From: Streptomyces sp. NBC_01283
GTDB lineage: Bacteria; Actinomycetota; Actinomycetes; Streptomycetales; Streptomycetaceae
Length of the DNA: 64,000 bases
Assembly: GCF_041435335.1 (NCBI RefSeq)
Contig: NZ_CP108430.1
Location: 2,232,001 to 2,296,000, forward strand
Direction: 5' to 3'
Part shown: piece by piece, positions 1 through 64,000 of the stretch
Numbering within the stretch: position 1 is the stretch's first letter
Layout: every line of letters starts with the position of its first letter
Notes under the pieces: generated by a model
What the model saw: the letters and a program-made list of their open reading frames with translations, nothing else
The model's database searches: none
Told to the model about the DNA's origin: nothing
Program-made: the position numbers and the translations under genes

Positions 1-298
1 GTGTCGGAGAGCGCGCACGCCGCCGATGCCGCGGTGAAGACGACGAGGCCCACCACGAACATCCGGCGGCGGCCGAAGCGGTCACCGGCCGCCGCACCGG
101 CCATCAGGAAGACCGCGAAGGACAGGGTGTAGGCGTTCACCGTCCATTCGAGGTCCTGGAGGCTCGTGTCGAGGGACTCCTGGATGGCGGGCAGGGCGGT
201 GATGACGACCAGGTTGTCGAGCGCCGCCATGAAGACGGCGAGGCCGGTGACGATCAGGGTCCACACGGAATGACCGCGTGAACTGGACCGACTGGGCA
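1..298 (-). CDS. MFS drug-efflux transporter, DHA2 (EmrB/QacA) type, N-terminal part
   Basis: Only the first 99 codons are inside the window; the frame stays open through base 1. The visible part holds the first two or three membrane helices of a 14-helix exporter. Helix 1 contains VFMAALDNLVVITALPAIQ, the antiporter-type D-N-V-V-x-T-A-L-P motif. It is followed by LEWTVNAYTLSFA and the loop GDRFGRRRMF (motif A, cytoplasmic side). This is the proton-driven drug/metabolite efflux family in the plasma membrane. It lies 49 bases downstream of the acyltransferase gene on the same strand, so it probably exports a product of that group or gives self-resistance. The substrate cannot be read from the sequence. 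Confidence 0.88.
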
Positions 299-347
299 TG
301 GGGAACCTTCCGGAAGGTGGGTGGCGGGTGGGGGGAAGGGCAACCGG

Positions 348-1637
348 CTAGGCCGCCGGCCGTGCGTCCATCCCGTCGAGCTCGTCGAGGGCCTCGCGCC
401 ACAGCGCCGCCAGCCGGTGGGCACCCGGCAGCCTGCGGTCGTACAGGAAGCTCACCTGTACCCGTGAGCCGCAGGACAGCAGCGTCACGGACAGGGCGTT
501 GCCCGGCAGCAGCACGCCGAGCGGGATGACGTCCACCACCGGGTCCTCGCGGAAGGAAAGACAGGCGGGGAGCGTGTAGTTGGAGGCGTAGAGCGGTGAG
601 GCGCGGGGGCTGAGCAGGCGCTTGACCGTCCAGCGGATCAGGGACGCGGGCAGCAGCGCGATCAGGGCCCTGCTGGCGGGGCGCAGGCCGTTGGAGCGCA
701 TGCGCTGGGTGCTGGCGACGAGTTGCGCGAACGCCTCGGCGGGCGGCACCTTGCGGCCGGGCAGGGTGACGACGGCCGTGGTGAGGTGGTTGCCGACGGC
801 GTCCTCCTCGCCCGTGTACCGGGTGCTCAGCGGCATGCGGACGGGCACGGGTGACGCCCGGAACACCGAGCGCGCGTCGCGGCGGCCGTCGCCGGTCGCG
901 CTCCAGGCGGACAGTGCGCCCCACAGCGCCATGAGGAAGGCGTCATTGACGGTGCCGCCGAACCCGCGGCCCAGTTCGCTCAGTTCACGCCGGGTCGCGC
1001 TCGTGCTGCACACGGCCAGGTTCTCCGCGGAGGGGCACGGCGCCTTGGGCCAGAGCCTGCCGGGTGCGAGCCCTCGCAGCATTCCGGCGCCCACGCTGAG
1101 CGCGCCGTGCAGCAGCTCGACGGGACCGGAGGTGAACAGCGGTCCGGTGCGCCGTCCGTCGCGCTCACCGCCCCGGGAGGTCCGGTCCGGGATCGGGGTG
1201 CCGAACAGGACGGCGGCGACGTGGGCCGCGCCCATCCCGTCCTCCAGGGCGTGGTGGACGCGGTAGCAGACGGCGTACTCGTCGTCGGCGTAACCGTGCA
1301 CGAGGTGGATCGTCCACAGGGGGCCGCTCTCGCACAGCGGCCGGCCGGCCAGTGCGCTGAGCACCTCGTCCAGCGAGGTGCCGGCCGGCAGCTTCAGTTC
1401 CTGCACGTGGTCGCGCAGGTCGAAGCCGGAGCAGGGGGCGCGGAACGCGCCGCGCCGTCCGGTCACCGCGCGGTGGGTCAGCCGGGGCAGGCCGGGCAGC
1501 CGCTTCGCCAGGTGGTCGTGGAGCTGGTCCAGCGAGGGCGCCGTCCCGCGGAAGCGCAGGAACTGCCCCTGGAGCAGGCCGAGTTCCCGGTCCATCGCGA
1601 GGAATACCTCGTCGATCGGGTTGAGTGGATGTTTCAC
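348..1637 (-). CDS. Wax ester synthase/diacylglycerol acyltransferase-like protein
   Basis: A 429-residue protein of the WS/DGAT family, which transfers acyl groups from acyl-CoA to alcohols or diacylglycerol. It starts MKHPLNPIDEVFLAMDR, typical of the family. The catalytic HHxxxDG motif is present as HHALEDG near residue 130. The second conserved block, NDAFLMALWGAL, is near residue 230, and VGNHLTTAVVTLP lies in the C-terminal half. Length is slightly below the usual 450-480. The gene follows the carboxylase epsilon gene by 67 bases and precedes the MFS exporter. In this setting it may act in secondary metabolism (esterifying a product) rather than in storage-lipid synthesis; that is inference. 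Confidence 0.85.
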   Translation of the reverse strand: MKHPLNPIDEVFLAMDRELGLLQGQFLRFRGTAPSLDQLHDHLAKRLPGLPRLTHRAVTGRRGAFRAPCSGFDLRDHVQELKLPAGTSLDEVLSALAGRPLCESGPLWTIHLVHGYADDEYAVCYRVHHALEDGMGAAHVAAVLFGTPIPDRTSRGGERDGRRTGPLFTSGPVELLHGALSVGAGMLRGLAPGRLWPKAPCPSAENLAVCSTSATRRELSELGRGFGGTVNDAFLMALWGALSAWSATGDGRRDARSVFRASPVPVRMPLSTRYTGEEDAVGNHLTTAVVTLPGRKVPPAEAFAQLVASTQRMRSNGLRPASRALIALLPASLIRWTVKRLLSPRASPLYASNYTLPACLSFREDPVVDVIPLGVLLPGNALSVTLLSCGSRVQVSFLYDRRLPGAHRLAALWREALDELDGMDARPAA

Positions 1638-1704
1638 TATCCGCTCCCAGTCGATTGTGTGGGGGAATCCGGCGTCGGTACGGCGAGGCCGCCCGGGCGG
1701 CGGC

Positions 1705-1953
1705 TCATGCCGTGCCCCGGGCGCGGCCCGCGGGGCCGGGCCGGTGACTGCCGCCGGAGCGCCACGATCCGGCGGGCCGGGTACGGCCGTCGCCGCCCGC
1801 CCAGCGCGCGTGCGCCGGGCCCGGTGCCGCCTGCGGCGCTGCCGCGTCCGCCCGCTGGGCCAGCGCCCGCAGGACGGCGGTGACGGCGGCCAGTTCGACG
1901 TCGTCGGGGCGTCCGCGCAGCACCGTGAGCGCGGTGTCCGCCGGGGCCGTCAC
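1705..1953 (-). CDS. accE: Acyl-CoA carboxylase epsilon subunit
   Basis: An 82-residue protein starting at GTG, sharing a GTGA overlap with the stop of the upstream carboxylase beta gene. The N-terminal half carries LRGRPDDVELAAVTAVL, the helix pattern of actinobacterial acyl-CoA carboxylase epsilon subunits. A Pro/Ala/Arg-rich linker follows, then a short C-terminal stretch with Trp (GSWRSGG), also family-typical. Epsilon binds and stabilises the biotin-carboxylase/carboxyltransferase complex. Its translational coupling to the beta gene supports the call. The alpha (biotin) subunit is not in the window. Confidence 0.85.
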   Translation of the reverse strand: MTAPADTALTVLRGRPDDVELAAVTAVLRALAQRADAAAPQAAPGPAHARWAGGDGRTRPAGSWRSGGSHRPGPAGRARGTA

Positions 1954-3575
1954 GCGGGCGGGTTGCCGTGCTTGCGCGACGGCAGGTCGACGTCCTTGCT
2001 GCGCAGGACACGCAGCGCCTCTATGAGCGAGGAGCGGGTCTGCGCCGGATCGATGACATCATCGATGAGTCCGCGCTCGGCGGCGTAATAGGGGTGCATC
2101 AGCTCCGTCTTGTACTCCTTGACCAGCTGGGCCCGGGTCGCCTCCGGGTCGTCCGCGGCGGCGATCTCCCGGCGGAAGACGACGTTCGCCGCTCCCTCCG
2201 CGCCCATCACCGCGATCTCGTTCGTCGGCCAGGCGTACGTCAGATCGGCGCCGATGGACTGTGAGTCCATGACGATGTACGCCCCGCCGTAGGCCTTGCG
2301 CAGCACCAGGGAGATGCGCGGCACGGTGGCGTTGCAGTACGCGTAGAGCAGCTTCGCGCCGTGCCGGATGATGCCGTTGTGCTCCTGGTCCACGCCGGGC
2401 AGGAACCCCGGCACGTCGACGAGGGTGACCAGGGGGATGTTGAAGGCGTCGCAGGTGGTGATGAACCTGGCGGCCTTCTCCGAGGCGTGGATGTCCAGGG
2501 CGCCGGCCAGTTGGGACGGCTGGTTGGCGATCACGCCGACGGTCCGCCCGTCCATCCGGGCCAGCGCGCAGATGATGTTGCCCGCCCAGCCCGCGTGCGT
2601 CTCCAGGAGTTCGCCGTCGTCGACGATCTCCTGGATCACCGTGCGCATGTCGTACGGCCGGTTGCCCTCGGCGGGGACGAGGTCGGCGAGCCCGTCGGTC
2701 CTGCGCTCGGCCGGGTCATCCGATTCGAGGACCGGCGGCATCTCCCGGTTGTTGGAGGGCAGCAGCGAGAGGAGGTAGCGCACTTCCTCCAGGCACTCGG
2801 CCTCGTCGTCGTAGACGAAGGCGGCGACGCCGGAGACCGTGCCGTGGACGTCGGCGCCGCCCAGGCCGTTCTGGGTGATCTTCTCGCCCGTCACCGCCTG
2901 GACCACGTCGGGTCCGGTGATGAACATCTGGGAGGTCTCACGGACCATGAAGACGAAGTCGGTGAGGGCCGGCGAGTAGGCCGCGCCGCCCGCGCACGGG
3001 CCGAGCATCACCGATATCTGCGGGATGACGCCCGATGCCCTGGTGTTGCGCTGGAAGATGCCGCCGTATCCGGCGAGCGCGGAGACGCCCTCCTGGATGC
3101 GGGCTCCCGCACCGTCGTTGAGCGACACCAGCGGGGCACCGGCCTTGACGGCCATGTCCATGATCTTGTGGATCTTCGTGGCGTGGGCCTCGCCGAGGGA
3201 GCCGCCGAAGATGCGGAAGTCGTGGGCGTAGGCGAAGACCGTGCGGCCGTGGACGGTGCCCCAGCCGGTGACCACACCGTCGGTGTGGGGCCTGCGGTCC
3301 TCCAGGCCGAAGCCGGTGGCTCGGTGTCTGCGCAGCTGCTCGACCTCGGTGAACGAACCCTCGTCGAAGAGGAGTTCCAGGCGTTCACGGGCGGTCAGCT
3401 TGCCGCGGGCGTGCTGCGCCTCGGTGGCGCGTGCGCCGGGCCCCTCTTCGGCGGACCGGCGGATGGCGTGCAGGTTGCCGATGCTGTCCCGCATGCCGGG
3501 CGGGCCGGGCTCGGGCGGATGCGCCGTACGGTGCTGCGTCGGGCTCCCGGCGAGAGCCGCGGGCTTGGCCGGCAT
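1950..3575 (-). CDS. pccB: Acyl-CoA (propionyl-CoA) carboxylase beta subunit
   Basis: A 541-residue carboxyltransferase that moves CO2 from carboxybiotin to acetyl- or propionyl-CoA, making malonyl- or methylmalonyl-CoA. The first 27 residues (Pro/Ala-rich) are an unusual extension. The family body starts around MRDSIGNLHAIRR, with HARGKLTARERLELLFDEGSF. The oxyanion-hole segments GAGARIQEGVSALAGYG and, in the second half, YCNATVPRISLVLRKAYGGAY are intact. AAAGGA stands 8 bases before the ATG. It overlaps accE by 4 bases. A dedicated extra copy beside an acyltransferase and exporter suggests extender-unit or precursor supply for a biosynthetic cluster. Confidence 0.93.
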   Translation of the reverse strand: MPAKPAALAGSPTQHRTAHPPEPGPPGMRDSIGNLHAIRRSAEEGPGARATEAQHARGKLTARERLELLFDEGSFTEVEQLRRHRATGFGLEDRRPHTDGVVTGWGTVHGRTVFAYAHDFRIFGGSLGEAHATKIHKIMDMAVKAGAPLVSLNDGAGARIQEGVSALAGYGGIFQRNTRASGVIPQISVMLGPCAGGAAYSPALTDFVFMVRETSQMFITGPDVVQAVTGEKITQNGLGGADVHGTVSGVAAFVYDDEAECLEEVRYLLSLLPSNNREMPPVLESDDPAERRTDGLADLVPAEGNRPYDMRTVIQEIVDDGELLETHAGWAGNIICALARMDGRTVGVIANQPSQLAGALDIHASEKAARFITTCDAFNIPLVTLVDVPGFLPGVDQEHNGIIRHGAKLLYAYCNATVPRISLVLRKAYGGAYIVMDSQSIGADLTYAWPTNEIAVMGAEGAANVVFRREIAAADDPEATRAQLVKEYKTELMHPYYAAERGLIDDVIDPAQTRSSLIEALRVLRSKDVDLPSRKHGNPPA

Positions 3576-3720
3576 GGGCGTGTCCTTTCTCCGTCACCGC
3601 GAAAATGGAAGGGGAAAGCAGCGGGTCCGCCGCAGTCGGCGGGCCTGCTGGATGCGCTTTCCGGGAAGTCCTGAAGAAGACCGGGCCCCTGGCCTCGCGT
3701 CTCCCTTTCCAGAAATAAAA

Positions 3721-4041
3721 CTATCTGGCGTTCCTTCGGCAGGGAACTGCACTTTGGTACAGGCGGCGGTCGGAGTGGGCGACAAGGCCTGCCTGTAACC
3801 TGGATTCAACACCCAATTTACTGAGCACCTGCGCCACATGAAACTTGACCGTGCGTTCGGCGATGTCGAGCCGCCGCGAGATACTGCGGTTGGAATAGCC
3901 CTCACCGAGCAGTTCGAACACTTCCCGCTCTCGTACGGAGAGCAGCGGCACCCGGGCCAACTCGGCTTCCCATGATGTGTGCTGAAGACCACTCCGGCCG
4001 ACGGAACCGCTGGCGTCCGCGTCCTGCGCGGTGCAGCTCAC
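3721..4041 (-). CDS. Stand-alone LuxR-type DNA-binding regulator with a TTA codon
   Basis: The GTG at 4041 follows GGGGAAAGAGCGG and gives 106 residues; the frame is open further upstream. The only recognisable domain is a C-terminal LuxR helix-turn-helix: LLSVREREVFELLGEGYSNR, RRLDIAERTVKFHVAQVLSKL. No receiver or sensor domain is present. A leucine in the fourth helix is encoded by TTA at 3798-3796, so translation probably depends on the bldA tRNA. Codons here (AAA, TTG, GTT, AGT) are less GC-rich than in neighbours, often seen in acquired pathway regulators. It lies 145 bases upstream of the carboxylase gene in the same direction and may activate it. Confidence 0.75.
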   Translation of the reverse strand: MSCTAQDADASGSVGRSGLQHTSWEAELARVPLLSVREREVFELLGEGYSNRSISRRLDIAERTVKFHVAQVLSKLGVESRLQAGLVAHSDRRLYQSAVPCRRNAR

Positions 4042-4239
4042 CCGCTCTTTCCCCGTCCCGTCCTTCGGTGTGTGCGAACGGGCAACCACAGCGCGGACCA
4101 AGGCAACTCCCCCATGACAGCGAATCCGGAGCTTCAGAACTCCGGCTTTCCTGCCTACGAGTATTGGCCACCCGCACCTGGGTTTGTCAAGAAACGCCAA
4201 CGCTCTCCCGCAGGACGAGAATCCGGGCGCCGCCAATCC

Positions 4240-4276
4240 CGGCACGTGAGAAACGGCAGTCGTTTCTCACGTGCCG
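4240..4276. repeat. Perfect 16-bp inverted repeat with 5-base centre
   Basis: CGGCACGTGAGAAACG at 4240-4255 and its exact reverse complement at 4261-4276, separated by GCAGT. It lies in the 363-base gap between the LuxR gene (minus) and the IclR gene end, about 200 bases upstream of the LuxR start. No run of T follows on either side. It could be a factor-independent-style terminator of the streptomycete kind, or an operator, since the arms contain the palindromic core CACGTG. Confidence 0.8.
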
Positions 4277-4333
4277 AGAAGCAAACATTGTGTGAAGGCC
4301 GACCGACTCAGCATGCCATCTGGAGGCGGTATT

Positions 4334-4405
4334 ATGACAGCGACATTAAATCGCGATTTCGGCTTCGATTCCGCGGAACTCACGCCTGCGGAAGTGAAGT
4401 CAGGT
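4334..4405 (+). other. Well-formed translation start without a complete gene (possible gene remnant)
   Basis: GGAGG stands 7 bases before an ATG at 4334. The first 24 codons read plausibly (MTATLNRDFGFDSAELTPAE...) with relatively AT-rich codons and a TTA leucine at 4346-4348. From about 4405 the frame runs antisense to the IclR gene, where its composition looks like a shadow; it does not stop until 5029. The simplest reading is the 5-prime stub of a gene whose remainder was lost when this junction formed. A genuine gene overlapping iclR antisense is possible but less likely. No family recognised. Confidence 0.35.
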
Positions 4406-5226
4406 CAGAAAGAGCTGGCGGTCTCCGCCGACCAGGCGCCGGGCCCACCGGTCTCGGTGAACGCGTCGGCGGCCTCCTTCATGGCCCGCAGCACACTGGC
4501 CGGCCACTGCGGCATGGCGTGCTTGGGCTTGAGCACCGAGACGGAGCCCATGATCAGCCCGTCCCAGCGGACGGGCGCCGCAAGGCCGTTCCAGCCCGCG
4601 GCACACTCCTCCGAGTCGACGGCCACCCCTTGCTCGCGCACCGCCTTGAGGGAGGTGAGCAGGGCACCTTGGTCCCGGAACGCCCCCGGTCCCGCCTCCA
4701 CGGGAGGCGGTTCCGCGAGCACGCCCTCCTGGATGACCTCCGGCAGGTGGGCGAGGATCGCCCGCCCACAGGCCCCCGTGCGCAACGACTGGAAGACCAG
4801 CAGGAGCGCGCGCCTGCTGATGCCGAGTTCCGCCAGGTCGGAGTCGCCGACGGCCATGTCCAGGCACTGTTTCCTGGCCCCGCCGAACGGGGCGAGACCG
4901 AAGAGGAAAACGAGTCCCCCGTCGGTCGCCTTCCGCAGGTCCTCCAGCACCTCGTGCGCCACATCGGTGTTGGGCGCGTGCGTGAGGGCCTTCAGGCCGA
5001 GCCGCGCGGCGCCGGGGCCGAGCCGGTAGAGGCCGCGCCCCTCTCGTACGAATATCCCGTCATGGATGCCGGACTGCAGAATGCGATGGACCGTCGAGTC
5101 GTCGAGGCCGGTCGTCTCGGCCAGCTCCCCGGGACCGTGCACCTGCCCTTCGAGCTCGGTGAAGGCACTCTGGACCCGGAAGACCCGGACGGCGTGATTG
5201 CTTCCCTGATTACCGTTCTTGACCAT
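4405..5226 (-). CDS. IclR family transcriptional regulator
   Basis: A 273-residue protein from the ATG at 5226 (MVKNGNQGSNHAVRVFRVQ), preceded by AGGGGAACGGGGAAC; a start 39 bases further upstream is possible. Residues 10-75 form the winged helix (GELAETTGLDDSTVHRILQS, then EGRGLYRLGPGAARLGLKAL). The rest is the IclR effector-binding domain, with VRWDGLIMGSVSVLKPKHAMP near the C-terminus. These proteins bind small organic acids or aromatic compounds and usually repress neighbouring genes. No divergent catabolic operon is adjacent, so the target is unclear. The 260 bases upstream hold no other gene. Confidence 0.85.
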   Translation of the reverse strand: MVKNGNQGSNHAVRVFRVQSAFTELEGQVHGPGELAETTGLDDSTVHRILQSGIHDGIFVREGRGLYRLGPGAARLGLKALTHAPNTDVAHEVLEDLRKATDGGLVFLFGLAPFGGARKQCLDMAVGDSDLAELGISRRALLLVFQSLRTGACGRAILAHLPEVIQEGVLAEPPPVEAGPGAFRDQGALLTSLKAVREQGVAVDSEECAAGWNGLAAPVRWDGLIMGSVSVLKPKHAMPQWPASVLRAMKEAADAFTETGGPGAWSAETASSF

Positions 5227-5486
5227 GTTCCCCGTTCCCCTGTTGGGCGCCCTCGCCGGCGCCAACCGCCCGTGCCCGACAAAACGACACGGACCCCTAC
5301 GACCCTAACGTCGCCTGCCCGGTATGCCGACTGTGTGATCATGAACATTGCGACACGCGGGGCGGGACGTTTACGGGTGGGGAGCGAAAGCCCAACGGAG
5401 CGCTGCCCGGACGCAGTTGGAGAGGATCATTCAGGGTCGGGAAGTGGCCATAATCACTACCGCCCGCGCCGGGTCACGAGCGCCCC

Positions 5487-6140
5487 TCAGGATTCCCGGA
5501 GCACCTTCGCGAGCACGCCGTCGCCCGACAGCTCGATGCGGCCGGCCCGCACCCCCTCCCCCACGGTCAGCGCGCCCCGGCTCACCTCCACGCAGGTCTC
5601 CGAGTCCAGCACCAGGCGGACGTCGGGCGCCGCGAGTGAGGGTCCGTCACCACAGGACTCCGCCCCGCCCCCGACCCGCAGGTGGAACGCGCCCTCGTCC
5701 AGGCACACTTCCACCACTCCTTCGGCGCCGAGCCCCGCCAGGCCGCGCAACAGGGGGAGCGCGAACCAGTGGGCACGGACCGCGTCCGTCGGAGCCCGCT
5801 CCTGGAGGGCGGGCGCACCCCAGGTCGCCAGCGCCTGGAGCACCGGCAGCAAGGCACGCCCCCGCTCGGTCAGTTCATAGACGTACGCGGCCGAGGGCGG
5901 GGGAAGGCGGCGGCGCGTCGTCAGACCCTCGCGCTCCATGTCCTTGAGCCGCGACGCCAGGACGTCCGTGCTCACGCCCGGCAGGTCGGCGTGCAGGTCG
6001 GTGTAGCGGCGCGGCCCGACCAGGAGCTCACGGACGATCAGCAGGGTCCAGCGGTCGCCGACGGCGTCGAGGGCCCGGGCGGCGGCGCAGTACTGGTCAT
6101 AGCTTCGGCGGGACCTGGTGACAGGTGGCGTGCGACCCAT
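5487..6140 (-). CDS. HxlR family regulator with C-terminal SCP2-like domain
   Basis: A 217-residue protein starting at ATG 6140; an in-frame start six codons upstream is less likely. The N-terminal 100 residues are an HxlR winged helix (CAAARALDAVGDRWTLLIVRELLVG, then TDVLASRLKDMEREGLTTRR). The C-terminal 100 residues (VVEVCLDEGAFHLRVGGG..., SETCVEVSRGALTVGEGVRAGRIELSGD) resemble a sterol-carrier/ligand-binding fold seen in larger members. It is divergent from the aminotransferase gene. Two palindromes 21 bp apart lie between them and are its likely binding sites. Confidence 0.88.
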   Translation of the reverse strand: MGRTPPVTRSRRSYDQYCAAARALDAVGDRWTLLIVRELLVGPRRYTDLHADLPGVSTDVLASRLKDMEREGLTTRRRLPPPSAAYVYELTERGRALLPVLQALATWGAPALQERAPTDAVRAHWFALPLLRGLAGLGAEGVVEVCLDEGAFHLRVGGGAESCGDGPSLAAPDVRLVLDSETCVEVSRGALTVGEGVRAGRIELSGDGVLAKVLRES

Positions 6141-6162
6141 GCGGCACAGTCTATGCAAGTTG

Positions 6163-6197
6163 TTGGACTTTCCAAGCTCCCGCTTGGTAAAACCAAG
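6163..6197. promoter_or_regulatory. Pair of palindromic operators between hxlR-type gene and aminotransferase
   Basis: Two short palindromes share the half-site TTGG: TTGGA-CTT-TCCAA at 6163-6175 and CTTGGT-AAA-ACCAAG at 6183-6197. Their centres (6169 and 6190) are 21 bp apart, two helical turns, so two dimers could bind the same face. They fill most of the 84-base divergent gap. Probably bound by the adjacent HxlR protein, controlling itself and the aminotransferase (inference). Confidence 0.6.
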
Positions 6198-6224
6198 TAA
6201 CTCACGTCACGGGAGGCACAGCGC

Positions 6225-7436
6225 ATGGAGTTCCGGCAGTCCAGCAAGCTCAGCGAGGTCTGTTACGAGATCCGGGGCCCGGTCATCGAGCACGCCAACG
6301 CCCTGGAGGAGGCGGGCCACAGCGTCCTGCGCCTGAACACCGGAAACCCCGCGCTCTTCGGCTTCGAGGCGCCCGAGGAGATCGTCCAGGACATGATCCG
6401 GATGCTCCCCCGGGCACACGGCTACACGGACTCGCGCGGCATCCTCTCGGCCCGCCGCGCCGTCGCCCAGCGCTACCAGGCGCTCGGCCTCGACGAGGTC
6501 TCCGTGGACGACGTCTTCCTGGGCAACGGCGTCTCCGAGCTGGTCACCATGGCCGTCCAGGCGCTTTTGGAGGACGGCGACGAGGTCCTCGTCCCCGCGC
6601 CGGACTTCCCGCTGTGGACCGCCGTGACGACCCTCTCCGGGGGCAAGGCCGTCCACTACACGTGCGACGAGTCCGCGGACTGGTACCCGGACCTGGACGA
6701 CATGGCGTCGAAGATCACCGACCGCACGAAGGCCGTCGTGATCATCAACCCGAACAACCCGACGGGCGCGGTGTATCCGAAGGAGATCCTGGAGGGCATC
6801 CTCGACCTCGCGCGCCGCCACGGCCTGATGGTCTTCGCCGACGAGATCTACGACCAGATCCTGTACGACGACGCCGTCCACCACAGCGTCGCGGCCCTCG
6901 CCCCCGACCTCGTCGTCCTGACCTTCTGCGGGCTCTCCAAGACGTACCGCGTGGCGGGCTTCCGCTCGGGCTGGCTGGTCGTCACGGGCCCGCGGCAGCA
7001 CGCGAAGAGCTACCTGGAGGGGCTGACCATGCTCGCCTCCATGCGGCTGTGCCCGAACGCCCCCGCCCAGTACGCCATCCAGGCCGCGCTCGGCGGCCGC
7101 CAGTCCATCCGCGAGCTCACCGCTCCGGGCGGCAGGCTGTACGAGCAGCGCGACATGGCGTGGCGGAAGCTGAACGAGATCCCCGGCGTCTCCTGTGTGA
7201 AGCCCAAGGGCGCCCTCTACGCCTTCGCGCGCCTGGACCCCAAGGTGCACGCCATCCACGACGACGAGAAGTTCGTCCTGGACCTGCTCCTCCAGGAGAA
7301 GATCCAGGTCGTCCAGGGCACGGGCTTCAACTGGCCGCGCCCCGACCACTTCCGCATCCTGACGCTCCCTTACGCTGACGACCTCGACGCGGCGATCAGC
7401 CGCATCGGCCGCTTCCTCAGCGGCTACCGCCAGTAA
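6225..7436 (+). CDS. alaA: PLP-dependent aminotransferase, AlaA type
   Basis: A 403-residue fold-type I aminotransferase of the alanine (glutamate-pyruvate) class. It starts MEFRQSSKLSEVCYEIRGPV, characteristic of AlaA. GYTDSRGILSARRAVAQRY binds the cofactor phosphate region. NPNNPTGAVYP is the conserved Asn block, FADEIYDQILYDD holds the Asp/Tyr contacts, and GLSKTYRVAGFRSGW contains the Schiff-base lysine. The C-terminal FRILTLPY arginine binds the substrate carboxylate. GGGAGG lies 8-9 bases before the ATG. Cytoplasmic amino-acid metabolism; probably linked in expression to the divergent HxlR gene. Confidence 0.93.
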   Translation: MEFRQSSKLSEVCYEIRGPVIEHANALEEAGHSVLRLNTGNPALFGFEAPEEIVQDMIRMLPRAHGYTDSRGILSARRAVAQRYQALGLDEVSVDDVFLGNGVSELVTMAVQALLEDGDEVLVPAPDFPLWTAVTTLSGGKAVHYTCDESADWYPDLDDMASKITDRTKAVVIINPNNPTGAVYPKEILEGILDLARRHGLMVFADEIYDQILYDDAVHHSVAALAPDLVVLTFCGLSKTYRVAGFRSGWLVVTGPRQHAKSYLEGLTMLASMRLCPNAPAQYAIQAALGGRQSIRELTAPGGRLYEQRDMAWRKLNEIPGVSCVKPKGALYAFARLDPKVHAIHDDEKFVLDLLLQEKIQVVQGTGFNWPRPDHFRILTLPYADDLDAAISRIGRFLSGYRQ

Positions 7437-7459
7437 GAACGCATGACGACGGGGGTCGC

Positions 7460-8068
7460 GTGTCTCTCTGCTCCACCTGCCAGGTCCCTTCGCTCACCCA
7501 GTTCGCCTCGCCCGACCTCGTCGAGCGGATCGTGTACGGCGGCCACGACCGGGCCGCCGACCCGGCCTGGGCCGAATCGGGCGCCGCCACCCTCGACGAC
7601 TACGCCCGCTGGTGCGGCCATCTGTGCGGTCTGACGTGCCTGCGGATGGCGCTCGGCCCGTCCGCGCCCCCGCTCTTCGAGCTGCGGGACGGCGCGCTGA
7701 AGTACGGCGGGTACACGGAGGATGCCGACGGCACGATCCGCGGGCTGATCTACGCCCCGTTCGCGGAGTACGTGCGGGAGGTGCACGGCGTCAACGCCAC
7801 GGTGCACCGGCATCTCACGGTGGACGAGATCACCGGCCTGCTCGACGAGGGCCGCTCGGTCATGGTCTCGGTGCACTACGAGATCCGCCGCCCGCACCGG
7901 CCCTCGCCCGGCCGGGGCGGCCATCTGGTGCTGGTCACGGGACGTTCCGCGGACGGCGGTCTGCACCTGCACAACCCGTCCGGGATCGACGCGGGGACGC
8001 GGATGGCGGACATGTCACTTTCGGCCTTCGAACCGTTCTTCGCCGGACGCGGGGTGTCCTTGCCCTGA
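7460..8068 (+). CDS. C39-like papain-fold peptidase domain protein
   Basis: A 202-residue protein beginning at GTG 7460, 23 bases after the aminotransferase stop; no stronger start is seen. The segment YARWCGHLCGLTCLRMAL matches the cysteine box of C39-like (peptidase_C39_2) proteins. GHLVLVTGRSADGGLHLHNPSG supplies the histidine and Asn/Asp part of the triad. No signal peptide or membrane segment is visible, so it seems cytoplasmic. Family members in actinomycetes are mostly uncharacterised, and no ATP-binding export module is attached. Its close spacing suggests co-transcription with alaA, but no functional link is obvious. Confidence 0.75.
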   Translation: MSLCSTCQVPSLTQFASPDLVERIVYGGHDRAADPAWAESGAATLDDYARWCGHLCGLTCLRMALGPSAPPLFELRDGALKYGGYTEDADGTIRGLIYAPFAEYVREVHGVNATVHRHLTVDEITGLLDEGRSVMVSVHYEIRRPHRPSPGRGGHLVLVTGRSADGGLHLHNPSGIDAGTRMADMSLSAFEPFFAGRGVSLP

Positions 8069-8094
8069 CAGAGGGTCATCCTTGCTGCCAGGAT
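8065..8094 (+). promoter_or_regulatory. Putative leaderless promoter of the monooxygenase gene
   Basis: -35 CTGACA (8065-8070), an 18-base spacer, -10 CAGGAT (8089-8094), then 6 bases to the ATG at 8101. The gene has no ribosome site, so transcription probably starts at or next to the A of ATG. The -35 overlaps the stop of the preceding gene. Confidence 0.55.
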
Positions 8095-8100
8095 GGCGCG

Positions 8101-9339
8101 ATGATGCGTGGAGGCAAGGTCGCCGTCGTGGGTGGAAGCATCGCCGGATGCGCCGCCGCACTCGCCGCGTACCGCGGTGGCGCCGATGAGATCACGGTGT
8201 ACGAGCGGGCCGCGGGACATCTGGCGGACCGCGGTGTCGGGCTCGCGGTGCACAACTCCCGTTACGCGGAGCTCGATTCCGCCGGGTATCTGGACGCGGA
8301 CATGCCGTGGGTGCAGCTGGAGCGGCGCCGCTGGTACGTGCGGGACGGGACGGCGGCCGGGCCGCTGGGGCACGAGGTCGGGGCGATGCCGTTCCCTTTC
8401 CGTACTTACAACTGGGGTCCCCTGTGGCGTGAGTTGCGCGGCCGTGTACCCGAGTCCGTGGCCTTCCGGACGGGTGTGACGGTGGAGGACGTACGCCCGG
8501 GGGCCGAGGGCACGGAGGGCGCCGAGGTGGTCACAGCCGAGGGCGCCGAGCGGGTCGACCTGGTGATCGGTGCCGATGGCTACCGCTCCGTGGTCCGCGG
8601 GGCGGCGTTCCCCACCGTGCGTCCCGCGTACGCGGGTTATCTCGCCTGGCGGGGCGCCTTCCCGGTCGACCGCCTTGCCGACCCGGAGCTGTGGGCGAAG
8701 GAGGACTGCGCCTACGTCGTCTTCCCCGGCGGCCACGTCATCGTCTACCGCATCCCCGACGGAGTCGGCGGGCACCGCGTCAACTGGGTCCTGTACACGG
8801 CACCGCCGCCGGACCTCGATCTGGGGCTCGGCCTCGACCTGCGGCTCACCGCGCCCACCAGCCTGCCGCCCGGCGGGCTCACGGAGGCCCTCTCCTCTCA
8901 TCTCACGTATGTGTGCGACGAGTTGCTGCCTCCCTACTGGGGCGACCTCGTGCGTGCGACCACTCCCGACGAGCTCTTCCTCCAGCCGATGTACGACTTC
9001 ACGGCGCCCCGCTACACCTCGGGCCGTGTGCTCCTGATGGGCGACGCGGCCACCGTCGCCCGGCCGCACACCGGGGCGGGCGCGGTCAAGGCGCTGCAGG
9101 ACGCGACGGTCCTGGAGTCCGCCTTCGCCACGGCCACGACCTGGCCGGACGCGCTCGACACGTACGACACGGACCGCACCGTCGCCGGGGCCGCCATGGT
9201 CGACCTCGGGCGGCGCCTGGGCCGCGCGCTCGTCGAGGAGACGCCGCCGTGGCGGTCGATGGACCAGACGGCGCTGGAGACGTGGTGGAAGCAGGCCGAC
9301 GGGGGCGGGGCGTTCGGAGGCCGTGAGCTGAGGCGGTGA
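8101..9339 (+). CDS. FAD-dependent monooxygenase (aromatic hydroxylase type)
   Basis: A 412-residue class A flavoprotein hydroxylase. The N-terminal Rossmann motif is VAVVGGSIAGCAAALAA (GxGxxG with Ser), with the acidic residue in EITVYERA. The second FAD/NAD(P)H motif appears as LVIGADGYRSVVRG. The third is LLMGDAATVARPHTGAGAVKALQDA, the GD box near the flavin. Such enzymes hydroxylate aromatic or enol substrates with NAD(P)H and O2, in the cytoplasm. The start is chosen at the first ATG of MMRGGKVAV; the frame is open well upstream, but a leaderless promoter fits just before this ATG. The substrate is not evident. Confidence 0.88.
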   Translation: MMRGGKVAVVGGSIAGCAAALAAYRGGADEITVYERAAGHLADRGVGLAVHNSRYAELDSAGYLDADMPWVQLERRRWYVRDGTAAGPLGHEVGAMPFPFRTYNWGPLWRELRGRVPESVAFRTGVTVEDVRPGAEGTEGAEVVTAEGAERVDLVIGADGYRSVVRGAAFPTVRPAYAGYLAWRGAFPVDRLADPELWAKEDCAYVVFPGGHVIVYRIPDGVGGHRVNWVLYTAPPPDLDLGLGLDLRLTAPTSLPPGGLTEALSSHLTYVCDELLPPYWGDLVRATTPDELFLQPMYDFTAPRYTSGRVLLMGDAATVARPHTGAGAVKALQDATVLESAFATATTWPDALDTYDTDRTVAGAAMVDLGRRLGRALVEETPPWRSMDQTALETWWKQADGGGAFGGRELRR

Positions 9340-9387
9340 TCCGCGCTCCCGAGCCGAAGCGGTGAAGGACGATACCCACCTGCCGGT

Positions 9388-9417
9388 TTGGGTATGCACC
9401 GCCAAGATCAATAAGAT
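9388..9417 (+). promoter_or_regulatory. Putative leaderless promoter of the VWA gene
   Basis: -35 TTGGGT (9388-9393), an 18-base spacer containing CCAAGATCA, -10 TAAGAT (9412-9417), and 6 bases to the ATG at 9424. There is no ribosome site. Same geometry as the promoters before 8101 and 12955. Confidence 0.6.
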
Positions 9418-9423
9418 CCGGCG

Positions 9424-10731
9424 ATGATCACAAGACAACGGCTGGCGGCCGGGGCCCTCGCCCTGCTCGCCGCCCTGAGCGCCGGGCTCGGCACCGCGGG
9501 CCCCGCCGCGGCCGACGGCGAAGAACCGGCACAGCCCTCCCCCAAGGTCGAGCTGCTCCTCGACGTCAGCGGTTCGATGCGGGCCCGCGACATCGACGGC
9601 AAGTCCCGGATGGCCGCGGCGAAGCAGGCGTTCAACGAGGTGCTCGACGCCACGCCGGACGAAGTCCAGCTGGGCATACGGACGTTGGGCGCCAACTACC
9701 ACGGCGACGACCGCAAGACGGGCTGCAAGGACACCGAGCTCCTCTATCCGGTCGCGGAGCTCGACCAGGCGGGGCGCACCGACGCGAAGACCGCGGTGGC
9801 CACGCTGGCGCCCACCGGCTGGACGCCGATCGGCCCCTCGCTCCTGAAGGCCGCCGACGACCTCAAGGACGAGGACAAGGAGCGCAGCCGCCGCATCGTC
9901 CTCATCTCCGACGGCGAGGACACGTGCCAGCCGCTCGACCCCTGCGAGGTGGCCCGCAAGATCGCCGCCGAGGGCATCCACCTCACGGTCGACACGCTCG
10001 GCCTGGTGCCGGACGCCAAGACCCGCGACCAGCTGAGCTGCATCGCGGAGGCCACCGGCGGTACGTACACGTCGGTGCGGCACACCGATGAACTCTCGGG
10101 CCGCGTCAAGCAGTTGGTCGACCGCGCGGCTGACCCCGTCGCCACTCCGGTGGCGGCCGAGGGCGCCGCCCAGTGCTCCGAGGCCCCGCAGCTCAAGGCG
10201 GGCGTCTACACCGACCGGGAGAAGTTCGGCGAGCACCGCTGGTACCGCGTCGACGTCAAGCCCGGCCAGGAGTTGCGCGCTTCCGTCAGCGTCGGCGCCG
10301 ACCGCGCGGTGAACCAGGACTACGGCGTGCTGCTGCGCGCCTCGACGACGCACGGGCGCGAGATCGTGCGCGGCTCCGAGGCGGGCGACGGACGCACGGA
10401 CGTGATCTCGACCGGTCTGCGCTATCCGAAGCCGGAGTCGGACGACGAGGCCGGTGACGGCGGTGACGGCGATGAGCCCGCCGCCGAGACCGTGTGTCTC
10501 CAGGTCAGCAACTCCTTCTCGGCGCCCTCCTCGGTCAAGACGACCCCGGGTCTGCCCGTGGAGCTGGCCGTCGACCTGGTGGACGCGCCCGACGAGGCGT
10601 CGGACGTGGCGTCCTTCGGCCTGGGCAACGGCTGGTGGCTGCTCGGCGTACTGATCCTCACCGGCTTCGTCGCCGGTCTGGTCTGGGGCTGGGTCTCGCG
10701 CTGGCGCTTCGCGGTCTGGAGGACCAACTGA
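9424..10731 (+). CDS. Membrane-anchored von Willebrand factor A domain protein
   Basis: A 435-residue protein. A signal peptide (RLAAGALALLAALSAGLGTAGPAAA) is followed by a VWA domain, residues about 40-230. Its metal site DxSxS is VELLLDVSGSM, and the later acidic/Ser-Thr residues lie in RRIVLISDGEDTCQP. Residues 245-390 form a beta-rich region. One C-terminal membrane helix (WWLLGVLILTGFVAGLVWGW) ends in a short basic cytoplasmic tail. The bulk is thus outside the cell. The stop overlaps the next ATG by one base (TGATG), so the two proteins probably work as a pair. Role unknown; VWA domains usually bind protein partners through a divalent metal. Confidence 0.87.
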   Translation: MITRQRLAAGALALLAALSAGLGTAGPAAADGEEPAQPSPKVELLLDVSGSMRARDIDGKSRMAAAKQAFNEVLDATPDEVQLGIRTLGANYHGDDRKTGCKDTELLYPVAELDQAGRTDAKTAVATLAPTGWTPIGPSLLKAADDLKDEDKERSRRIVLISDGEDTCQPLDPCEVARKIAAEGIHLTVDTLGLVPDAKTRDQLSCIAEATGGTYTSVRHTDELSGRVKQLVDRAADPVATPVAAEGAAQCSEAPQLKAGVYTDREKFGEHRWYRVDVKPGQELRASVSVGADRAVNQDYGVLLRASTTHGREIVRGSEAGDGRTDVISTGLRYPKPESDDEAGDGGDGDEPAAETVCLQVSNSFSAPSSVKTTPGLPVELAVDLVDAPDEASDVASFGLGNGWWLLGVLILTGFVAGLVWGWVSRWRFAVWRTN

Positions 10732-11525
10732 TGCGTACGACACGTGTGCTGAGCCGGGCCGGCCTACTGGCCGGCGCCGCGCTGCTCGCCCTCTCGGGGG
10801 CCGCGGGCGCGGCTTTCGCCGACGACTCCGACGACTCGGGCGACAAGTCCGCCGCGCCGACCGAGGCCGGTACGTCCTTCCGTACGGCGACGGCGATCCG
10901 TCCCGACCAGGAGGCGACGGCGGAGGCGTCCACCGGCGACTACCTGTACTGGTCGTTCCCCGCGGACATCGGACAGCGCCCCACCGTGCACGCCACGGTG
11001 AAGCTGCCGAAGGACGCCGCCCGGCACGGCGACTCCACCTGGCAGGTCGATGTCTACGACGGGCTGCGGCGCCGCCAGGCGTGCCGGTTCGGGGCGCAGA
11101 CGAAGACGGCCGCGCAGGACGCCGCCACGGTCGAGCTGTCCTGCACGCTGCGCACCGTGCGCGCCTTGGCCGAGCCGTGGGCCAACGACCCGCTGCCCGG
11201 CACGTACTACGCGCGCCTGACGGTCACCGGCCTCAAGGCGGACGACCTGGGGCTTCCGATGCGGGCAGCGACGAAGGTCACGTCGAGCGACGCGGGCGGT
11301 GCGCAAGCGGTGGACGGCGCGCTCGCGGAGCCCTTGGTTCCGGGCATCGGCACGAAGATGGCGGCGGAGTCCGGTGAGCCGGAGGACGGCTGGGCCTCGG
11401 GCCGGTGGTCGTCCCGCTGGCTGTGGACCGCGGGCGGCGGCGTTCTCGGCGCCCTCGCGGGCATCGGGGGCTACTGCCTGACGCGCGGCTCGGGCCGCCC
11501 GGCGCGCGTACCTGCGGGGATCTAA
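10731..11525 (+). CDS. Secreted, membrane-anchored partner of the VWA protein
   Basis: A 264-residue protein starting one base inside the stop of the VWA gene. It has a signal peptide (SRAGLLAGAALLALSGAAGAAFA), an acidic stretch (DDSDDSGDK) and an extracellular beta-rich domain (DYLYWSFPADIGQRPTVHA; PGTYYARLTVTG). The C-terminal membrane helix is WLWTAGGGVLGALAGIGGYC with a short basic end. The ectodomain resembles the C-terminal half of the upstream VWA protein in style (TATAIRPDQEATAEAS..., Y-W-F pattern), suggesting a jelly-roll-like fold. No catalytic motif recognised. Function unknown. Confidence 0.8.
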   Translation: MRTTRVLSRAGLLAGAALLALSGAAGAAFADDSDDSGDKSAAPTEAGTSFRTATAIRPDQEATAEASTGDYLYWSFPADIGQRPTVHATVKLPKDAARHGDSTWQVDVYDGLRRRQACRFGAQTKTAAQDAATVELSCTLRTVRALAEPWANDPLPGTYYARLTVTGLKADDLGLPMRAATKVTSSDAGGAQAVDGALAEPLVPGIGTKMAAESGEPEDGWASGRWSSRWLWTAGGGVLGALAGIGGYCLTRGSGRPARVPAGI

Positions 11526-11602
11526 TCTCGGTGGTGGCCGGACCGGGCTTCTCGCCGGTCCGGCCACCACCGACAGACTCGACAGACAGGAAGTTCCGCA
11601 CC

Positions 11603-12196
11603 ATGGGTGACCTGCTCCTCGTCCGGCACGGCGAGACCGAGTGGTCGATGAACGGCCGGCACACCAGCTGGACGGACATCCCGCTCACCGAGAACGGCAA
11701 GGAGCAGGCGCGGGGGCTCGCATCGCTGGTGGGGCGGTTCCGGATCGGGGCGGCGTTCACGAGCCCCCGGACGCGTGCCAGGGAGACGGCGGAGCTGGCC
11801 GGGTTCCCGGATGCCCGGGTGGACCCCGACCTGGGCGAGTGGGACTACGGGGCGTACGAGGGGGTCACGACGGTGGAGATCCACCGCACCCGCCCCGACT
11901 GGTATCTGTTCACGGACGGAGTGGCGCCGGGTCCCGCCGAACACCCCGGTGAGACCCCGGAGCAGGTCGGTGAGCGGGCCGACCGGATGCTGGCGAAGGT
12001 CGACGCCGCGCTCGCCAACTACGAGAGCAGCGTGGTCCTCTTCGCGCACTCCCACTTCCTCCGGGTGCTGACGGCCCGGCGCCTCGGACTGCCGGTGTCC
12101 GGTGGGTCGTTGTTCCAGCTGGCCACGGGAACGGTCTGCCGCCTCAGCACGGAGCACGGCCGCCCGGTGGTGGCGAGCTGGAACATTCGGCCATGA
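11603..12196 (+). CDS. Histidine phosphatase family protein
   Basis: A 197-residue enzyme of the phosphoglycerate-mutase-like branch. The N-terminal catalytic motif LLLVRHGETEWS contains RHG with the phospho-accepting His near residue 9. ARETAELAGFPDARVDPDLGEWDYGAYEG gives the Arg and Glu. VVLFAHSHFLRVLTARRLGL holds the second His. Such proteins dephosphorylate small phospho-metabolites in the cytoplasm; the substrate is not predictable. The ATG follows AGGAAGTTCCGCACC. It is separated by about 77 bases from the VWA-partner gene. Confidence 0.9.
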   Translation: MGDLLLVRHGETEWSMNGRHTSWTDIPLTENGKEQARGLASLVGRFRIGAAFTSPRTRARETAELAGFPDARVDPDLGEWDYGAYEGVTTVEIHRTRPDWYLFTDGVAPGPAEHPGETPEQVGERADRMLAKVDAALANYESSVVLFAHSHFLRVLTARRLGLPVSGGSLFQLATGTVCRLSTEHGRPVVASWNIRP

Positions 12197-12249
12197 AAAC
12201 AGGCAGACTCTGTCTCATATAGCACTCTCTCCACCATGAAGGATCGCGA

Positions 12250-12834
12250 ATGATCACGCTCAAGAAGGAAGACGGACCGGCGGATCTGGGCGGCGTGACC
12301 CGTCTGTCCATAGGGGTGTCCTGGGACCCGACCGTCGGCAGCAGCGGCGGTCTGCTGGGCAAGCTCCGTCAGAAGGCCGGCACCGACCTCGACCTGATCG
12401 CCATCGCGATGGCGGGGGCGGACCCGGTGCGCCTCGCGGGCCTCGACTCCCTTGACCCGCTGGGCAACGGCTCGCTGGTGCACAGCGGCGACAACCAGAC
12501 GGGCAAGGGCGACGGCGACGACGAGACGGTCACCGTCGAGTTCGAGCGCGTCCCGGACAACATCACGTCCATCGTGTTCGTCGCCGCCGCGTACAAGAAG
12601 CGCAGCGCCTTCCAGAACGCGCGCAACATCAGCTTCAAGGTGTACGACGCCACGGGCGGCAGCACCCAGCAGGTCGCCGACATCTGGCCGAGCCTGCTCA
12701 CGAACGACAACGGCTGCGCCGTGGCCAAGGCGATCCGCGAAGGTTCGGCCTGGAAGCTCCAGGTCATCAACGAGACCGGCAAGATCAAGCAGGGCGACGA
12801 GCAGGCCCTGATGCGCTTCGCGATGAGCAAGTAG
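12250..12834 (+). CDS. terD: TerD family protein (tellurium resistance/stress)
   Basis: A 194-residue TerD-domain protein. It starts with ITLKKEDGPADLGGVTRLSIGVSWDP, then GTDLDLIAIAMAG, followed by the acidic Ca-binding loops around HSGDNQTGKGDGDDETVTVEF and IVFVAAAYKKRSAFQNARN. It ends with GDEQALMRFAMSK. TerD proteins bind calcium and belong to a membrane-linked stress system of uncertain chemistry. Here the gene is solitary: no TerB, TerC or TerY gene is near, as is common for the many terD paralogues in Streptomyces. Confidence 0.93.
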   Translation: MITLKKEDGPADLGGVTRLSIGVSWDPTVGSSGGLLGKLRQKAGTDLDLIAIAMAGADPVRLAGLDSLDPLGNGSLVHSGDNQTGKGDGDDETVTVEFERVPDNITSIVFVAAAYKKRSAFQNARNISFKVYDATGGSTQQVADIWPSLLTNDNGCAVAKAIREGSAWKLQVINETGKIKQGDEQALMRFAMSK

Positions 12835-12917
12835 CGCACGTAGCGGGAGTCCGGGCCGGTCGCACCACCGCGGCCGGCCCGGTTGCGGACCCAGCCCGGC
12901 TGCGAACACGGCCCGGT

Positions 12918-12947
12918 TCGACACGCACCCCCAAGATCATCAAGACT
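12918..12947 (+). promoter_or_regulatory. Putative leaderless promoter of the LLM oxidoreductase gene
   Basis: -35 TCGACA (12918-12923), an 18-base spacer containing CCAAGATCA, -10 AAGACT (12942-12947), and 7 bases to the ATG at 12955. No ribosome site is visible before the ATG. Confidence 0.5.
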
Positions 12948-12954
12948 TGCCGTC

Positions 12955-13860
12955 ATGCGATACGGCGTGAACCTCCTCAACTTCGGCTCCGGCACCACCC
13001 CCGACTCCCTCGTCCGGCAGGCGACCGACGCCCGCGAACTGGGCTTCGGCTTTGCGATGATCTCCGACCACATAACGGTCACCCCCGACGTGCACGCGGT
13101 CTATCCGGCCCCGTTCTACGACCAGTTCGTGCTCGCCGCGCATCTCGCGGGCCGCGTACCGGGGCTGCGGCTCGGCACGACGATCACCGTGATCCCCTAC
13201 CGCCACCCGCTCCAGACCGCCCGCCTGGCCGCCAACATCGACCAGCTCAACGAAGCGGGCTTCATCCTCGGCGCCGGTGTCGGCTGGTCCCGCGCCGAGT
13301 ACGAGGCGCTGGGTGTCCCGTTCGAGGAGCGCGGCGCCATCACCGACGAGTACCTCACCGCGATCCGCGCCGCGTGGGCCGAGGAGACGACCTCCTTCCA
13401 GGGCCGGTACGTCGCCTACGAGGACATCCGCAACGCCCCCGCCCCCGCGACGCCCCTGCCCGTCTGGGTCGGCGGCAACTCCCCCGCCGCCCAGCGCCGC
13501 GCCGCCCGGCTCGGCGAGGGCTGGCACCCGTTCATGCCGACGCTCGAAGCCGTGCGCACGGCGCTGCCCCGGATCGCGGCGGAGGCCGAGGCCGCCGGGC
13601 GCCCCGCCCCGGACCTGGTGCCCCGCCTGCAGCTCAAGCTCACCCCGCAGCCGGACACGGCGGACCGCCCCCTCGGGCACGGCAGCGTCGACCAGCTCCG
13701 CGCCGACCTGGAGGCCCTGGCCGGGCTCGGCGCCACGGACGTGCTGCTCGACACCTACCCCGGCACGCCCGGCGAGCGCGGCACCGCAGACGACGACCGG
13801 CGCACGCTGGAGCTCGTCGCCGACAAGGTGGTCGACCCCGCCACGGGAACGGTTCGCTGA
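12955..13860 (+). CDS. Luciferase-like (LLM) class F420-dependent oxidoreductase
   Basis: A 301-residue TIM-barrel protein of the bacterial luciferase superfamily. Features: MRYGVNLLNFG at the N-terminus, DARELGFGFAMISDHI, the LRLGTTITVIPYRHPLQTARLAANIDQLNEAGFILGAGVGW block typical of F420-dependent members, then PLPVWVGGNSPAAQRRAARLGEGWHP. It probably transfers hydride between coenzyme F420 (or FMN) and a small substrate. The frame is open upstream, but this ATG matches the family start and the leaderless promoter. Substrate unknown; no pathway neighbours. Confidence 0.88.
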   Translation: MRYGVNLLNFGSGTTPDSLVRQATDARELGFGFAMISDHITVTPDVHAVYPAPFYDQFVLAAHLAGRVPGLRLGTTITVIPYRHPLQTARLAANIDQLNEAGFILGAGVGWSRAEYEALGVPFEERGAITDEYLTAIRAAWAEETTSFQGRYVAYEDIRNAPAPATPLPVWVGGNSPAAQRRAARLGEGWHPFMPTLEAVRTALPRIAAEAEAAGRPAPDLVPRLQLKLTPQPDTADRPLGHGSVDQLRADLEALAGLGATDVLLDTYPGTPGERGTADDDRRTLELVADKVVDPATGTVR

Positions 13861-13963
13861 GCCGGCAGCCGTCATCCACCGACAGGTGACGTCCGGCGGT
13901 CGTTGTCAGTGGTGCGAGGCACTATCGGAACCAGGCAGATGGACCTGGGGAAGAGGTGGGCTC

Positions 13964-14611
13964 ATGACGAAGCCTCCGACGGCCGCTCAGCGGCGCATCA
14001 TCGAGGCCGCCGACCCGGCGACGGGACGGCTGGCCGGGAGCGAGGCACTGCTCGCGGGACTCGTGCGCCACCGCCTCGCCTTCCGGCACCCCCGTCCGCC
14101 GCACGCCTATTTCCTGACGCCCACGGGTCATCGCATACGGGAGGGCACGGAGAGCTCTCCCGCCGCCGAAGCTCCCGGCCCTCCCCCGGCGGCTCCCGTG
14201 GCGTCCGGTCTCTTCGCCGCCCGCACCGGCGCCGAGCCCGAGCCGCCGCCGGGCGCCGCGGTCAACCCGGCGGCCCGCGCCCGTGACGTACGCAGCGCCT
14301 GGGAGGGCCTCCTGGAGATGCGCCGCATGACCAATCCGGACGGTGCGCGGGGCCGTCCCTGCGCCTGGGAGCGGACGCATCTGGTGCAGGCCGCGGCGCT
14401 GGCCCTGGAGGCGGCGGGCTGCCCGCCGGGTCCCGACGGCTACCGGGTGGGCGAGACACCGCAGCCCGAGGCCGTCGCCGTACGCGATTCGGCAGCCGAG
14501 AGACTGCGGGCGTGCGCGACCGCCCTGGAGGCCGCGGGCTGGCAGGTCAGCGAACACACGGAGCGGCCTCATGGCGCGCGCTATCTCCTGGCCTCGCCCC
14601 GCAGAAGCTAG
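13964..14611 (+). CDS. Hypothetical protein, actinomycete-type
   Basis: A 215-residue protein from the ATG at 13964, preceded by GGGGAAGAGGTGGG. Residues 1-60 (AAQRRIIEAADPATGRLAGSEALLAGLVRHRLAF..., YFLTPTGHRIRE) look like a small winged-helix or DUF-type module. A Pro/Ala-rich linker follows. Residues 100-215 (RDVRSAWEGLLEMRRMTNP, ACATALEAAGWQVSEH) form an alpha-helical domain. No catalytic motif, signal or membrane segment is seen. Codon use is like its neighbours. Function unknown. Confidence 0.65.
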   Translation: MTKPPTAAQRRIIEAADPATGRLAGSEALLAGLVRHRLAFRHPRPPHAYFLTPTGHRIREGTESSPAAEAPGPPPAAPVASGLFAARTGAEPEPPPGAAVNPAARARDVRSAWEGLLEMRRMTNPDGARGRPCAWERTHLVQAAALALEAAGCPPGPDGYRVGETPQPEAVAVRDSAAERLRACATALEAAGWQVSEHTERPHGARYLLASPRRS

Positions 14612-14653
14612 GCGATCTTGGAACCATTGATGGGAACCGTCGAAAGGAATGCC

Positions 14654-15076
14654 GTGTCCGAGCAGTTTTCCGTGAGCATCAGCGTCCGTGGGTACGAGAC
14701 GGACTCGCAGGGCCACCTGAACCAAGCCGTCTACCTCCAGTACGCCGAGCACGCCCGCTGGTCGGTGCTGCGCGCGGCGGGCATCGAGCAGGCCGATCTG
14801 CTCGCCAAGGGGGTGGGCCCGGTCGCCCTGGAGAACACCATCCGCTACTTCAGCGAGCTGCGCGCGGGCGACGAGGTGGAGGTGACCTGCACCTTCGTGT
14901 GGGGCGAGCGCAAGACGTTCCGTATCGAGCAGTCGATCCGCAAGACGGACGGCACCCAGGCCGCGGAGGTGCACGCCGTCGGTGGCCTCCTGGACCTGGC
15001 CGAACGCCAGATGGTGACCGATCCGCGCGAGTACTTCAGGGCGCTGGCGGACGACCCGACGGTGATCGGCCTCTGA
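14654..15076 (+). CDS. Acyl-CoA thioesterase, hotdog fold (4HBT)
   Basis: A 140-residue single hotdog-domain protein. The GTG at 14654 (VSEQFSVSISVRGYETDSQGHLNQAVYLQYAEHARW) follows AAAGGA at good spacing; an in-frame ATG at 14630 is possible. The motif Y-E-T-D-x-x-G-H-L-N-x-A-x-Y holds the catalytic acidic/His region of YbgC/FcbC-type thioesterases. It hydrolyses acyl-CoA or acyl-ACP; the chain length is unknown. No neighbour points to a pathway. Confidence 0.85.
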   Translation: MSEQFSVSISVRGYETDSQGHLNQAVYLQYAEHARWSVLRAAGIEQADLLAKGVGPVALENTIRYFSELRAGDEVEVTCTFVWGERKTFRIEQSIRKTDGTQAAEVHAVGGLLDLAERQMVTDPREYFRALADDPTVIGL

Positions 15077-15179
15077 CCGGCACCCCGAAAACCCGGGAAT
15101 CCGGGAATCCGGGAACTCGATTGGCGGGTGATCGTTCTTTCAAGTACCAGCAGAGCCCGATCACTTACCGGAGGCCCCC

Positions 15180-15992
15180 GTGTCGGACCGCGACCCCCAA
15201 GCCGAAGCAGCCGCGGAGATACGCGCGCGCATCGACACCAGCACGCCGCACTCCGCGCGCTTCTGGAACTACTTCGTGGGCGGCAAGGACAACTACGAGA
15301 AGGACCGCGAACTGGGCGACCACATCAAGGGGATCCACCCCGGCCTGGTCGACGTGGCGCGTCTGAGCCGGCAGTTCCTCGGCCGCGCGGTCCGGCATCT
15401 GGCGACGGAGCAGGGCATCCGCCAGTTCCTCGACATCGGCACGGGCCTGCCGACCGCCGACAACACGCACGAGGTCGCCCAGCGCGTGGCCCCGGACTCC
15501 CGGATCGTGTACGTCGACAACGACCCGCTCGTCCTCGCCCACGCCCGCGCGCTGCTCACCAGCACGCCCGAGGGCCAGACCTCGTACATCGACGCCGACC
15601 TCTACTCCCCCGAGGCCATCCTGGAGTCGGCGAGCGCGACCCTCGACCTCTCCCGGCCGGTCGCCCTGATGATCCTCAACACCCTTGGCCACGTGGGCGA
15701 TTACAAGGAGGCGCGCGAGCTGGTGTCCCGGCTCATGGCGGGCCTGCCGTCCGGCAGCTATCTGGTGATCAGCGACAGCACCGCCACCAGCGAGGGCATG
15801 ATCGCGGCGTCGAACGCTTACAACAAGAGCGGCGCGATTCCCTACCACGTACGCAGCGTGGAGGAGATCGGCGGCTTCTTCGACGGCCTCGACCTGGTGG
15901 ATCCCGGCGTCTCCCAGGTCACCCGGTGGCGCCCCGACTCCGAGGACGCCACACCGGTCGACGCGTACGGCGCGGTGGCCCGCAAGCCGTAG
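15180..15992 (+). CDS. SAM-dependent methyltransferase, DUF574 (Methyltransf_19) family
   Basis: A 270-residue protein beginning at GTG with GGAGG before it. The family signature HSARFWNYFVGGKDNYEKDRELGD is at residues 22-46. The SAM motif is IRQFLDIGTGLPTADNTHEVAQ, followed by IVYVDNDPLVLAHARALL with the ribose-binding Asp. These small methyltransferases are abundant in Streptomyces, mostly with unknown substrates. The gene is monocistronic and convergent to the HxlR gene. Confidence 0.93.
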   Translation: MSDRDPQAEAAAEIRARIDTSTPHSARFWNYFVGGKDNYEKDRELGDHIKGIHPGLVDVARLSRQFLGRAVRHLATEQGIRQFLDIGTGLPTADNTHEVAQRVAPDSRIVYVDNDPLVLAHARALLTSTPEGQTSYIDADLYSPEAILESASATLDLSRPVALMILNTLGHVGDYKEARELVSRLMAGLPSGSYLVISDSTATSEGMIAASNAYNKSGAIPYHVRSVEEIGGFFDGLDLVDPGVSQVTRWRPDSEDATPVDAYGAVARKP

Positions 15993-16039
15993 CCACATCG
16001 CCACCTCGCCACCCGCAGCGCGCCCACGAGCGGCGGGGG

Positions 16040-16435
16040 CTACGCGTCCACCAGCCCCCGCTTCTCGTCGTAGTCCGCGCGCGACTCCGCGATCGTCACC
16101 CGGTGCCGCTCCGCCCACCCCGTCAGGGTCAGCAGCGTGCCGTGCAACTCCTGGGCGATCGTCGTCAGTTCATACTCGACCTTCGGCGGAACCGTCGGGT
16201 ATACCGTGCGCGTGAGCAGGCCGTCGCGCTCCAGGTTCCGCAGGGTCAGGGTCAGCATGCGGCGGCTGATGCCCTCGATGCTGCGCTCCAGCTCGGTGAA
16301 GCGGATGGGGCCGTGGGCCGCCGCGACCAGGATCGAGATGCTCCATTTTCCCACCACCCTGTCAAGAACTTCCCGCAGCGGGCACGCCTCGGCGTTCACC
16401 ACCTGCGCCGTAACACCGGTGTTCCCTTGGGACAT
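16040..16435 (-). CDS. HxlR family regulator of the divergent MFS gene
   Basis: A 131-residue winged-helix protein; start ATG at 16435 (MSQGNTGVTAQVVNAEACPL). Family features: CPLREVLDRVVGKWSISILVAAAHG, FTELERSIEGISRRMLTLTLRNLERDGLLTRT, and VEYELTTIAQEL. An N-terminal cysteine (AEACPL) is at the position used for redox or electrophile sensing in some HxlR proteins. It is divergent from an MFS exporter gene across 90 bases and probably controls it. Confidence 0.9.
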   Translation of the reverse strand: MSQGNTGVTAQVVNAEACPLREVLDRVVGKWSISILVAAAHGPIRFTELERSIEGISRRMLTLTLRNLERDGLLTRTVYPTVPPKVEYELTTIAQELHGTLLTLTGWAERHRVTIAESRADYDEKRGLVDA

Positions 16436-16469
16436 CAAAGTTCCTCCTTCACCCGGCCTCCATGGTCAC

Positions 16470-16497
16470 GCACGATGAACCCCGTTACAAGTCGTGC
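16470..16497. promoter_or_regulatory. Inverted repeat in the HxlR/MFS divergent promoter
   Basis: GCACGA (16470-16475) and its exact complement TCGTGC (16492-16497) lie 16 bases apart, centred between the two divergent starts. The arrangement suits a dimeric regulator such as the adjacent HxlR protein. The arms are short, so chance occurrence is possible. Confidence 0.4.
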
Positions 16498-16525
16498 ACC
16501 TATGCAGTTCATGGAGGTTCTCATC

Positions 16526-18016
16526 GTGTCCGAGGCCAAGGAACGTCCCACCGCACCACGCTCCCGCCGGGCTTCGCTCGCCGTGCTGTCCTCGGGTCTT
16601 CTGATGACGATCATCGACGGCAACATCGTCACCGTCGCGATGCCGGCCATCCAGAGCGACCTCGGCTTCTCGGCGCCGGGCCTCGCCTGGGTCGTGAACG
16701 CCTACCTCATCGCCTTCGGCGGTCTGCTCCTCCTCGCGGGCCGGCTCGGTGATCTCATCGGCCGCAAGCGGATGTTCGTCTCGGGCCTCGCCGTGTTCAC
16801 CGCGGCATCGGTGCTGTGCGGAGTCGCCACCGACCAGGGCCTGCTCATCGCGGCACGCGCCGTGCAGGGCGTAGGCGGGGCGATGACCTCGGCGGTCGTA
16901 CTCGGCATGCTGGTGGCGCTCTTCCCCGAGCCGCGCGAACAGGCCAGGGCCATCGCGGTGTTCAGCGCGGTCGGCGCGGCGGGCGGCGCGCTCGGCACGT
17001 TCCTGGGCGGTGCGCTCACCGAACTCCTCACCTGGCACTGGATCTTCCTGATCAATCTGCCGATCGGGGCCGTCGCGTTCGTCGCGGCGGTACGCGTCCT
17101 GGCCAACGACCGCGGCACGGGTCTGGCAGGGGGCGCCGACTACCCGGGCGCGGCGCTCGTCACCGGAGCGCTGATGCTCACCGTCTACACCATCGTCGGC
17201 TCCGCGGAGCACGGGACGCCCGCCACGCTCGCGCTCGCCGCACTCTCCCTCGCCCTGTACGCCGCCTTCGCCGTGCGCCAGACCCGCACGGCCCGCCCCC
17301 TGCTGCGCCTGCGCGTCTTCCGCTCCCGCATCCTGACCGGCGCCAACGCCGTGCAGATCCTGATGATCGCCGGGATGTTCGGCTTCCAGTACATCGGCGC
17401 GCTCTACTTCCAACGGGTGCTCGGATACGGCGAGTTGAAGACCGGATTCGCGTTCCTTCCCGCACCCGTGGTCATCGGTGTCCTGATGGTGGGCCTGTCC
17501 GCCAGGGTGATCGGCCGCTTCGGCCCGTACCGTTCGCTGCTCGCGGGGCTCGTCCTCATCACGGCCGGTCTCGCCCTGCTCGGCCGGCTGCCCGCCGACG
17601 GTTCGTACGTCGTCGACGTGCTCCCCGCGATGCTGCTGCTCGGCGCCGGGTTCGCGGCGGCGATGCCCGCGGTGACGGGGCTCGCGATGTCCGGGGCACG
17701 CGAGGAGGACGCGGGTCTGGCATCCGGGCTCTTCAACACCACGCAGGTGGTGGGCGGTTCACTGGGTCTCGCGGTGCTGACCACGCTGGCGGCCGGCCGC
17801 ACGGAAACCCTCCTCGCGGACGGCGGGCAGACCGTGGCGGCCACGGCCGACGGCTACCGCCTCGCCTTCTGGGTGGCCACGGGCATCGCGACCGCGGGCC
17901 TCGCCCTGGCCGCCGTACTGCTCCGCCCGGAGCGCGGGACGACCGCCTCCTCCGATGCGCACACCCCCGCCACCGCCGCGGTCGAGCAGGAACACCGCGA
18001 GCACGTGGCGGCGTGA
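16526..18016 (+). CDS. MFS drug-efflux transporter, DHA2 type
   Basis: A 496-residue 14-helix exporter from the GTG at 16526, with GGAGG 8 bases upstream. Motifs: LLMTIIDGNIVTVAMPAIQ (helix 1), LAWVVNAYLIAFGGLLLLAGRLGDLIGRKRMF (motif A), ARAVQGVGGAMTSA, and GGALGTFLGGALTELLTWHWIFLINLPIG (motif C, antiporter signature). A short hydrophilic tail ends the protein. It pumps toxic organic compounds out using protons. Divergent from, and probably repressed by, the HxlR gene; together they form a typical inducible efflux unit. Confidence 0.93.
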   Translation: MSEAKERPTAPRSRRASLAVLSSGLLMTIIDGNIVTVAMPAIQSDLGFSAPGLAWVVNAYLIAFGGLLLLAGRLGDLIGRKRMFVSGLAVFTAASVLCGVATDQGLLIAARAVQGVGGAMTSAVVLGMLVALFPEPREQARAIAVFSAVGAAGGALGTFLGGALTELLTWHWIFLINLPIGAVAFVAAVRVLANDRGTGLAGGADYPGAALVTGALMLTVYTIVGSAEHGTPATLALAALSLALYAAFAVRQTRTARPLLRLRVFRSRILTGANAVQILMIAGMFGFQYIGALYFQRVLGYGELKTGFAFLPAPVVIGVLMVGLSARVIGRFGPYRSLLAGLVLITAGLALLGRLPADGSYVVDVLPAMLLLGAGFAAAMPAVTGLAMSGAREEDAGLASGLFNTTQVVGGSLGLAVLTTLAAGRTETLLADGGQTVAATADGYRLAFWVATGIATAGLALAAVLLRPERGTTASSDAHTPATAAVEQEHREHVAA

Positions 18017-18130
18017 AGCGCCTGTTAGACCGATCCGGGTACGCCCCTTGCCTCACGGATGGCCGGGCCATTACGGTCCGGCCAGCCGTGAATCTACGCG
18101 CGTCGTGCACCAATCGAGAGGTCCCTGACC

Positions 18131-19063
18131 ATGCGTAAGACCGTTCTGTCCGCAATGACCGCACTGGGCGCGGGAATTGCCCTCGCGCTCAGCACCGGCC
18201 TGTCAGCGGCGCAGCCGGAGTCAGGACGGTGGCACCAGGTCGGGGACGACATGAAGTCCGGTATCAGCGGGCTCGCCGTCACCTCTCGTTCGGGTGACGA
18301 TCTTCGCGCCCTCGTCGTACGCGACAACAAGCGGCCCGGCGAGAACCGCATCGCCGAGGTGACCCACCGCGCCGGCCGGCCCGCCGAGGTCGCGGCGATC
18401 ACCTGGCAGGACGGCATCGAGCCGGTCGACCTGGAGGCGGTCGACGCGGTGCCGGGGACGTCCGACGAGTACGTGGCCGTGGCCAGCCGCGGGCTCGCCT
18501 ACCACGTCAAGCTGACCGACGCCGGGGAGAGCGCGGAGGTCCTGGACATCACACCGCTGCCGTCGATCGGATCGGGCGACAACTTCGAGAGTTTCACGCT
18601 GACCTCACGGCACGGGAAGACGGCGGCGGTCTGGGCGGACCGGGGCGAGGGCGCGGACCGCCCCGCGACGCTCTACGCGGCGCGGTTCTCGGTCAACTCC
18701 TACGGTGAGTCGAAGTTCGGCGCGGTGCACAAGGCGACCCTCCGCGCGCCGTACCCGACGGGGAACGTGCGCCACGCCTCCGACATCGAGGTAACCAAGT
18801 CGGGCCGCATCCTGGTCAGTTCGGCGTCCGACGCCGGTGACGACGGGCCGTTCGACTCCGCCGTCAGCGACGCGGGCAAGCTGACCGTCACCTCCGCCGG
18901 AAAGGTGCGGCTGTCCGTCGACAGGTCGCCCGAACTCCTCGGCACGTTCAAGGGTTACAAGATCGAGGCCCTGCACTGTGTCCCCGGCTCCGACCTCGCG
19001 GCCCTCGGCACGGACGACGAGAACGCGGGCGGCTCCCTCACCACGCGCCACCTCTGCGACTGA
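18131..19063 (+). CDS. Secreted beta-propeller-like protein of unknown function
   Basis: A 310-residue protein with a clear signal peptide (MRKTVLSAMTALGAGIALALSTGLSAAQ). The mature part has repeated beta-rich stretches: SGISGLAVTSRSG, VDLEAVDAVPGTSDEYVAVASRG, DNFESFTLTSRHG, SDIEVTKSGRILVSSASDAGDDGPFDS, KGYKIEALHC. The spacing resembles the esterase-like/phytase-like propeller family, but no active site was identified. AGAGGTCCCTGACC precedes the ATG. Two cysteines near the C-terminus could pair. Function unknown. Confidence 0.7.
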   Translation: MRKTVLSAMTALGAGIALALSTGLSAAQPESGRWHQVGDDMKSGISGLAVTSRSGDDLRALVVRDNKRPGENRIAEVTHRAGRPAEVAAITWQDGIEPVDLEAVDAVPGTSDEYVAVASRGLAYHVKLTDAGESAEVLDITPLPSIGSGDNFESFTLTSRHGKTAAVWADRGEGADRPATLYAARFSVNSYGESKFGAVHKATLRAPYPTGNVRHASDIEVTKSGRILVSSASDAGDDGPFDSAVSDAGKLTVTSAGKVRLSVDRSPELLGTFKGYKIEALHCVPGSDLAALGTDDENAGGSLTTRHLCD

Positions 19064-19083
19064 CACCCGCATGGACGAGGCGG

Positions 19084-19518
19084 TCAGCGCCCTGGAGCGG
19101 TGACGTCGGCCCACACCGTCTTGCCGACGTCCCGCCCGACCACGCCCCACACGTCGGCCAGCGCCGCCACGATGACGAGCCCCCGGCCCGAAGCAGCCTC
19201 GGGCACGGGTAGTTCGGTCACCCCGGACGGCCTGCGCTCGCTCAGGGTGTCCGACACCTCGATACGCAGCGTGTGCGCGTGGAGCGCCAGGCGGAGCTCG
19301 AAGTCACGGCCGGGCACGCGGCCGTGGGTCACGGCGTTCGCCGCGAGCTCGGCGACGATCGCCTCGACGGCGTCGGACAGCTCACTGTCGTACGGGATGC
19401 CCCAGCTGTCCAGGTGATACCTGGTCAGCCTGCGTGCGAGGCGAGCGCCGCGGGGCGTGGAACTCAGGCGCTGGGTGAGTTCCCGCAGGGGCGTGGCGGG
19501 TTGGGCTTGGGTCGGCAT
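19084..19518 (-). CDS. HATPase-type (anti-sigma/RsbW-like) ATP-binding protein
   Basis: A 144-residue protein from ATG 19518 (MPTQAQPATPLRELTQ); an alternative TTG at 19593 would add 25 residues. The Bergerat ATP-binding fold is seen: N-box AIVAELAANAVTHG, G1-like DTLSERRPS, and GRGLVIVAALADVWGV. Such short proteins in Streptomyces often accompany XRE/DUF397 pairs like the divergent genes here. They may act as anti-sigma factors or as partners of the XRE protein. Kinase activity towards an anti-sigma antagonist is possible. Confidence 0.85.
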   Translation of the reverse strand: MPTQAQPATPLRELTQRLSSTPRGARLARRLTRYHLDSWGIPYDSELSDAVEAIVAELAANAVTHGRVPGRDFELRLALHAHTLRIEVSDTLSERRPSGVTELPVPEAASGRGLVIVAALADVWGVVGRDVGKTVWADVTAPGR

Positions 19519-19562
19519 GGCAGCCACCGTGGCCGTACCGGTGGCCGTGCACCAGCAACCAA

Positions 19563-19589
19563 ACTCGTACGCTCCGTCAGCGTACGAGT
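19563..19589. promoter_or_regulatory. 27-bp palindrome in the HATPase/XRE divergent promoter
   Basis: ACTCGTACGCT (19563-19573), centre CCGTC, and the exact complement AGCGTACGAGT (19579-19589). It lies between the ATP-binding protein start and the XRE regulator start. Probably the operator of the XRE protein, and likely to control both directions. Confidence 0.6.
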
Positions 19590-19674
19590 ACAAAGGGTGG
19601 ACAGGTGGGGTAACGGACCGTGACCATGGGGCTGTTGGCGGGGATCAGCACACGAGCGTCGGGGGTTACCCGTG

Positions 19675-20499
19675 ATGTCGTCAAGCAGCAAAGAGCCTGT
19701 GCCGTCGGACGGCATGAAGACCTTCGGCGCGGTACTCAAGAGCTTCCGCAAACGCGCCGGGGCGACCCAGGAGGGGCTGGCCGAGGAGGTCGGGTGCTCC
19801 TCGCACTTCCTGGCCTCGATCGAGCAGGGCAGGCGGCTTCCGCCGGTCGGCTTCATCGATCAGTGCGAGGCCGCACTCGACGCGTTCGGCACCCTGCGGC
19901 TCGCCGCGAACCAGCTGTCGCGCAAGCCGGGTCTCGCGTCCTGGTTCCGCCAGTGGGCGCTGCTTGAGCAGGAGGCGCTGGCCCTCAACACGTACGAATG
20001 CCGGTTGATCCCCGGCCTGTTGCAGACGGCGGCCTACGCCCGCACGCTCTTCGTCAATCAGCTTCCGCCGCTGGGCGACGAGCAGATCGAGGCGCAGCTG
20101 GCGGCACGGATGGAACGGCAACAGCTGCTGACGGACCGACCGAACACGGCGTACAGCTTCATCCTGGAGGAACACATGTTCCTGCGCCGCACGGGCGGGC
20201 ATCACGTCACCATGGAGCTCATCGACCACGTCCTCGGCCTCGCCGAGCGGCGGAACATCGAGGTGCAGATCATGCCGGTCGTGAGGGAGAACCACGCGGG
20301 ACTGGCCGGTCCCATCCAGCTTTTGGAGACTCCGGAGAACAAGTGGCTCGCCTACGCCGAAGGGCAACGAAGCGGCCAGTTCATCTCCGACCCGAAAGAG
20401 ATCAGCGTGCTCCAGATGCGATATGCCAGGATGCGCCCACAGGCTCTCTCGTTCGAGGACTCGGTGAGCTTGTTGCAGCGGATGCGAGGAGCAGCATGA
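19675..20499 (+). CDS. XRE helix-turn-helix regulator with DUF5753 (WhiJ-like)
   Basis: About 274 residues, starting at GTG 19672 or ATG 19675. Residues 10-70 are the XRE helix-turn-helix: FGAVLKSFRKRAGATQEGLAEEVG, SSHFLASIEQGRRLPP. The rest is DUF5753: ALNTYECRLIPGLLQTAAYARTL, AARMERQQLL, FILEEHMFLRRTGGHHVTMELIDHVL, IQLLETPENKWLAYAEGQRSGQFIS. These regulators usually pair with a DUF397 protein, and here the DUF397 gene overlaps by 4 bases (ATGA). Known relatives (WhiJ, AbaA locus) affect sporulation and antibiotic timing. Confidence 0.93.
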   Translation: MSSSSKEPVPSDGMKTFGAVLKSFRKRAGATQEGLAEEVGCSSHFLASIEQGRRLPPVGFIDQCEAALDAFGTLRLAANQLSRKPGLASWFRQWALLEQEALALNTYECRLIPGLLQTAAYARTLFVNQLPPLGDEQIEAQLAARMERQQLLTDRPNTAYSFILEEHMFLRRTGGHHVTMELIDHVLGLAERRNIEVQIMPVVRENHAGLAGPIQLLETPENKWLAYAEGQRSGQFISDPKEISVLQMRYARMRPQALSFEDSVSLLQRMRGAA

Positions 20500-20741
20500 G
20501 CACCCCCGAACTGGCTTGGTTCAAAAGCAGCTACAGCAGCAGCGGCGACGGAGACTGTGTAGAGGTCGCCCTCACCTGGCACAAGTCCAGCTACAGCAGC
20601 GGCTCAGGTGACGACTGCGTAGAAATCGCCCCCTGCCCCACCACCATCCACGTACGCGACTCCAAGAACCCCGCAGGCCCCCAACTCGCCCTGGCGCCGC
20701 AGGCCTGGGCGGCGTTCACGGAGTACGCCGCCCAGGCCTGA
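20496..20741 (+). CDS. DUF397 protein with duplicated DUF397 motif
   Basis: An 81-residue protein coupled to the XRE gene by an ATGA overlap. Two head-to-tail copies of the DUF397 core are present: WFKSSYSSSGDGDCVEVA (residues 8-25) and WHKSSYSSGSGDDCVEIA (28-45). After them comes the usual tail IHVRDSKNPAGPQLALAPQAWAAFTEYA. Most family members have one core. DUF397 proteins are small partners that modulate the adjacent XRE regulator. Confidence 0.92.
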   Translation: MSTPELAWFKSSYSSSGDGDCVEVALTWHKSSYSSGSGDDCVEIAPCPTTIHVRDSKNPAGPQLALAPQAWAAFTEYAAQA

Positions 20742-20747
20742 CGGCCG

Positions 20748-22271
20748 TCAGTACTGGGGCTGCGACGAGGGCTGTGCCTCCACCAGTTCCCGCGCCTCCT
20801 CGTCCGTGGCCACGGACGGCGGGGAGCCCTCCAGGGGCTGGCGGGCCGATTCCTTCATCGCGGCCACCGCGATGATGCCGACGAGGCCCGCCAGCATCGT
20901 GTAGAAGGCGGGCATCAGGTCGTTGCCGGTGGCTCCGATCAGCGCGGCGACCACCAGCGGGGTCGTACCGCCGAAGAGCGAGACCGAGATGTTGAAGCCG
21001 ATGGAGAGCGAGCCGTAGCGGACGTCCGTCGGGAAGAGGGCCGGCAGCGACGAGGACATGACGCCCAGGTAGCAGACCAGGCAAAGGCCCAGGATGAGCA
21101 GGCCGGAGAAGACCGCGACGGTGCCGCCCTGCTTGATGAGGAGGAACGCCGGGAGGGCCAGGACGAAGAAGCCCACCGAGCCCGCCATCAGGACCGGCTT
21201 GCGGCCGATGCGGTCGGAGAGCCGGCCGAAGGAGTTGATGAGCGCCATCAGGATCAGCATGACGATCACGATGGACATCAGGCCGCCGGTCTCACCGAAG
21301 CCGAGATCCGTCAGATACGTCGGCATGTAGGAAAGCAGCATGTAGTCGGTGATGTTGAACGCGGCCACCAGCGCGATGCAGAGCACCATCGCCCGCCACT
21401 GGCCGACGAACGAGTCCTTGAAGGACTTCTTCTGGCGCTCGGCGGCCGGTCCGCTCTCCGCCTCCGCCATCTTCTGGAAGGCGGGCGACTCGTCGAGCTT
21501 GAGGCGCAGGTAGAGGCCGATGAGGCCGAGCGGGGCCGCCACCAGGAACGGGATGCGCCAGCCCCAGGACTGCATGGAGTCATCACTGAGGCCCATGGTC
21601 AGGGCCGTGACCAGGACCGCCGCGACGGTGTAGCCGATCAGGGTGCCGAATTCCAGGAAGGAACCCCAGAATCCGCGGCGCTTGTCGGGCGCGTACTCGG
21701 CGATGAAGGTCGCGGCGCCGCCGTACTCACCGCCCGTGGAGAAGCCCTGCACCATGCGGCAGAGGACGAGCAGGATCGGCGCCCAGACGCCGATGGTGCC
21801 GTAGCTGGGGATCAGGCCGATGGCGAGGGTCGCCGTCGACATCATGATCATGGTGAGCGCGAGGATCTTCTTGCGGCCGACGCGGTCGCCGAGCGGGCCG
21901 AAGAACATGCCGCCGATGGGGCGCACCAGGAAGGCCGCGGCGAAGGTCGCCAGGGAGGAGAGGGTCTGCGCGGTGTCGTTGCCCGAGGGGAAGAACTCCT
22001 TGCCGATGATCACGGCGAGGTAGGCGTAGACGCCGAAGTCGTACCACTCCATGGCGTTGCCCAGCGCGGTCGCCTTGACCGCCCGCTTGACCTGGGCTTC
22101 CTCGGTGACCGTGATGTCGGACTGGCGCAGGCGCGGGTTCTTGCGGCGGTGGATCGCGCGGAAGAGGGTGCGGTGTCGTGCCACGGCCTCCGGAGCTGGC
22201 GGTGCAGGTATTTCGGGGGCTTCGGGCGCGCTCACGGTGCAGTCACTCTCTCGGTCGGCAATGGCTGTCAT
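20748..22271 (-). CDS. MFS transporter, metabolite:H+ symporter (MHS/ProP) family
   Basis: About 507 residues from ATG 22271; a GTG about 36 bases further in is also possible. After a 60-residue hydrophilic N-terminus comes the MHS signature VKRAVKATALGNAMEWYDFGVYAYLAVIIGKEFFP. Then follow LVRPIGGMFFGPLGDRVGRKKIL, MVQGFSTGGEYGGAATFIAEYAPDKRRGFWGS and 12 predicted helices. It imports compatible solutes (proline, glycine betaine) or organic acids with protons. The C-terminal tail is hydrophilic and acidic. Convergent with the DUF397 gene, 6 bases apart. Confidence 0.93.
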   Translation of the reverse strand: MTAIADRESDCTVSAPEAPEIPAPPAPEAVARHRTLFRAIHRRKNPRLRQSDITVTEEAQVKRAVKATALGNAMEWYDFGVYAYLAVIIGKEFFPSGNDTAQTLSSLATFAAAFLVRPIGGMFFGPLGDRVGRKKILALTMIMMSTATLAIGLIPSYGTIGVWAPILLVLCRMVQGFSTGGEYGGAATFIAEYAPDKRRGFWGSFLEFGTLIGYTVAAVLVTALTMGLSDDSMQSWGWRIPFLVAAPLGLIGLYLRLKLDESPAFQKMAEAESGPAAERQKKSFKDSFVGQWRAMVLCIALVAAFNITDYMLLSYMPTYLTDLGFGETGGLMSIVIVMLILMALINSFGRLSDRIGRKPVLMAGSVGFFVLALPAFLLIKQGGTVAVFSGLLILGLCLVCYLGVMSSSLPALFPTDVRYGSLSIGFNISVSLFGGTTPLVVAALIGATGNDLMPAFYTMLAGLVGIIAVAAMKESARQPLEGSPPSVATDEEARELVEAQPSSQPQY

Positions 22272-22387
22272 CGACCGCCTGACCTGGGTGGTCAAAGATC
22301 GACGGACGATCGCCTGCCCAGTTGGGCGTCGATCCACACTGCCTATTTCGGAGAACGGAAGATGCCCGCCATTGGTCCTCGGGGCGG

Positions 22388-22423
22388 GGGCCCCAAGTCC
22401 CGACTCCTCAGGACTTGGGGCCC
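22388..22423 (-). terminator. Terminator hairpin after the fucosidase gene
   Basis: Perfect 13-bp stem GGGCCCCAAGTCC / GGACTTGGGGCCC with a 10-base loop, 31 bases downstream of the fucosidase stop on the minus strand. No T-run, as usual in streptomycetes. Confidence 0.7.
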
Positions 22424-22453
22424 GAATCGCTCAGCGAGGGGCCCGCGGGCCGC

Positions 22454-24334
22454 TCAGCGGGCGTACAACTGCGCCGACGGCACGATCTGCTGCTCCTGTC
22501 CCGGGCTGGACCAGAGCAGTTTCATGTGGGCCTCGCCGGTCTGTTCCGCGTACTCGATCCTGATCGAGTGCCGCTTCCCCGCGGTGAGCGCGACCTGCGC
22601 CTTGTCGATCTTCGCCTCGTGCGGCGACCACGAGTCGATGACCAGCTTGCCGTCGACCCACACCCGCGCCATGTCGTCCGAGACGGTCGTCAGCGTGTAC
22701 GTCTCCGAGCGGCGCGGCTCCAGGGTGCCGGTCCAGCGGACGCTGAACTTGTCGGAGGGGATGCTCGCGGCCGGTGAGCCCTCGTACTTCCAGGCGTGGT
22801 TGACGGTGGCGTCGGTGCGGGTGATCTTCGGGGTGCCGGTCAGGTCGGCGTTGTCGAAGATCTCCTGCTTCAGGCCCGTTCCCTTGCCGGGGCGGGCCGT
22901 GGGGCCCGGGTCGACCTTCAGCTCGATGACCGTGGCGGTGTCGTTGGTCGCCGCGCCGGACGGCTTCAGGTCGAAACCGTCGCCGGACTTGGTGACCGTC
23001 ACCCTCTGGTCGCTGCCGAGCACCCGCGCCGACGTGACCCGGAAGTCCGTGCGCGCCTTCAGGTGCAGGGCGGCGCCGGACGCCGGCCACTGGGTGACCG
23101 CCGCGTACAGCTTGTCGCCCTTGCGGCTGACCGAACCCCAGGACGGCTCCTCGACGAGTCCGCCGAAGCGGGCGCCGAACACCGCGTTGCCCTGGCCCGA
23201 CGTGCGCAGCCAGTCGCCCATCTGCTTCAGGCGGTCGACGGAGGGCTGCGGGACACGGCCGCGGGCGTCGGGGCCGACGTTCAGGAGGTAGTTGCCACTG
23301 CGGGACGTCGTGGAGAGGAGGTTCTTGACCAGGGTGGACGACGACTTCCAGTGGGTGTCGTAGCCCGCGAAGCCCCAGTGGTCGTTGAGGGTCATGCAGG
23401 ATTCCCAGAGCTGACCGTCGACCGGGGCGCCGGGGATCTCCTGCTCGGGGGTGCCGTAGTCACCGTCCACGACGCGGCGCTTGCCGACGCGGTTGTTGAT
23501 GATCAGGTCCGGGTCGAGGTCACGGAGGTAGGCCTCCAGTTTCTCGCCGTCCCGTGACGTCCAGGGGTTGTGGGGCTTGTCGGTGTCCCACTCGCCGTCG
23601 AACCAGAGCAGGGCCGGGTCGTAGTTGTCGACCAGCTCCTTGAGCTGGGCGCGCATCCGCTTCTCGTACTTCGGGAAGGTGGCCGGGTCGGGGAAGTCCG
23701 GGTCGTGCCAGTCCCAGATCGAGTAGTAGAAGCCGAGCTTGATGCCCGCGTCGTCGGATGCCTTCTTCAGCTCGGCGAGGATGTCGCGGTTCTTGTCGAA
23801 GGACGAGTGGTCGCGCAGGTTCCAGTCGTTGACCTTCGTGGGCCACATCGCGTAGCCCTCGTGGTGCTTCGAGGTGATGACGATGTAGCGCATTCCGGCG
23901 TCCTTGGCCGCCTTCACCACTGCCTTGGCGTCGAAGTCGGCCGGGTTGAACGTCGCGGCCCGCTTCTCGTACTCGGCCTTCGGGATGTCGCACTGGCGCT
24001 GGATCCACTCGGCGTCGCGGCAGGCCGAACCGTCGGCCTTCTTGTACTCGCCCTCCAGGTTGGAGTACGCGCCGAAGTGGATGAACATGCCGAAGCGGTC
24101 CTGCCGCCACCAGTTGGTGCGGTCGGCGGTGAAGGGGTCGTCGGTGGCGTGGTCGGTTCCCGGGCCGGTGGCCGGCGTGGCCTTCGCGGGCGTCTCTGCC
24201 GTTGCTGCCGTTCTGGCCGGGGGGTCCGTCGAGGCCGCGACCGCCGCGGGGACGGCGGTCGCGGCGAGGGCCGACGCGAGGAGCAGGGCGATCCCGGCGA
24301 CTCTTCGCCGAGTGCGGCTGAGCTGTGTGCGCAT
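22454..24334 (-). CDS. Secreted alpha-L-fucosidase (GH29) with C-terminal PA14 domain
   Basis: A 626-residue exported enzyme. The signal peptide starts MRTQLSRTRRRVAGIALLLASALA. The GH29 TIM barrel is at about residues 50-390: FGMFIHFGAYSNLEG, MRYIVITSKHHEGYAMWPTK, and NYDPALLWFDGEWDTD, whose Asp is the expected nucleophile. SGNYLLNVGPDARGRVP closes the barrel. A beta-sandwich follows, then a PA14 domain at about 490-615 (SDKFSVRWTGTLEP, SDDMARVWVDGKLVIDSW), probably carbohydrate-binding. It releases L-fucose from glycans outside the cell. A good promoter with an overlapping operator lies upstream. Confidence 0.92.
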   Translation of the reverse strand: MRTQLSRTRRRVAGIALLLASALAATAVPAAVAASTDPPARTAATAETPAKATPATGPGTDHATDDPFTADRTNWWRQDRFGMFIHFGAYSNLEGEYKKADGSACRDAEWIQRQCDIPKAEYEKRAATFNPADFDAKAVVKAAKDAGMRYIVITSKHHEGYAMWPTKVNDWNLRDHSSFDKNRDILAELKKASDDAGIKLGFYYSIWDWHDPDFPDPATFPKYEKRMRAQLKELVDNYDPALLWFDGEWDTDKPHNPWTSRDGEKLEAYLRDLDPDLIINNRVGKRRVVDGDYGTPEQEIPGAPVDGQLWESCMTLNDHWGFAGYDTHWKSSSTLVKNLLSTTSRSGNYLLNVGPDARGRVPQPSVDRLKQMGDWLRTSGQGNAVFGARFGGLVEEPSWGSVSRKGDKLYAAVTQWPASGAALHLKARTDFRVTSARVLGSDQRVTVTKSGDGFDLKPSGAATNDTATVIELKVDPGPTARPGKGTGLKQEIFDNADLTGTPKITRTDATVNHAWKYEGSPAASIPSDKFSVRWTGTLEPRRSETYTLTTVSDDMARVWVDGKLVIDSWSPHEAKIDKAQVALTAGKRHSIRIEYAEQTGEAHMKLLWSSPGQEQQIVPSAQLYAR

Positions 24335-24369
24335 GGGGGCGGCTCCCTGAGGTTGAGGGGTCGCTCGGG

Positions 24370-24398
24370 AACGTAGGGTCGAATACATCGGATGTCAA
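24370..24398 (-). promoter_or_regulatory. Promoter and operator of the fucosidase gene
   Basis: On the minus strand: -35 TTGACA (24398-24393), a 17-base spacer, -10 TACGTT (24375-24370), close to the housekeeping consensus. The palindrome ACATC-G-GATGT (24385-24395) covers the -35/spacer edge, where a sugar-responsive repressor would block polymerase. Transcription should start near 24363, 29 bases before the ATG. Confidence 0.65.
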
Positions 24399-24708
24399 TG
24401 CGCCCAACTGAGCCCGATGGGCCGGATGTTGGCGTGATCGCACACCATCGCTCCGATGACTGGCGATCACGCCACCGCCCGTCCACCCCCTCGCCCTCAC
24501 CCTCATCCCCATAAGGATTTCAGGCGAATTCCGATCAATGCGCTAAAGGAATCTGTGACTCCGACAAACAGCCGCGCGATGTCGTCCGCACGTGTTCTAA
24601 CTATTGACTATTAACCGGAAGCGGCTTTGTAAGTGTGGTGTAGCATCGGATCAGGCAGATAATTCTTCTACGATGAAAATCGGCCAACGGGGGCCAGGGG
24701 GGCCATCA
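24399..24708. other. Regulatory gap between fucosidase and response-regulator genes
   Basis: No gene seen. An 11-bp inverted repeat, GGCGTGATCGC (24431-24441) and GCGATCACGCC (24463-24473), encloses a smaller palindrome, CATCG-CTC-CGATG (24446-24458), which resembles the operator at 24385. The stretch 24500-24680 is clearly more AT-rich than the surroundings and contains TTGACT and TAGCAT elements. It is likely to hold the promoter of the response-regulator gene. Confidence 0.5.
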
Positions 24709-25374
24709 GTGTCATCGATAAAGATCCTGCTTGTCGACAGCGAACAACTCGTCCTCGAAGGCTTCCGAAAGCTTCTCGACGGGTTTACGGAATTCTGCGT
24801 GGTGTCCATCGCCCATGACGCCGCCGCCGCACTCAGGGAGTTGCACAGGCGCCGCCCGCAGATCGTCGTGATGGGACTCGGCGTTCCCGGTACGGGCGGC
24901 GTGGACGCGATCCGGGCCATTCGCCGCGAGTCCGGCCACGTGCGCATCGTCATCCTCTCCTCCAACCAGCAGCCGGTCTATATGCGGGAAGCCTTCGTGG
25001 CCGGCGCCAACGCCTATCTCTCCCGCAGCATCGACGCGGACGAACTGCGCGCGACGCTCCTCGCCGTGCACCGCGACGGCGCGGCGTTCTCCGCGGCCAC
25101 GGCGGGCCCGATCCTGCAGCTCATGGCGGGCCGCCACCGCGGGGAGGACGCGGCCCTGTCGACGCTGACCGAGCGCGAGCGGCAGATCCTGTCCCTGGTC
25201 GCCGAGGACCATGAGACCGCCTGCATCGCCACCGCCCTGGGCATCCGCCCGAAGACCGTGCGCAACTACCTGAGCCGTATCTACGCCAAGTTGGGCACCC
25301 CCAACCGCGTCCAGACAGTCCTGTACGCGAAACGCTCGTTGGGCCGCCAGGGAGGACTCGCGACGGACCCGTGA
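24709..25374 (+). CDS. Atypical NarL/LuxR response regulator lacking the phospho-acceptor Asp
   Basis: A 221-residue protein from GTG 24709 (SSIKILLVDSEQLVLEGFRK), preceded by GGGGGGCC; an ATG 36 bases upstream is possible. The N-terminal receiver domain keeps one acidic-pocket residue (D10). At the phosphorylation site the sequence is IVVMGLGVPG: glycine 56 replaces Asp. The conserved Lys is also changed (AYLSRSIDADE). The C-terminal LuxR domain is normal (LSTLTERERQILSLVAEDHE, RPKTVRNYLSRIYAKLG). No kinase gene is adjacent. Such regulators often act without phosphorylation and may bind pathway products. It ends 96 bases from the polyketide operon end (convergent) and may regulate it. Confidence 0.85.
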   Translation: MSSIKILLVDSEQLVLEGFRKLLDGFTEFCVVSIAHDAAAALRELHRRRPQIVVMGLGVPGTGGVDAIRAIRRESGHVRIVILSSNQQPVYMREAFVAGANAYLSRSIDADELRATLLAVHRDGAAFSAATAGPILQLMAGRHRGEDAALSTLTERERQILSLVAEDHETACIATALGIRPKTVRNYLSRIYAKLGTPNRVQTVLYAKRSLGRQGGLATDP

Positions 25375-25470
25375 CGCATAGGGCGTGAAACGTAGGGCGT
25401 GACGCATCGGAGGCGCATCTCCCTTACAGTGCTTCGGGATTTTCCTCAATTGCCGGAGCAATTGGCGCGT

Positions 25471-26316
25471 TCAATGCGGTTGCCGTACTTCACGTTCCCG
25501 TACTTCACGTTCCGGTACGTCGGCGACCGCCCTGCACCATGCCGCGCCCGCATCGGCAAGCGCGATGGGGAAGGCCATGAAGGTGAACTCGCCGCCCTGC
25601 GGGATGTCCCGCAATCGGGTCAGTCCCTCGATCTGGATGAACTCGCGTTTCCTGCCATGGATATGCGTGGGCCAGAGAGCCGCGCGATCCCCGGTTCCGT
25701 AGAAGGATTCCACCATCGCGCGTGCGGGGCCGTCGAAACTCCAGCAGTCCGTGCCGAGCACCTTCACGCCGAGATCAAGGAGATGGTCGACGGCCTCGGG
25801 GGTGATGGCGGTGGACTCCGTGTAGTACGCGGGAGTGCCCAGGCGCAGATCCAAGTCGGTGCGGAAGAGCACCACCGTCCCCGGGCCCACCCGTGAACCG
25901 GCCGCGTGCAGCGCCTCCTTGACGTCCGATGCCGTGACGCGCCCGCCGCACTCCCGTACGTCGAGGACGACACCGGGCCCGCGGAACCACTCCAGCGGCA
26001 GGTCGAGAACCTTCTTGGCGGGACTGCCCGCGCACTCGGGGCCGTAGTGGAAGGGCGCGTCCACGTGTGTGCCCTGGTGCACGGACATCCGGTAGAACTC
26101 GTTGGAGAGGAAGCAGCCGTCGGGCAGGTCACTTGCGCGCAGCCTGCGGGCTCCGGTCAGCCAGCGCCAATAGTTGCGCCGCCGGTCCTTGCGGCTGTCC
26201 CCCGGCAGCGCCCTGATCCTGCGTGACAGGTGACGGATGCCGTCCTGGTGCAGCCACTGCTCGAACTCCACGCCGGGTGCCCGGCGGCTGATGGGGATGC
26301 TCAGGTCCACGTACAT
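25471..26316 (-). CDS. Cyclase family protein (HxGTHxD metal-dependent, PF04199 type)
   Basis: A 281-residue protein from ATG 26316 (MYVDLSIPISRRAPGVEFEQ). The metal-binding signature is MSVHQGTHVDAPFHYG (HxGTHxDxPxH), and the second conserved block is GTDCWSFDGP. The fold is shared by kynurenine formamidases and by cyclases found in aromatic polyketide clusters. In this operon it probably helps late ring closure or hydrolysis. The C-terminus carries a repeated charged tail, VREREVREREVRQPH, encoded by two 15-bp tandem units (25484-25513). It is the last gene of the operon, 71 bases after the kinase gene. Confidence 0.85.
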   Translation of the reverse strand: MYVDLSIPISRRAPGVEFEQWLHQDGIRHLSRRIRALPGDSRKDRRRNYWRWLTGARRLRASDLPDGCFLSNEFYRMSVHQGTHVDAPFHYGPECAGSPAKKVLDLPLEWFRGPGVVLDVRECGGRVTASDVKEALHAAGSRVGPGTVVLFRTDLDLRLGTPAYYTESTAITPEAVDHLLDLGVKVLGTDCWSFDGPARAMVESFYGTGDRAALWPTHIHGRKREFIQIEGLTRLRDIPQGGEFTFMAFPIALADAGAAWCRAVADVPEREVREREVRQPH

Positions 26317-26346
26317 CGTCCGAACGCACCTCGCTCTTTCTCTGTC

Positions 26347-26386
26347 GGTTGCTGTGCCGGTGACGCGGTTGCCGTGCCGGTGACGC
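26347..26386. repeat. Tandem 20-bp repeat between kinase and cyclase genes
   Basis: GGTTGCTGTGCCGGTGACGC at 26347-26366 is followed directly by GGTTGCCGTGCCGGTGACGC at 26367-26386; 19 of 20 bases match. It fills half of the 71-base gap in the operon and ends at the kinase stop. Probably replication slippage. Confidence 0.8.
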
Positions 26387-26387
26387 C

Positions 26388-27401
26388 TCACGCGGCGTAG
26401 GTGAGCAGGCGGCGGATCGCGGCCGCCGTCGTGTGCCCGTAGGCCTCCCTGGCCCGGTTGAGGAGGCGGCGTACGTCCATCGCGTACTCCTGTGCTCCGG
26501 TCGCCTCCAGAGCGAACGAGGCGAGCACGCAGCCCAGTTGAGCGGCCCGCTCGATCGGTGCGCCCTGGGCGACCCCGGCGATGAGGCCCGCCCGGAGCGC
26601 GTCCCCCGCCCCGCTCGGCTCGGCCACGGCGACCGAGCCGATGCCGGGCACCAGGGACGGCGTGTGACCGGCGCGCTCGATCCGCACCCCGGCGGCGCCG
26701 AGCGTGGTCACCCACGCCCCGACCCGTTCGAGAATCCGCGGACCGCTCCAGCCGGTGGCTTCCCTCAACCGCGCCGCATCACCCTCGTCGGTGACGACGC
26801 AACTCGCCCCCGAGATCAGGTACTTGAGGTCCGCGCGGCCCATCCCTCCGATCTGCCACGAAGGGTGGGCCACGAACGGCAGCCCCAGCGCCCGGCACTC
26901 CTCGGTGTGCCGGAGCATCGCGGCCGGGTCGCCCGGCGCGACCACCACCAGGCCGAGACCGCCCGTGCGCCCGGCGACGGAACGCAGCGAGAGGGCGGAC
27001 GACGCCCCCATGGCCCCCGGCCGGAAGGTGCTGAATCGCTCCCCCTCCGTGTCGGTCGTGCACACGTGGCGCGCGGTGTGCTCGCCCGGCACGACGAGGA
27101 CGGACTCGGTGTCGACCCCGTGCTGCTTGAGCCACACCTGGTAGTCGGCGAAGTCGGAGCCGACCGCGCCGACCAGGACCGGGTCGAGGCCGAGGCGGCC
27201 GAGGCCGAAGGCGATGTTGGCGGCGGCACCGCCCCGGCGTATCCCGAGCCGCTCGGCGAGGAACGCCAGGGACGCGACGTGCGGCCGGTCCGCCGCCGGC
27301 CGCTCCGGGAAACGGCCGGGGAAGGTCATGAGGTGGTCCATCGCGATGACCCCCGAGACGGCGATGCGCTTGGCGATGCCCTTGGTGGCGGCGACGGACA
27401 C
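26388..27401 (-). CDS. PfkB-family (ribokinase-like) sugar/nucleoside kinase
   Basis: A 337-residue kinase from GTG 27401, with GAGG just upstream. Family features: GVIAMDHLMTFPGRFPE, RRGGAAANIAFGLGRLGLDPVLVGAVGSDF (di-Gly substrate loop), and PSGAGDALRAGLIAG (the GAGD catalytic-base motif). Overall it resembles the adenosine-kinase-like branch. It phosphorylates a hydroxyl of a sugar or nucleoside with ATP. Embedded in the polyketide operon, 7 bases after the aromatase gene, so a role in phosphorylating a pathway intermediate, sugar or primer is likely but unproven. Such a gene is unusual in type II polyketide clusters. Confidence 0.85.
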   Translation of the reverse strand: MSVAATKGIAKRIAVSGVIAMDHLMTFPGRFPERPAADRPHVASLAFLAERLGIRRGGAAANIAFGLGRLGLDPVLVGAVGSDFADYQVWLKQHGVDTESVLVVPGEHTARHVCTTDTEGERFSTFRPGAMGASSALSLRSVAGRTGGLGLVVVAPGDPAAMLRHTEECRALGLPFVAHPSWQIGGMGRADLKYLISGASCVVTDEGDAARLREATGWSGPRILERVGAWVTTLGAAGVRIERAGHTPSLVPGIGSVAVAEPSGAGDALRAGLIAGVAQGAPIERAAQLGCVLASFALEATGAQEYAMDVRRLLNRAREAYGHTTAAAIRRLLTYAA

Positions 27402-27408
27402 GGTGACC

Positions 27409-27852
27409 TCAGATCCCGGACTCGATCTTCCGCTTGATGCCCGCCTGGTTCTGCCGGGTGTGCACCTGCATGCGCTCCACGACGGTCGGCAGCGGGACAT
27501 CAAAGGCGTCATCGACCTCGAAGTCCTGGACCCAGGTCATCAGGGTCCCCTCGGGCACCTGCCGATAGCTCCACCTGAGGTGCATGTAGCGGAACGGAAA
27601 GAGCGGATCGCGCCGCTCGGCTACCGCCGTGAGCTCGCGGTGGTCCAGGAGCCGCCAGGAACTCCACGTCGAGCCCTCGGGGTTGGTCAGTTCGAAGTGG
27701 ATCTCGGTCCAGCGGCCGTCCCGCTCCTCCGAGACCACCTTGGCGTGTCGGTACTCGTCGAAGAGGTCGGGCCAGCGGCCGATGTCGTTGGTGATCTCGA
27801 AGACGCGCGGGGCGTCGGCCTCGATGACGACGCTGTTCTCGATCCTGGGCAT
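27409..27852 (-). CDS. SRPBCC polyketide aromatase/cyclase
   Basis: A 147-residue single START/Bet-v1-fold protein: ENSVVIEADAPRVFEITNDIGRWPDLFDEYRHAKVV, RYMHLRWSYRQVPEGTLMTWVQDFEV, and the C-terminal helix ERMQVHTRQNQAGIKRKIE. This matches monodomain aromatase/cyclases of type II systems (TcmN N-terminal half and the WhiE relatives), which fold and aromatise the first ring of the ACP-bound polyketone. It lies 5 bases after the ACP gene. Residues such as the W-x-x-R and acidic pocket positions suggest a working pocket. Confidence 0.88.
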   Translation of the reverse strand: MPRIENSVVIEADAPRVFEITNDIGRWPDLFDEYRHAKVVSEERDGRWTEIHFELTNPEGSTWSSWRLLDHRELTAVAERRDPLFPFRYMHLRWSYRQVPEGTLMTWVQDFEVDDAFDVPLPTVVERMQVHTRQNQAGIKRKIESGI

Positions 27853-27857
27853 CGTCC

Positions 27858-28115
27858 TCAGCTCCCCACCGCCGCGGCGACGCCGGCCGACAGCAGGCGC
27901 TCCACGCAGTCGACGAGGTCACCGAGGGTACGGAAGCCGCCCTCGGCGTCGGCGTCGATGCTGACGCCGAAGTGCTGTTCGAGGGCGACGACGATCTCGA
28001 CCAGCTCGGTCGAGTCGATGTCGAGGTCCTCGGCCAGGCGCTGGTCGTCGGTCAGCTCCTCGCTCTCGAAGCCCGCACCGCGCAGGACGGTGACCACGTT
28101 CTCTCGGATGTTCAT
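27858..28115 (-). CDS. Acyl carrier protein of the type II polyketide system
   Basis: An 85-residue protein from ATG 28115, with AAGGGAG upstream. The four-helix ACP pattern is clear: ENVVTVLRGAGF, LTDDQRLAEDLDIDSTELVEIVVALEQHFGVSI, TLGDLVDCVERLLS. The serine in DIDSTELVE is the 4'-phosphopantetheine site. The acidic recognition helix II follows. It carries the growing polyketide chain for the ketosynthase pair. It sits 50 bases after the AcpS gene that presumably activates it. Confidence 0.93.
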   Translation of the reverse strand: MNIRENVVTVLRGAGFESEELTDDQRLAEDLDIDSTELVEIVVALEQHFGVSIDADAEGGFRTLGDLVDCVERLLSAGVAAAVGS

Positions 28116-28165
28116 GGAACTCCCTTGCTCTTTGAGGTGGTTCGGATGGGATGACGGGCCGGGGG

Positions 28166-28594
28166 TCAGTCGGCGACCGCGATCGCCACGGCCACGCCCG
28201 CCTCGTGCGAGATGCTCACGTGCAGCCCGCTGTACCCGGCGAGCCGGAAGGCCTCGCCCGCCCGGCCGGTCAGCCGGGGCACCGGTGCGCCCGACGCCTC
28301 GCGGCCGATCTCGACGTCCCGCCAGCCCAGTCCTTCGCCGTGGCCGCCGAGTGCCTTGCGCACGGCCTCCTTGGCGGCGATGCGGCCCGCCATGCAGGAG
28401 GCACGGTGGCGCGGCGATGTGCCCTCGCACAGGGCCAGTTCGTTGACGGTGAAGAACCGCTCCACGAGCCGCTGCCCGCGCCGCTCGGCCATCGCGCGCA
28501 GGCGCTCGACGTCGACGATGTCGATGCCGACCGCGCGGATGCCGGACGACCGGGGCAGGACGCCCCGCGCGGTCAACGCCTCAGCAACAGACAT
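28166..28594 (-). CDS. acpS: Holo-ACP synthase (AcpS-type phosphopantetheinyl transferase)
   Basis: A 142-residue AcpS-type enzyme that moves phosphopantetheine from CoA to apo-ACP. Motifs: AVGIDIVDVERL (magnesium-binding Asp) and RIAAKEAVRKALGG (KEA motif with the second metal ligand and catalytic Lys), with RFFTVNELALCEG between them. The N-terminal 20 residues (MSVAEALTARGVLPRSSG) are an extension. The gene starts 22 bases inside the chain length factor gene. A dedicated AcpS in a type II polyketide operon is uncommon, because most rely on a housekeeping or Sfp-type enzyme. Confidence 0.9.
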   Translation of the reverse strand: MSVAEALTARGVLPRSSGIRAVGIDIVDVERLRAMAERRGQRLVERFFTVNELALCEGTSPRHRASCMAGRIAAKEAVRKALGGHGEGLGWRDVEIGREASGAPVPRLTGRAGEAFRLAGYSGLHVSISHEAGVAVAIAVAD

Positions 28595-29814
28595 GCGTTG
28601 ACACCTCCCAGGCCGCGCGAGACCACGAGCGTGTGCGCGCAGTCGGCCATGGGGCGCGCCTGTCCCGCGACGAGGTCGAGGTCGATGCCGGGTGCGGGGC
28701 GGTCCAGGTTCACGGTCGGCGGAAGCACGCCGTCGCGCATGGCCCGCAGGGCGAGCGCCGCGTCGGCGGGTGCCGCGGCTCCCAGGAGGTGACCGAAGCC
28801 CGACTTGGGCGCGGTCACGGGGAGTTGGCGTGCGACGTACGGGCCGAAGGCCTCGTGCAGCGCGTACCCCTCCGTCACGTCCTCGAAGGGGATGCCCGAG
28901 CCGTGCGCGAAGACCGCTCCGATGTCGCTGCCGGAGATCCCGGCGCGTTCCGTCGCGGTCCGCATGGCGCGGCCCAGGACCTGCCCGGTCGGCTCGACCG
29001 TGTAGTACGGCATGTAGCCGTCGGTGCTCACGCCCCAGCCCGCCAGCTCGCCCAGGATCCGCGCCCCGCGCCGCTCGGCGTGCTCGCGGCGCTCCATGAC
29101 CAGGAACACCGCGCCCTCGCCGAAGACGCTGCCGCCGTGGCCCGCGTCGAACGGCCGGTACAGCTCGTGCGGCCCGAGCGAGCCGCGCGACTTGGCGCCG
29201 AGCCCGCTGGTCTCCATGCAGAGCCAGCCGTACGGCGACAGGGGCGCCTCCACGCCGCCCGCGATCACGATGTCCGCGCGGTCGCGCAGCAGTGTCTCGG
29301 CTCCGCCGATCAGCGCGTACGCGCCGCTGGCCCGGTCGGCGACGAACGTGCGCGCCGGGCCCTTGATGCCCTGGTCGATGCAGATGTTGCCCTGCGGCGC
29401 CGCCGGGAACCAGGCGGTCGCCTGGTAGGGGCTGACCGCGCGCGGCCCGTCTGTCCAAAGGTGGCGCAGCTCGCGCTCGGCGAACTCCCAGCCGCCGAGG
29501 ATGTTGCCGACCATGACGCCGGTGCGCTCGGCGGACGCGTCCTCGCCCACGGTGACGCGGGCGTCCGCGAGGGCCTGCCGCACGGCGTGCACGGACAGGT
29601 GCGTGAAGCGGTCGGTGCGCTTGACGAAGCGGGACGGGAGTTCCGCCGCGGCGTCGAAGTCCGCCTGGCCCGCGGCCGATGTGGCGTACCCCGAGGCGTC
29701 GAAGCGGTCGATGGCAGCGACTTGCGGGACGCCGTCGCGTGCGCTGTCCCAGAGGGGGTCGATGCCGGTGCCCGCGGGCGTGACCGCGCCGATGCCGGTG
29801 ATGACGACGCTCAT
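28573..29814 (-). CDS. Ketosynthase beta (chain length factor) with Arg at the active site
   Basis: A 413-residue thiolase-fold protein coupled to the ketosynthase alpha gene by ATGA. It starts MSVVITGIGAVTPAGTGIDPLWD. The region aligned with the catalytic Cys is GPARTFVADRASGAYAL: Arg161 stands where alpha subunits have Cys and most chain length factors have Gln. Histidine positions in VFAHGSGIPFEDV and KSGFGHLLGAAAPADAAL remain. It cannot form a thioester, so it acts as the non-condensing partner setting chain length. The Arg substitution is unusual and may alter decarboxylative priming. Confidence 0.87.
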   Translation of the reverse strand: MSVVITGIGAVTPAGTGIDPLWDSARDGVPQVAAIDRFDASGYATSAAGQADFDAAAELPSRFVKRTDRFTHLSVHAVRQALADARVTVGEDASAERTGVMVGNILGGWEFAERELRHLWTDGPRAVSPYQATAWFPAAPQGNICIDQGIKGPARTFVADRASGAYALIGGAETLLRDRADIVIAGGVEAPLSPYGWLCMETSGLGAKSRGSLGPHELYRPFDAGHGGSVFGEGAVFLVMERREHAERRGARILGELAGWGVSTDGYMPYYTVEPTGQVLGRAMRTATERAGISGSDIGAVFAHGSGIPFEDVTEGYALHEAFGPYVARQLPVTAPKSGFGHLLGAAAPADAALALRAMRDGVLPPTVNLDRPAPGIDLDLVAGQARPMADCAHTLVVSRGLGGVNACLLLRR

Positions 29815-31169
29815 CGGTGCGCCCCTTCCCGTACGGCCCGGGTGACGAGCGCGGCGTGCAGCCCCGCGAATCCGCTGGCGCCCTTGAGGATCGCCTCGCC
29901 GTGCCAGGGGCGGCCTTCGCCCGGGACGTAGTCGAGGTCGCAGGTCGGATCGGGGTTCTCGTAGTTGGCGGTCGGGTGGACGAAGGAGTGCTTGCCCGCG
30001 AGAGCGCAGAGCACGATCTCCATGGCGCTCGCGGCGGCCAGCGCGTGGCCGACCATCGACTTCGCCGAGTTCACCGGGATCTGCCGGGCGCGCTCACCGA
30101 GGGCGAGCTTGAGTGCGCTGGTCTCGCAGGTGTCGTTCTGCGGGGTCGAGCTGCCGTGCGAGCTGACGTGATCGATGTCCTGGGGACGCAGGCCGGCCTC
30201 CGCTACGGCCTGTGTCATGGCGCGGGTCAGATCCTCGCCGTCGGACAGCAGATCGGTCATGTGCGCGGCGTTGGAGGTGTGCGAGAAGCCGTCGACCGTC
30301 AAGTAGGGGGCTGCGCCCCGGCGTTCGGCGTGCTCGCGCGACTCCAGTACGACGATGCCGCAGCCCTCGCCGAGCACGAAGCCGTCGCGGCCCGCGTCGT
30401 ACGGACGTGACGCGGCCTCGGGGCGGTCGGCGTGCGCGCGCGAGAGGCAGTTGATGATCTCGAAGGACGCCACCGTCACCGGGGTGATGGGCGCCTCCGT
30501 GGCCCCCGCGATCATCACGTCCGCGTCCCCGTGGCGGATCGCGTCGTAGGCGTGGCCGATCGCGTCGACGCCGCCGATGCAACCCGTCGACAGGGTCACG
30601 CACGGGCCCTGCATGCCGAGCAGCGCCGAGAGGATCGTGCCGGGGGTGTTCGACATGGACGCGAGGTAGAGGTCGCGGCCCGCCTTGGCCGGGTCTATGG
30701 GCCCCCGGCCCCCGTCGGTGACCCGCAGGAACTCCTCCTCCATCTTCGGGGTGCCGCAGACCGCCGTGGACAGCGAGAGTCCGGCGCGTTCCGGGTCGTA
30801 GGTGCCCTGGGTGAGTCCGGCGTCGCGTACGGCCTGGAGCACGGCCGCGACGGCGAACTGCGTGTACCGGTCGAGGCGCCGCACCTCGGGCGGCAGGGCC
30901 GGTATCTGGTCCTCGAATCCGGGGACCTCGGCGATCGAGTCCGACACGAAGTCGAAGTCGCCGAAGAGCGCCGAACTCGTGACGTCGGAAAGGGGTTTGG
31001 TGACGCTCTTTCCCGCGGAGATCGTTTCCCATAATGCTTCTGTGCCGATGCCGGCCGGGCTGACCACGCCAAGACCGGTGACGACCACTTCTCGCGCTTC
31101 TGGCGCTTCGCTCACTTCTCGCGGTTCTTGTACTTCTCGCGCTTCAGGCACTTCTCGCACGTGAATCAC
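29811..31169 (-). CDS. Ketosynthase alpha of a type II polyketide synthase
   Basis: A 452-residue condensing enzyme from GTG 31169, overlapping the methyltransferase stop (GTGA) with AAGG upstream. Catalytic Cys197 lies in GPCVTLSTGCIGGVDAIGHA, His in SSHGSSTPQNDT and in NSAKSMVGHALAAAS. It extends malonyl units on the ACP together with the beta subunit. The sequence is recognisably type II but diverges from common aromatic alphas (for example SFEIINCLSRAHADRP). The first 28 residues are a charged repeat (REVPEAREVQEPREVSEAPE) before the usual VVVTGLGVVSPAG start. Confidence 0.9.
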   Translation of the reverse strand: MIHVREVPEAREVQEPREVSEAPEAREVVVTGLGVVSPAGIGTEALWETISAGKSVTKPLSDVTSSALFGDFDFVSDSIAEVPGFEDQIPALPPEVRRLDRYTQFAVAAVLQAVRDAGLTQGTYDPERAGLSLSTAVCGTPKMEEEFLRVTDGGRGPIDPAKAGRDLYLASMSNTPGTILSALLGMQGPCVTLSTGCIGGVDAIGHAYDAIRHGDADVMIAGATEAPITPVTVASFEIINCLSRAHADRPEAASRPYDAGRDGFVLGEGCGIVVLESREHAERRGAAPYLTVDGFSHTSNAAHMTDLLSDGEDLTRAMTQAVAEAGLRPQDIDHVSSHGSSTPQNDTCETSALKLALGERARQIPVNSAKSMVGHALAAASAMEIVLCALAGKHSFVHPTANYENPDPTCDLDYVPGEGRPWHGEAILKGASGFAGLHAALVTRAVREGAHR

Positions 31170-32233
31170 TGCCGCCTTTCTCCTGTCAGGACGGTGATGA
31201 GGCCGGGTGTGACGGACTCCTTTGCCGTCACTCCGCATTTCTCCATGACCGCGCGATACGCGGATTCCTCCCGGACCCCGCCCGCCTCGGTGTTCACCAG
31301 GAGGCTGAGCGCGATCATCGGGCGGTGCAGGGCGGGCAGCCCCGGCTGCTGGCGCATGACCTCGACGATCAGGAGGGTGCCGCCGGGCCGCAGCAGCCGC
31401 GCGCACTCCTGGACGAGGCCCTCGGTGGCGTCCGGGCCCGCGAAGCGGCTCAGGTGGGCGAGGACGACGGTGTCGAAGCAGCCGCCGGGGAAGGGCGCCT
31501 TGGGGAAGTCGCCCGCGTAGTCCCTGGTGAAGTCGGCGGGGACGAACCGGAACCGCTCCTTCACGCCGAACTCCGCCGCCCGTTCCCGCGCGGCGGTGAG
31601 CAGCTCCGGGGCGTCGTGGGCCACCACCCGTGCCTCAGGGTCGGCGGCGGCCAGGGCGATGCCCCACTCCCCCGCGCCGGACGCGAGGTCCAGGACGTGG
31701 CCCGCCTCCGGCAGGGCGAGCTCCCGCACCACGCGGAAGGCGGTGCGCACGCCCACCGGGAAGATCCCGGCGAACATCCCCGGGTACAGGCCCCGGTTCT
31801 CGGGCTCGCCCAGTTCACCGCCACCGTGCCCGCCGGCCCGCACCAGTTCGGTGAGGGTGCTCCACTGGTCCCACTCCGCGAGTACGTCGGCGAAGTGGTC
31901 GCCGAGGTAGCCCCGGGCACCCTCGACGAGGTAGGCGCGGGAGGCTGCGGTGAGGGCCCAGTTCTCCTCCGCGCCGCCCGCGACCAGGCCGAGCTCCTCC
32001 AGGGCGGCGAGCAGTGCGCGCAGCGCGTCGGTGTCGCAGCCCAGCTCGGCGGCGAGACCCCGGGTGCCGCGCGTGCCCCGGGCGAGGCCGGTGAAGACGC
32101 CCAGGTCCAGGGCCGTGCCGAGCACCCTGGATCGGGCGAAGCCGAAGTTCAGGGCGAGGAGGGGGCCGGGGTCCGGCGCTTCCTCGTACGGAGCGAGCGC
32201 GCGGCTGTGGGCCGCGGCCGTCGGGGCAATCAC
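31166..32233 (-). CDS. SAM-dependent O-methyltransferase with dimerisation domain
   Basis: A 355-residue methyltransferase from GTG 32233, overlapping the cupin stop by 4 bases. The N-terminal 110 residues form the winged-helix dimerisation domain (ALNFGFARSRVLGTALDLGVFTGLA, ALRALLAALEELGLV). The SAM motif is AGHVLDLASGAGEWGIALAAADP, followed by ARVVAHDAPELLTAA and later LLRPGGTLLIVEVMR. It resembles acetylserotonin/TcmN-C-type O-methyltransferases, which methylate phenolic hydroxyls of polyketides. Its operon place supports a tailoring role. Confidence 0.88.
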   Translation of the reverse strand: MIAPTAAAHSRALAPYEEAPDPGPLLALNFGFARSRVLGTALDLGVFTGLARGTRGTRGLAAELGCDTDALRALLAALEELGLVAGGAEENWALTAASRAYLVEGARGYLGDHFADVLAEWDQWSTLTELVRAGGHGGGELGEPENRGLYPGMFAGIFPVGVRTAFRVVRELALPEAGHVLDLASGAGEWGIALAAADPEARVVAHDAPELLTAARERAAEFGVKERFRFVPADFTRDYAGDFPKAPFPGGCFDTVVLAHLSRFAGPDATEGLVQECARLLRPGGTLLIVEVMRQQPGLPALHRPMIALSLLVNTEAGGVREESAYRAVMEKCGVTAKESVTPGLITVLTGERRQ

Positions 32234-32664
32234 TTGCCGCCCTCCAGAAGGCTCACGTACTCGGGGTTGTGCGTGTACTCGTACGGGTCCTCGGAGAGGA
32301 AGACGTTCCGTACCGGGGGCCGCTCGCAGGGTGCGACGACCAGGAACCGGCAGGTCTGGTCCGGTCCCGTGACGAAGCCGTGGGGTTCGTTGCGGGGGAT
32401 GAAGATGGCGTCGCCGGGGCCGACTTCCTCGGTCTTTCCGAGCTCGGGCATGACGAGCCCCATCGAGCCTTCGAGCACATAGATCTCGTGCTCCCACTCG
32501 TGGTAATGCGGCGGTGTGGAGCCGTTCGGCGAGACCTCGAATTCGGTGAGGACGAAGCGGTCGGCGCCGTCCGGTGTGTCGATGAGTTTCCGGTGGGTGG
32601 TTTCCTTCGCTCCCGGTTCGCGGACTATTTCGGCCTTGACCGCGGTCCTGTGCACGCGCTTCAT
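32230..32664 (-). CDS. Cupin-domain protein, first gene of the polyketide operon
   Basis: A 144-residue single cupin. Motif 1 is STPPHYHEWEHEIYVLEG (two His and Glu), and motif 2 is GDAIFIPRNEPHGF (third His), so a divalent metal should bind. AAAGG stands before the ATG at 32664. Small cupins accompany type II systems (WhiE ORFII, TcmJ), where they aid complex function or ring formation; this parallel supports a similar role. It could instead be a metal-dependent oxygenase or isomerase acting on the polyketide. Confidence 0.88.
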   Translation of the reverse strand: MKRVHRTAVKAEIVREPGAKETTHRKLIDTPDGADRFVLTEFEVSPNGSTPPHYHEWEHEIYVLEGSMGLVMPELGKTEEVGPGDAIFIPRNEPHGFVTGPDQTCRFLVVAPCERPPVRNVFLSEDPYEYTHNPEYVSLLEGGK

Positions 32665-32942
32665 GTGCTGCCTTTCTTCGAAGGGGGTGGCTGGGCGATC
32701 GGGCGCTCCCGCCATGTCCTTGGGGGCGCCGCAAATCGAACGTAAGTCAGCGTCGGCGAGCGCATCTATGGGCAGGGACCGCCGCCAACACCGGGACATG
32801 GAACCGGACTTGACGGGGACGCAGGCCCACGGGGGTGGGACAAAGTCCCGGCTGGGGGGCTACGCTCCTGAGGCCACCGCTTCGAAATCCGAAGCAGCGA
32901 CGGCGGTCATGCAGCTCTACACGGCCAGGAGGAGCGAACCAG
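32665..32942. promoter_or_regulatory. Divergent promoter region of the polyketide operon and SnoaL-like gene
   Basis: No gene fits here. Two short hairpin-like palindromes are present: GGGAC-AAA-GTCCC (32837-32849) and CTTCG-AAATC-CGAAG (32880-32894). TTGACG at 32809-32814 could be a plus-strand -35. On the minus strand CTGACTTACGTT lies around 32730-32745. Promoter positions are uncertain, but this gap must hold the operon promoter. Confidence 0.45.
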
Positions 32943-33362
32943 ATGGGCGTAGACATACGTGAAGTGCTGGCACCGGACGCACCGGACGCACCGAGCGCGC
33001 TCGACCGGACCCGGCTTCTACTCGCGCGGGACGTCGTCTTCCACAGCCCGGTGGCCGACTACGGCGGGCGGGACGACGTGGCGCACCTGTTCGCGAAGAT
33101 CGGGCAGTGCCTGGCGGGGCTGGAACCTCTTCAGGAGTTCACCGAGCCCGGGGCGGCGGGCGGGGATGGCCGGGAGAGCGTGACGACCTTCACGGCCAGG
33201 GTCGGTGAGGAGTCAGCGTACGGCGCGCTCGTCCAACGGACAGACGCGGGCGGCCAGTTGACGGAGGCAACGCTACTACTCCGACCGCTGAGCGCACTGA
33301 AGGCGGCGGTCTCCCGGATGGGTGAAGCGCTCAGCGCCGACCCTCTGCCGAGTCGGCGCTGA
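32943..33362 (+). CDS. SnoaL-like/NTF2-fold protein
   Basis: A 139-residue protein from ATG 32943, preceded by AGGAGCG. The pattern DRTRLLLARDVVFHSPVADYGGRDDVAHLFAKIG and the following beta strands (RESVTTFTARVGEESAYGALVQRTDAGGQLTEATLLLRPL) are typical of the SnoaL-like NTF2 fold. SnoaL itself is a polyketide cyclase, but most relatives have other or unknown roles. It is divergent from the polyketide operon, yet its 3-prime end overlaps the HxlR gene by 32 bases, so its link to the polyketide pathway is open. Confidence 0.78.
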   Translation: MGVDIREVLAPDAPDAPSALDRTRLLLARDVVFHSPVADYGGRDDVAHLFAKIGQCLAGLEPLQEFTEPGAAGGDGRESVTTFTARVGEESAYGALVQRTDAGGQLTEATLLLRPLSALKAAVSRMGEALSADPLPSRR

Positions 33363-33684
33363 CCTCGGTGGCCCAGCGCTCGGCCCACGCGTCGAGAGGG
33401 CGCAGGGCTTGGTGGGCATCGCGCCCGAGCGCGGTAAGGACGTAGGAACTGTCGGGCAGCTGCCGCACGAGCCGCGCTTCGAGCAGCTCGGTCAGCCGCT
33501 GCCGCAACACGCTGGACGACATGGCGTCACACCGCTCCTGCAACGCACGAAACCCCAACGGCTCGCCCCGCAACTCCCACACGACCCGCAGACTCCAACG
33601 CCGCCCGAACAGATCCAGGGCAGCCATCAGAGGCCGCCCGGTGGTGGAGGCGCGGGTCGGCTTACCGGGCAGGGGAGCACTCAT
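33331..33684 (-). CDS. HxlR family regulator
   Basis: A 117-residue winged-helix protein: PLMAALDLFGRRWSLRVVWELRGEPLGFRALQERC, SSSVLRQRLTELLEARLVRQLPDSSYVLTALGRD. It lacks the N-terminal sensing cysteine seen in many relatives. Its last 32 bases overlap the end of the SnoaL-like gene in the opposite direction, so the two transcripts are complementary at their ends. The gene upstream in the opposite direction encodes a GH89 enzyme. Targets unknown. Confidence 0.9.
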   Translation of the reverse strand: MSAPLPGKPTRASTTGRPLMAALDLFGRRWSLRVVWELRGEPLGFRALQERCDAMSSSVLRQRLTELLEARLVRQLPDSSYVLTALGRDAHQALRPLDAWAERWATEVSADSAEGRR

Positions 33685-33917
33685 CCGCCGACGCTAGCAC
33701 TGCCACATGGACCTTTGCCGCGAGAGCGGCCGTCGGCGGGCGCGCGGCGGAGCGGGCCGTCCTCGGACACACGACAGGCCCCGCTTTCGTTTCTGTAGGC
33801 CCAATGGCCTCTCTCCGTATCTTGACCATGGTCCATGCGCGGTTCATCGTGGCGCCGTCTCGCACTGCCCGCCGCGTCCGCGCGGGCTTCGTCGAAACGG
33901 GAGGGTATCCCTACGTC

Positions 33918-36110
33918 ATGCCCCTGGCCCGCCGCACCTTCCTCACCGCTCTTGCCGGAACCACCGGCGCCGCCGTCGCCTGTTCCGGGTCCGTCGCCGA
34001 CGGGGCCGCGACCCCGGCCTCCGGGGCGGCAGCCGCAGTTGATGCCGCCCGGCGGCTGCTGCCCCGTCACTGGCAGCAGCTGACGTTCACGACCGCGGGT
34101 GCCGCCGACACCTTTCGGATCTCCGGGCGGCGCGGGCACATCGTCGTCGCCGGACCGACTCCCGCCGTCCAACTCACCGGGCTGCGTCACTACTTGAAAC
34201 ATTCCGCTCACGCCAGCATCACGTGGGCGGGCTCTCAGCTCGACCTGCCCGACCTGCTTCCCGGCCTCGACAAGGCCGTGACCAGGACCGCCAACGCCCC
34301 GCACCGCTTCGTCCTCAACGACACGAACGACGGCTACACGGGGGCGTACCACGACTGGTCGTACTGGGAGCGCGAGATCGACGTGCTCGCACTGCACGGC
34401 TACAACGAAGTACTCGTGTACGTCGGCGCCGACGCGCTCTACCACCGCGTGTTCCAGGAGTTCGGCTACTCCGACGAGGAGATGCGCGAGTGGATCCCGG
34501 CCCCGGCTCACCAGCCGTGGTGGCTGCTGCAGAACATGTCCGCCTTCCCGCATCCCGTTTCGCGTCAACTCCTGGACAGGAGAGCCGCGTTGGGGCGGCG
34601 CATCACCGACCGGCTGCGCGAGCTCGGCATGACCCCCGTCCTCCCCGGATACTTCGGGACGGTCCCGCCCGGCTTCGAAGCGAAGAATCCCGGCGCGAAA
34701 ACCGTGCCGCAGGGCGACTGGGTCGGCTTCGCGCGGCCCGACTGGCTCGACCCGCGCACCGAACACTTCGGCCGGGTGGCCGCCGCCTTCTACCGCCGGC
34801 AGGACGAGCTGTTCGGCACCTCGACCATGTACAAGATGGATCTTCTCCATGAGGGCGGGAAGCCGGGTGACGTGCCGGTCCCGGAGGCCGCGAAGGCCGT
34901 CGAGGCGGCCCTCCAGGACGCGCATCCCGGCGCCACCTGGGTGATCCTCGGCTGGCAGAGCAACCCGCCCAAGGCCATCGTCGACGCCGTCGACAAGTCG
35001 AGGATGCTGGTGGTCGACGGCCTCTCCGACCGCTTCCCGAAGATCACCGACCGCGAGTCCGACTGGAACGACACCCCGTACACCTTCGGCTCGATCTGGA
35101 ACTTCGGCGGACACACGACACTCGGCGCCAACACCCCCGACTGGGCCGCGCTCTACGAAAAGTGGCGCACCGAGGAAGGCAGCACGCAGCGCGGCATCTC
35201 CCTGATGCCGGAAGCCGCCGACAACAACCCCGCCGCCTTCGAGCTCTTCTCCGAACTGGCTTGGCGAACAGGTGACTTGGACCTCAAGCAGTGGTTCGCC
35301 GACTGGGCCGTGTCCCGCTACGGCGCCGCCGATCCGCACGCGTCCGCCGCCTGGGACATCCTGCGCCGCACCGCGTACGGCACGACCCGCGCCGACGAGT
35401 GGTCCGAGGGCGCGGACGGCCTCTTCGGCGCACGCCCCGACCTCGCGGCGAAGTCGGCCGCCGCCTGGTCACCGATGGCGATGCGGTACCCACTCGCCGA
35501 CTTCGAACCCGCACTCAGGGAACTCACCTCAGTCCACGTCGAGTTGAGGGCCTCTTCCGCCTACCGCCGCGACCTCCTCGACGTGGCCCGCCAAGCGCTC
35601 TCCAACCGCAGCCGCACCCTCCTCCCCCAGATCAAGCAGGCGTACGACGACCGGGACACCGCCCGCTTCGACCGGCTGACCCGGACCTGGCTCGGTCACA
35701 TGGACCTGCTCGACAAGCTGGTGGCCACCGACTCCCGTCACCTCCTGGGGCGTTGGGTCGCGGACGCCCGCTCGTGGGGTGCCGACGCCGAGGAACGGGA
35801 GCACCTCGCGTACGACCAGCTCTCGCTCCTCACCGTGTGGGGCACGCGGGCCGGGGCGGACGCGGGGCTGCGCGACTACGCCAACCGGGAGTGGGCCGGA
35901 CTGGTCGGCGGGCTCTACCGGCTGCGCTGGGACACGTACTTCAAGGAGTTGCGGGCGGCACTCGGCGAAGGACGCGAGCCGAAGGCCGTGGACTGGTTCG
36001 CGCTCGAAGACGGATGGATTCGTGACCCGGGGCGCCTCGCGGCCCGGCCGACCGGAGACACGTACAAAGTCGCTGTTCAGGTGCGCGAACGGCTGACCGG
36101 GACGCGCTGA
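33918..36110 (+). CDS. Secreted alpha-N-acetylglucosaminidase (GH89)
   Basis: A 730-residue exported enzyme. A Tat signal (LARRTFLTALAGTTGAAVACSG) ends in a possible lipobox Cys. A small N-terminal domain follows, with HIVVAGPTPAVQLTGLRHYLK. The catalytic barrel contains VLNDTNDGYTGAYHDWSYWEREIDVLALHGYNEVL, FPHPVSRQLLDRRAALGRRI, LGMTPVLPGYFGTVPP and YKMDLLHEGGKPGD, all matching the NAGLU family. The last 230 residues form the all-helical domain. It releases terminal alpha-linked GlcNAc from glycans. The start is the Met before the twin arginines; the frame is open upstream. Confidence 0.9.
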   Translation: MPLARRTFLTALAGTTGAAVACSGSVADGAATPASGAAAAVDAARRLLPRHWQQLTFTTAGAADTFRISGRRGHIVVAGPTPAVQLTGLRHYLKHSAHASITWAGSQLDLPDLLPGLDKAVTRTANAPHRFVLNDTNDGYTGAYHDWSYWEREIDVLALHGYNEVLVYVGADALYHRVFQEFGYSDEEMREWIPAPAHQPWWLLQNMSAFPHPVSRQLLDRRAALGRRITDRLRELGMTPVLPGYFGTVPPGFEAKNPGAKTVPQGDWVGFARPDWLDPRTEHFGRVAAAFYRRQDELFGTSTMYKMDLLHEGGKPGDVPVPEAAKAVEAALQDAHPGATWVILGWQSNPPKAIVDAVDKSRMLVVDGLSDRFPKITDRESDWNDTPYTFGSIWNFGGHTTLGANTPDWAALYEKWRTEEGSTQRGISLMPEAADNNPAAFELFSELAWRTGDLDLKQWFADWAVSRYGAADPHASAAWDILRRTAYGTTRADEWSEGADGLFGARPDLAAKSAAAWSPMAMRYPLADFEPALRELTSVHVELRASSAYRRDLLDVARQALSNRSRTLLPQIKQAYDDRDTARFDRLTRTWLGHMDLLDKLVATDSRHLLGRWVADARSWGADAEEREHLAYDQLSLLTVWGTRAGADAGLRDYANREWAGLVGGLYRLRWDTYFKELRAALGEGREPKAVDWFALEDGWIRDPGRLAARPTGDTYKVAVQVRERLTGTR

Positions 36111-36151
36111 CCGGGCGGACACGGCCTCCAAGATCACCAACTCGCCCTCCC

Positions 36152-36197
36152 TTGACGGGTATACGTCATCCTCGAACTCTGGTAGGAAACCTTCCTA
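36152..36197 (+). promoter_or_regulatory. Chitosanase promoter with CsnR-type operator
   Basis: -35 TTGACG (36152-36157), 17 bases, -10 AACTCT (36175-36180). Directly after it the palindrome TAGGAA-ACC-TTCCTA (36183-36197) covers the expected transcription start. It resembles the operator bound by the ROK-family repressor CsnR before chitosanase genes of other streptomycetes. Confidence 0.65.
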
Positions 36198-36258
36198 ACA
36201 GTACGCGGAAGAGCCCAAGCGTCATCGGATCGACGAACTCCCCCACCTTGGAGGTCCC

Positions 36259-37104
36259 GTGCCCACCCCCCATCGCGCCCCCACGCCCCGCCTGCACACC
36301 TCACGCCGCACCCTGCTCGGCTTCATCGGCGCCTCGCTCGTCGCGGGCCCCGTCATCGCCTCGCAGACGGCGGGCGCCGCGCCCACCGCCAAGGCGGGCG
36401 GACTCGACGATCCGGCGAAGAAGGAGATCGCCATGCAGATCGTGTGCAGCGCCGAGAACTCCGACCTCAAGTGGAAGGACTACTACCGCTACTGCGAGGA
36501 CATAGACGACGGCCGCGGCTACACCGCCGGGATCATCGGCTTCTGCTCGGGCACCGGCGACATGCTCGACCTCGTCGAGCTCTACACCCAGCGCAAGCCG
36601 AACAACATCCTCGCCAAGTACCTGCCCGCGCTGCGCGAGGTGGACGGCACCGACTCCCACGACGGCCTCGACCCCAACTTCAAGCGCGACTGGGAGAAGG
36701 CCGCCCAGGATTCCGAGTTCCAGAAGGCGCAGAACGACGAGCGTGACCGCGTCTACTTCAACCCTGCCGTCAAGCAGGGCAAGGCCGACGGCATCGGTGT
36801 CCTCGGGCAGTTCGCGTACTACGACGCGATCGTCATGCACGGCAACGGCGGCGACAGCACCAGCTTCGCCAACATCCGCAAGCGCGCCCTGCGTTCGGCC
36901 AAGACACCGGCCCAGGGCGGCGACGAGGTCACCTACCTCAACGCTTATCTGGACGCGCGCGTCTGGGCGATGAAGCAGGAAGAGGCACACGAGGACACCA
37001 GCCGCGTCGACACGGCCCAGCGGGTGTTCCTGAAGAAGGGCAACCTGAACCTGAACACGCCGCTGGAGTGGAAGGTGTACGGAGACCCGTACCGCATCGG
37101 CTGA
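36259..37104 (+). CDS. csn: Secreted chitosanase (GH46)
   Basis: A 281-residue enzyme from GTG 36259 with GGAGG before it. The Tat signal is SRRTLLGFIGASLVAGPVIASQTAGA. The mature protein begins near AGGLDDPAKKEIAMQIVCSAENSD, whose Glu is the general acid. CEDIDDGRGYTAGIIGFCSGTGD supplies the catalytic Asp and the conserved cysteines. The remainder (YFNPAVKQGKADGIGVLGQFAYYDAIVMHG...) matches the well-studied N174 chitosanase throughout. It cleaves beta-1,4-glucosamine chains outside the cell. Probably repressed through the palindrome at 36183-36197 and induced by chitosan fragments. Confidence 0.96.
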   Translation: MPTPHRAPTPRLHTSRRTLLGFIGASLVAGPVIASQTAGAAPTAKAGGLDDPAKKEIAMQIVCSAENSDLKWKDYYRYCEDIDDGRGYTAGIIGFCSGTGDMLDLVELYTQRKPNNILAKYLPALREVDGTDSHDGLDPNFKRDWEKAAQDSEFQKAQNDERDRVYFNPAVKQGKADGIGVLGQFAYYDAIVMHGNGGDSTSFANIRKRALRSAKTPAQGGDEVTYLNAYLDARVWAMKQEEAHEDTSRVDTAQRVFLKKGNLNLNTPLEWKVYGDPYRIG

Positions 37105-37248
37105 GCCGTCCGCCGTCCGCATCGGCGCGGGCACCCCGCCACACCGGCACCCCGCCTCCCGGTGCCCGCGCCGATGTAGGAGCGCTTACGAGTTGCGTGA
37201 AGAATTCCTCGCTGGTGCCGGACGGTGCGGCCGTCCGATGCTTGCCCA

Positions 37249-37893
37249 ATGATCGGAATGAACGCGGTCCTCGGCGTCGCAGTGGTCTCCCTCGGCATGG
37301 TGCTCACACCCGGGCCCAACATGATGTACCTCGTCTCGCGGAGCATCACCCAGGGCCGGCGCGCCGGGGCGGTGTCCCTGGCCGGGGTGGCCGTCGGCTT
37401 CCTCATCTACCTGACGGCGGCCAACCTCGGCCTGTCCGTGGTCTTCCTGGCGGTACCCCAGCTGTACCTGGCCGTGAAGCTGGCGGGTGCCGGATACCTG
37501 GCGTGGCTGGCCTGGAAGGCCCTGAAGCCGGGCGGCACCTCGGTCTTCAGCCATCAGGAGCTCGCCCCCGACTCGCCGTGGCGGCTGTTCACCATGGGAG
37601 TCCTCACGAACCTCCTGAACCCGAAGATCGCCATCATGTACGTCTCGCTGATCCCGCAGTTCATCGACCCGACGGCCGGCCACACCCTGGCGCAGGGCTT
37701 CGCGCTCGGCGGCATACAGATCTCCATCAGCCTGGGCGTGAACCTCGCCATCGTCATGGCGGCGGGCACGATCGCGGTGTTCCTGGCGGGCCGACCGTCG
37801 TGGCTCAAGGCCCAGCGCTACGTGATGGGAACGGTCCTCGGCGCCCTCGCGATCAAACTCGCGACGGACCGAACGCCGGCCGCGGCGGCCTGA
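37249..37893 (+). CDS. LysE/RhtB family exporter
   Basis: A 214-residue inner-membrane exporter with about six helices. The family signature is VLTPGPNMMYLVSRSITQGRRAGAVSLAGV near the N-terminus. Later come AGAGYLAWLAWKALKPG and GVLTNLLNPKIAIMYVSLIPQFIDP, with the conserved N-P-K. It exports amino acids or related small molecules. The start is the first ATG at 37249, with a second nine bases on; no ribosome site is visible, and GATGCT six bases upstream could be a leaderless -10. Monocistronic. Confidence 0.9.
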   Translation: MIGMNAVLGVAVVSLGMVLTPGPNMMYLVSRSITQGRRAGAVSLAGVAVGFLIYLTAANLGLSVVFLAVPQLYLAVKLAGAGYLAWLAWKALKPGGTSVFSHQELAPDSPWRLFTMGVLTNLLNPKIAIMYVSLIPQFIDPTAGHTLAQGFALGGIQISISLGVNLAIVMAAGTIAVFLAGRPSWLKAQRYVMGTVLGALAIKLATDRTPAAAA

Positions 37894-38029
37894 GACGGGG
37901 GCGGGCGGAGAGTCGCGGGCGTACCGCCGGAGATTGCGAGAAAGTCCCACGGAAAGCGCCCGCAGCGGGCCCGAGGCGGGACTTCTGTGCAATCGGCCCC
38001 CACCCGACCCGGCCCATCCCCCCCGCCCG

Positions 38030-39235
38030 TTACGCCGAAGGCGGCCTGCGGCCTGCGGGCGTGACGGTCAGAGCCGCCAGGACCGCTGCCACTCCGCCGA
38101 CCGTCATGACCGTGGTGGTGGAAGCGGCGTCCACGACCATGCCGCCCGCCAGCGCGCCGAGCGAGATCGTCGCCTGGAACGACGAGGTGAACAGCACGGA
38201 CGCCGCCTCGGGCGCGTGCGGCGCCGCCGTCACGAACCATGTCTGTGAGCAGACCGGCACCGCCCCGTACGCGATGCCCCAGAGCAGGAGCAGCGCGAGC
38301 GCGCCCGGCTTCCCCGTGCCGAGGGCGGGCAGCAGCAGCGTCGCGGTGGCGAGCAGGCCGGCGGCCGTGGCGAAGGTGGCGCGCGGCGCGCGGCGCGCCC
38401 AGGCTCCGGCGAGGAAGTTGCCGAGCACGCCCGCGGCTCCGTAGGCCAGCAGGAACAGGGTGACCGTCCGGGGGCCCGCGTGGGTCACCTCCGCCAGGAA
38501 CGGGGTGACGTACGTGTACGTGCCGAAGTGGGCTGTCACGATGAGGAAGGTCGCGGCGAGGCCGACCCGGACGCGGGGGGCACCGAGCAGAGCGCGCAGC
38601 ACCGCGATCTGGGTGACGTGCTGTGGGGGCAGGGGCGGCACGGTCACCACGAGCGCGGCCAGAACGGCCAGCGTCAGGACGCCCATGACGACGAACACGA
38701 CGTGCCAGCCGACGAGTTGGCCCAGCAGCGTGCCGGCGGGCACGCCCAGCACCGAGCCGAGCGGCACGGCGGAGAAGATCACGGCGGTCGCCCGGCCCGC
38801 CTGTGCCTCGGGGACCAGCCGGGAGGCGAGGCTCGCGCCGATGGACCAGAAGGCGCCGATGACGAGTCCGACCAGGACCCGGGAGACCATCATCAGCCAG
38901 TAGCCGGGCGCGAGTGCGGCGAGGAAGTTCGCGAGGGCGAGCACCAGGATCAGGGCACAGAGCATGCGGCGCCGGTCGACGCGTCCGGTCGTGACCGTCA
39001 CTGTCGGTGCGGCGACGGCGGCGATGATGCCGGGCAGGGTCATCATCAGGCCGGCCGTGCCGTCCGAGATGCCGAAGCTGTCGCCGATGGGGGTCAGCAG
39101 GCCGATCGGCAGGATCTCGGTGGTGACGATGGAGAAGATCCCCAGCGTCACGGCGATGACGGCCGGCCAACCGCCCCTACCTGGGCGGGCGGAGGTGGCC
39201 TCGGTGAACGGGGGTGACGTGGTGGGTGCGGGCAT
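38030..39235 (-). CDS. MFS transporter, DHA1 type
   Basis: A 401-residue 12-helix exporter. Helix 1-2 reads VTLGIFSIVTTEILPIGLLTPIGDSFGISDG, similar to the arabinose/purine-nucleoside/chloramphenicol efflux group (T-E-x-x-P motif). Other motifs: GRVDRRRMLCALI (motif A), SRVLVGLVIGAFWSIGASLASRLVP and SVLGVPAGTLLGQLVGWHVVF (motif C-like). Upstream, at 39420-39440, is an imperfect palindrome CGGAAAGTAACTTCCG. Substrate unknown. It adjoins the purine island but points away from it. Confidence 0.9.
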   Translation of the reverse strand: MPAPTTSPPFTEATSARPGRGGWPAVIAVTLGIFSIVTTEILPIGLLTPIGDSFGISDGTAGLMMTLPGIIAAVAAPTVTVTTGRVDRRRMLCALILVLALANFLAALAPGYWLMMVSRVLVGLVIGAFWSIGASLASRLVPEAQAGRATAVIFSAVPLGSVLGVPAGTLLGQLVGWHVVFVVMGVLTLAVLAALVVTVPPLPPQHVTQIAVLRALLGAPRVRVGLAATFLIVTAHFGTYTYVTPFLAEVTHAGPRTVTLFLLAYGAAGVLGNFLAGAWARRAPRATFATAAGLLATATLLLPALGTGKPGALALLLLWGIAYGAVPVCSQTWFVTAAPHAPEAASVLFTSSFQATISLGALAGGMVVDAASTTTVMTVGGVAAVLAALTVTPAGRRPPSA

Positions 39236-39468
39236 GCTGCCGAGTTCAGCAGCGCCGCCGGGTCCCGGTCTGGCACGTATCCGACGTCAACGTGCCACGG
39301 CGAGGGTGATGTCGGATTTCCGCGCGCCACCCCGTCGGCGACTCGGCTCAGTGCGTGACGCCGGAAGTCGGCCCTGCCGCGCGGGAGTTCACGAGGCGTG
39401 TGGCGGGACCGACCTCAATCCGACCGGAAAGTAACTTCCGTGATGCGGGCGGCGTCACGCACGTTACG

Positions 39469-40965
39469 TCAGTGGGCCGCCGCCGGGGAAGAACCTTCGT
39501 GCACCCTCTGTTCAGCGATTTCTCCCCCGGGCTCCATCGGATTGGTCACGTCGTCGTCCTCACCGCGCTTGCCGATGTGGTTGAAGACGAGATTGAGCAG
39601 CACGGCCGCGACACAGCCCGTGGAGATGCCCGAGTCGAGGATGATCTTCGCGGTCTCCGGGAACGCGTGGTAGAACTCCGGCGCCGCGATCGGGATGAGG
39701 CCGACGGCCAGCGAGACCGCCACGATCAGGACGTTGTTGTCGCGCTCCAGGTTCGCCTTGACCAGCGTCTGGATGCCGCTCGCCGCGACCGAACCGAAGA
39801 GGACGACACCCGCGCCGCCGAGCACCGGACGCGGTACGACGGCGATGAGCGAGGCGGCCATCGGGCACAGGCCCATCAGGACCAGGAAGCCGCCGCCCAC
39901 GGCGACGACGTACCGGCTGCGGATCTTCGTCATCGCGACGAGGCCGATGTTCTGCGCGAACGCACTGCACATGAAGCCGTTGAAGAGCGGGCTGATCGCC
40001 GAGCCGAGGGTGTCGGCGCGCAGACCTGCCGCGATGGTCTTCTCGTCGGCGGGACGGTCCACGATCTCACCGAGCGCCAGCATGTCCGCGGTGGACTCGG
40101 TCATCGAGACGACCATGACGACACAGAGGGAGACGATCGCCGCCGCCGCGAACTGCGGTGCGCCGAAGTGGAACGGCGTCGGGAAGCCGACGATGTCCGC
40201 GTCGCCGATCGGGCTGAAGTCCGTGACGCCGAACGGGATCGCGATGACCGTGCCGATGACGAGGCCGAGGAGCACGGCGATCTGCTTGACGAAGCCGGTG
40301 GTGAACCGGCGCAGCAGCAGCACGATCACGAGGGTGATGCCCGCGAGACCGAGGTTCTTCATCGAGCCGTAGTCGTCGGCGCCCGGCACGGGACCCTGCG
40401 CCCAGCCGAAGGCGACGGGCATGAGCGAGATGCCGATGAGCGTGATGACCGTGCCGGTCACCACCGGCGGGAAGAAGCGGACCAGCTTCGAGAAGAACGG
40501 CGCCGCGATGAAGCCGAGTACACCCGCGACGATGACCGCGCCGAAGATGATCGGGAGCGCGTCGTCCTTGTTGTCGGTCGATTCGACGACCGCGATCATG
40601 GGGGCGACGCCGGCGAAGGTGACGCCGTTGACGAAGGGCAGGCGGGCGCCGATCTTCCAGATGCCGAGCGTCTGGAGGAAGGTGGCGAGGCCCGCGGTGA
40701 ACAGACACGCGCCGGTCAGGAAGGTGAGTTCCTTCGCGGAGAGGCCGATCGCCGCGCCGACGATGAGCGGCGGGGCGACGACGCCCGCGTACATGGCGGC
40801 CACGTGCTGGAGGCCGGTCGTCGCCATCTTGAGCGGTGGAAGCTTCTGGTCGACGGGATGTATCTCAGGTGTCCCTGATATGGCGCTCTCGCCGTCGACT
40901 TCGGATGGGTCTGGAGTGGTGCCTGGGGTGGTGCCTTGCTTGGTGAACCTGGGCTGAGTGGCCAC
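39469..40965 (-). CDS. Nucleobase:cation symporter-2 (purine permease)
   Basis: A 498-residue NCS2/NAT permease from GTG 40965, with GGAGGAG upstream. A 50-residue hydrophilic N-terminus precedes HPVDQKLPPLKMATTGLQHVAAMYAGVVAPPLIVG. The NAT signature region is seen in SMTESTADMLALGEIVDRPADEKTIAAGLRADTLGSAISPLFNGF and SAFAQNIGLVAMTKIRSRYV. About 14 helices. It probably imports xanthine or urate with protons, feeding the adjacent purine degradation genes. The stop lies 230 bases before the divergent MFS gene. Confidence 0.93.
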   Translation of the reverse strand: MATQPRFTKQGTTPGTTPDPSEVDGESAISGTPEIHPVDQKLPPLKMATTGLQHVAAMYAGVVAPPLIVGAAIGLSAKELTFLTGACLFTAGLATFLQTLGIWKIGARLPFVNGVTFAGVAPMIAVVESTDNKDDALPIIFGAVIVAGVLGFIAAPFFSKLVRFFPPVVTGTVITLIGISLMPVAFGWAQGPVPGADDYGSMKNLGLAGITLVIVLLLRRFTTGFVKQIAVLLGLVIGTVIAIPFGVTDFSPIGDADIVGFPTPFHFGAPQFAAAAIVSLCVVMVVSMTESTADMLALGEIVDRPADEKTIAAGLRADTLGSAISPLFNGFMCSAFAQNIGLVAMTKIRSRYVVAVGGGFLVLMGLCPMAASLIAVVPRPVLGGAGVVLFGSVAASGIQTLVKANLERDNNVLIVAVSLAVGLIPIAAPEFYHAFPETAKIILDSGISTGCVAAVLLNLVFNHIGKRGEDDDVTNPMEPGGEIAEQRVHEGSSPAAAH

Positions 40966-41130
40966 TGTGGCTCCTCCGGTTGTTTTCCAGTACGGGCGGT
41001 GCCGGCACTTTTCGCTTCTGGGAGGTGGTGCGTGATGCAAGGACTTGCTCGGTATGAAGTTGTGGTGGTGCGCCCAGGTAGTACTGACCGCCCCGGGAAC
41101 GTGAAGCTTTGGGCCACGTTCCGGGGCGGC

Positions 41131-41187
41131 ACTTGAGCAACCCGCTCGGCTGCTCAAGTCCGGTCAGGGGCCGTCCCCCCTGACCGG
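41131..41187 (-). terminator. Two successive hairpins after the amidohydrolase gene
   Basis: Just downstream of the amidohydrolase stop on the minus strand is an 11-bp stem, CCGGTCAGGGG/CCCCTGACCGG (41160-41187, loop 6). A second, 9-bp stem ACTTGAGCA/TGCTCAAGT follows (41131-41159, loop 11). They should separate this gene from the permease gene downstream. Confidence 0.75.
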
Positions 41188-41198
41188 AGTTCTTGGGT

Positions 41199-42587
41199 TC
41201 AGGCCTCGGCGGCGATCCGCGCGAGGCGCTGCGCCTCGTCCCGCGCGGAGCGGGCGATGGCGTCCTCGTCGACGTTCAGCAGACGGCCGTCCTCGACGAT
41301 CGGCTTGCCGTTGACGAGGGAGAGCGTGACCGGGGCCGCCGCGCCGAAGACGATGGCGGTCACCGGGTCGGCGATCGAGGAGTGCCCGATGCCGTCGATC
41401 TTCCAGAGGACGAGGTCGGCGAGCTTGCCGGCCTCCAGGGAGCCGATCTGCGTGGAGCGGCCCAGGACCTGGGCGCCGCCGAAGGTGCCAAGACGCAGCG
41501 CCTGACGTGCGTTCAGGGCGGCCTCGCGGTGCGCGCCGAGGCGGTTGATGAGGAGCGCGTTGCGCAGCTCGGTGTGGAGTTCGCCGGACTCGTTGGACGC
41601 GGTGCCGTCGACACCGAGACCGACCGGGACGCCTGCCTTGAGCATGTCGGGGACGCGGGCGATGCCTGCGGCGAGGCGGGCGTTGGAGGAGGGGCAGTGC
41701 GCGACGCCCGTACCCGTGCGGGCGAACGCGGCGATGTCGGAGTCGTTCATGTGGACGCAGTGCGCCATCCACACGTCGTCACCGAGCCAGCCCGTCGACT
41801 CGAAGTAGTCGGTGGGGCCCATGCCGAAGAGCTCGTGGCAGAACTTCTCCTCCTCGACCGTCTCGCTGCCGTGGGTGTGCAGGCGTACACCCTTGGCGCG
41901 CGCCAACTCTGCGCCCTGCTTCATGAGTTCGGTCGAGACCGAGAACGGTGAGCAGGGGGCGACGGCGACCTGGGTCATCGCGTCGAAGGAGGCGTCGTGG
42001 TGCTTGTCGACCGTGGCGGCGGTCGCGGCGAGCGCGCCTTCGAGGGTCTCGACGGCGAAGTCCGGCGGCAGGCCGCCGTCCTTCTCGCTGCGGTCCATGG
42101 AGCCGCGGGCGAGGGTGAAGCGCACCCCCATGTCGCTCGCGGCGCCGATGATGGCGCCGGACAGGTCGCCGGAGTTCTTCGGGAACACGTAGTGGTGGTC
42201 CATCGCGGTGGTGACACCGCCGCGGGCCATCATGCCGAGCGAGCCCTGGGCCGCGGCCTTCACCATCTGCTCGTCGATGCGCGCCCAGGTGGGGTAGAGC
42301 GCGACGAGCCAGTTGAAGAGGTTGTGGTCGGTGGCCAGGCCGCGGGTGATCCACTGGTAGAAGTGGTGGTGCGTGTTGACCAGGCCGGGGGTCACGAGGT
42401 GACCGGTCCCGTCCACGCGGCGTACGACGTTCTCCAGGCCCTCGGGGGCCTTTCCCGCGCCGATGGACTCGATCTTGTTGCCCGCGACGACGACGTATCC
42501 CGATGCGTACTCGGTGTCGTCGGCGTCGACGGTCGCGATCGCGCAGTTCTCGATGACGATGCGCTGCAGGTCTGCCGGTGCTGCCAT
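41199..42587 (-). CDS. 8-oxoguanine deaminase-like amidohydrolase
   Basis: A 462-residue metal-dependent amidohydrolase of the AtzA/TrzN/8-oxoguanine deaminase branch. Metal site: VNTHHHFYQW (HxH), HTHGSET, MAHCVHMN, and GLGVDGTASNESGELHTELRNALL (catalytic Asp and substrate-binding region, typical for 8-oxoguanine deaminase, which forms urate from 8-oxoguanine). Lying between two purine permeases and beside uricase, it would feed urate into the pathway. Start at ATG 42587; an upstream in-frame start is weaker. Cytosine or guanine deaminase activity cannot be excluded. Confidence 0.87.
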   Translation of the reverse strand: MAAPADLQRIVIENCAIATVDADDTEYASGYVVVAGNKIESIGAGKAPEGLENVVRRVDGTGHLVTPGLVNTHHHFYQWITRGLATDHNLFNWLVALYPTWARIDEQMVKAAAQGSLGMMARGGVTTAMDHHYVFPKNSGDLSGAIIGAASDMGVRFTLARGSMDRSEKDGGLPPDFAVETLEGALAATAATVDKHHDASFDAMTQVAVAPCSPFSVSTELMKQGAELARAKGVRLHTHGSETVEEEKFCHELFGMGPTDYFESTGWLGDDVWMAHCVHMNDSDIAAFARTGTGVAHCPSSNARLAAGIARVPDMLKAGVPVGLGVDGTASNESGELHTELRNALLINRLGAHREAALNARQALRLGTFGGAQVLGRSTQIGSLEAGKLADLVLWKIDGIGHSSIADPVTAIVFGAAAPVTLSLVNGKPIVEDGRLLNVDEDAIARSARDEAQRLARIAAEA

Positions 42588-42635
42588 GGTGCTTCTTCCT
42601 TCTGTTACGGGTGGCGATGTGGGCACGGCATGACC

Positions 42636-44048
42636 CTAGGAAGATTTGAGTGCCGCGGCCGCGGGGCTGCGGGTGCCGAGATGGTTGAAGAACAGGTTGA
42701 GCAGGACCGCGGTCAGCGCTCCCGCACTGATTCCGGAGCCCAGGACGGTCTGCGCCCAGGCCGGGAATTCGGCGTAGAAGGTGGGCGCGGCGAGCGGGAT
42801 GATGCCCGCTCCGAGCGCGACCGCCACCAGGATGATGTTGGAGCTGTCGTCCAGGCCCGCCTCGGAGAGCGTACGGATGCCGCTCACCGCGATGGAGCCG
42901 AAGAGGACGATGCCCGCGCCGCCGAGTACCGGCATGGGGACCACGTTGACGACGGCGCCGAGCACGGGGAAGGCGCCGAGCACGATGAGCGCGCCACCGG
43001 CGACGGCGACGACATAGCGACTGCGTACACGTGTCAGGGAGACGACACCGACGTTCTGCGCGAAGGCGGAGGTCGGGAAGCCGCCGAAGACGGGGCCCAG
43101 CAGCGTCGCGATGCCGTCGGTGCGCAGGCCGCGGGTGATGGTCTTCCCGTCGGTCTCGCGGTCGCAGATCTCGCCGAGGGCGAGCATGCCGGCCGCCGAC
43201 TCGGTCATCAGGACCAGCATGACGATGCAGAGCGAGAGGATCGCGGCGGGCTGGAAGGTGGGGGCACCGGCGGCGAACGGCGTCGGCAGCGCGGCGAGCG
43301 GGGCGCTCTGCACGGAGGTGAAATCGGCCATGCCGAACGGGATCGCGGCGAGCGTTCCGATGAACATGCCTGCCAGCAGGGCGACTTGCTTGAGGAAGCC
43401 GCGCCCGAAGCGCTGGAAGAGCAGGATCACGACGAGGGTGAAGGCGGCGAGCGCCAGATACTTCATGTCGCCGAACGTCGGGTCGGTGTCGTCCCCGCCC
43501 TGCGCCCACTTCACGGGCACGGGCATCAGCGTGACGCCGATGAGGGTGATGACGACCCCGGTGACCAGGGGTGGGAAGAAGCGCAGCAGCCTGCCGAAGA
43601 ACGGGCCGATGGCGAGGCAGAAGACGCCCGCGACCATCACCGCGCCGTAGATGGCCGGGAGTTGGTCGCCTTTGGCGTTGGTCTCGGCGATGGCGAGGAT
43701 GGGCGCGATGCCGGCCGACGAGGCGGCGTTGACGAAGGGGAGCCGGTTGCCGACGAATCCCTTGACGCCGAGCGTCTGGAGGATGGTGGCGAGTCCGGCG
43801 ATCAGCAGTCCCGCCGCGATGAGCCGGGTCTGGGCCACGGTGTCGAGGCCGCAGGCCTGCCCGATGATCAGCGGCGGAGTGACGACGCCCGCGTACATGG
43901 CGGCGATGTGCTGGAGCGCGGCGGGGACCAGCCGCGAGGGGTGGAGCTTCTCGTCCACCGGGTGACAGGCGGGAGTTGACTCTCCGCCGGCTATGTCCGA
44001 TGGGGTGGAACACGGACCTTTGGAAGGCCCTCCTGCAGGCTGTGCCAT
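42636..44048 (-). CDS. Nucleobase:cation symporter-2 (purine permease), second copy
   Basis: A 470-residue NCS2 permease, similar to the one at 39469. Shared motifs: HPVDEKLHPSRLVPAALQHIAAMYAGVVTPPLIIG, VLMTESAAGMLALGEICDRETDGKTITRGLRTDGIATLLGP, and SAFAQNVGVVSLTRVRSRYV. The two copies are clearly paralogous and flank the deaminase. Different substrates (urate versus xanthine/uracil, for example) are likely but cannot be told from sequence. It lies downstream of the uricase operon in the same direction, after a hairpin. Confidence 0.93.
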   Translation of the reverse strand: MAQPAGGPSKGPCSTPSDIAGGESTPACHPVDEKLHPSRLVPAALQHIAAMYAGVVTPPLIIGQACGLDTVAQTRLIAAGLLIAGLATILQTLGVKGFVGNRLPFVNAASSAGIAPILAIAETNAKGDQLPAIYGAVMVAGVFCLAIGPFFGRLLRFFPPLVTGVVITLIGVTLMPVPVKWAQGGDDTDPTFGDMKYLALAAFTLVVILLFQRFGRGFLKQVALLAGMFIGTLAAIPFGMADFTSVQSAPLAALPTPFAAGAPTFQPAAILSLCIVMLVLMTESAAGMLALGEICDRETDGKTITRGLRTDGIATLLGPVFGGFPTSAFAQNVGVVSLTRVRSRYVVAVAGGALIVLGAFPVLGAVVNVVPMPVLGGAGIVLFGSIAVSGIRTLSEAGLDDSSNIILVAVALGAGIIPLAAPTFYAEFPAWAQTVLGSGISAGALTAVLLNLFFNHLGTRSPAAAALKSS

Positions 44049-44070
44049 TGCTGCTGTTCCCTCCGGTGTG

Positions 44071-44108
44071 GCGCGCCCCCGTCCGCTGCGGACGGGCGGG
44101 GGCGCGCG
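44071..44108 (-). terminator. GC-rich hairpin after the uricase gene
   Basis: GCGCGCCCCCGTCCG pairs with CGGACGGGCGGGGGCGCGC (four extra bases bulged in one arm), tri-nucleotide loop. It lies directly after the uricase stop on the minus strand, before the permease gene. Confidence 0.6.
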
Positions 44109-44115
44109 TCCCGCG

Positions 44116-45039
44116 TCAGAGGTTGGTCATGTCGACCGGGATCTTCGGCTGGACGCCGTCCCTGAGAACCGTGGCCTCGATCAGGCCGTAGGGGCGGTCC
44201 GCCGCGAAGTAGACCTCGTTGTCGTTCTTCAGCCCGAAGGGCTCGAGGTCCACCAGGAAGTGGTGGTTGTTCGGCAGCGAGAAGCGGATCTCGTCGATCT
44301 CGCTCCGGCTGTTGATGACGCGCGAACCCATTTGGTAGAGGGTCTGCTGCAGTGAGAGGGAGTACGTCTCGGCGAAGGCCTGCAGGATGTGCTTCTTGGC
44401 CTGCTCGTACGACTTCTCCCAGTTGGGCATCCGGTCGGCGTCGCTGGTCCAGTTGTAACGCCAGGCGGCGGAGACGTCGGTGCACAGGATGCGGTCGTAC
44501 GCCTCCTTCAGCGTCGTGTACTTGTCCTTGACGTAGCCCCAGAACTCCGAGTTGGTGGAGTTCATGACCGTGAGGTCCTTGAGCCCGGAGATGATCTCCC
44601 AGTTCTCGCCGTCGAAGGTGATCTGCGTCGTGCGCAGCTCCTGGCCCTTGCGGGCGAAGGAGTGGTTCACCTCGTCCGAGCCGATGAACTTGGAGTTGTT
44701 GTCCGAGGTCGCGATGCGCTCCCAGGAGTACTCCTGGATGCGGATCCGGGCGACCTTGATCGGCTCCTGCGACGTCACGAAGTGACGGGCGAGGTGGATG
44801 CCGAACTGCTCGGCGGACTCGATGCCGTACTCCTTGGCGAAGGCGAACACCGTGTTCTTGGTGGTGTCCGTCGGCAGGACGTTGGCGTTCGAGCCGGAGT
44901 AGTGCACGTCGTCCATGTCGCCGGAGAGCGCGACCGAGACGTTCAGGTCCTTGATGTGGTGGGTGTCGCCGTCCCGCGTGATCTTGACGACGCGGTTCTC
45001 TGCTTTGCCGTACTGGTTCTGGCCGAGAATCGTGGGCAT
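44116..45039 (-). CDS. Urate oxidase (uricase)
   Basis: A 307-residue cofactor-free urate oxidase that makes 5-hydroxyisourate and H2O2 from urate and O2. Start MPTILGQNQYGKAENRVVKI. Family features: PTDTTKNTVFAFAKEYGI (active-site Thr), ARIRIQEYSWERI, DLTVMNSTNSEFWGYVKDKYTTLKE, and SLPNNHHFLVDLEPFGLKNDNEVYFAADRPYGLIEATV (Asn/His active-site region). It lies 5 bases after the HIU hydrolase gene, so the three steps from urate to allantoin are in one operon. It lacks a peroxisome-type tail, as expected in bacteria. Confidence 0.97.
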   Translation of the reverse strand: MPTILGQNQYGKAENRVVKITRDGDTHHIKDLNVSVALSGDMDDVHYSGSNANVLPTDTTKNTVFAFAKEYGIESAEQFGIHLARHFVTSQEPIKVARIRIQEYSWERIATSDNNSKFIGSDEVNHSFARKGQELRTTQITFDGENWEIISGLKDLTVMNSTNSEFWGYVKDKYTTLKEAYDRILCTDVSAAWRYNWTSDADRMPNWEKSYEQAKKHILQAFAETYSLSLQQTLYQMGSRVINSRSEIDEIRFSLPNNHHFLVDLEPFGLKNDNEVYFAADRPYGLIEATVLRDGVQPKIPVDMTNL

Positions 45040-45044
45040 GTCTG

Positions 45045-45434
45045 CTAGCTCCCTCGGTAAACGGAGTAGCCGAACGGGTTGAGCAGCAGCGGTACGTGAT
45101 AGTGCTCGCCCGGCGTGACGGCGAACGTGATCGCCACCTCCGGGAAGAACGCACCGCTGTCCCTTACGCGGGGGGCGTCCTGCTGCGCCTCGGCTTGCTT
45201 CTTTGAGAAGTAGGTCTCGACCTCGAAGTCGAGTCGTACGTGGGTCGTGCCCTCCGGCAGGGCCGGGAGGTCCTTGCAGCGCCCGTCCGCGTCGGTCGCG
45301 GAGCCGCCGAGCGCCACCCACTCGGCGTCACGGCCGCTGCGGGCCGTGAGCGAGATGGCGACGCCCTCGGCGGGGCGGCCGACGCTGGTGTCCAGGATGT
45401 GCGTGGACACCGAGGCGGTGGTGTCAGTGCTCAT
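45045..45434 (-). CDS. uraH: 5-Hydroxyisourate hydrolase
   Basis: A 129-residue transthyretin-like enzyme, second step of urate breakdown. Signatures: VSTHILDTSVGRPAEGV at the N-terminus and the C-terminal YRGS (LLLNPFGYSVYRGS), with conserved His/Arg in GTTHVRLDFEVETYF and PGEHYHVPLLL. A small insertion (AEAQQDAPRVRDSG) is present. It overlaps uraD by one base at the ATGA-type junction and precedes the uricase gene by 5 bases. Confidence 0.96.
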   Translation of the reverse strand: MSTDTTASVSTHILDTSVGRPAEGVAISLTARSGRDAEWVALGGSATDADGRCKDLPALPEGTTHVRLDFEVETYFSKKQAEAQQDAPRVRDSGAFFPEVAITFAVTPGEHYHVPLLLNPFGYSVYRGS

Positions 45435-45964
45435 CAGTCCTTGTCCTCTTCTACGAGACGGGTCAGCCGGATTCGGTTGATCTTCCCGAGTTCGGTGCGC
45501 ACGTTTCCGCGCTCCTCCTCGGCGGTGTTGCCGATCCGGGTCTTCACCGCATCGCGCATCTGCTCGCCGGTCGCGCCGGTGGCGCAGATCAGAAAGACGT
45601 GACCGAACTTCTCCTGGTAGGCCAGGTTCAGTTCGAGCATCTCTGCCTTGAGCTCTTCGGAGGCCCCCGCCATGCCGCGCTGTTCACGCGACGACGTGGG
45701 GTCCCCGGGCTTCGGGCGGCCGATCGGCGGGTGCCCGGCCATCGCCTCGGCCAGATCCTCGTCGGTCAGCTCGGCCGTGGCGGCGTCACTGGCGGCGAAG
45801 AGGGCTTCGACGGTGGGGAAAGGGCGCTGGGAGAGCAGTTTGCTTCCCCAGGCCGATGAGGCGCAGGCCTCGTGGAGGGCGGCGGTGGCCGCACTCTCCG
45901 GCAAGGCGTTGAACCGGGCAAGGCCCGGCGTCGAGCTCGAAGTCACGGGTGCCTCCGTGGCCAT
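45434..45964 (-). CDS. uraD: OHCU decarboxylase
   Basis: A 176-residue 2-oxo-4-hydroxy-4-carboxy-5-ureidoimidazoline decarboxylase, third step, giving S-allantoin. Features: FNALPESAATAALHEACASSAWG, AMAGHPPIGRPKPGD (catalytic His in HPPIG), SREQRGMAGASEEL (Glu), NLAYQEKFGHVFLICATGATGEQM, and RIRLTRLVEE. First gene of the three-gene operon; the promoter 30-55 bases upstream overlaps a palindrome shared with the catalase gene. Confidence 0.95.
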   Translation of the reverse strand: MATEAPVTSSSTPGLARFNALPESAATAALHEACASSAWGSKLLSQRPFPTVEALFAASDAATAELTDEDLAEAMAGHPPIGRPKPGDPTSSREQRGMAGASEELKAEMLELNLAYQEKFGHVFLICATGATGEQMRDAVKTRIGNTAEEERGNVRTELGKINRIRLTRLVEEDKD

Positions 45965-45991
45965 AGGGCCTTGTGCTGGACGGGCTGCGGA

Positions 45992-46032
45992 TAGCTAACG
46001 CCAGCCGAAACACCACGTCAACACTTTGTTGA
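45992..46032 (-). promoter_or_regulatory. Promoter and palindromic operator of the urate operon
   Basis: Palindrome TCAACA-CTT-TGTTGA (46018-46032). Read on the minus strand, its right arm runs into the -35 TTGACG (46021-46016). After 18 bases comes -10 TAGCTA (45997-45992), 28 bases before the uraD ATG. The same palindrome-plus-TTGACG arrangement stands before the catalase gene at 48768. Confidence 0.7.
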
Positions 46033-46047
46033 AAACTTCGAGTAACA

Positions 46048-46080
46048 AAGGCCGCCGTCCGGTTAACGGACGGCGGCCTT
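46048..46080 (-). terminator. Strong hairpin terminator after the HTH gene
   Basis: Perfect 14-bp stem AAGGCCGCCGTCCG/CGGACGGCGGCCTT with loop GTTAA, 23 bases after the HTH gene stop on the minus strand. It insulates the uraD promoter from upstream transcription. Confidence 0.8.
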
Positions 46081-46103
46081 CAGGGGTGCTCCGACCTGCG
46101 ACG

Positions 46104-46472
46104 TCAGGTGGAGCGGTTGAGGTAGTTGTACACGGTGAAGCGGGAGACACCGAGCGCGCCGGCCACCGTCTCCACCCCGTGCCGCACGGCGAAGGCGCCT
46201 CGCGCCTCAAGTATCCGTACGACCTCCTGCTTCGCCTTGCGGTCCAGCTCCGACAGGGGTACGCCGCGCTTGCGCTCCAGGGCCAGCAGGATGTGGTCCA
46301 GGGAGTCAGCGAGCTGCGGAAGCCGCACGGCCAGCACGTCCTGCCCCTCCCAGGCGAGGACGACGTCGTCGGCGCCCGCCTCGTCGGGGGGCACGATCTC
46401 GCCGCCCATGGCGTCCACGAGCGGCTTGACGGCGGCCACGAAGGGGCCGTGATCGCCTCTGACACCGGTCAT
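46104..46472 (-). CDS. Helix-turn-helix regulator (YheO/Fis-like C-terminus) of the urate island
   Basis: A 122-residue protein. Residues 1-70 form a PAS-like or effector-binding module (FVAAVKPLVDAMGGEIVPPDEAGADDVVLAWEGQDVLAVRLPQ). Residues 75-122 (LSELDRKAKQEVVRILEARGAFAVRHGVETVAGALGVSRFTVYNYLN) form a Fis-like helix-turn-helix. Its position, just upstream of the urate operon and in the same direction, makes it the prime candidate regulator of that operon. It overlaps the preceding 88-codon gene by an ATGA junction. Confidence 0.8.
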   Translation of the reverse strand: MTGVRGDHGPFVAAVKPLVDAMGGEIVPPDEAGADDVVLAWEGQDVLAVRLPQLADSLDHILLALERKRGVPLSELDRKAKQEVVRILEARGAFAVRHGVETVAGALGVSRFTVYNYLNRST

Positions 46473-46735
46473 TCGATGGCCTCCCCCGACTCTCCGAGCA
46501 CGTTCACCTGGAGCGAGACGCGCGTCGCGCCCGCCTCCAGGGCCTTGCGCAGCAGCGCGTCGACGGCGGTCAGGACCTCGTCCGCGCCGCCTTCCGCGGT
46601 GTTGCCGAAGGGGCCGACGTCCACGGCGTCGAGCTCGGCCCCCTGGATGACGTCACGGGCCACCACCGCATGGGCGGGCGCCTCGTCCAGGTCGAAGGGT
46701 TCGGTCGTGAACTCCACTCTCAATCGCACGCGCAC
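46469..46735 (-). CDS. Small conserved-type protein, function unknown
   Basis: An 88-residue protein from GTG 46735, coupled by ATGA to the HTH gene. It reads as an alternating beta-alpha domain (VRLRVEFTTEPFDLDEAPAHAVVARDVIQGAELDAVDVGPFGN, then EVLTAVDALLRKALEAGATRVSLQVNVLGE). The overall pattern recalls small ligand-binding domains of the MTH1187/YkoF (thiamine-binding) kind, but this is weak. It may act with the HTH regulator, perhaps as a sensor. Confidence 0.65.
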   Translation of the reverse strand: MRVRLRVEFTTEPFDLDEAPAHAVVARDVIQGAELDAVDVGPFGNTAEGGADEVLTAVDALLRKALEAGATRVSLQVNVLGESGEAIE

Positions 46736-46773
46736 AACCTACTGCCGCGTGGTGATTTTCCGGCAGCCCCCTC

Positions 46774-46838
46774 TTGACAAGGGCGGATCCTCGACGGCAA
46801 TCTTCCATCAGACAGAAATTAACTTCCGCAATACGGAA
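46774..46838 (+). promoter_or_regulatory. hyi promoter with tandem operators
   Basis: -35 TTGACA (46774-46779), 18 bases, -10 CAATCT (46798-46803). Then two operator-like sites: TTCCATCAGACAGAA (46803-46817, weak) and TTCCGCAATACGGAA (46824-46838, perfect 6-bp arms when extended to CTTCCG/CGGAAG). Their centres are 21 bp apart. The sites overlap the expected start of transcription, which suits a repressor. The same motif occurs before gcl. Confidence 0.65.
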
Positions 46839-46854
46839 GGAGCGCGGAAGCCCC

Positions 46855-47682
46855 ATGGGATACTCCGACCAGCGCTTCAATGTGAACCTGTCGATCCTCT
46901 TCACGGAACTCCCGCTCCTGGAGCGCCCCGCGGCTGCCGCCGCGGCGGGCTTCACGGCGGTCGAGCTGTGGTGGCCCTGGGTCGACGCCCCCACCCCCGA
47001 GCAGTCCGAGCTCGATGCCCTTCGGGCCGCGATCACGGACGCCGGCGTACAGCTGGTGGGCCTGAACTTCTACGCCGGGCAGCTGCCCGGACCGGACCGC
47101 GGCGCCCTGTCGATTCCGGGCGAGGAGAGCGAGAAGTTCCGCGCGAACCTCTCGGTGGCGGCGGACTTCGCCCAGTCCCTCGGCTGCAAGGCGCTCAACG
47201 CGCTGTACGGCAACCGGGTGGAGGGCGTGGACCCCGCGGTCCAGGACGAACTCGCCCTGGAGAACCTGGCGGCGGCGGCCCGCGAGGCCGACCGCGTCGG
47301 CGCGATCCTGCTGATCGAGGCCCTCAACAAGCCCGAGTCGCCGCGCTGCCCGATCGTCAGCGCACCCGCGGCGATCGCCGTGGTGGACAAGGTGAACTCG
47401 GCCACCGGGCTCGGCAACGCCAAGTTCCTGATGGACCTGTACCACCTGTCCATGAACGGTGAGGACCTGCCGGCCGTCATCGATCAGTACGTGGCCCAGA
47501 CCGGGCACGTGCAGATCGCCGACAACCCTGGCCGTGGCGCCCCGGGGACGGGGTCGCTGCCGCTGGAGGAGCTGCTGGATCAGCTCCGGAAGGCGGGTTA
47601 CGAGGGGTACGTCGGGCTGGAGTACAAGGCTGGGGACCGGCCTAGCGCCGAGGCCTTCGGCTGGCTGCCCGCAGCGGACTAG
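46855..47682 (+). CDS. hyi: Hydroxypyruvate isomerase
   Basis: A 275-residue TIM-barrel enzyme converting hydroxypyruvate and tartronate semialdehyde. Start MGYSDQRFNVNLSILFTELPLLERPAAAAAAGFTAVELWWPW is diagnostic for the Hyi family. Metal/catalytic Glu residues lie in ILLIEALNKPESPRCPIVS and YVGLEYKAGDRPSAEAFGWL, with MDLYHLSMNGEDL and GHVQIADNPGRGAPGTG between. It works with gcl and glxR to turn glyoxylate from allantoin breakdown into glycerate. AAGGAGCG stands before the ATG. Confidence 0.94.
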   Translation: MGYSDQRFNVNLSILFTELPLLERPAAAAAAGFTAVELWWPWVDAPTPEQSELDALRAAITDAGVQLVGLNFYAGQLPGPDRGALSIPGEESEKFRANLSVAADFAQSLGCKALNALYGNRVEGVDPAVQDELALENLAAAAREADRVGAILLIEALNKPESPRCPIVSAPAAIAVVDKVNSATGLGNAKFLMDLYHLSMNGEDLPAVIDQYVAQTGHVQIADNPGRGAPGTGSLPLEELLDQLRKAGYEGYVGLEYKAGDRPSAEAFGWLPAAD

Positions 47683-47757
47683 ACGCCGCTTCGCGGCGGA
47701 TTTTCCCGCCCACCCACCGATTGCCCCGCATCACCCCGTAGCTAGAAAGGCTCCCTC

Positions 47758-48648
47758 ATGAGCAACCTTCCCAAGATCGCGTGGATCGGACTCGGCATCA
47801 TGGGGTCCCCCATGTCCGAGAACCTGATCAAGGCTGGTTACTCCGTCACCGGCTTCACCCTTGAGCAGGACAAGCTGGACCGCCTCGCGGCCGCCGGCGG
47901 AACCGTCGCCAAGTCGATCGCCGAGGCCGTCAAGGACGCCGACGTCATCGTCACGATGGTGCCCGCGTCCCCGCAGGTCGAGGCCATCGCGTACGGCGAG
48001 AACGGCATCCTGGAGAACGCGAGGTCCGGCGCGCTGATCGTCGACATGTCGTCGATCACCCCGCAGACCTCCGTGGACCTGGCCAAGGCCGCCAAGGAGA
48101 AGGGCATCCGCGTCCTGGACGCCCCCGTCTCCGGTGGCGAGGCCGGCGCCATCGAGGCCGTGCTCTCCATCATGGTCGGCGGCGAGCAGGCCGACTTCGA
48201 CGAGGCCAAGCCCCTCCTCGACGCCCTCGGCAAGACCATCGTGCTGTGCGGTCCGCACGGCTCTGGTCAGACCGTGAAGGCCGCCAACCAGCTCATCGTC
48301 GCCGTGAACATCCAGGCGTGCGCCGAGGCCGTCGTCTTCCTGGAGAAGTCCGGGGTGGACCTGACCGCCGCCCTCGACGTCCTGAACGGGGGGCTCGCCG
48401 GCTCGACCGTCCTGACACGCAAGAAGGACAACTTCCTCAACCGCGACTTCAAGCCCGGCTTCCGGATCGACCTGCACCACAAGGACATGGGCATCGTCAC
48501 CGACGCCGCCCGCAATGTCGGTGCCTCGCTCCCGGTCGGCGCCGTGGTCGCCCAGCTCGTCGCCTCGCTGCGCACGCAGGGTGACGGCGGCCTCGACCAC
48601 TCCGCGCTGCTGCGCGGCGTGGAGCGCCTGTCGGGCGCCGAGCTCTAA
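47758..48648 (+). CDS. glxR: Tartronate semialdehyde (2-hydroxy-3-oxopropionate) reductase
   Basis: A 296-residue beta-hydroxyacid dehydrogenase, reducing tartronate semialdehyde to D-glycerate with NAD(P)H. Rossmann motif IAWIGLGIMGSPMSENLIKAGYSVTGF, substrate loop LDAPVSGGEAGAIEAVLSIMVGG, and catalytic lysine in GSGQTVKAANQLIVA. The C-terminal helical domain is complete. AGAAAGG stands before the ATG. It follows hyi by 75 bases and is presumably co-transcribed from the hyi promoter. Confidence 0.95.
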   Translation: MSNLPKIAWIGLGIMGSPMSENLIKAGYSVTGFTLEQDKLDRLAAAGGTVAKSIAEAVKDADVIVTMVPASPQVEAIAYGENGILENARSGALIVDMSSITPQTSVDLAKAAKEKGIRVLDAPVSGGEAGAIEAVLSIMVGGEQADFDEAKPLLDALGKTIVLCGPHGSGQTVKAANQLIVAVNIQACAEAVVFLEKSGVDLTAALDVLNGGLAGSTVLTRKKDNFLNRDFKPGFRIDLHHKDMGIVTDAARNVGASLPVGAVVAQLVASLRTQGDGGLDHSALLRGVERLSGAEL

Positions 48649-48767
48649 GAGCTCCTCAAAACTTCCGGGTCGCGGCGGCGCTGACACCTGTCCTGTCGCG
48701 CCCAGGCGTCGCCGCGGCCCGGAACCCAAGCCACATCAGCAAGCCGCGACAAGCCCCACCCAAAACT

Positions 48768-48808
48768 TCAACAAACTGTTGACGTAGCTGTTCAGGCGTA
48801 CTTACGCT
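48768..48808 (+). promoter_or_regulatory. Catalase promoter with the urate-operon palindrome
   Basis: Palindrome TCAACA-AAC-TGTTGA (48768-48782). Its right arm continues into -35 TTGACG (48779-48784); 18 bases later comes -10 TACGCT (48803-48808). Nineteen positions around the palindrome match the urate operon site except one base in the centre. Confidence 0.7.
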
Positions 48809-48860
48809 CACGTCACCTCAGCAGTTTCAGCAGTCCGTACGGAAGGTCAACTCCGCCACC

Positions 48861-50318
48861 ATGTCGAAGCGTGTGCTCACGACCGAGTCCGGCGCCCCTG
48901 TCGCCGACAACCAGAACTCAGCCACCGCCGGCGTCGGTGGCCCGCTCCTCCTCCAGGACCAGCACCTCCTTGAGAAGCTCGCCCGCTTCAACCGCGAGCG
49001 CATCCCGGAGCGTGTGGTGCACGCGCGTGGTTCCGGTGCCTACGGCTACTTCGAGGTGACCGACGACGTCACCGCGTACACCTCGGCCGACTTCCTGAAC
49101 ACCGTCGGCAAGCGCACCGAGACCTTCCTGCGCTTCTCCACGGTGGCGGACAGCCTCGGCGGCGCGGACGCGGTCCGTGACCCGCGCGGCTTCGCGCTGA
49201 AGTTCTACACCGAGGAGGGGAACTACGACCTCGTCGGCAACAACACCCCGGTGTTCTTCATCAAGGACCCGATCAAGTTCCCCGACTTCATCCACTCCCA
49301 GAAGCGCGACCCCTTCACGGGCAAGCAGGAGCCGGACAACGTCTGGGACTTCTGGGCGCACGCCCCCGAGGCGACGCACCAGGTGACGTGGCTGATGGGT
49401 GACCGCGGCATCCCCGCGTCGTACCGCCACATGAACGGCTACGGCTCGCACACCTACCAGTGGACGAACGAGGCCGGCGAGGCCTTCTTCGTGAAGTACC
49501 ACTTCAAGACGAACCAGGGTGTACGCAGCCTGTCGTCGGAGCAGGCCGCCGAGCTCGCGGGCAAGGACGCCAACTCGCACCAGACGGACCTCCTGCAGGC
49601 CATCGAGCGCGGCGTGAACCCGTCCTGGACGCTGCACGTGCAGATCATGCCGGCGGCGGAGGCGGCGGACTACCGCTTCAACCCCTTCGACCTGACGAAG
49701 GTGTGGCCGCACAGCGACTACCCGCTGCAGCGCGTGGGCCGTCTGGTCCTTGACCGCAACCCCGACAACGTCTTCGCCGAGGTCGAGCAGGCCGCCTTCT
49801 CCCCGAACAACTTCGTTCCGGGCATCGGTCCATCGCCCGACAAGATGCTCCAGGGCCGCCTGTTCGCCTACGCGGACGCCCACCGCTACCGCCTGGGCGT
49901 CAACCACACGCTGCTCGCGGTGAACGCGCCGAAGGCGACCACCGCGGACAACTACGGCCGTGACGGTCTGATGGCGTCCAATGCCTACGGCCGCGACCGC
50001 AAAAACTACGAGCCCAACTCGTACGACGGCCCGGTCGAGACCGGCCGGCCGCTGTCCGCCCCGCTGGCCGTCAACGGCCACACGGGCACGCACGAGGCGC
50101 CGCTGCACACCAAGGACGACCACTTCTTCCAGGCGGGCGAGCTGTACCGCCTGATGTCGGCCGAGGAGCAGGCCCGTCTGGTGGCGAACATCGCGGGCGG
50201 CCTCTCGCAGGTCACCCGTGACGACGTCATCGAGAAGAACCTGGCCCACTTCCACGCCGCCGACGCCGAGTACGGCAAGCGCGTGGAGGAGGCTGTCCGC
50301 GCCCTGCGCGAGGATTAG
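48861..50318 (+). CDS. Monofunctional heme catalase
   Basis: A 485-residue small-subunit (clade 3) catalase converting H2O2 to water and O2. Start with [27 protein letters not shown]. Distal His is in [19 protein letters not shown], Asn in [18 protein letters not shown], and the heme-ligand Tyr in [20 protein letters not shown]-binding residues appear in the middle. No catR-type Fur regulator is adjacent. Its promoter shares a palindrome with the uricase operon, so it probably removes uricase-derived peroxide. Confidence 0.96.
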
Positions 50319-50330
50319 AACCCCCCGACT

Positions 50331-50367
50331 GCGCCGGGGAATTGACGGGAGGTCAGTTCCCCGGTGC
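50331..50367 (+). terminator. Catalase terminator hairpin
   Basis: Stem GCGCCGGGGAATTGAC / GTCAGTTCCCCGGTGC (14 of 16 Watson-Crick or better, two mismatched or wobble pairs), loop GGGAG, 12 bases after the catalase stop. Confidence 0.7.
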
Positions 50368-50592
50368 TGCGCCCGCGCCATCACGGACCCGGATGAGGGG
50401 TGGTCCCGTGATGAACAGCGGGCCGGACGAGGACCGCGGCGGCTCTGCGAGCCAGTGCGGTGGTAAAGGCCCTGCGATCCCCTTCTCGACCTGAGGGAAG
50501 AGGATCCCGCAGAGCCATTCGCAGCCGCCGCGGTCCCAGCCGTCCTCGGGCCCCTGGGCCCCCGCTGACTCCGTCCGGCAGCGCGTATGCAT
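50353..50592 (-). CDS. Possible small protein in the catalase-sduA gap
   Basis: This 361-base gap contains one open frame of 79 codons from ATG 50592 (MHTRCRTESAGAQGPEDGWD; CEWLCGILFPQVEKGIAGPLPP). Composition is not clearly coding, the ribosome site (GGCGGA) is weak and no family is recognised. Its end overlaps the catalase terminator. It may be a gene remnant or chance. Nothing else is seen in the gap except hairpins. Confidence 0.25.
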   Translation of the reverse strand: MHTRCRTESAGAQGPEDGWDRGGCEWLCGILFPQVEKGIAGPLPPHWLAEPPRSSSGPLFITGPPLIRVRDGAGAAPGN

Positions 50593-50640
50593 GTTCCGCC
50601 AGTCGCGCGCGGTCGGACGGCTACAACTCCTCAGCCAGAG

Positions 50641-50670
50641 CGCCGAGTACGGACGGTCCCGTACTCGGCG
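50641..50670 (-). terminator. Hairpin after the Shedu gene
   Basis: Perfect 12-bp stem CGCCGAGTACGG/CCGTACTCGGCG with loop ACGGTC, 9 bases after the sduA stop on the minus strand. Probably the terminator. Confidence 0.7.
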
Positions 50671-50679
50671 TTCTTCCGT

Positions 50680-51888
50680 CTACGGCGACCCGGCGAGCGA
50701 GCGGTGCGCGTTGTCGACCAGTTCCTTGTAAGTGAGCACCTCGACGCGGGTGACATGCGAGTTGAACGTCCGCAGCGCCTCGTTGATCCGGCCCTCCGGC
50801 ACATCGGGCTGCTGTGCCGGGTGTCCGATCAGCACCAGCGCGCTCGCCCTGCGGGTCTCGATGCCGAACTCCTCGCGGATGCGGTCACGGTTCTCGTCCA
50901 GACCCACGAGGTAGTTGACGGCCTGCCCTACGGCATCGTGTACCTGGGCGGTGGGCACCCAGGCGTTGCGGTACCTCTTGACCAGCGCGCCCCTGAGACT
51001 CATCGCGCGCTTGAGCTCCACGATGTGCAGAGTGCCGTCGCCGCGGATCAAGGGGATGTCCACTTCGTCGCCCGGCACCAGCCTGCGCTGAACGGCCTCA
51101 CCTATGAAGCGGCCTCCGAAGATCCAGGGCTGGCCTTCCAGGGCTCGCTGGAGGTCGTGCTCGGACGATCGAAGGTCTTCGACAACCTCGCGTAACCCCT
51201 CCAGACCCGCGGACCGTCGCTTCAACTGCGCCGCCTGGAGCAGTAGTTGACCTTCGTCATCAGCTGCGAGCAGCGCCAGCGCGTCAGGCGAGGTGACGAT
51301 CTTCCGGGCGGCCTCGGCGGGGTCCTCGATGTCGATGCGGCCGTCGCACAGGATGCGCTCGAGCCAGAGCGCGAGCTCCGCCGTTCCGCGCGGAACGACG
51401 TAGCGTCCCGGCCGGTCGGGGGGTGCCTGCAGAAACCGCGCATCGCGCTCCAGGTCTCGTAGGTGACCGATGAGCTCCGGCGCGCCGGCCTCCGGATGCG
51501 CGTCCAGGAATTCCTCGCCGGCGTGCGCCGCGTAAGCGTAGCCCGCCGCCGTGATCCTCCCGAGGGGCTCCTCGTGGCTCACCCGCCGATTGCCGTCCTT
51601 GAACAGCCGCAATCGGTCGTCCAGTTCCGGCTTCAGGATGCGCCCATCGGCGTAGTCCACGGCATCCTGTACGAGGCGTACGACATCCCACTCGTCCAGC
51701 GCCGCGGCCCTGCCACGCGCCTCGGCGAGCAGGCCCATGAGCTTCTTGCCACCCCGGATCCTCCCGCCCGGCCCTCCACGCAGATGCCCGGCCACGGCCG
51801 TCAGGCAGGCTCGTACGCCCGCGTCCAGCGCGGCCCCTGCCGCGACTTCCACTTGCTGCTCAAGCGTCGCGTCCGCTCTCGGTTCCAT
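50680..51888 (-). CDS. sduA: Shedu-type anti-phage nuclease (DUF4263)
   Basis: About 402 residues from ATG 51888; a longer GTG form from 51948 is possible, though its frame would run through the terminator. The C-terminal domain (residues 255-400) is the Shedu DUF4263 nuclease: EGQPWIFGGRFIG, then GDEVDIPLIRGDGTLHIVELKRA giving the PD-(D/E)xK-like D277, E291, K293, and later DAVGQAVNYLVGLDENRD with the conserved Gln, and SALVLIGHPA. The N-terminal 250 residues are helical with no recognised domain; in this family that part is the variable sensor. Shedu is a single-gene phage defence system. No other defence gene is adjacent; it sits inside metabolic genes. Confidence 0.85.
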   Translation of the reverse strand: MEPRADATLEQQVEVAAGAALDAGVRACLTAVAGHLRGGPGGRIRGGKKLMGLLAEARGRAAALDEWDVVRLVQDAVDYADGRILKPELDDRLRLFKDGNRRVSHEEPLGRITAAGYAYAAHAGEEFLDAHPEAGAPELIGHLRDLERDARFLQAPPDRPGRYVVPRGTAELALWLERILCDGRIDIEDPAEAARKIVTSPDALALLAADDEGQLLLQAAQLKRRSAGLEGLREVVEDLRSSEHDLQRALEGQPWIFGGRFIGEAVQRRLVPGDEVDIPLIRGDGTLHIVELKRAMSLRGALVKRYRNAWVPTAQVHDAVGQAVNYLVGLDENRDRIREEFGIETRRASALVLIGHPAQQPDVPEGRINEALRTFNSHVTRVEVLTYKELVDNAHRSLAGSP

Positions 51889-51933
51889 GCCGGGCAGTGT
51901 GCCGCGCGCCACTGACAATGCCCCGGGAACGCC

Positions 51934-51971
51934 GAAGGGGCGGTCCACCCCGCCGGGTGGACCGCCCCTTC
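51934..51971 (-). terminator. Strong terminator after gcl
   Basis: Perfect 17-bp stem GAAGGGGCGGTCCACCC/GGGTGGACCGCCCCTTC with loop CGCC, 22 bases after the gcl stop. It should isolate gcl from the Shedu gene downstream. Confidence 0.88.
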
Positions 51972-51993
51972 AGTGAGCTGTGTGACGCTGCCG

Positions 51994-53781
<1,788 letters not shown>

Positions 53782-53887
53782 GGGGTTCTCCTGCTTCGAC
53801 AACAGCTTCGACAGCTGCGCCGACCTCTCGGCCGGCGTGTTCGGCTGGCGGATCCGGCTCCCGTCGCGCCCCGCGGTGAGCTTCTGT

Positions 53888-53923
53888 TTCCGCATTGTGG
53901 AAATTATGTTCTGCTATATGGAA
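53888..53923 (-). promoter_or_regulatory. Tandem operator sites upstream of gcl
   Basis: TTCCGCATTGTGGAA (53888-53902) and TTCTGCTATATGGAA (53909-53923), centres 21 bp apart. They match the hyi sites in sequence (TTCCGCA...GGAA) and in spacing. They probably bind an IclR-type regulator of the AllR kind; no such gene is adjacent. Confidence 0.65.
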
Positions 53924-54043
53924 GCAATGTAGGGGGGTGCGGTGGAGACCGTCAAGAGATGTCCGGGAACCGGGCCGCCTGAAGGGCGCGTCCCAGTCGT
54001 TGAATTCGCATTGAATTCGGGCCACACCACCGGGGGGTCGACC

Positions 54044-55033
54044 GTGGCCAGTGCACCGGACACGCTGCCCGCCGGGCAGGACCCGCCGAGCCACGGCCGC
54101 TGGACGGCCGGGCCCCTGCTGGGACAGGGACGCCTCGGGCGGGTCTTCCTCGCGCACGACGGGACGGGACGCGCCGCCGCCCTGCGGGTCGTGCACGCCT
54201 CCCTCGCCCGCGACCAGGAGTTCCGCGCCCGCTTCGCCCGCGAGGTCCGGGCGCTCGGCGCGGTCCGGGGGCGCCGGGTCGCCGCCCTCGTCGACGCCGA
54301 CCCGCACGGCGCGGTGCCCTGGCTCGCCACGGAGTACGTCCCCGGACCGACGCTCGCCACGTGGGTACGGGATCTGGGCGGGCCCCTCGGTACGCCGGAC
54401 CTGCGGGTCCTGGCGAACGCCCTCGCCGGGGCGCTGAACGACATCCACCGGGCGGGGCTCGTGCACGGTGGCCTGCGGCCGTCGAACGTGCTCCTGGCCA
54501 CCGGCGGACCCCGCGTCGTCGACTTCGGTGTGGCGGGGTGCGCGGAGCGGGCCGGTGACACGGGGCAGGCCGGGTGCGGGGCGCCTGCCGGGCTCACGGA
54601 GGCGCGGGGATATACGGCACCCGAGGTCCTTGCCTCGCCCCGGGGTGAGACGAGGCCGCCGTCCGACGTCTTCTCGCTCGGCGCGGTCCTCGCCTTCGCG
54701 GCGGCGGGGCGCGGGCCCTTCGATGCCGCGCACTACGACTCCGCGGGCTACGACGCCGCGGGCTACGACGCCCGAGGCGAGGCCGCCGACATGGCGGACG
54801 TGCCGGAGGAACTGCGGCCCCTCATCACCGCCTGCCTCGCCCGGCATCCCACGGCCAGGCCCGCCCCGCGCACCGTCGCGCGCATGGCGGGCCTCCCCCT
54901 GCCGGGCAGTCGGCGCCGGGCCCTGACGCTGGCGGGCACCCTGACCCTGACGGGCACCCTGCTCCTGGCTCAACCGGCTGCCGTGGCGGGCCCACTTGGT
55001 GGACGATGGGCGTCACGAACCGGCGAGCGGTGA
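54044..55033 (+). CDS. Predicted Ser/Thr pseudokinase with C-terminal membrane helix
   Basis: About 329 residues from GTG 54044, with GGGGGG before it; a start at GTG 53942 would add 34 residues and also has a G-rich site. The kinase fold is clear: glycine loop GQGRLGRVF, DFG in RVVDFGVAG, APE in YTAPEVLAS, and PSDVFSLGAVLAF. Two catalytic residues are lost: the ATP-binding Lys is Arg (AAALRVVHA) and HRDLKPSN reads HGGLRPSN, without the catalytic Asp. A short repeat YDSAGYDAAGYDARG follows, and a hydrophobic C-terminus (LTLAGTLTLTGTLLLA) may anchor it. It is probably a scaffold or sensor. Next gene 24 bases away. Confidence 0.8.
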   Translation: MASAPDTLPAGQDPPSHGRWTAGPLLGQGRLGRVFLAHDGTGRAAALRVVHASLARDQEFRARFAREVRALGAVRGRRVAALVDADPHGAVPWLATEYVPGPTLATWVRDLGGPLGTPDLRVLANALAGALNDIHRAGLVHGGLRPSNVLLATGGPRVVDFGVAGCAERAGDTGQAGCGAPAGLTEARGYTAPEVLASPRGETRPPSDVFSLGAVLAFAAAGRGPFDAAHYDSAGYDAAGYDARGEAADMADVPEELRPLITACLARHPTARPAPRTVARMAGLPLPGSRRRALTLAGTLTLTGTLLLAQPAAVAGPLGGRWASRTGER

Positions 55034-55057
55034 CGGCAATGGTGACGGGTGAGAGTA

Positions 55058-55864
55058 ATGACGGACAGCGGCGTCCCGGTACGGTGCCCGGTCTGCCGGC
55101 GTGAGCATCTGTACGCCCCGCCGTCCTACCCCTGCGCGTGCGGCGCCCCCGTGGTGCCGCCGATCGCGCGCGGCGCGACGGTGGCTCCGGTGACCGACCG
55201 GTCGTGGGCGGACGAGTGGGTGACCGTGCGGTGCCGGACGTGCGGGCGCCGCGACCAGTGGCCGCAGCCCGAGCTGGGGTGCGGGTGCGGGGCGGTGCTG
55301 CGTATTCCGGTACGGGCGGTGCAGGCGCCTTCGGAGGCTCCGACCACTCCGGCCCCACCGGCGACTCCCGCCGCTCAGGTGCCCCCGGGCGCTCAGGTGC
55401 CGCCCACCGAACCGGCGGCTCCGACCGCTCCCGCGCAGCCGGCCGCTCCGGCGCACATACCGCTCCCCCGGACGGCTCCGACGCCTCGGCCCGCGTTCCA
55501 GCCGGTGCCGGTCCGCACGGCACGGGACGCGGTGACGGTGGCGGGGCTGTATCTGCGCTGGCTCGGGTACGGGGAGGTCCGCGGCGCGGTCAGGCGGGCG
55601 CCTTCCGGGGTGCGGGTGTCGGCGCGGGGTGTGATCGCCCTGATCGAGCCGTCCGTGCAGCCGACGTCACTGCGTGACGTGGAGTGCGTGTGGCTCAGCG
55701 CGATGTCCGACGCCGTGAGCTGCGTCTGCTTCTCCCTCGCGGGGTACGAGGGGGCGGCCCGCGCACGGGCGGACGCGCTGTCCATCCCCCTGTTCGTCAT
55801 CGACCTCGCGGGAATACCCCAGCCGGTGAACAGCGCGGCGGACGAGCTGATCGCCTCGGGGTGA
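55058..55864 (+). CDS. Zinc-ribbon protein with degenerate restriction-nuclease-like domain
   Basis: About 268 residues from ATG 55058 (a GTG 9 bases upstream is possible). Residues 5-85 hold two zinc ribbons: VRCPVCRREHLYAPPSYPCACG and VRCRTCGRRDQWPQPELGCGCG. A 60-residue Pro/Ala linker follows. The C-terminal domain (RTARDAVTVAGLYLRWLGYGEVRGAVRRAPSGVRVSARGVIALIEPS..., VCFSLAGYEGAARARADALSIPLFVIDLAG) resembles Mrr-type restriction endonuclease domains in layout. The expected D-x-D and Q-x-K catalytic positions read G-V-R-V and I-E-P, so cleavage seems unlikely. It lies directly after the pseudokinase gene and probably forms a pair with it. Confidence 0.65.
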   Translation: MTDSGVPVRCPVCRREHLYAPPSYPCACGAPVVPPIARGATVAPVTDRSWADEWVTVRCRTCGRRDQWPQPELGCGCGAVLRIPVRAVQAPSEAPTTPAPPATPAAQVPPGAQVPPTEPAAPTAPAQPAAPAHIPLPRTAPTPRPAFQPVPVRTARDAVTVAGLYLRWLGYGEVRGAVRRAPSGVRVSARGVIALIEPSVQPTSLRDVECVWLSAMSDAVSCVCFSLAGYEGAARARADALSIPLFVIDLAGIPQPVNSAADELIASG

Positions 55865-55882
55865 CCGAGGCATACTCGCCGG

Positions 55883-56437
55883 ATGCGCATCCGCCCGGCC
55901 ACGCAGGCCGACCTCCCCGCCCTCCAGGACATCGAACGCGCCGCCGGTGCACCCTTCCGCACCCTGGACATGGCGGCGATCGCGGACGACGAGCCCCCCG
56001 CCATCGAAACCCTGGAGAGCTTCCGCACCGCGGGCCGGGCCTGGGTGGCCACCGAGGCGGACGGCACCACCCCGGCACCCCTGCTCCTGGCGTACCTCAT
56101 CCACGAGCCCGTGGACGCCGCGGAACACATCGAGCAGGTGACCGTGCACCCCCGGGCGGCCCACCGCCGCATCGGCCAGGCCCTGATCGAGCACACCGCC
56201 GGGCTCGCCCGCGAGGCAGGCAGGGAAGCCCTCACCCTGACCACGTTCACGGACATCCCGTGGAACGCCCCGTACTACGCCCGCATCGGCTTCCGTGTGC
56301 TCGGCGAGGCCGAACTCACCCCGGGGCTGCGGAGGATCCGCGCCCGCGAGGCCGAGCTCGGCCTCGACCGCTGGCCGCGCGTGGCCATGCGCCGCGAGCT
56401 CACCCGGGGTGGGGCCCGTCCCCGTACCGCTCCCTGA
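55883..56437 (+). CDS. GNAT family N-acetyltransferase
   Basis: A 184-residue acetyltransferase. Motifs: [79 protein letters not shown] (acetyl-CoA loop Q/R-x-x-G-x-G/A as RRIGQA), and [14 protein letters not shown]. It transfers acetyl from CoA to an amine; substrate unknown. The ATG has no ribosome site; CATACT six bases upstream suggests a leaderless promoter. Its last 38 bases overlap the end of the convergent acyl-CoA synthetase gene. Confidence 0.9.
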
Positions 56438-58097
56438 GCTCGATCTTCCGCACCTTCCCGGACACCGTCATGGGGAAGCTCTCCAGGATCCGCAGCCCGG
56501 CCGGGATCTTGTAGTGCGCCAACTGCCCCTCGCAGAAGGCCCGAAGCTCCTCGACCGTCAGCGGATCCGCCGCGTCCCGCAGGATCACGCAGGCCAGCGG
56601 CACCTCTCCGTAGCGCTCGTCGGGGACGCCCACCACCTGGACGTCCGAGATCTTCGGGTGGCCGTACAGGAACTCCTCGATCTCGCGCGGGTAGATGTTC
56701 TCGCCACCACGGATGATCATGTCCTTGATGCGGCCGACGATCTGGACGTAGCCGTCCTCCCGCATGACCGCCAGGTCGCCGGTGTGCATCCAGCGCCCGG
56801 CGTCGATCACCTCGGCCGTCCGTGACGGCTCGTTCCAGTAGCCGAGCATCACGCCGTAGCCCCGGGTGCACAGCTCGCCGGAGGTGCCGCGCGGCACTGT
56901 CACGCCGCTGGCCGGGTCGACCACCTTCACCTCGATGTGCGGCAGCACGCGCCCCACCGTTCCGGTGCGCCGCTCCAGGTCGTCCGTGCGGCGGGTCTGC
57001 GTCGAGACCGGGGACGTCTCCGTCATGCCGTAACAGATGGAGACCTCCTCCATGTGCATCTCCGCGACCACCCGTTTCATCACCTCGACCGGGCAGGGTG
57101 AGCCCGCCATGATGCCGGTGCGCAGTGAACTCAGGTCGTACGTCGCGAAGTCGGAGAGGTTCAGCTCGGCGATGAACATCGTCGGCACGCCGTACAGCGA
57201 CGTACAGCGCTCGCGCTCCACCGCGTGCAGCGTGGCGACCGGGTCGAAGGACGGGGCGGGGATGACGACGCAGGCGCCGTGGGAGGTGGCCCCGAGATTC
57301 CCCATGACCATGCCGAAGCAGTGGTAGAACGGCACCGGCAGGCACACCCGGTCCTGTTCCGTGTAACCGACCGTCCGGCCCACCCAGTAGCCGTTGTTGA
57401 GGATGTTGTGGTGGGAGAGCGTCGCCCCCTTGGGGAAGCCGGTGGTACCCGAGGTGTACTGGATGTTGACCGGGTCATCGCAGCTCAACTCGCCCTCACG
57501 GGAAGCGAGTTCCTTCTCCGTCACCGCTCCGGCCGCATCGAGCAGCTCGTCCCACGAGCCGTCCCCGATGTAGTGAACGGACCTCAGCTCGGGGCAGCCG
57601 GGCCGCACCTGGTCCACCAGCGCCCGGTAGTCGCTCGACTTGTGCGCCTGCGAGGCCACCAGGATCGTCACCCCGGCCTGCTTGAGCACGTACTCCAACT
57701 CATGCGCGCGATATGCCGGGTTGATGTTGACGAGGATCGCGCCGATCCGCGCGGTGGCGTACTGCACGAGCACCCACTCGGCACAGTTCACGGCCCAGAT
57801 GCCGACACGATCACCCTTGGCGACCCCGGCCCCCATGAAGCCGCGCGCCAACTGCGCAACGGCCGAGCCGAACTCGGCGTACGTCCAGCGTGTCCCCGCC
57901 GCCACGTCCACCAGCGCGTCCCGCTCGGGCCAGGCCTCGATCGCCCGGTCGAGGTTGCGCCCGATGGTGTCACCGAGCAGCGGCGTCGTGCTGACACCGT
58001 GGGCGTACGAGAGGTCGTGGGCGTGCGGCAGCTCACCCATCGGAAGCTCGCCCATCGACGACCCGTTCATCGCCTCGTTCATCGGCCGCTCACTCAC
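56400..58097 (-). CDS. Acyl-CoA synthetase (AMP-binding, FadD type)
   Basis: A 565-residue ANL-family ligase starting at GTG 58097 (GTGA overlap with the upstream synthetase); an ATG 15 bases further in is possible. The N-terminus is Met/Gly-rich ([18 protein letters not shown]). Motifs: [20 protein letters not shown] (P-loop), [18 protein letters not shown] (A5), [26 protein letters not shown] (A8), and near the end the catalytic lysine in [18 protein letters not shown]. It activates fatty or aryl acids to CoA thioesters. Coupled to the second synthetase, suggesting use of related substrates. Confidence 0.94.
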
Positions 58098-59803
58098 CGG
58101 AAGTCCTCCTCGCGGTACTCGGCGTCGGAGCCCGCGGCCGTGGCCTCGCGCAGCTCGATCCGGCGGATCTTGCCGGAGACGGTCTTGGGGAGCGGGCCGA
58201 ACTCGATGCGGCGCAGCCGCTTGTAGGGGGCGAGGACCGCGCGTGAATGCTCGAAGAGCAACTTCGCGGTGTCCGGTCCTGGTTCATGTCCGGCGGCGAG
58301 GACGACGTACGCCTTCGGGACGGAGAGCCGCAGCGCGTCGGGCGCGGGGACGACCGCCGCCTCCGCCACCGCCTCGTGCTCCAGGAGCGCGCTCTCCAGC
58401 TCGAACGGGGAGATCTTGTAGTCGGATGCCTTGAAGACGTCGTCGGACCGGCCGACGTAGGTGATGTAGCCGTCGGCGTCGCGGGAGCCGATGTCGCCGG
58501 TGCGGTAGTAGCCGCCGGCCATCGACTCCGCGGTGCGCTCCGGGTCGCCGTGGTAGCCGGCCATCAGGCCGACCGGGTTCGCCGCGAGGTCGAGGGAGAT
58601 CTCGCCCTCCTGCGCTCCCGGCTCTCCGGTGACCGGGTCGAGGAGTTCGACGGCGAAGCCGGGCGTCGGCCGCCCCATCGAGCCCGCCTTCAGCTTCTGG
58701 CCGGGCGAGTTGGCGACCTGTACGGCGGTCTCGGTCTGCCCGAAGCCGTCCCTGATGGTGACACCCCAGTCGCGCCGCACCTGGTCGATGACCTCGGGGT
58801 TGAGCGGCTCCCCCGCGGCGACGACCTCGCGCGGCGGTGTCCGGAGCTGGGTCAGGTCGGCCTGGATGAGCATGCGCCAGACGGTCGGCGGGGCGCAGAA
58901 GGACGTGACCCCGGCCCGGTCCATCTCGGCCATCAGACGGCCCGCGTCGAAGCGCGCGTAGTTGTGGATGAAGACGGTCGCCTCGGCGTTCCAGGGCGCG
59001 AAGAGGTTCGACCAGGCGTGCTTGGCCCAGCCGGGCGACGAGATGTTGAGGTGGACGTCGCCGGGCTTGAGGCCGATCCAGTACATCGTCGCCAAGTGCC
59101 CTACGGGGTACGACACATGGGTGTGCTCGACCAGCTTCGGGCGGGCCGTCGTGCCCGAGGTGAAGTAGAGCATCAGGGGGTCGTCGGCGTGGGTGACGCC
59201 GTCGGGCTCGAAGACGGGGGAGGCCTCGGAGACGGATTCGGTTGCGCTGACCCCGTCCCCACCGTCGTACGAGATCCAGCCGGGCCGGTCGCCGCCCACG
59301 ACGATGCGTGTGTAGTCGCCGGGCACATCGTCGAACTTCGCCGTGTCCTCGGAGCGTACGACCACGTGGCGGGCGCGCCCGCGCCGGATGCGGTCCCGCA
59401 GGTCGACGGGGCCGAGCAGGGGCGTCGCCGGGATGACGACGGCGCGCAGCTTCATCGCGGCGAGGGCGATCTCCCAGAGCTCGACCTGGTTGCCGAGCAT
59501 CACCACGACGCGGTCACCGGCACGGACGCCCCGGTCGCGCAGCCAGTTGGCCACCTGGTTGGAGCGGGCGGACAGGTGCGCGAAGGAGAAGCGGGTGGCG
59601 GGCCCGTCCTCCTCGACGATGTGGAGAGCGGTCCTGTCGTTGTCCCGGGCGATGACGTCGAACCAGTCGAGCGCCCAGTTGAACCGCTCGGGCCGTGGCC
59701 AGGCGAAACCCTCGTAGGCGGCGGCGTAGTCCTCGCGATGCCGCAGCAGGAAGTCCCGAGCCGTGCGGAACTGTTCCGTGCCGCTGGTGCCCGTCGTCGT
59801 CAT
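58094..59803 (-). CDS. Acyl-CoA synthetase, AMP-binding (medium-chain/benzoate type)
   Basis: A 569-residue ANL ligase from ATG 59803 ([26 protein letters not shown]). Features: [47 protein letters not shown] (P-loop), [14 protein letters not shown] (A5), [31 protein letters not shown] (A8), and [15 protein letters not shown] with the catalytic Lys. It resembles AcsM-type or acyl-CoA synthetases with acetate-to-aryl specificity. First gene of a two-gene operon. A 90-base gap separates it from the divergent LuxR gene. Confidence 0.94.
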
Positions 59804-59898
59804 TGCGCTCTCCTCGTCGCCGGTCCGATGCCCGGCACCTTTGCCGGACCCATCGCGTGAGTCATTGCCGGACGCTACGTAACATCGTGTAATTCGTG

Positions 59899-60789
59899 AT
59901 GCAGGTCTCACCACCCCCGGACGGGGGTGTCCCGAAGCGAAAGGTCTTGCGCGTGACGGCTGACGGAGGCGAGGCGGTCGAGATGCGGTCCGCGCTGCTG
60001 CGGCTGCGGCGCGGCACGGGGCTGCCCGTGGCCTTCGGCGGGCTCGTCGAGGGGCAGCGGCAGGTGCGGATCGCCGAGCTGACGGGCACGGGGACGCGTG
60101 CGCTGTGCGGTCTCGCGGTGTCGTCCGGGAACGGACTCGGCGGCAAGGCGGTCGCGCTCTCGCGTCCCTGCGCGGTCACCGACTACCACGACTCGCGCCA
60201 CATCAGCCATGAGTACGACGTCGCGGTGGCCGCGGAGGGCCTGCGTTCGGTGCTCGCGGTGCCGGTGGTGGTACGGCGCAGGGTCCGGGGCGTCCTGTAC
60301 GGGGCCCTGCGCTCGGCCCAGCCGCTGGGCGACCGGACGCTCTCGGCGGCGGTGGCGGCGGCGCGCGACGTGGAGCAGGCCCTTGTCGTACGGGACGAGG
60401 TGCACGCGCTCATCGCGGCGGCGCGGGAGCCGCAGGCCGGTGCCGGGGCCGCCTGGGAACAGGTCCGCGAGGCGCACGGCGCGCTCCGGGAACTGGCGCC
60501 GCGGATCGCCGACCCGGCATTGCGGGCGGACATATTGGCGGTGTGCGGCCGGTTGGCCTCGGCGGCGACTGTGCCGCAGGGACGGGAGCGTTCGGTGTCC
60601 CTGGCGCCGCGCGAGGTGGACGTCCTCGTGTGCGTGGCCGGGGGCGTGACGAACGCGGTGGCGGCGGAGCGGCTCGGGCTGCGGCCGGAGACGGTGAAGG
60701 GGTATCTGCGGGCGGCCATGCGGAAGTTGGGCGCGCACACGAGGCTGGAGGCGGTGGTGGCGGCCCGCCGGGCGGGGCTGCTGCCGTGA
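59899..60789 (+). CDS. LuxR-type regulator with GAF-like sensor domain
   Basis: A 296-residue protein (start ATG 59899; GTG 59896 or a later GTG at 59953 also possible). Residues 30-175 form a GAF-like domain: LRLRRGTGLPVAFGGLV, VSSGNGLGGKAVALSRPCAVTDYHDSRHISHEYDVAV, GLRSVLAVPVVVRRRVRGVLYGALR. The C-terminal LuxR domain is SLAPREVDVLVCVAGGVTNAVAAERLGLRPETVKGYLRAAMRKLG. The gene is divergent from the acyl-CoA synthetase operon and probably regulates it in response to a small molecule bound by the GAF domain. Confidence 0.88.
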   Translation: MQVSPPPDGGVPKRKVLRVTADGGEAVEMRSALLRLRRGTGLPVAFGGLVEGQRQVRIAELTGTGTRALCGLAVSSGNGLGGKAVALSRPCAVTDYHDSRHISHEYDVAVAAEGLRSVLAVPVVVRRRVRGVLYGALRSAQPLGDRTLSAAVAAARDVEQALVVRDEVHALIAAAREPQAGAGAAWEQVREAHGALRELAPRIADPALRADILAVCGRLASAATVPQGRERSVSLAPREVDVLVCVAGGVTNAVAAERLGLRPETVKGYLRAAMRKLGAHTRLEAVVAARRAGLLP

Positions 60790-60867
60790 GCCGCGGGCAG
60801 CGTTGACCGACGGTTTCGCCGGTGTCGGATGGAATGGACCCAATGGATCGTGAAGGGGGTGATGGGC

Positions 60868-61515
60868 ATGGTGTCCACGGACCGTTTTCTGGCCTTCGCG
60901 GCGATGTCGCTGTTGGTGATCGTGATCCCGGGACCAAGCGTCCTGTTCGTGATCGGCCGGGCCCTGGCCCATGGCAGGCGGACCGCCGTGGCGACGGCGC
61001 TCGGCAACCTCCTCGGCTCGTACGTCCTGGTCCTCGCGGTCGCGTTCGGCGTCGGATCGCTCGTGGAGCGTTCGGCCGCGGTGTTCATGGCGGTGAAGCT
61101 GGCGGGGGCCGCCTACCTGGTCTTCCTCGGCGTGCAGGCCTTCCGGCACCGCAAGGAGATGCGGGCCGAGTCCATGGGCACGGCCTCCACCGGGGAGCCG
61201 CGCACCGACCTGCGTACGGTCCTGGACGGCGCGCTCGTCGGAGTGACGAATCCGAAGGGCATCGTGTTCTTCGCGGCGGTGCTCCCCCAGTTCGTCGACC
61301 ACGCGGCGGGTCATCTGCCCGCGCAGATGCTGATCCTGGGCCTGGTCCCGATCAGCATCGGGCTCGTCACGGACACCCTGTGGGGCCTGACGGCATCCGC
61401 GGCCCGCACCTGGTTCGCACGCTCGGAGCGGCGCCTTTCGCTGATCGGCGGGGCCGGGGGCGTCACGATGATCGGACTCGGCGTGACCGTCGCGGCTACG
61501 GGCCGGGCGGACTGA
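60868..61515 (+). CDS. LysE/RhtB family exporter
   Basis: A 215-residue inner-membrane protein from ATG 60868, preceded by AAGGGGGTGA; an earlier in-frame ATG at 60829 would add 13 residues. LVIVIPGPSVLFVIGRALAHGRRTAVATALGNLLGSYV is the family signature. VKLAGAAYLVFLGVQAFRHR and GALVGVTNPKGIVFFAAVLPQFVD follow, with the N-P-K motif. Six helices. It probably exports amino acids. Monocistronic, after the LuxR gene. Confidence 0.9.
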   Translation: MVSTDRFLAFAAMSLLVIVIPGPSVLFVIGRALAHGRRTAVATALGNLLGSYVLVLAVAFGVGSLVERSAAVFMAVKLAGAAYLVFLGVQAFRHRKEMRAESMGTASTGEPRTDLRTVLDGALVGVTNPKGIVFFAAVLPQFVDHAAGHLPAQMLILGLVPISIGLVTDTLWGLTASAARTWFARSERRLSLIGGAGGVTMIGLGVTVAATGRAD

Positions 61516-61566
61516 GGTCTGCGGCCGGCCGGACTGGGACCAGTGGAGCACTGAGGCCTTCGCCGT

Positions 61567-62808
61567 TCAGCGCTCGATGACCGTGCCGAACCGGATGTCG
61601 TACGTGGCGGCCTGGTGCAGGGGGCCGCGAAGGAGCCGCTCCGCCTCTTCGGTCAGTTCGTGCCGCTGGGCCTTGGTCAGGGTGCCGAACGGCTCGATGG
61701 TGAGGACGGCGGAGTCGGCGGAGTCGCGGGATTCCTTGGCCGCTCCCGCACCCCGCCCCCCACCCTTTCCTCCGCCCTCTTCGACGCGCCACACGCCCGC
61801 CAGGAAGCCGTCGACCAGGAAGACGCTGTAGGCGAAGTTGCCCTTCCAGGTGCGGCCCTTGTACTCCTGCGGCACGACTCTGCCGCGGTCGGCGTGCGAG
61901 AGGAGGAGGTTGTCGAACTCGGGCAGGAAGCGCGCCGGGGCCGGGGTGTCCGCGTCCGGGCGGGGCGCGTCGGGGAGGTCGAAGAGCTCGACGCCGTTCT
62001 CGTCGCGGAACGTACGCAGTTGGGGCCGCAGCCGCTCGAAGGCCTCCCGCAGCCGCGTGAGCCCCGCCCAGGTCTGCATGTCCTTGACGGATGCGGGCCC
62101 GAAGGCGGCGAGGTAGCGCAGGACGGTGGCGTCGGGCGCGGGCACCGGCCCGCTCGGGCGGCCGAGCCAGTGCTCGGCGGTGGTGAGTGCGACCTGCCCG
62201 CTGCGCCGCCACAGGCCGCGCGGGGTGACCTGGACGAGCGGCAGCGAACAGCGGGCGGCGACGGCAAGGGACTGCGGATCGGCGTCGGGCCAGCGGGGCA
62301 GCAGGACCTCCCGCAACTGCTTCATCGTGCGGGGCTCCTCCTCGACGGCGGCGCGGGCGAGTGAGGCGAGCTCCTCCAGGTCGACGCCGGTCAGCCCCTT
62401 GCGGAAGGCGTGCAGCTCACGGTCGCGGGCGCCTTGCACCAGCGGGCGCAGGGTGAGGGCGTCGTCGGCGGTGTGCAGGTGGATGGTCGAGCGCATCGTG
62501 ACGATGCGTACGAGATCGCGCGAGGCGAGAAGCCCGGACAACACCTCCGGGTCGAACCCCTCAAGGCGGGCCGCGAGGGCGTAGTAGGGCGGCTTCACGT
62601 TCTGCGCCTGGAGGCCGAGGAGGTGGGCGACGGCGCCCTCGACGGAGAGGCCGGCCGAGCGATCCAGGAGCAGCTGACGGCCGAGGGTGGCACGGTTGAG
62701 GGCGCGCGTGCCGAGTACGGGGTCGGTGTGCTGGGCCCGCCCTGTCTTCGGAGAACGCGACGTACTCGACGTACTCGGTCTGCTGGGCGTACTCGGCGTG
62801 TTCGTCAT
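61567..62808 (-). CDS. AlkZ/YcaQ-like winged-helix DNA glycosylase (HTH_42)
   Basis: A 413-residue protein from ATG 62808. A Ser/Thr/Pro-rich N-terminal tail of about 30 residues precedes RALNRATLGRQLLLDR. Then comes AVAHLLGLQAQNVKPPYYALAARL, with the Q-x-Q motif that is catalytic in AlkZ. VTMRSTIHLHTADDALTLRPLV and FLPEFDNLLLSHADRGRVVP are further family blocks. AlkZ relatives unhook DNA crosslinks or alkylated bases; in Streptomyces they often protect from self-made genotoxins, but many lie outside clusters. No genotoxin pathway is visible here. A Gly/Lys-rich insertion (EEGGGKGGGRGAGAAKE) is unusual. Confidence 0.85.
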   Translation of the reverse strand: MTNTPSTPSRPSTSSTSRSPKTGRAQHTDPVLGTRALNRATLGRQLLLDRSAGLSVEGAVAHLLGLQAQNVKPPYYALAARLEGFDPEVLSGLLASRDLVRIVTMRSTIHLHTADDALTLRPLVQGARDRELHAFRKGLTGVDLEELASLARAAVEEEPRTMKQLREVLLPRWPDADPQSLAVAARCSLPLVQVTPRGLWRRSGQVALTTAEHWLGRPSGPVPAPDATVLRYLAAFGPASVKDMQTWAGLTRLREAFERLRPQLRTFRDENGVELFDLPDAPRPDADTPAPARFLPEFDNLLLSHADRGRVVPQEYKGRTWKGNFAYSVFLVDGFLAGVWRVEEGGGKGGGRGAGAAKESRDSADSAVLTIEPFGTLTKAQRHELTEEAERLLRGPLHQAATYDIRFGTVIER

Positions 62809-63033
62809 GCTCCGCACGCTAGCGGGACTTGCGGACATCTTCTGTCCGCAAGCGCGCCGGGAGATGCGCGCGGCATGCGTAGAGGGCGCATCGGGAGTGC
62901 ATCGGGAGTGCACCGGATGGCGTCGAGATGGTCGAGATGGCGCCACGCCCGCGACTTTTGGCACGTATATCCTGCTTCGAGCTGGCAAGACGCACGTTCG
63001 ACACCGACACACAGCCATTCGGAGGCAGTCAGC

Positions 63034-64000
63034 ATGGCGGAGCGCCGGGCCCGGCCCGTACCGAGCACGAAGAGGCACGGCTGGCGGCGCACCGCCCCGG
63101 CCAAGGCCTCCTCGGCCTCAGGGAACGGGGACTCCGGAAATCCCGAGGGCACGCCCGCGTCCCCCTCCCCCGGACCGCAGGACGCCGCGAGCGTCGTACA
63201 GGCCGCGCTCTACCGGGACGGGGTCCGCGTCGCGACGCCGGCCACGCTCGCCGACACCTTCCGGGAGCTGCGCGAGCAGCACGACGGCATGGCATGGATC
63301 GGCCTCGCCCGGCCGACGGAGACCGAACTCCTCTCCCTGGCCGCCGAGTTCGACCTGCACGAGCTCGCCGTCGAGGACGCGATGGAGGCGCACCAGCGCC
63401 CGAAGCTGGAGCGCTACGGCGAGACCCTCTTCGTCGTCCTGCGCGCGGCCCGCTATCTGGACGCTCCGGAGGAAGTCGACTTCGGCGAACTGCACGTGTT
63501 CGTGGGCCCCGACTTCGTCATCACGGTGCGCCACGGCGCCGCCCCGGACCTGACCGCCGTACGCCGCCGCATGGAGGAGAGCCCCGAACTCCTCAAGCTC
63601 GGCCCCGAGGCGGTCCTCTACGCGATCCTGGACGCGGTGGTCGACGGGTACGCCCCGGTCGTGGCCGGAGTCCAGAACGACATCGACGAGATCGAGACCG
63701 AGGTCTTCGGCGGCGACCCGGCGGTCTCCCGCCGCATCTACGAACTCTCCCGCGAAATGGTCGAGTTCCAGCGAGCGACCCGCCCTCTGGTCGCCATGCT
63801 GCACTCCTTGATGGCGGGCTTCGCGAAGTACCGCACCGACGAGGAACTCCAGCGCTACCTGCGCGACGTCGCCGACCACGTCACGCACACCAGCGAACGC
63901 GTCGACGGCTTCCGCCAGGCCCTCACCGACATCCTCACGGTCAACTCCACCCTCGTCACCCAGCAACAGAACGCGGAGATGCGAGCGCTCGCGGAGGCGG
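63034..64000 (+). CDS. corA: CorA-type magnesium/cobalt transporter, N-terminal part
   Basis: The gene starts at ATG 63034 with GGAGG upstream and stays open to the window end (322 codons seen). A 50-residue Ser/Pro-rich tail precedes VVQAALYRDGVRVATPATLADTFRELREQHDGMAWIGLARP. Typical CorA cytoplasmic funnel features follow: ELAVEDAMEAHQRPKLERYGETLFVVLRAARYL, VFVGPDFVITVRHG, VAGVQNDIDEIETEVFGGDP, and the long stalk helix HTSERVDGFRQALTDILTVNSTL. The two membrane helices with GMN lie beyond the window. Confidence 0.94.
   Translation, partial: MAERRARPVPSTKRHGWRRTAPAKASSASGNGDSGNPEGTPASPSPGPQDAASVVQAALYRDGVRVATPATLADTFRELREQHDGMAWIGLARPTETELLSLAAEFDLHELAVEDAMEAHQRPKLERYGETLFVVLRAARYLDAPEEVDFGELHVFVGPDFVITVRHGAAPDLTAVRRRMEESPELLKLGPEAVLYAILDAVVDGYAPVVAGVQNDIDEIETEVFGGDPAVSRRIYELSREMVEFQRATRPLVAMLHSLMAGFAKYRTDEELQRYLRDVADHVTHTSERVDGFRQALTDILTVNSTLVTQQQNAEMRALAEA

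Follow-up and report, generated by a model that had tools for sequence, protein, structure and literature searches.

A compact sub-form of the resistomycin locus in Streptomyces sp. NBC_01283

The window analysed here is a stretch of 64,000 nucleotides from Streptomyces sp. NBC_01283, located at positions 2,232,001-2,296,000 of a 9.4-Mb contig in a genome of 9.6 Mb. ORF calls and Pfam families place nine intact open reading frames, all on the minus strand, between 25471 and 32664. Starting from the upstream end, they encode a cupin cyclase (32230..32664; Cupin_2, 1.6e-16), a SAM methyltransferase (31166..32233, with the start codon GTG at 32233; Methyltransf_25, 6.8e-13), a ketosynthase alpha (KSα, 29811..31169; ketoacyl-synt, 9.2e-43), a ketosynthase beta or chain length factor (KSβ, 28573..29814; ketoacyl-synt, 6.3e-33), a holo-ACP synthase (AcpS, 28166..28594; ACPS, 8.2e-16), an acyl carrier protein (ACP, 27858..28115; PP-binding, 4.4e-9), an SRPBCC aromatase/cyclase (27409..27852; Polyketide_cyc2, 1.4e-10), a PfkB kinase (26388..27401; PfkB, 1.8e-35) and a PF04199 cyclase with an HQGTHVD motif (25471..26316; Cyclase, 7.9e-30). 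The cupin overlaps the methyltransferase by 4 bases (32230-32233), the methyltransferase overlaps KSα by 4 (31166-31169), KSα overlaps KSβ by 4 (29811-29814), and KSβ overlaps AcpS by 22 (28573-28594). The genes from AcpS to the cyclase are separated by 50, 5, 7 and 71 bases when 28115, 27852, 27401 and 26316 are taken as starts. The initial part of KSα, up to 31115, is of low complexity, and its start codon is uncertain. A second AcpS copy, 43% identical, lies elsewhere in the source genome. The original prediction had described these nine genes and their junctions correctly, including the dedicated AcpS and kinase and the absence of a ketoreductase, oxygenase or glycosyltransferase among the nine ORFs and their Pfam families. 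Its remark on an unusual composition holds for the gene set, but not for the bases, since the G+C content of the operon is ordinary relative to the rest of the window.

Resistomycin is a disc-shaped antibiotic. In Streptomyces resistomycificus DSM 40133, the cupin of locus L010 agrees with RemF (PDB 3ht1) in 141/141 residues, and L010 is for this reason taken here as the published resistomycin (rem) locus. Its gene order is cupin, a first methyltransferase (MT1), a second methyltransferase (MT2), KSα, KSβ, AcpS, ACP, SRPBCC aromatase, adenosine-kinase-like kinase, a PEMT-like gene, PF04199 cyclase, acyltransferase and TetR, followed on the opposite strand by an FAD oxygenase (RemO-like, 18252-19430, minus) and then an MFS transporter. 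The nine genes of the window stand in the identical order, AcpS and kinase included, and both loci have a conserved LuxR-type regulator. Identity between the window proteins and their counterparts in L010 is 62.5-91%: 91% for the cupin (phmmer 1.5e-88 to 3ht1), 83% for KSα, 85% for KSβ, 77% for the SRPBCC aromatase and 84% for the PF04199 cyclase, making the first three orthologues of RemF, RemA and RemB and the last two RemI and RemL by position. The methyltransferase is 63% identical to MT2 and 34% to MT1, and is thus the orthologue of MT2. According to the literature, the resistomycin minimal PKS requires a cyclase (PMC6638757) and the discoid product requires three (PMC6689052); the RemF-type cupin and the SRPBCC and PF04199 cyclases are all in the window, in the same places as in L010. 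We note three differences from L010. First, MT1, which lies between the cupin and MT2, is absent from the window. Second, the PEMT-like gene between the kinase and the cyclase is absent. Third, the downstream acyltransferase, TetR, RemO-like oxygenase and MFS genes are absent; no RemO-type oxygenase or MFS exporter lies beside the window cluster, the only MFS match (37%) being at 16562-17821.

The ketosynthases place the operon in the same family. A search with KSα gave 79 loci among the matches listed (the best 80 of 295 candidates), of which 17 are at least 74% identical and carry companion genes, while the remaining 62 do not exceed 42% identity and have no cupin, methyltransferase, AcpS, aromatase, kinase or cyclase match. 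At an E value of 1e-150, KSα has a match in 8 of the 392 genomes sampled from the genus, the source genome included, and in 1 of 394 genomes sampled from the class, namely the source genome itself. After L106-L109 were left out as duplicates of L010, L014, L012 and L019, 21 distinct loci remained, counting the window. KSα of the window is 73.5-91% identical to the 20 other rem-type loci, versus 40.8-47.5% to 55 actinorhodin-type rows, which include some repeats of one genome and were left after 3 of 58 had been removed as rem ketosynthases themselves or as falling below the score filter. In the KSα tree, all 21 rem rows form one clade (support 100/99) outside the actinorhodin-type clade, the references for the latter being actinorhodin 1tqy and Streptomyces ketosynthases, with no named WhiE or tetracenomycin sequence among them. 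In addition, KSβ carries an Arg in 21/21 rem-type loci where the actinorhodin chain length factor has a Gln. The best solved relative of KSα is PDB 6smo (2.3e-102), which we take to be the Photorhabdus anthraquinone synthase AntD; it groups with the rem loci, but is only about 42% identical, on a long branch, and its placement is flagged as unsure in the tree. The name AntD also appears in PMC6638757, according to which the Photorhabdus anthraquinone cluster has its own PPTase gene, antB. The same source describes RemA as nearer to FabF than most type II ketosynthases, and the resistomycin ketosynthases have been described as a subclass of their own (PMC4383371).

Two expectations, that the ketosynthases are divergent and that the set is a non-reducing aromatic type II system distinct from the spore-pigment and tetracenomycin sets, are therefore borne out by these identities, and membership in either of those sets is rejected. 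The further suggestion of an uncharacterised pathway for the most part does not survive, because the KSα clade and the nine-gene order are those of the resistomycin locus, an outcome that the original prediction had itself named as refuting it. Judged by its sequence, the operon belongs to the rem family of non-reducing type II PKSs, a pathway type that is already characterised, and represents a compact sub-form of that family. This sub-form, from which several resistomycin genes are missing, is what is new, and no description of it was found in the open-access literature; nor did that literature yield a type II polyketide set combining PfkB, cupin and PPTase genes.

This compact form is found in 6 of the 21 loci (the window, L009, L105, L015, L016 and L023), none of which has MT1, the PEMT-like gene, the acyltransferase (malonyl-type, MCAT), TetR, the RemO-like oxygenase or a close MFS match. 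The full form is represented by 12 other Streptomyces-type loci; among these, L111 is without kinase and TetR, and the contig of L024 ends inside the oxygenase gene. Across all 21 loci, MT2 is present in 21, AcpS in 18, a kinase match in 17, MT1 and the PEMT-like gene in 15 each, and the acyltransferase in 12. The remaining three loci, from Pseudonocardiales, have MT1, the PEMT-like gene and a RemO-like match, and have no AcpS, kinase or acyltransferase match. Because they carry MT1 and the PEMT-like gene at equal positions, the ancestor probably had both. A search for MT1 at an E value of 1e-60 found none in the 6 compact genomes, and the same search found MT1 in 3/3 full genomes.

Within the compact form, L009 (Streptomyces sp. 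MZ04) and L105 (genome G280) share with the window the nine genes and the neighbours (HxlR, NAGLU, fucosidase, LuxR), with a KSα identity of 90-91%, and as far as examined they differ from it by sequence divergence only. L016 and L023 agree with the window both in the nine genes present and in those missing, but have other neighbours, and they belong to a separate branch of a seven-protein tree together with L015, which is decayed, with a broken cupin only and no cyclase; the nine-gene set is thus retained in 5 of 6 compact loci. In that tree, the window, L009 and L105 lie beside the L010 group (100/99), apart from L015, L016 and L023, and forcing the compact rows into one group carries a penalty of 28.7 log units (AU p 0.00999). 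However, single-gene AU tests of one compact clade gave 0.106 for KSβ, 0.135 for MT2 and 0.356 for the kinase, and the compact rows were grouped in 64% of 200 kinase bootstrap trees. KSα alone, unlike the seven proteins, puts the clade of the window next to L111/L012/L018/L024 (98/93), so that its placement by single genes is unsure. Two separate losses producing the compact form are favoured, although the single-gene trees do not decide; the seven-protein tree speaks against a single loss shared by all compact loci, whereas KSβ, MT2 or the kinase taken singly do not.

The kinase has adenosine kinases as its nearest solved relatives (7.6e-75 to M. tuberculosis AdoK, 2pkf), with which it shares the fold family, the catalytic GxGD motif and the ribose-side residues, and a second copy in the source genome is 47% identical. 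Eleven positions of the adenosine pocket were compared, one of which, Asn195, we presume to belong to it. The other ten are described for M. tuberculosis AdoK, namely Phe102, Phe116, Gln172, Gln173, Ser8, Ser36, Asp12, Gly48, Asn52 and Asp257 (PMC11720412). The housekeeping copy and nine kinases of full length from full loci retain 11/11, versus 6/11 in five compact loci, the window included, and 9/11 in L023; this count left out L018 and L024, whose kinase is truncated, and L111 and L020-L022, which have none. All 6 compact kinases keep the ribose and catalytic residues Asp12, Gly48, Asn52 and Asp257 together with Phe116, whereas Ser8, Ser36, Phe102, Gln172, Gln173 and Asn195 vary, the changes thus lying on the base-binding side. 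In the window kinase itself, Ser8, Ser36, Phe102, Gln172 and Asn195 are replaced. Since L023 keeps Ser36 and Phe102, both were changed separately in each compact group. Pocket sites are changed in a mean of 2.45 of six rows, versus 1.01 for random draws from the 111 sites that do not vary in the reference and full set, with a permutation p of 0.011 that serves as a guide only, the rows being related. The pN/pS of the kinase is 0.42-0.64 in 5 compact pairs and 0.12-0.31 in 5 full-locus pairs with intact kinases; two pairs that include a truncated kinase, from full loci L018/L024, gave 0.41 and 0.56. These truncations and the missing kinase of L111 show that the kinase is dispensable even where MT1 is present, a point that counts against the reading preferred below.

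A role for the kinase can be proposed from the methyl cycle. S-adenosylhomocysteine inhibits methyltransferases, and adenosine kinase is used in SAM regeneration, as stated in a review (PMC10992897). We infer from these two points that in full clusters the kinase would remove adenosine from the S-adenosylmethionine cycle, thereby easing the inhibition of the methyltransferases; in compact clusters, the altered adenine side of the pocket would mean that this role was lost or that the substrate changed. Nothing joining resistomycin and adenosine kinase was found in the open-access literature. If the proposal is right, the resistomycin-locus kinase gains a job in adenosine removal, for which the intact and altered pockets are natural controls.

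Taking the genes together, we consider it likely that the window holds a working compact rem-family operon whose product is discoid and lacks the gem-dimethyl group, and whose kinase has lost or changed its role. By orthology, KSα, KSβ and the ACP, activated by the dedicated AcpS, would build a poly-ketone chain, which the RemF-, RemI- and RemL-type cyclases would fold into discoid rings; the chain is presumably a decaketide, as in resistomycin. The compact form has lost two methyltransferases (MT1 and the PEMT-like one), an acyltransferase of the malonyl type, the flavin oxygenase resembling RemO, and the MFS exporter. RemG is described as a bis-C-methyltransferase (PMC4787774), and the letter G falls on MT1 because F-G-H, I-J-K-L and O fit the order of L010 (RemF the cupin, RemI the SRPBCC protein, RemL the PF04199 protein, RemO the FAD oxygenase). 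We therefore infer, from gene order and lettering, that RemG is MT1; no protein name searched ties RemG to a sequence, and searches of the open-access literature for remG, remH and other rem letters yielded no such tie either. Taken as MT1, RemG is missing from the window locus and from the source genome, in which no MT1 match is better than that of the window MT2 (35%). The methyltransferase that is retained would then not be the RemG candidate but, by gene order, RemH, and a methylated product is possible. RemO, in turn, is described as the hydroxylase that gives resistoflavin and acts after resistomycin (PMC3158105). The predicted product is thus a discoid polyketide with neither the gem-dimethyl group nor the resistoflavin hydroxyl, probably an undescribed relative of resistomycin.

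The assignment of the two methyltransferases bears directly on the main alternative, namely that the compact operon makes resistomycin itself; in that case MT2 rather than MT1 would carry out the gem-dimethylation, and the genes that were lost would be accessory. MT2 is present immediately before KSα in 21/21 loci with its SAM-binding motif retained, versus 15/21 for MT1, a distribution which would suit a gem-dimethylating enzyme equally well; the label RemG is tied to MT1 by lettering only, and the loss of RemO would leave resistomycin untouched if, as described, its step comes later. If MT2 is RemG, the window operon may make resistomycin. However, lettering in cluster order does place G on MT1, and the pocket changes of the compact kinases fit a lower demand for methylation, so that we regard this alternative as rather unlikely, while giving it real weight. 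In either case, the separate fates of MT1 and MT2 among the loci distinguish these two enzymes of the resistomycin pathway from each other.

The operon could also be what is left of a resistomycin cluster in decay, from which no product is made any longer, as the state of L015 and the relaxed constraint on the kinase might suggest. Against this stand the nine intact frames, the retention of all nine genes in most compact loci, and the preserved active sites: KSα keeps its active-site Cys and two His motifs in the 21 aligned loci, the ACP attachment Ser motif xIDS is present in 21/21, and the cupin and cyclase catalytic motifs are retained across the aligned loci. Furthermore, among 12 selected pairs, the comparison of the window with L105 gave pN/pS values of 0.05 for the cupin, 0.21 for KSα, 0.21 for KSβ, 0.19 for the cyclase and 0.23 for the aromatase, which are as for working enzymes. 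MT2 (0.38), AcpS (0.37) and ACP (0.57) appear less constrained; the ACP gene is short, and its value reaches 0.90 in one full pair. The operon as a whole looks functional, and decay seems an improbable explanation.

Still weaker is the idea that the pathway is an uncharacterised aromatic one and that the kinase phosphorylates its product. With the ribose- and phosphate-side residues Asp12, Gly48, Asn52 and Asp257 kept in every compact kinase and the base side changed, the kinase could conceivably have acquired a new substrate resembling a nucleoside or a sugar. However, the PfkB-type fold acts on sugar hydroxyls, not on polyphenols, and the relatives of this kinase are adenosine kinases, while the gene set and ketosynthase clade are those of the resistomycin locus. 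The suggestion that the product is perhaps phosphorylated thus finds no support and is rejected, and we give the pathway as a whole very little credence. Equally far-fetched is a replacement of the WhiE spore pigment by this operon in the source strain, where no actinorhodin-type KSα was found at an E value of 1e-100 (against a match at 1e-110 in 52 of the 61 Streptomyces sampled), since the window ketosynthases are unrelated to the actinorhodin type and 4 of 6 compact genomes retain such a KSα (WhiE or other), by which replacement as a general rule is rejected.

For the preferred reading, that of a working compact rem operon, a more specific scenario can be offered tentatively, as one we hold possible but would not bet on: the rem pathway may have been reduced to this nine-gene set on two occasions within Streptomyces, with the branch for gem-dimethylation (MT1 and the PEMT-like gene) and the oxidation and export block discarded on both, to give an undescribed, fully aromatic discoid product of nor-resistomycin type, with the kinase freed for another nucleoside- or sugar-like substrate. 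What appeared to be an unknown pathway thereby becomes a specific prediction, a resistomycin-like discoid compound without gem-dimethylation, and the nine-gene set is small enough to be expressed whole.

A LuxR-type regulator (24604-25374, plus strand; Response_reg and GerE), which the original prediction did not mention, travels with the cluster. It adjoins the cyclase in 6/6 compact loci and lies beside the MFS gene in 8/8 full loci read far enough, namely L010 (L176), L110 (L177), L012 (L178), L019 (L179), L014 (L180), L018, L025 and L111, with L018 and L025 partial. Loss of the block from the acyltransferase to the MFS gene would bring the regulator to adjoin the cyclase. Its receiver appears to lack the phospho-acceptor Asp: on our reading of the motif, the acceptor column holds Gly in 14/14 readable rows.

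The second methyltransferase of the operon, MT2 (window 31166-32233), is present in all 21 resistomycin-type loci, i.e., the window and its 20 relatives. This gene is universal among these loci, though the double C-methylation of the resistomycin pathway is credited, in PMC4787774, to RemG, which by gene order would be the first methyltransferase, MT1. When the ketosynthase beta KSb (window 28573-29814) is aligned across these loci, 21 of 21 carry an Arg where the actinorhodin chain length factor has its active-site Gln (VAEQAGG). The reading frame of the ketosynthase alpha, KSa, opens with a low-complexity stretch rich in E, R and V (window about 31115-31169), and its true start is therefore uncertain.

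Among 61 sampled Streptomyces, 52 have an actinorhodin-type KSa at 1e-110. No such KSa was found in the window genome at E 1e-100, so a WhiE-type cluster is probably missing from this genome.

Three genes flank the operon, namely an alpha-L-fucosidase gene (window 22454-24388), NAGLU (window 33804-36110) and a GH46 chitosanase-family gene (window 36259-37104), the first two of which also adjoin the compact operons L009 (Streptomyces sp. MZ04) and L105. Another compact locus, L015 of Streptomyces ruber, is decayed: its cupin gene is broken and its cyclase gene lost, with the remaining genes retained. Outside Streptomyces, resistomycin-type loci occur in Pseudonocardiales MAGs (L020-L022), where both MT1 and PEMT-like genes are found and neither the holo-ACP synthase AcpS nor the kinase gave a match.

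On the contig carrying the window (9,425,041 bases), the ketosynthase matches lying between 14 kb and 151 kb recur in mirror image at the opposite end, pointing to long terminal inverted repeats. A frame of 2028 aa on the minus strand (3687-9773 of locus L102), lying some 4 kb to the left of the window, matches short-chain dehydrogenase, ketosynthase, KR and PKS dehydratase domains in an odd order and is adjoined by an acyltransferase gene.
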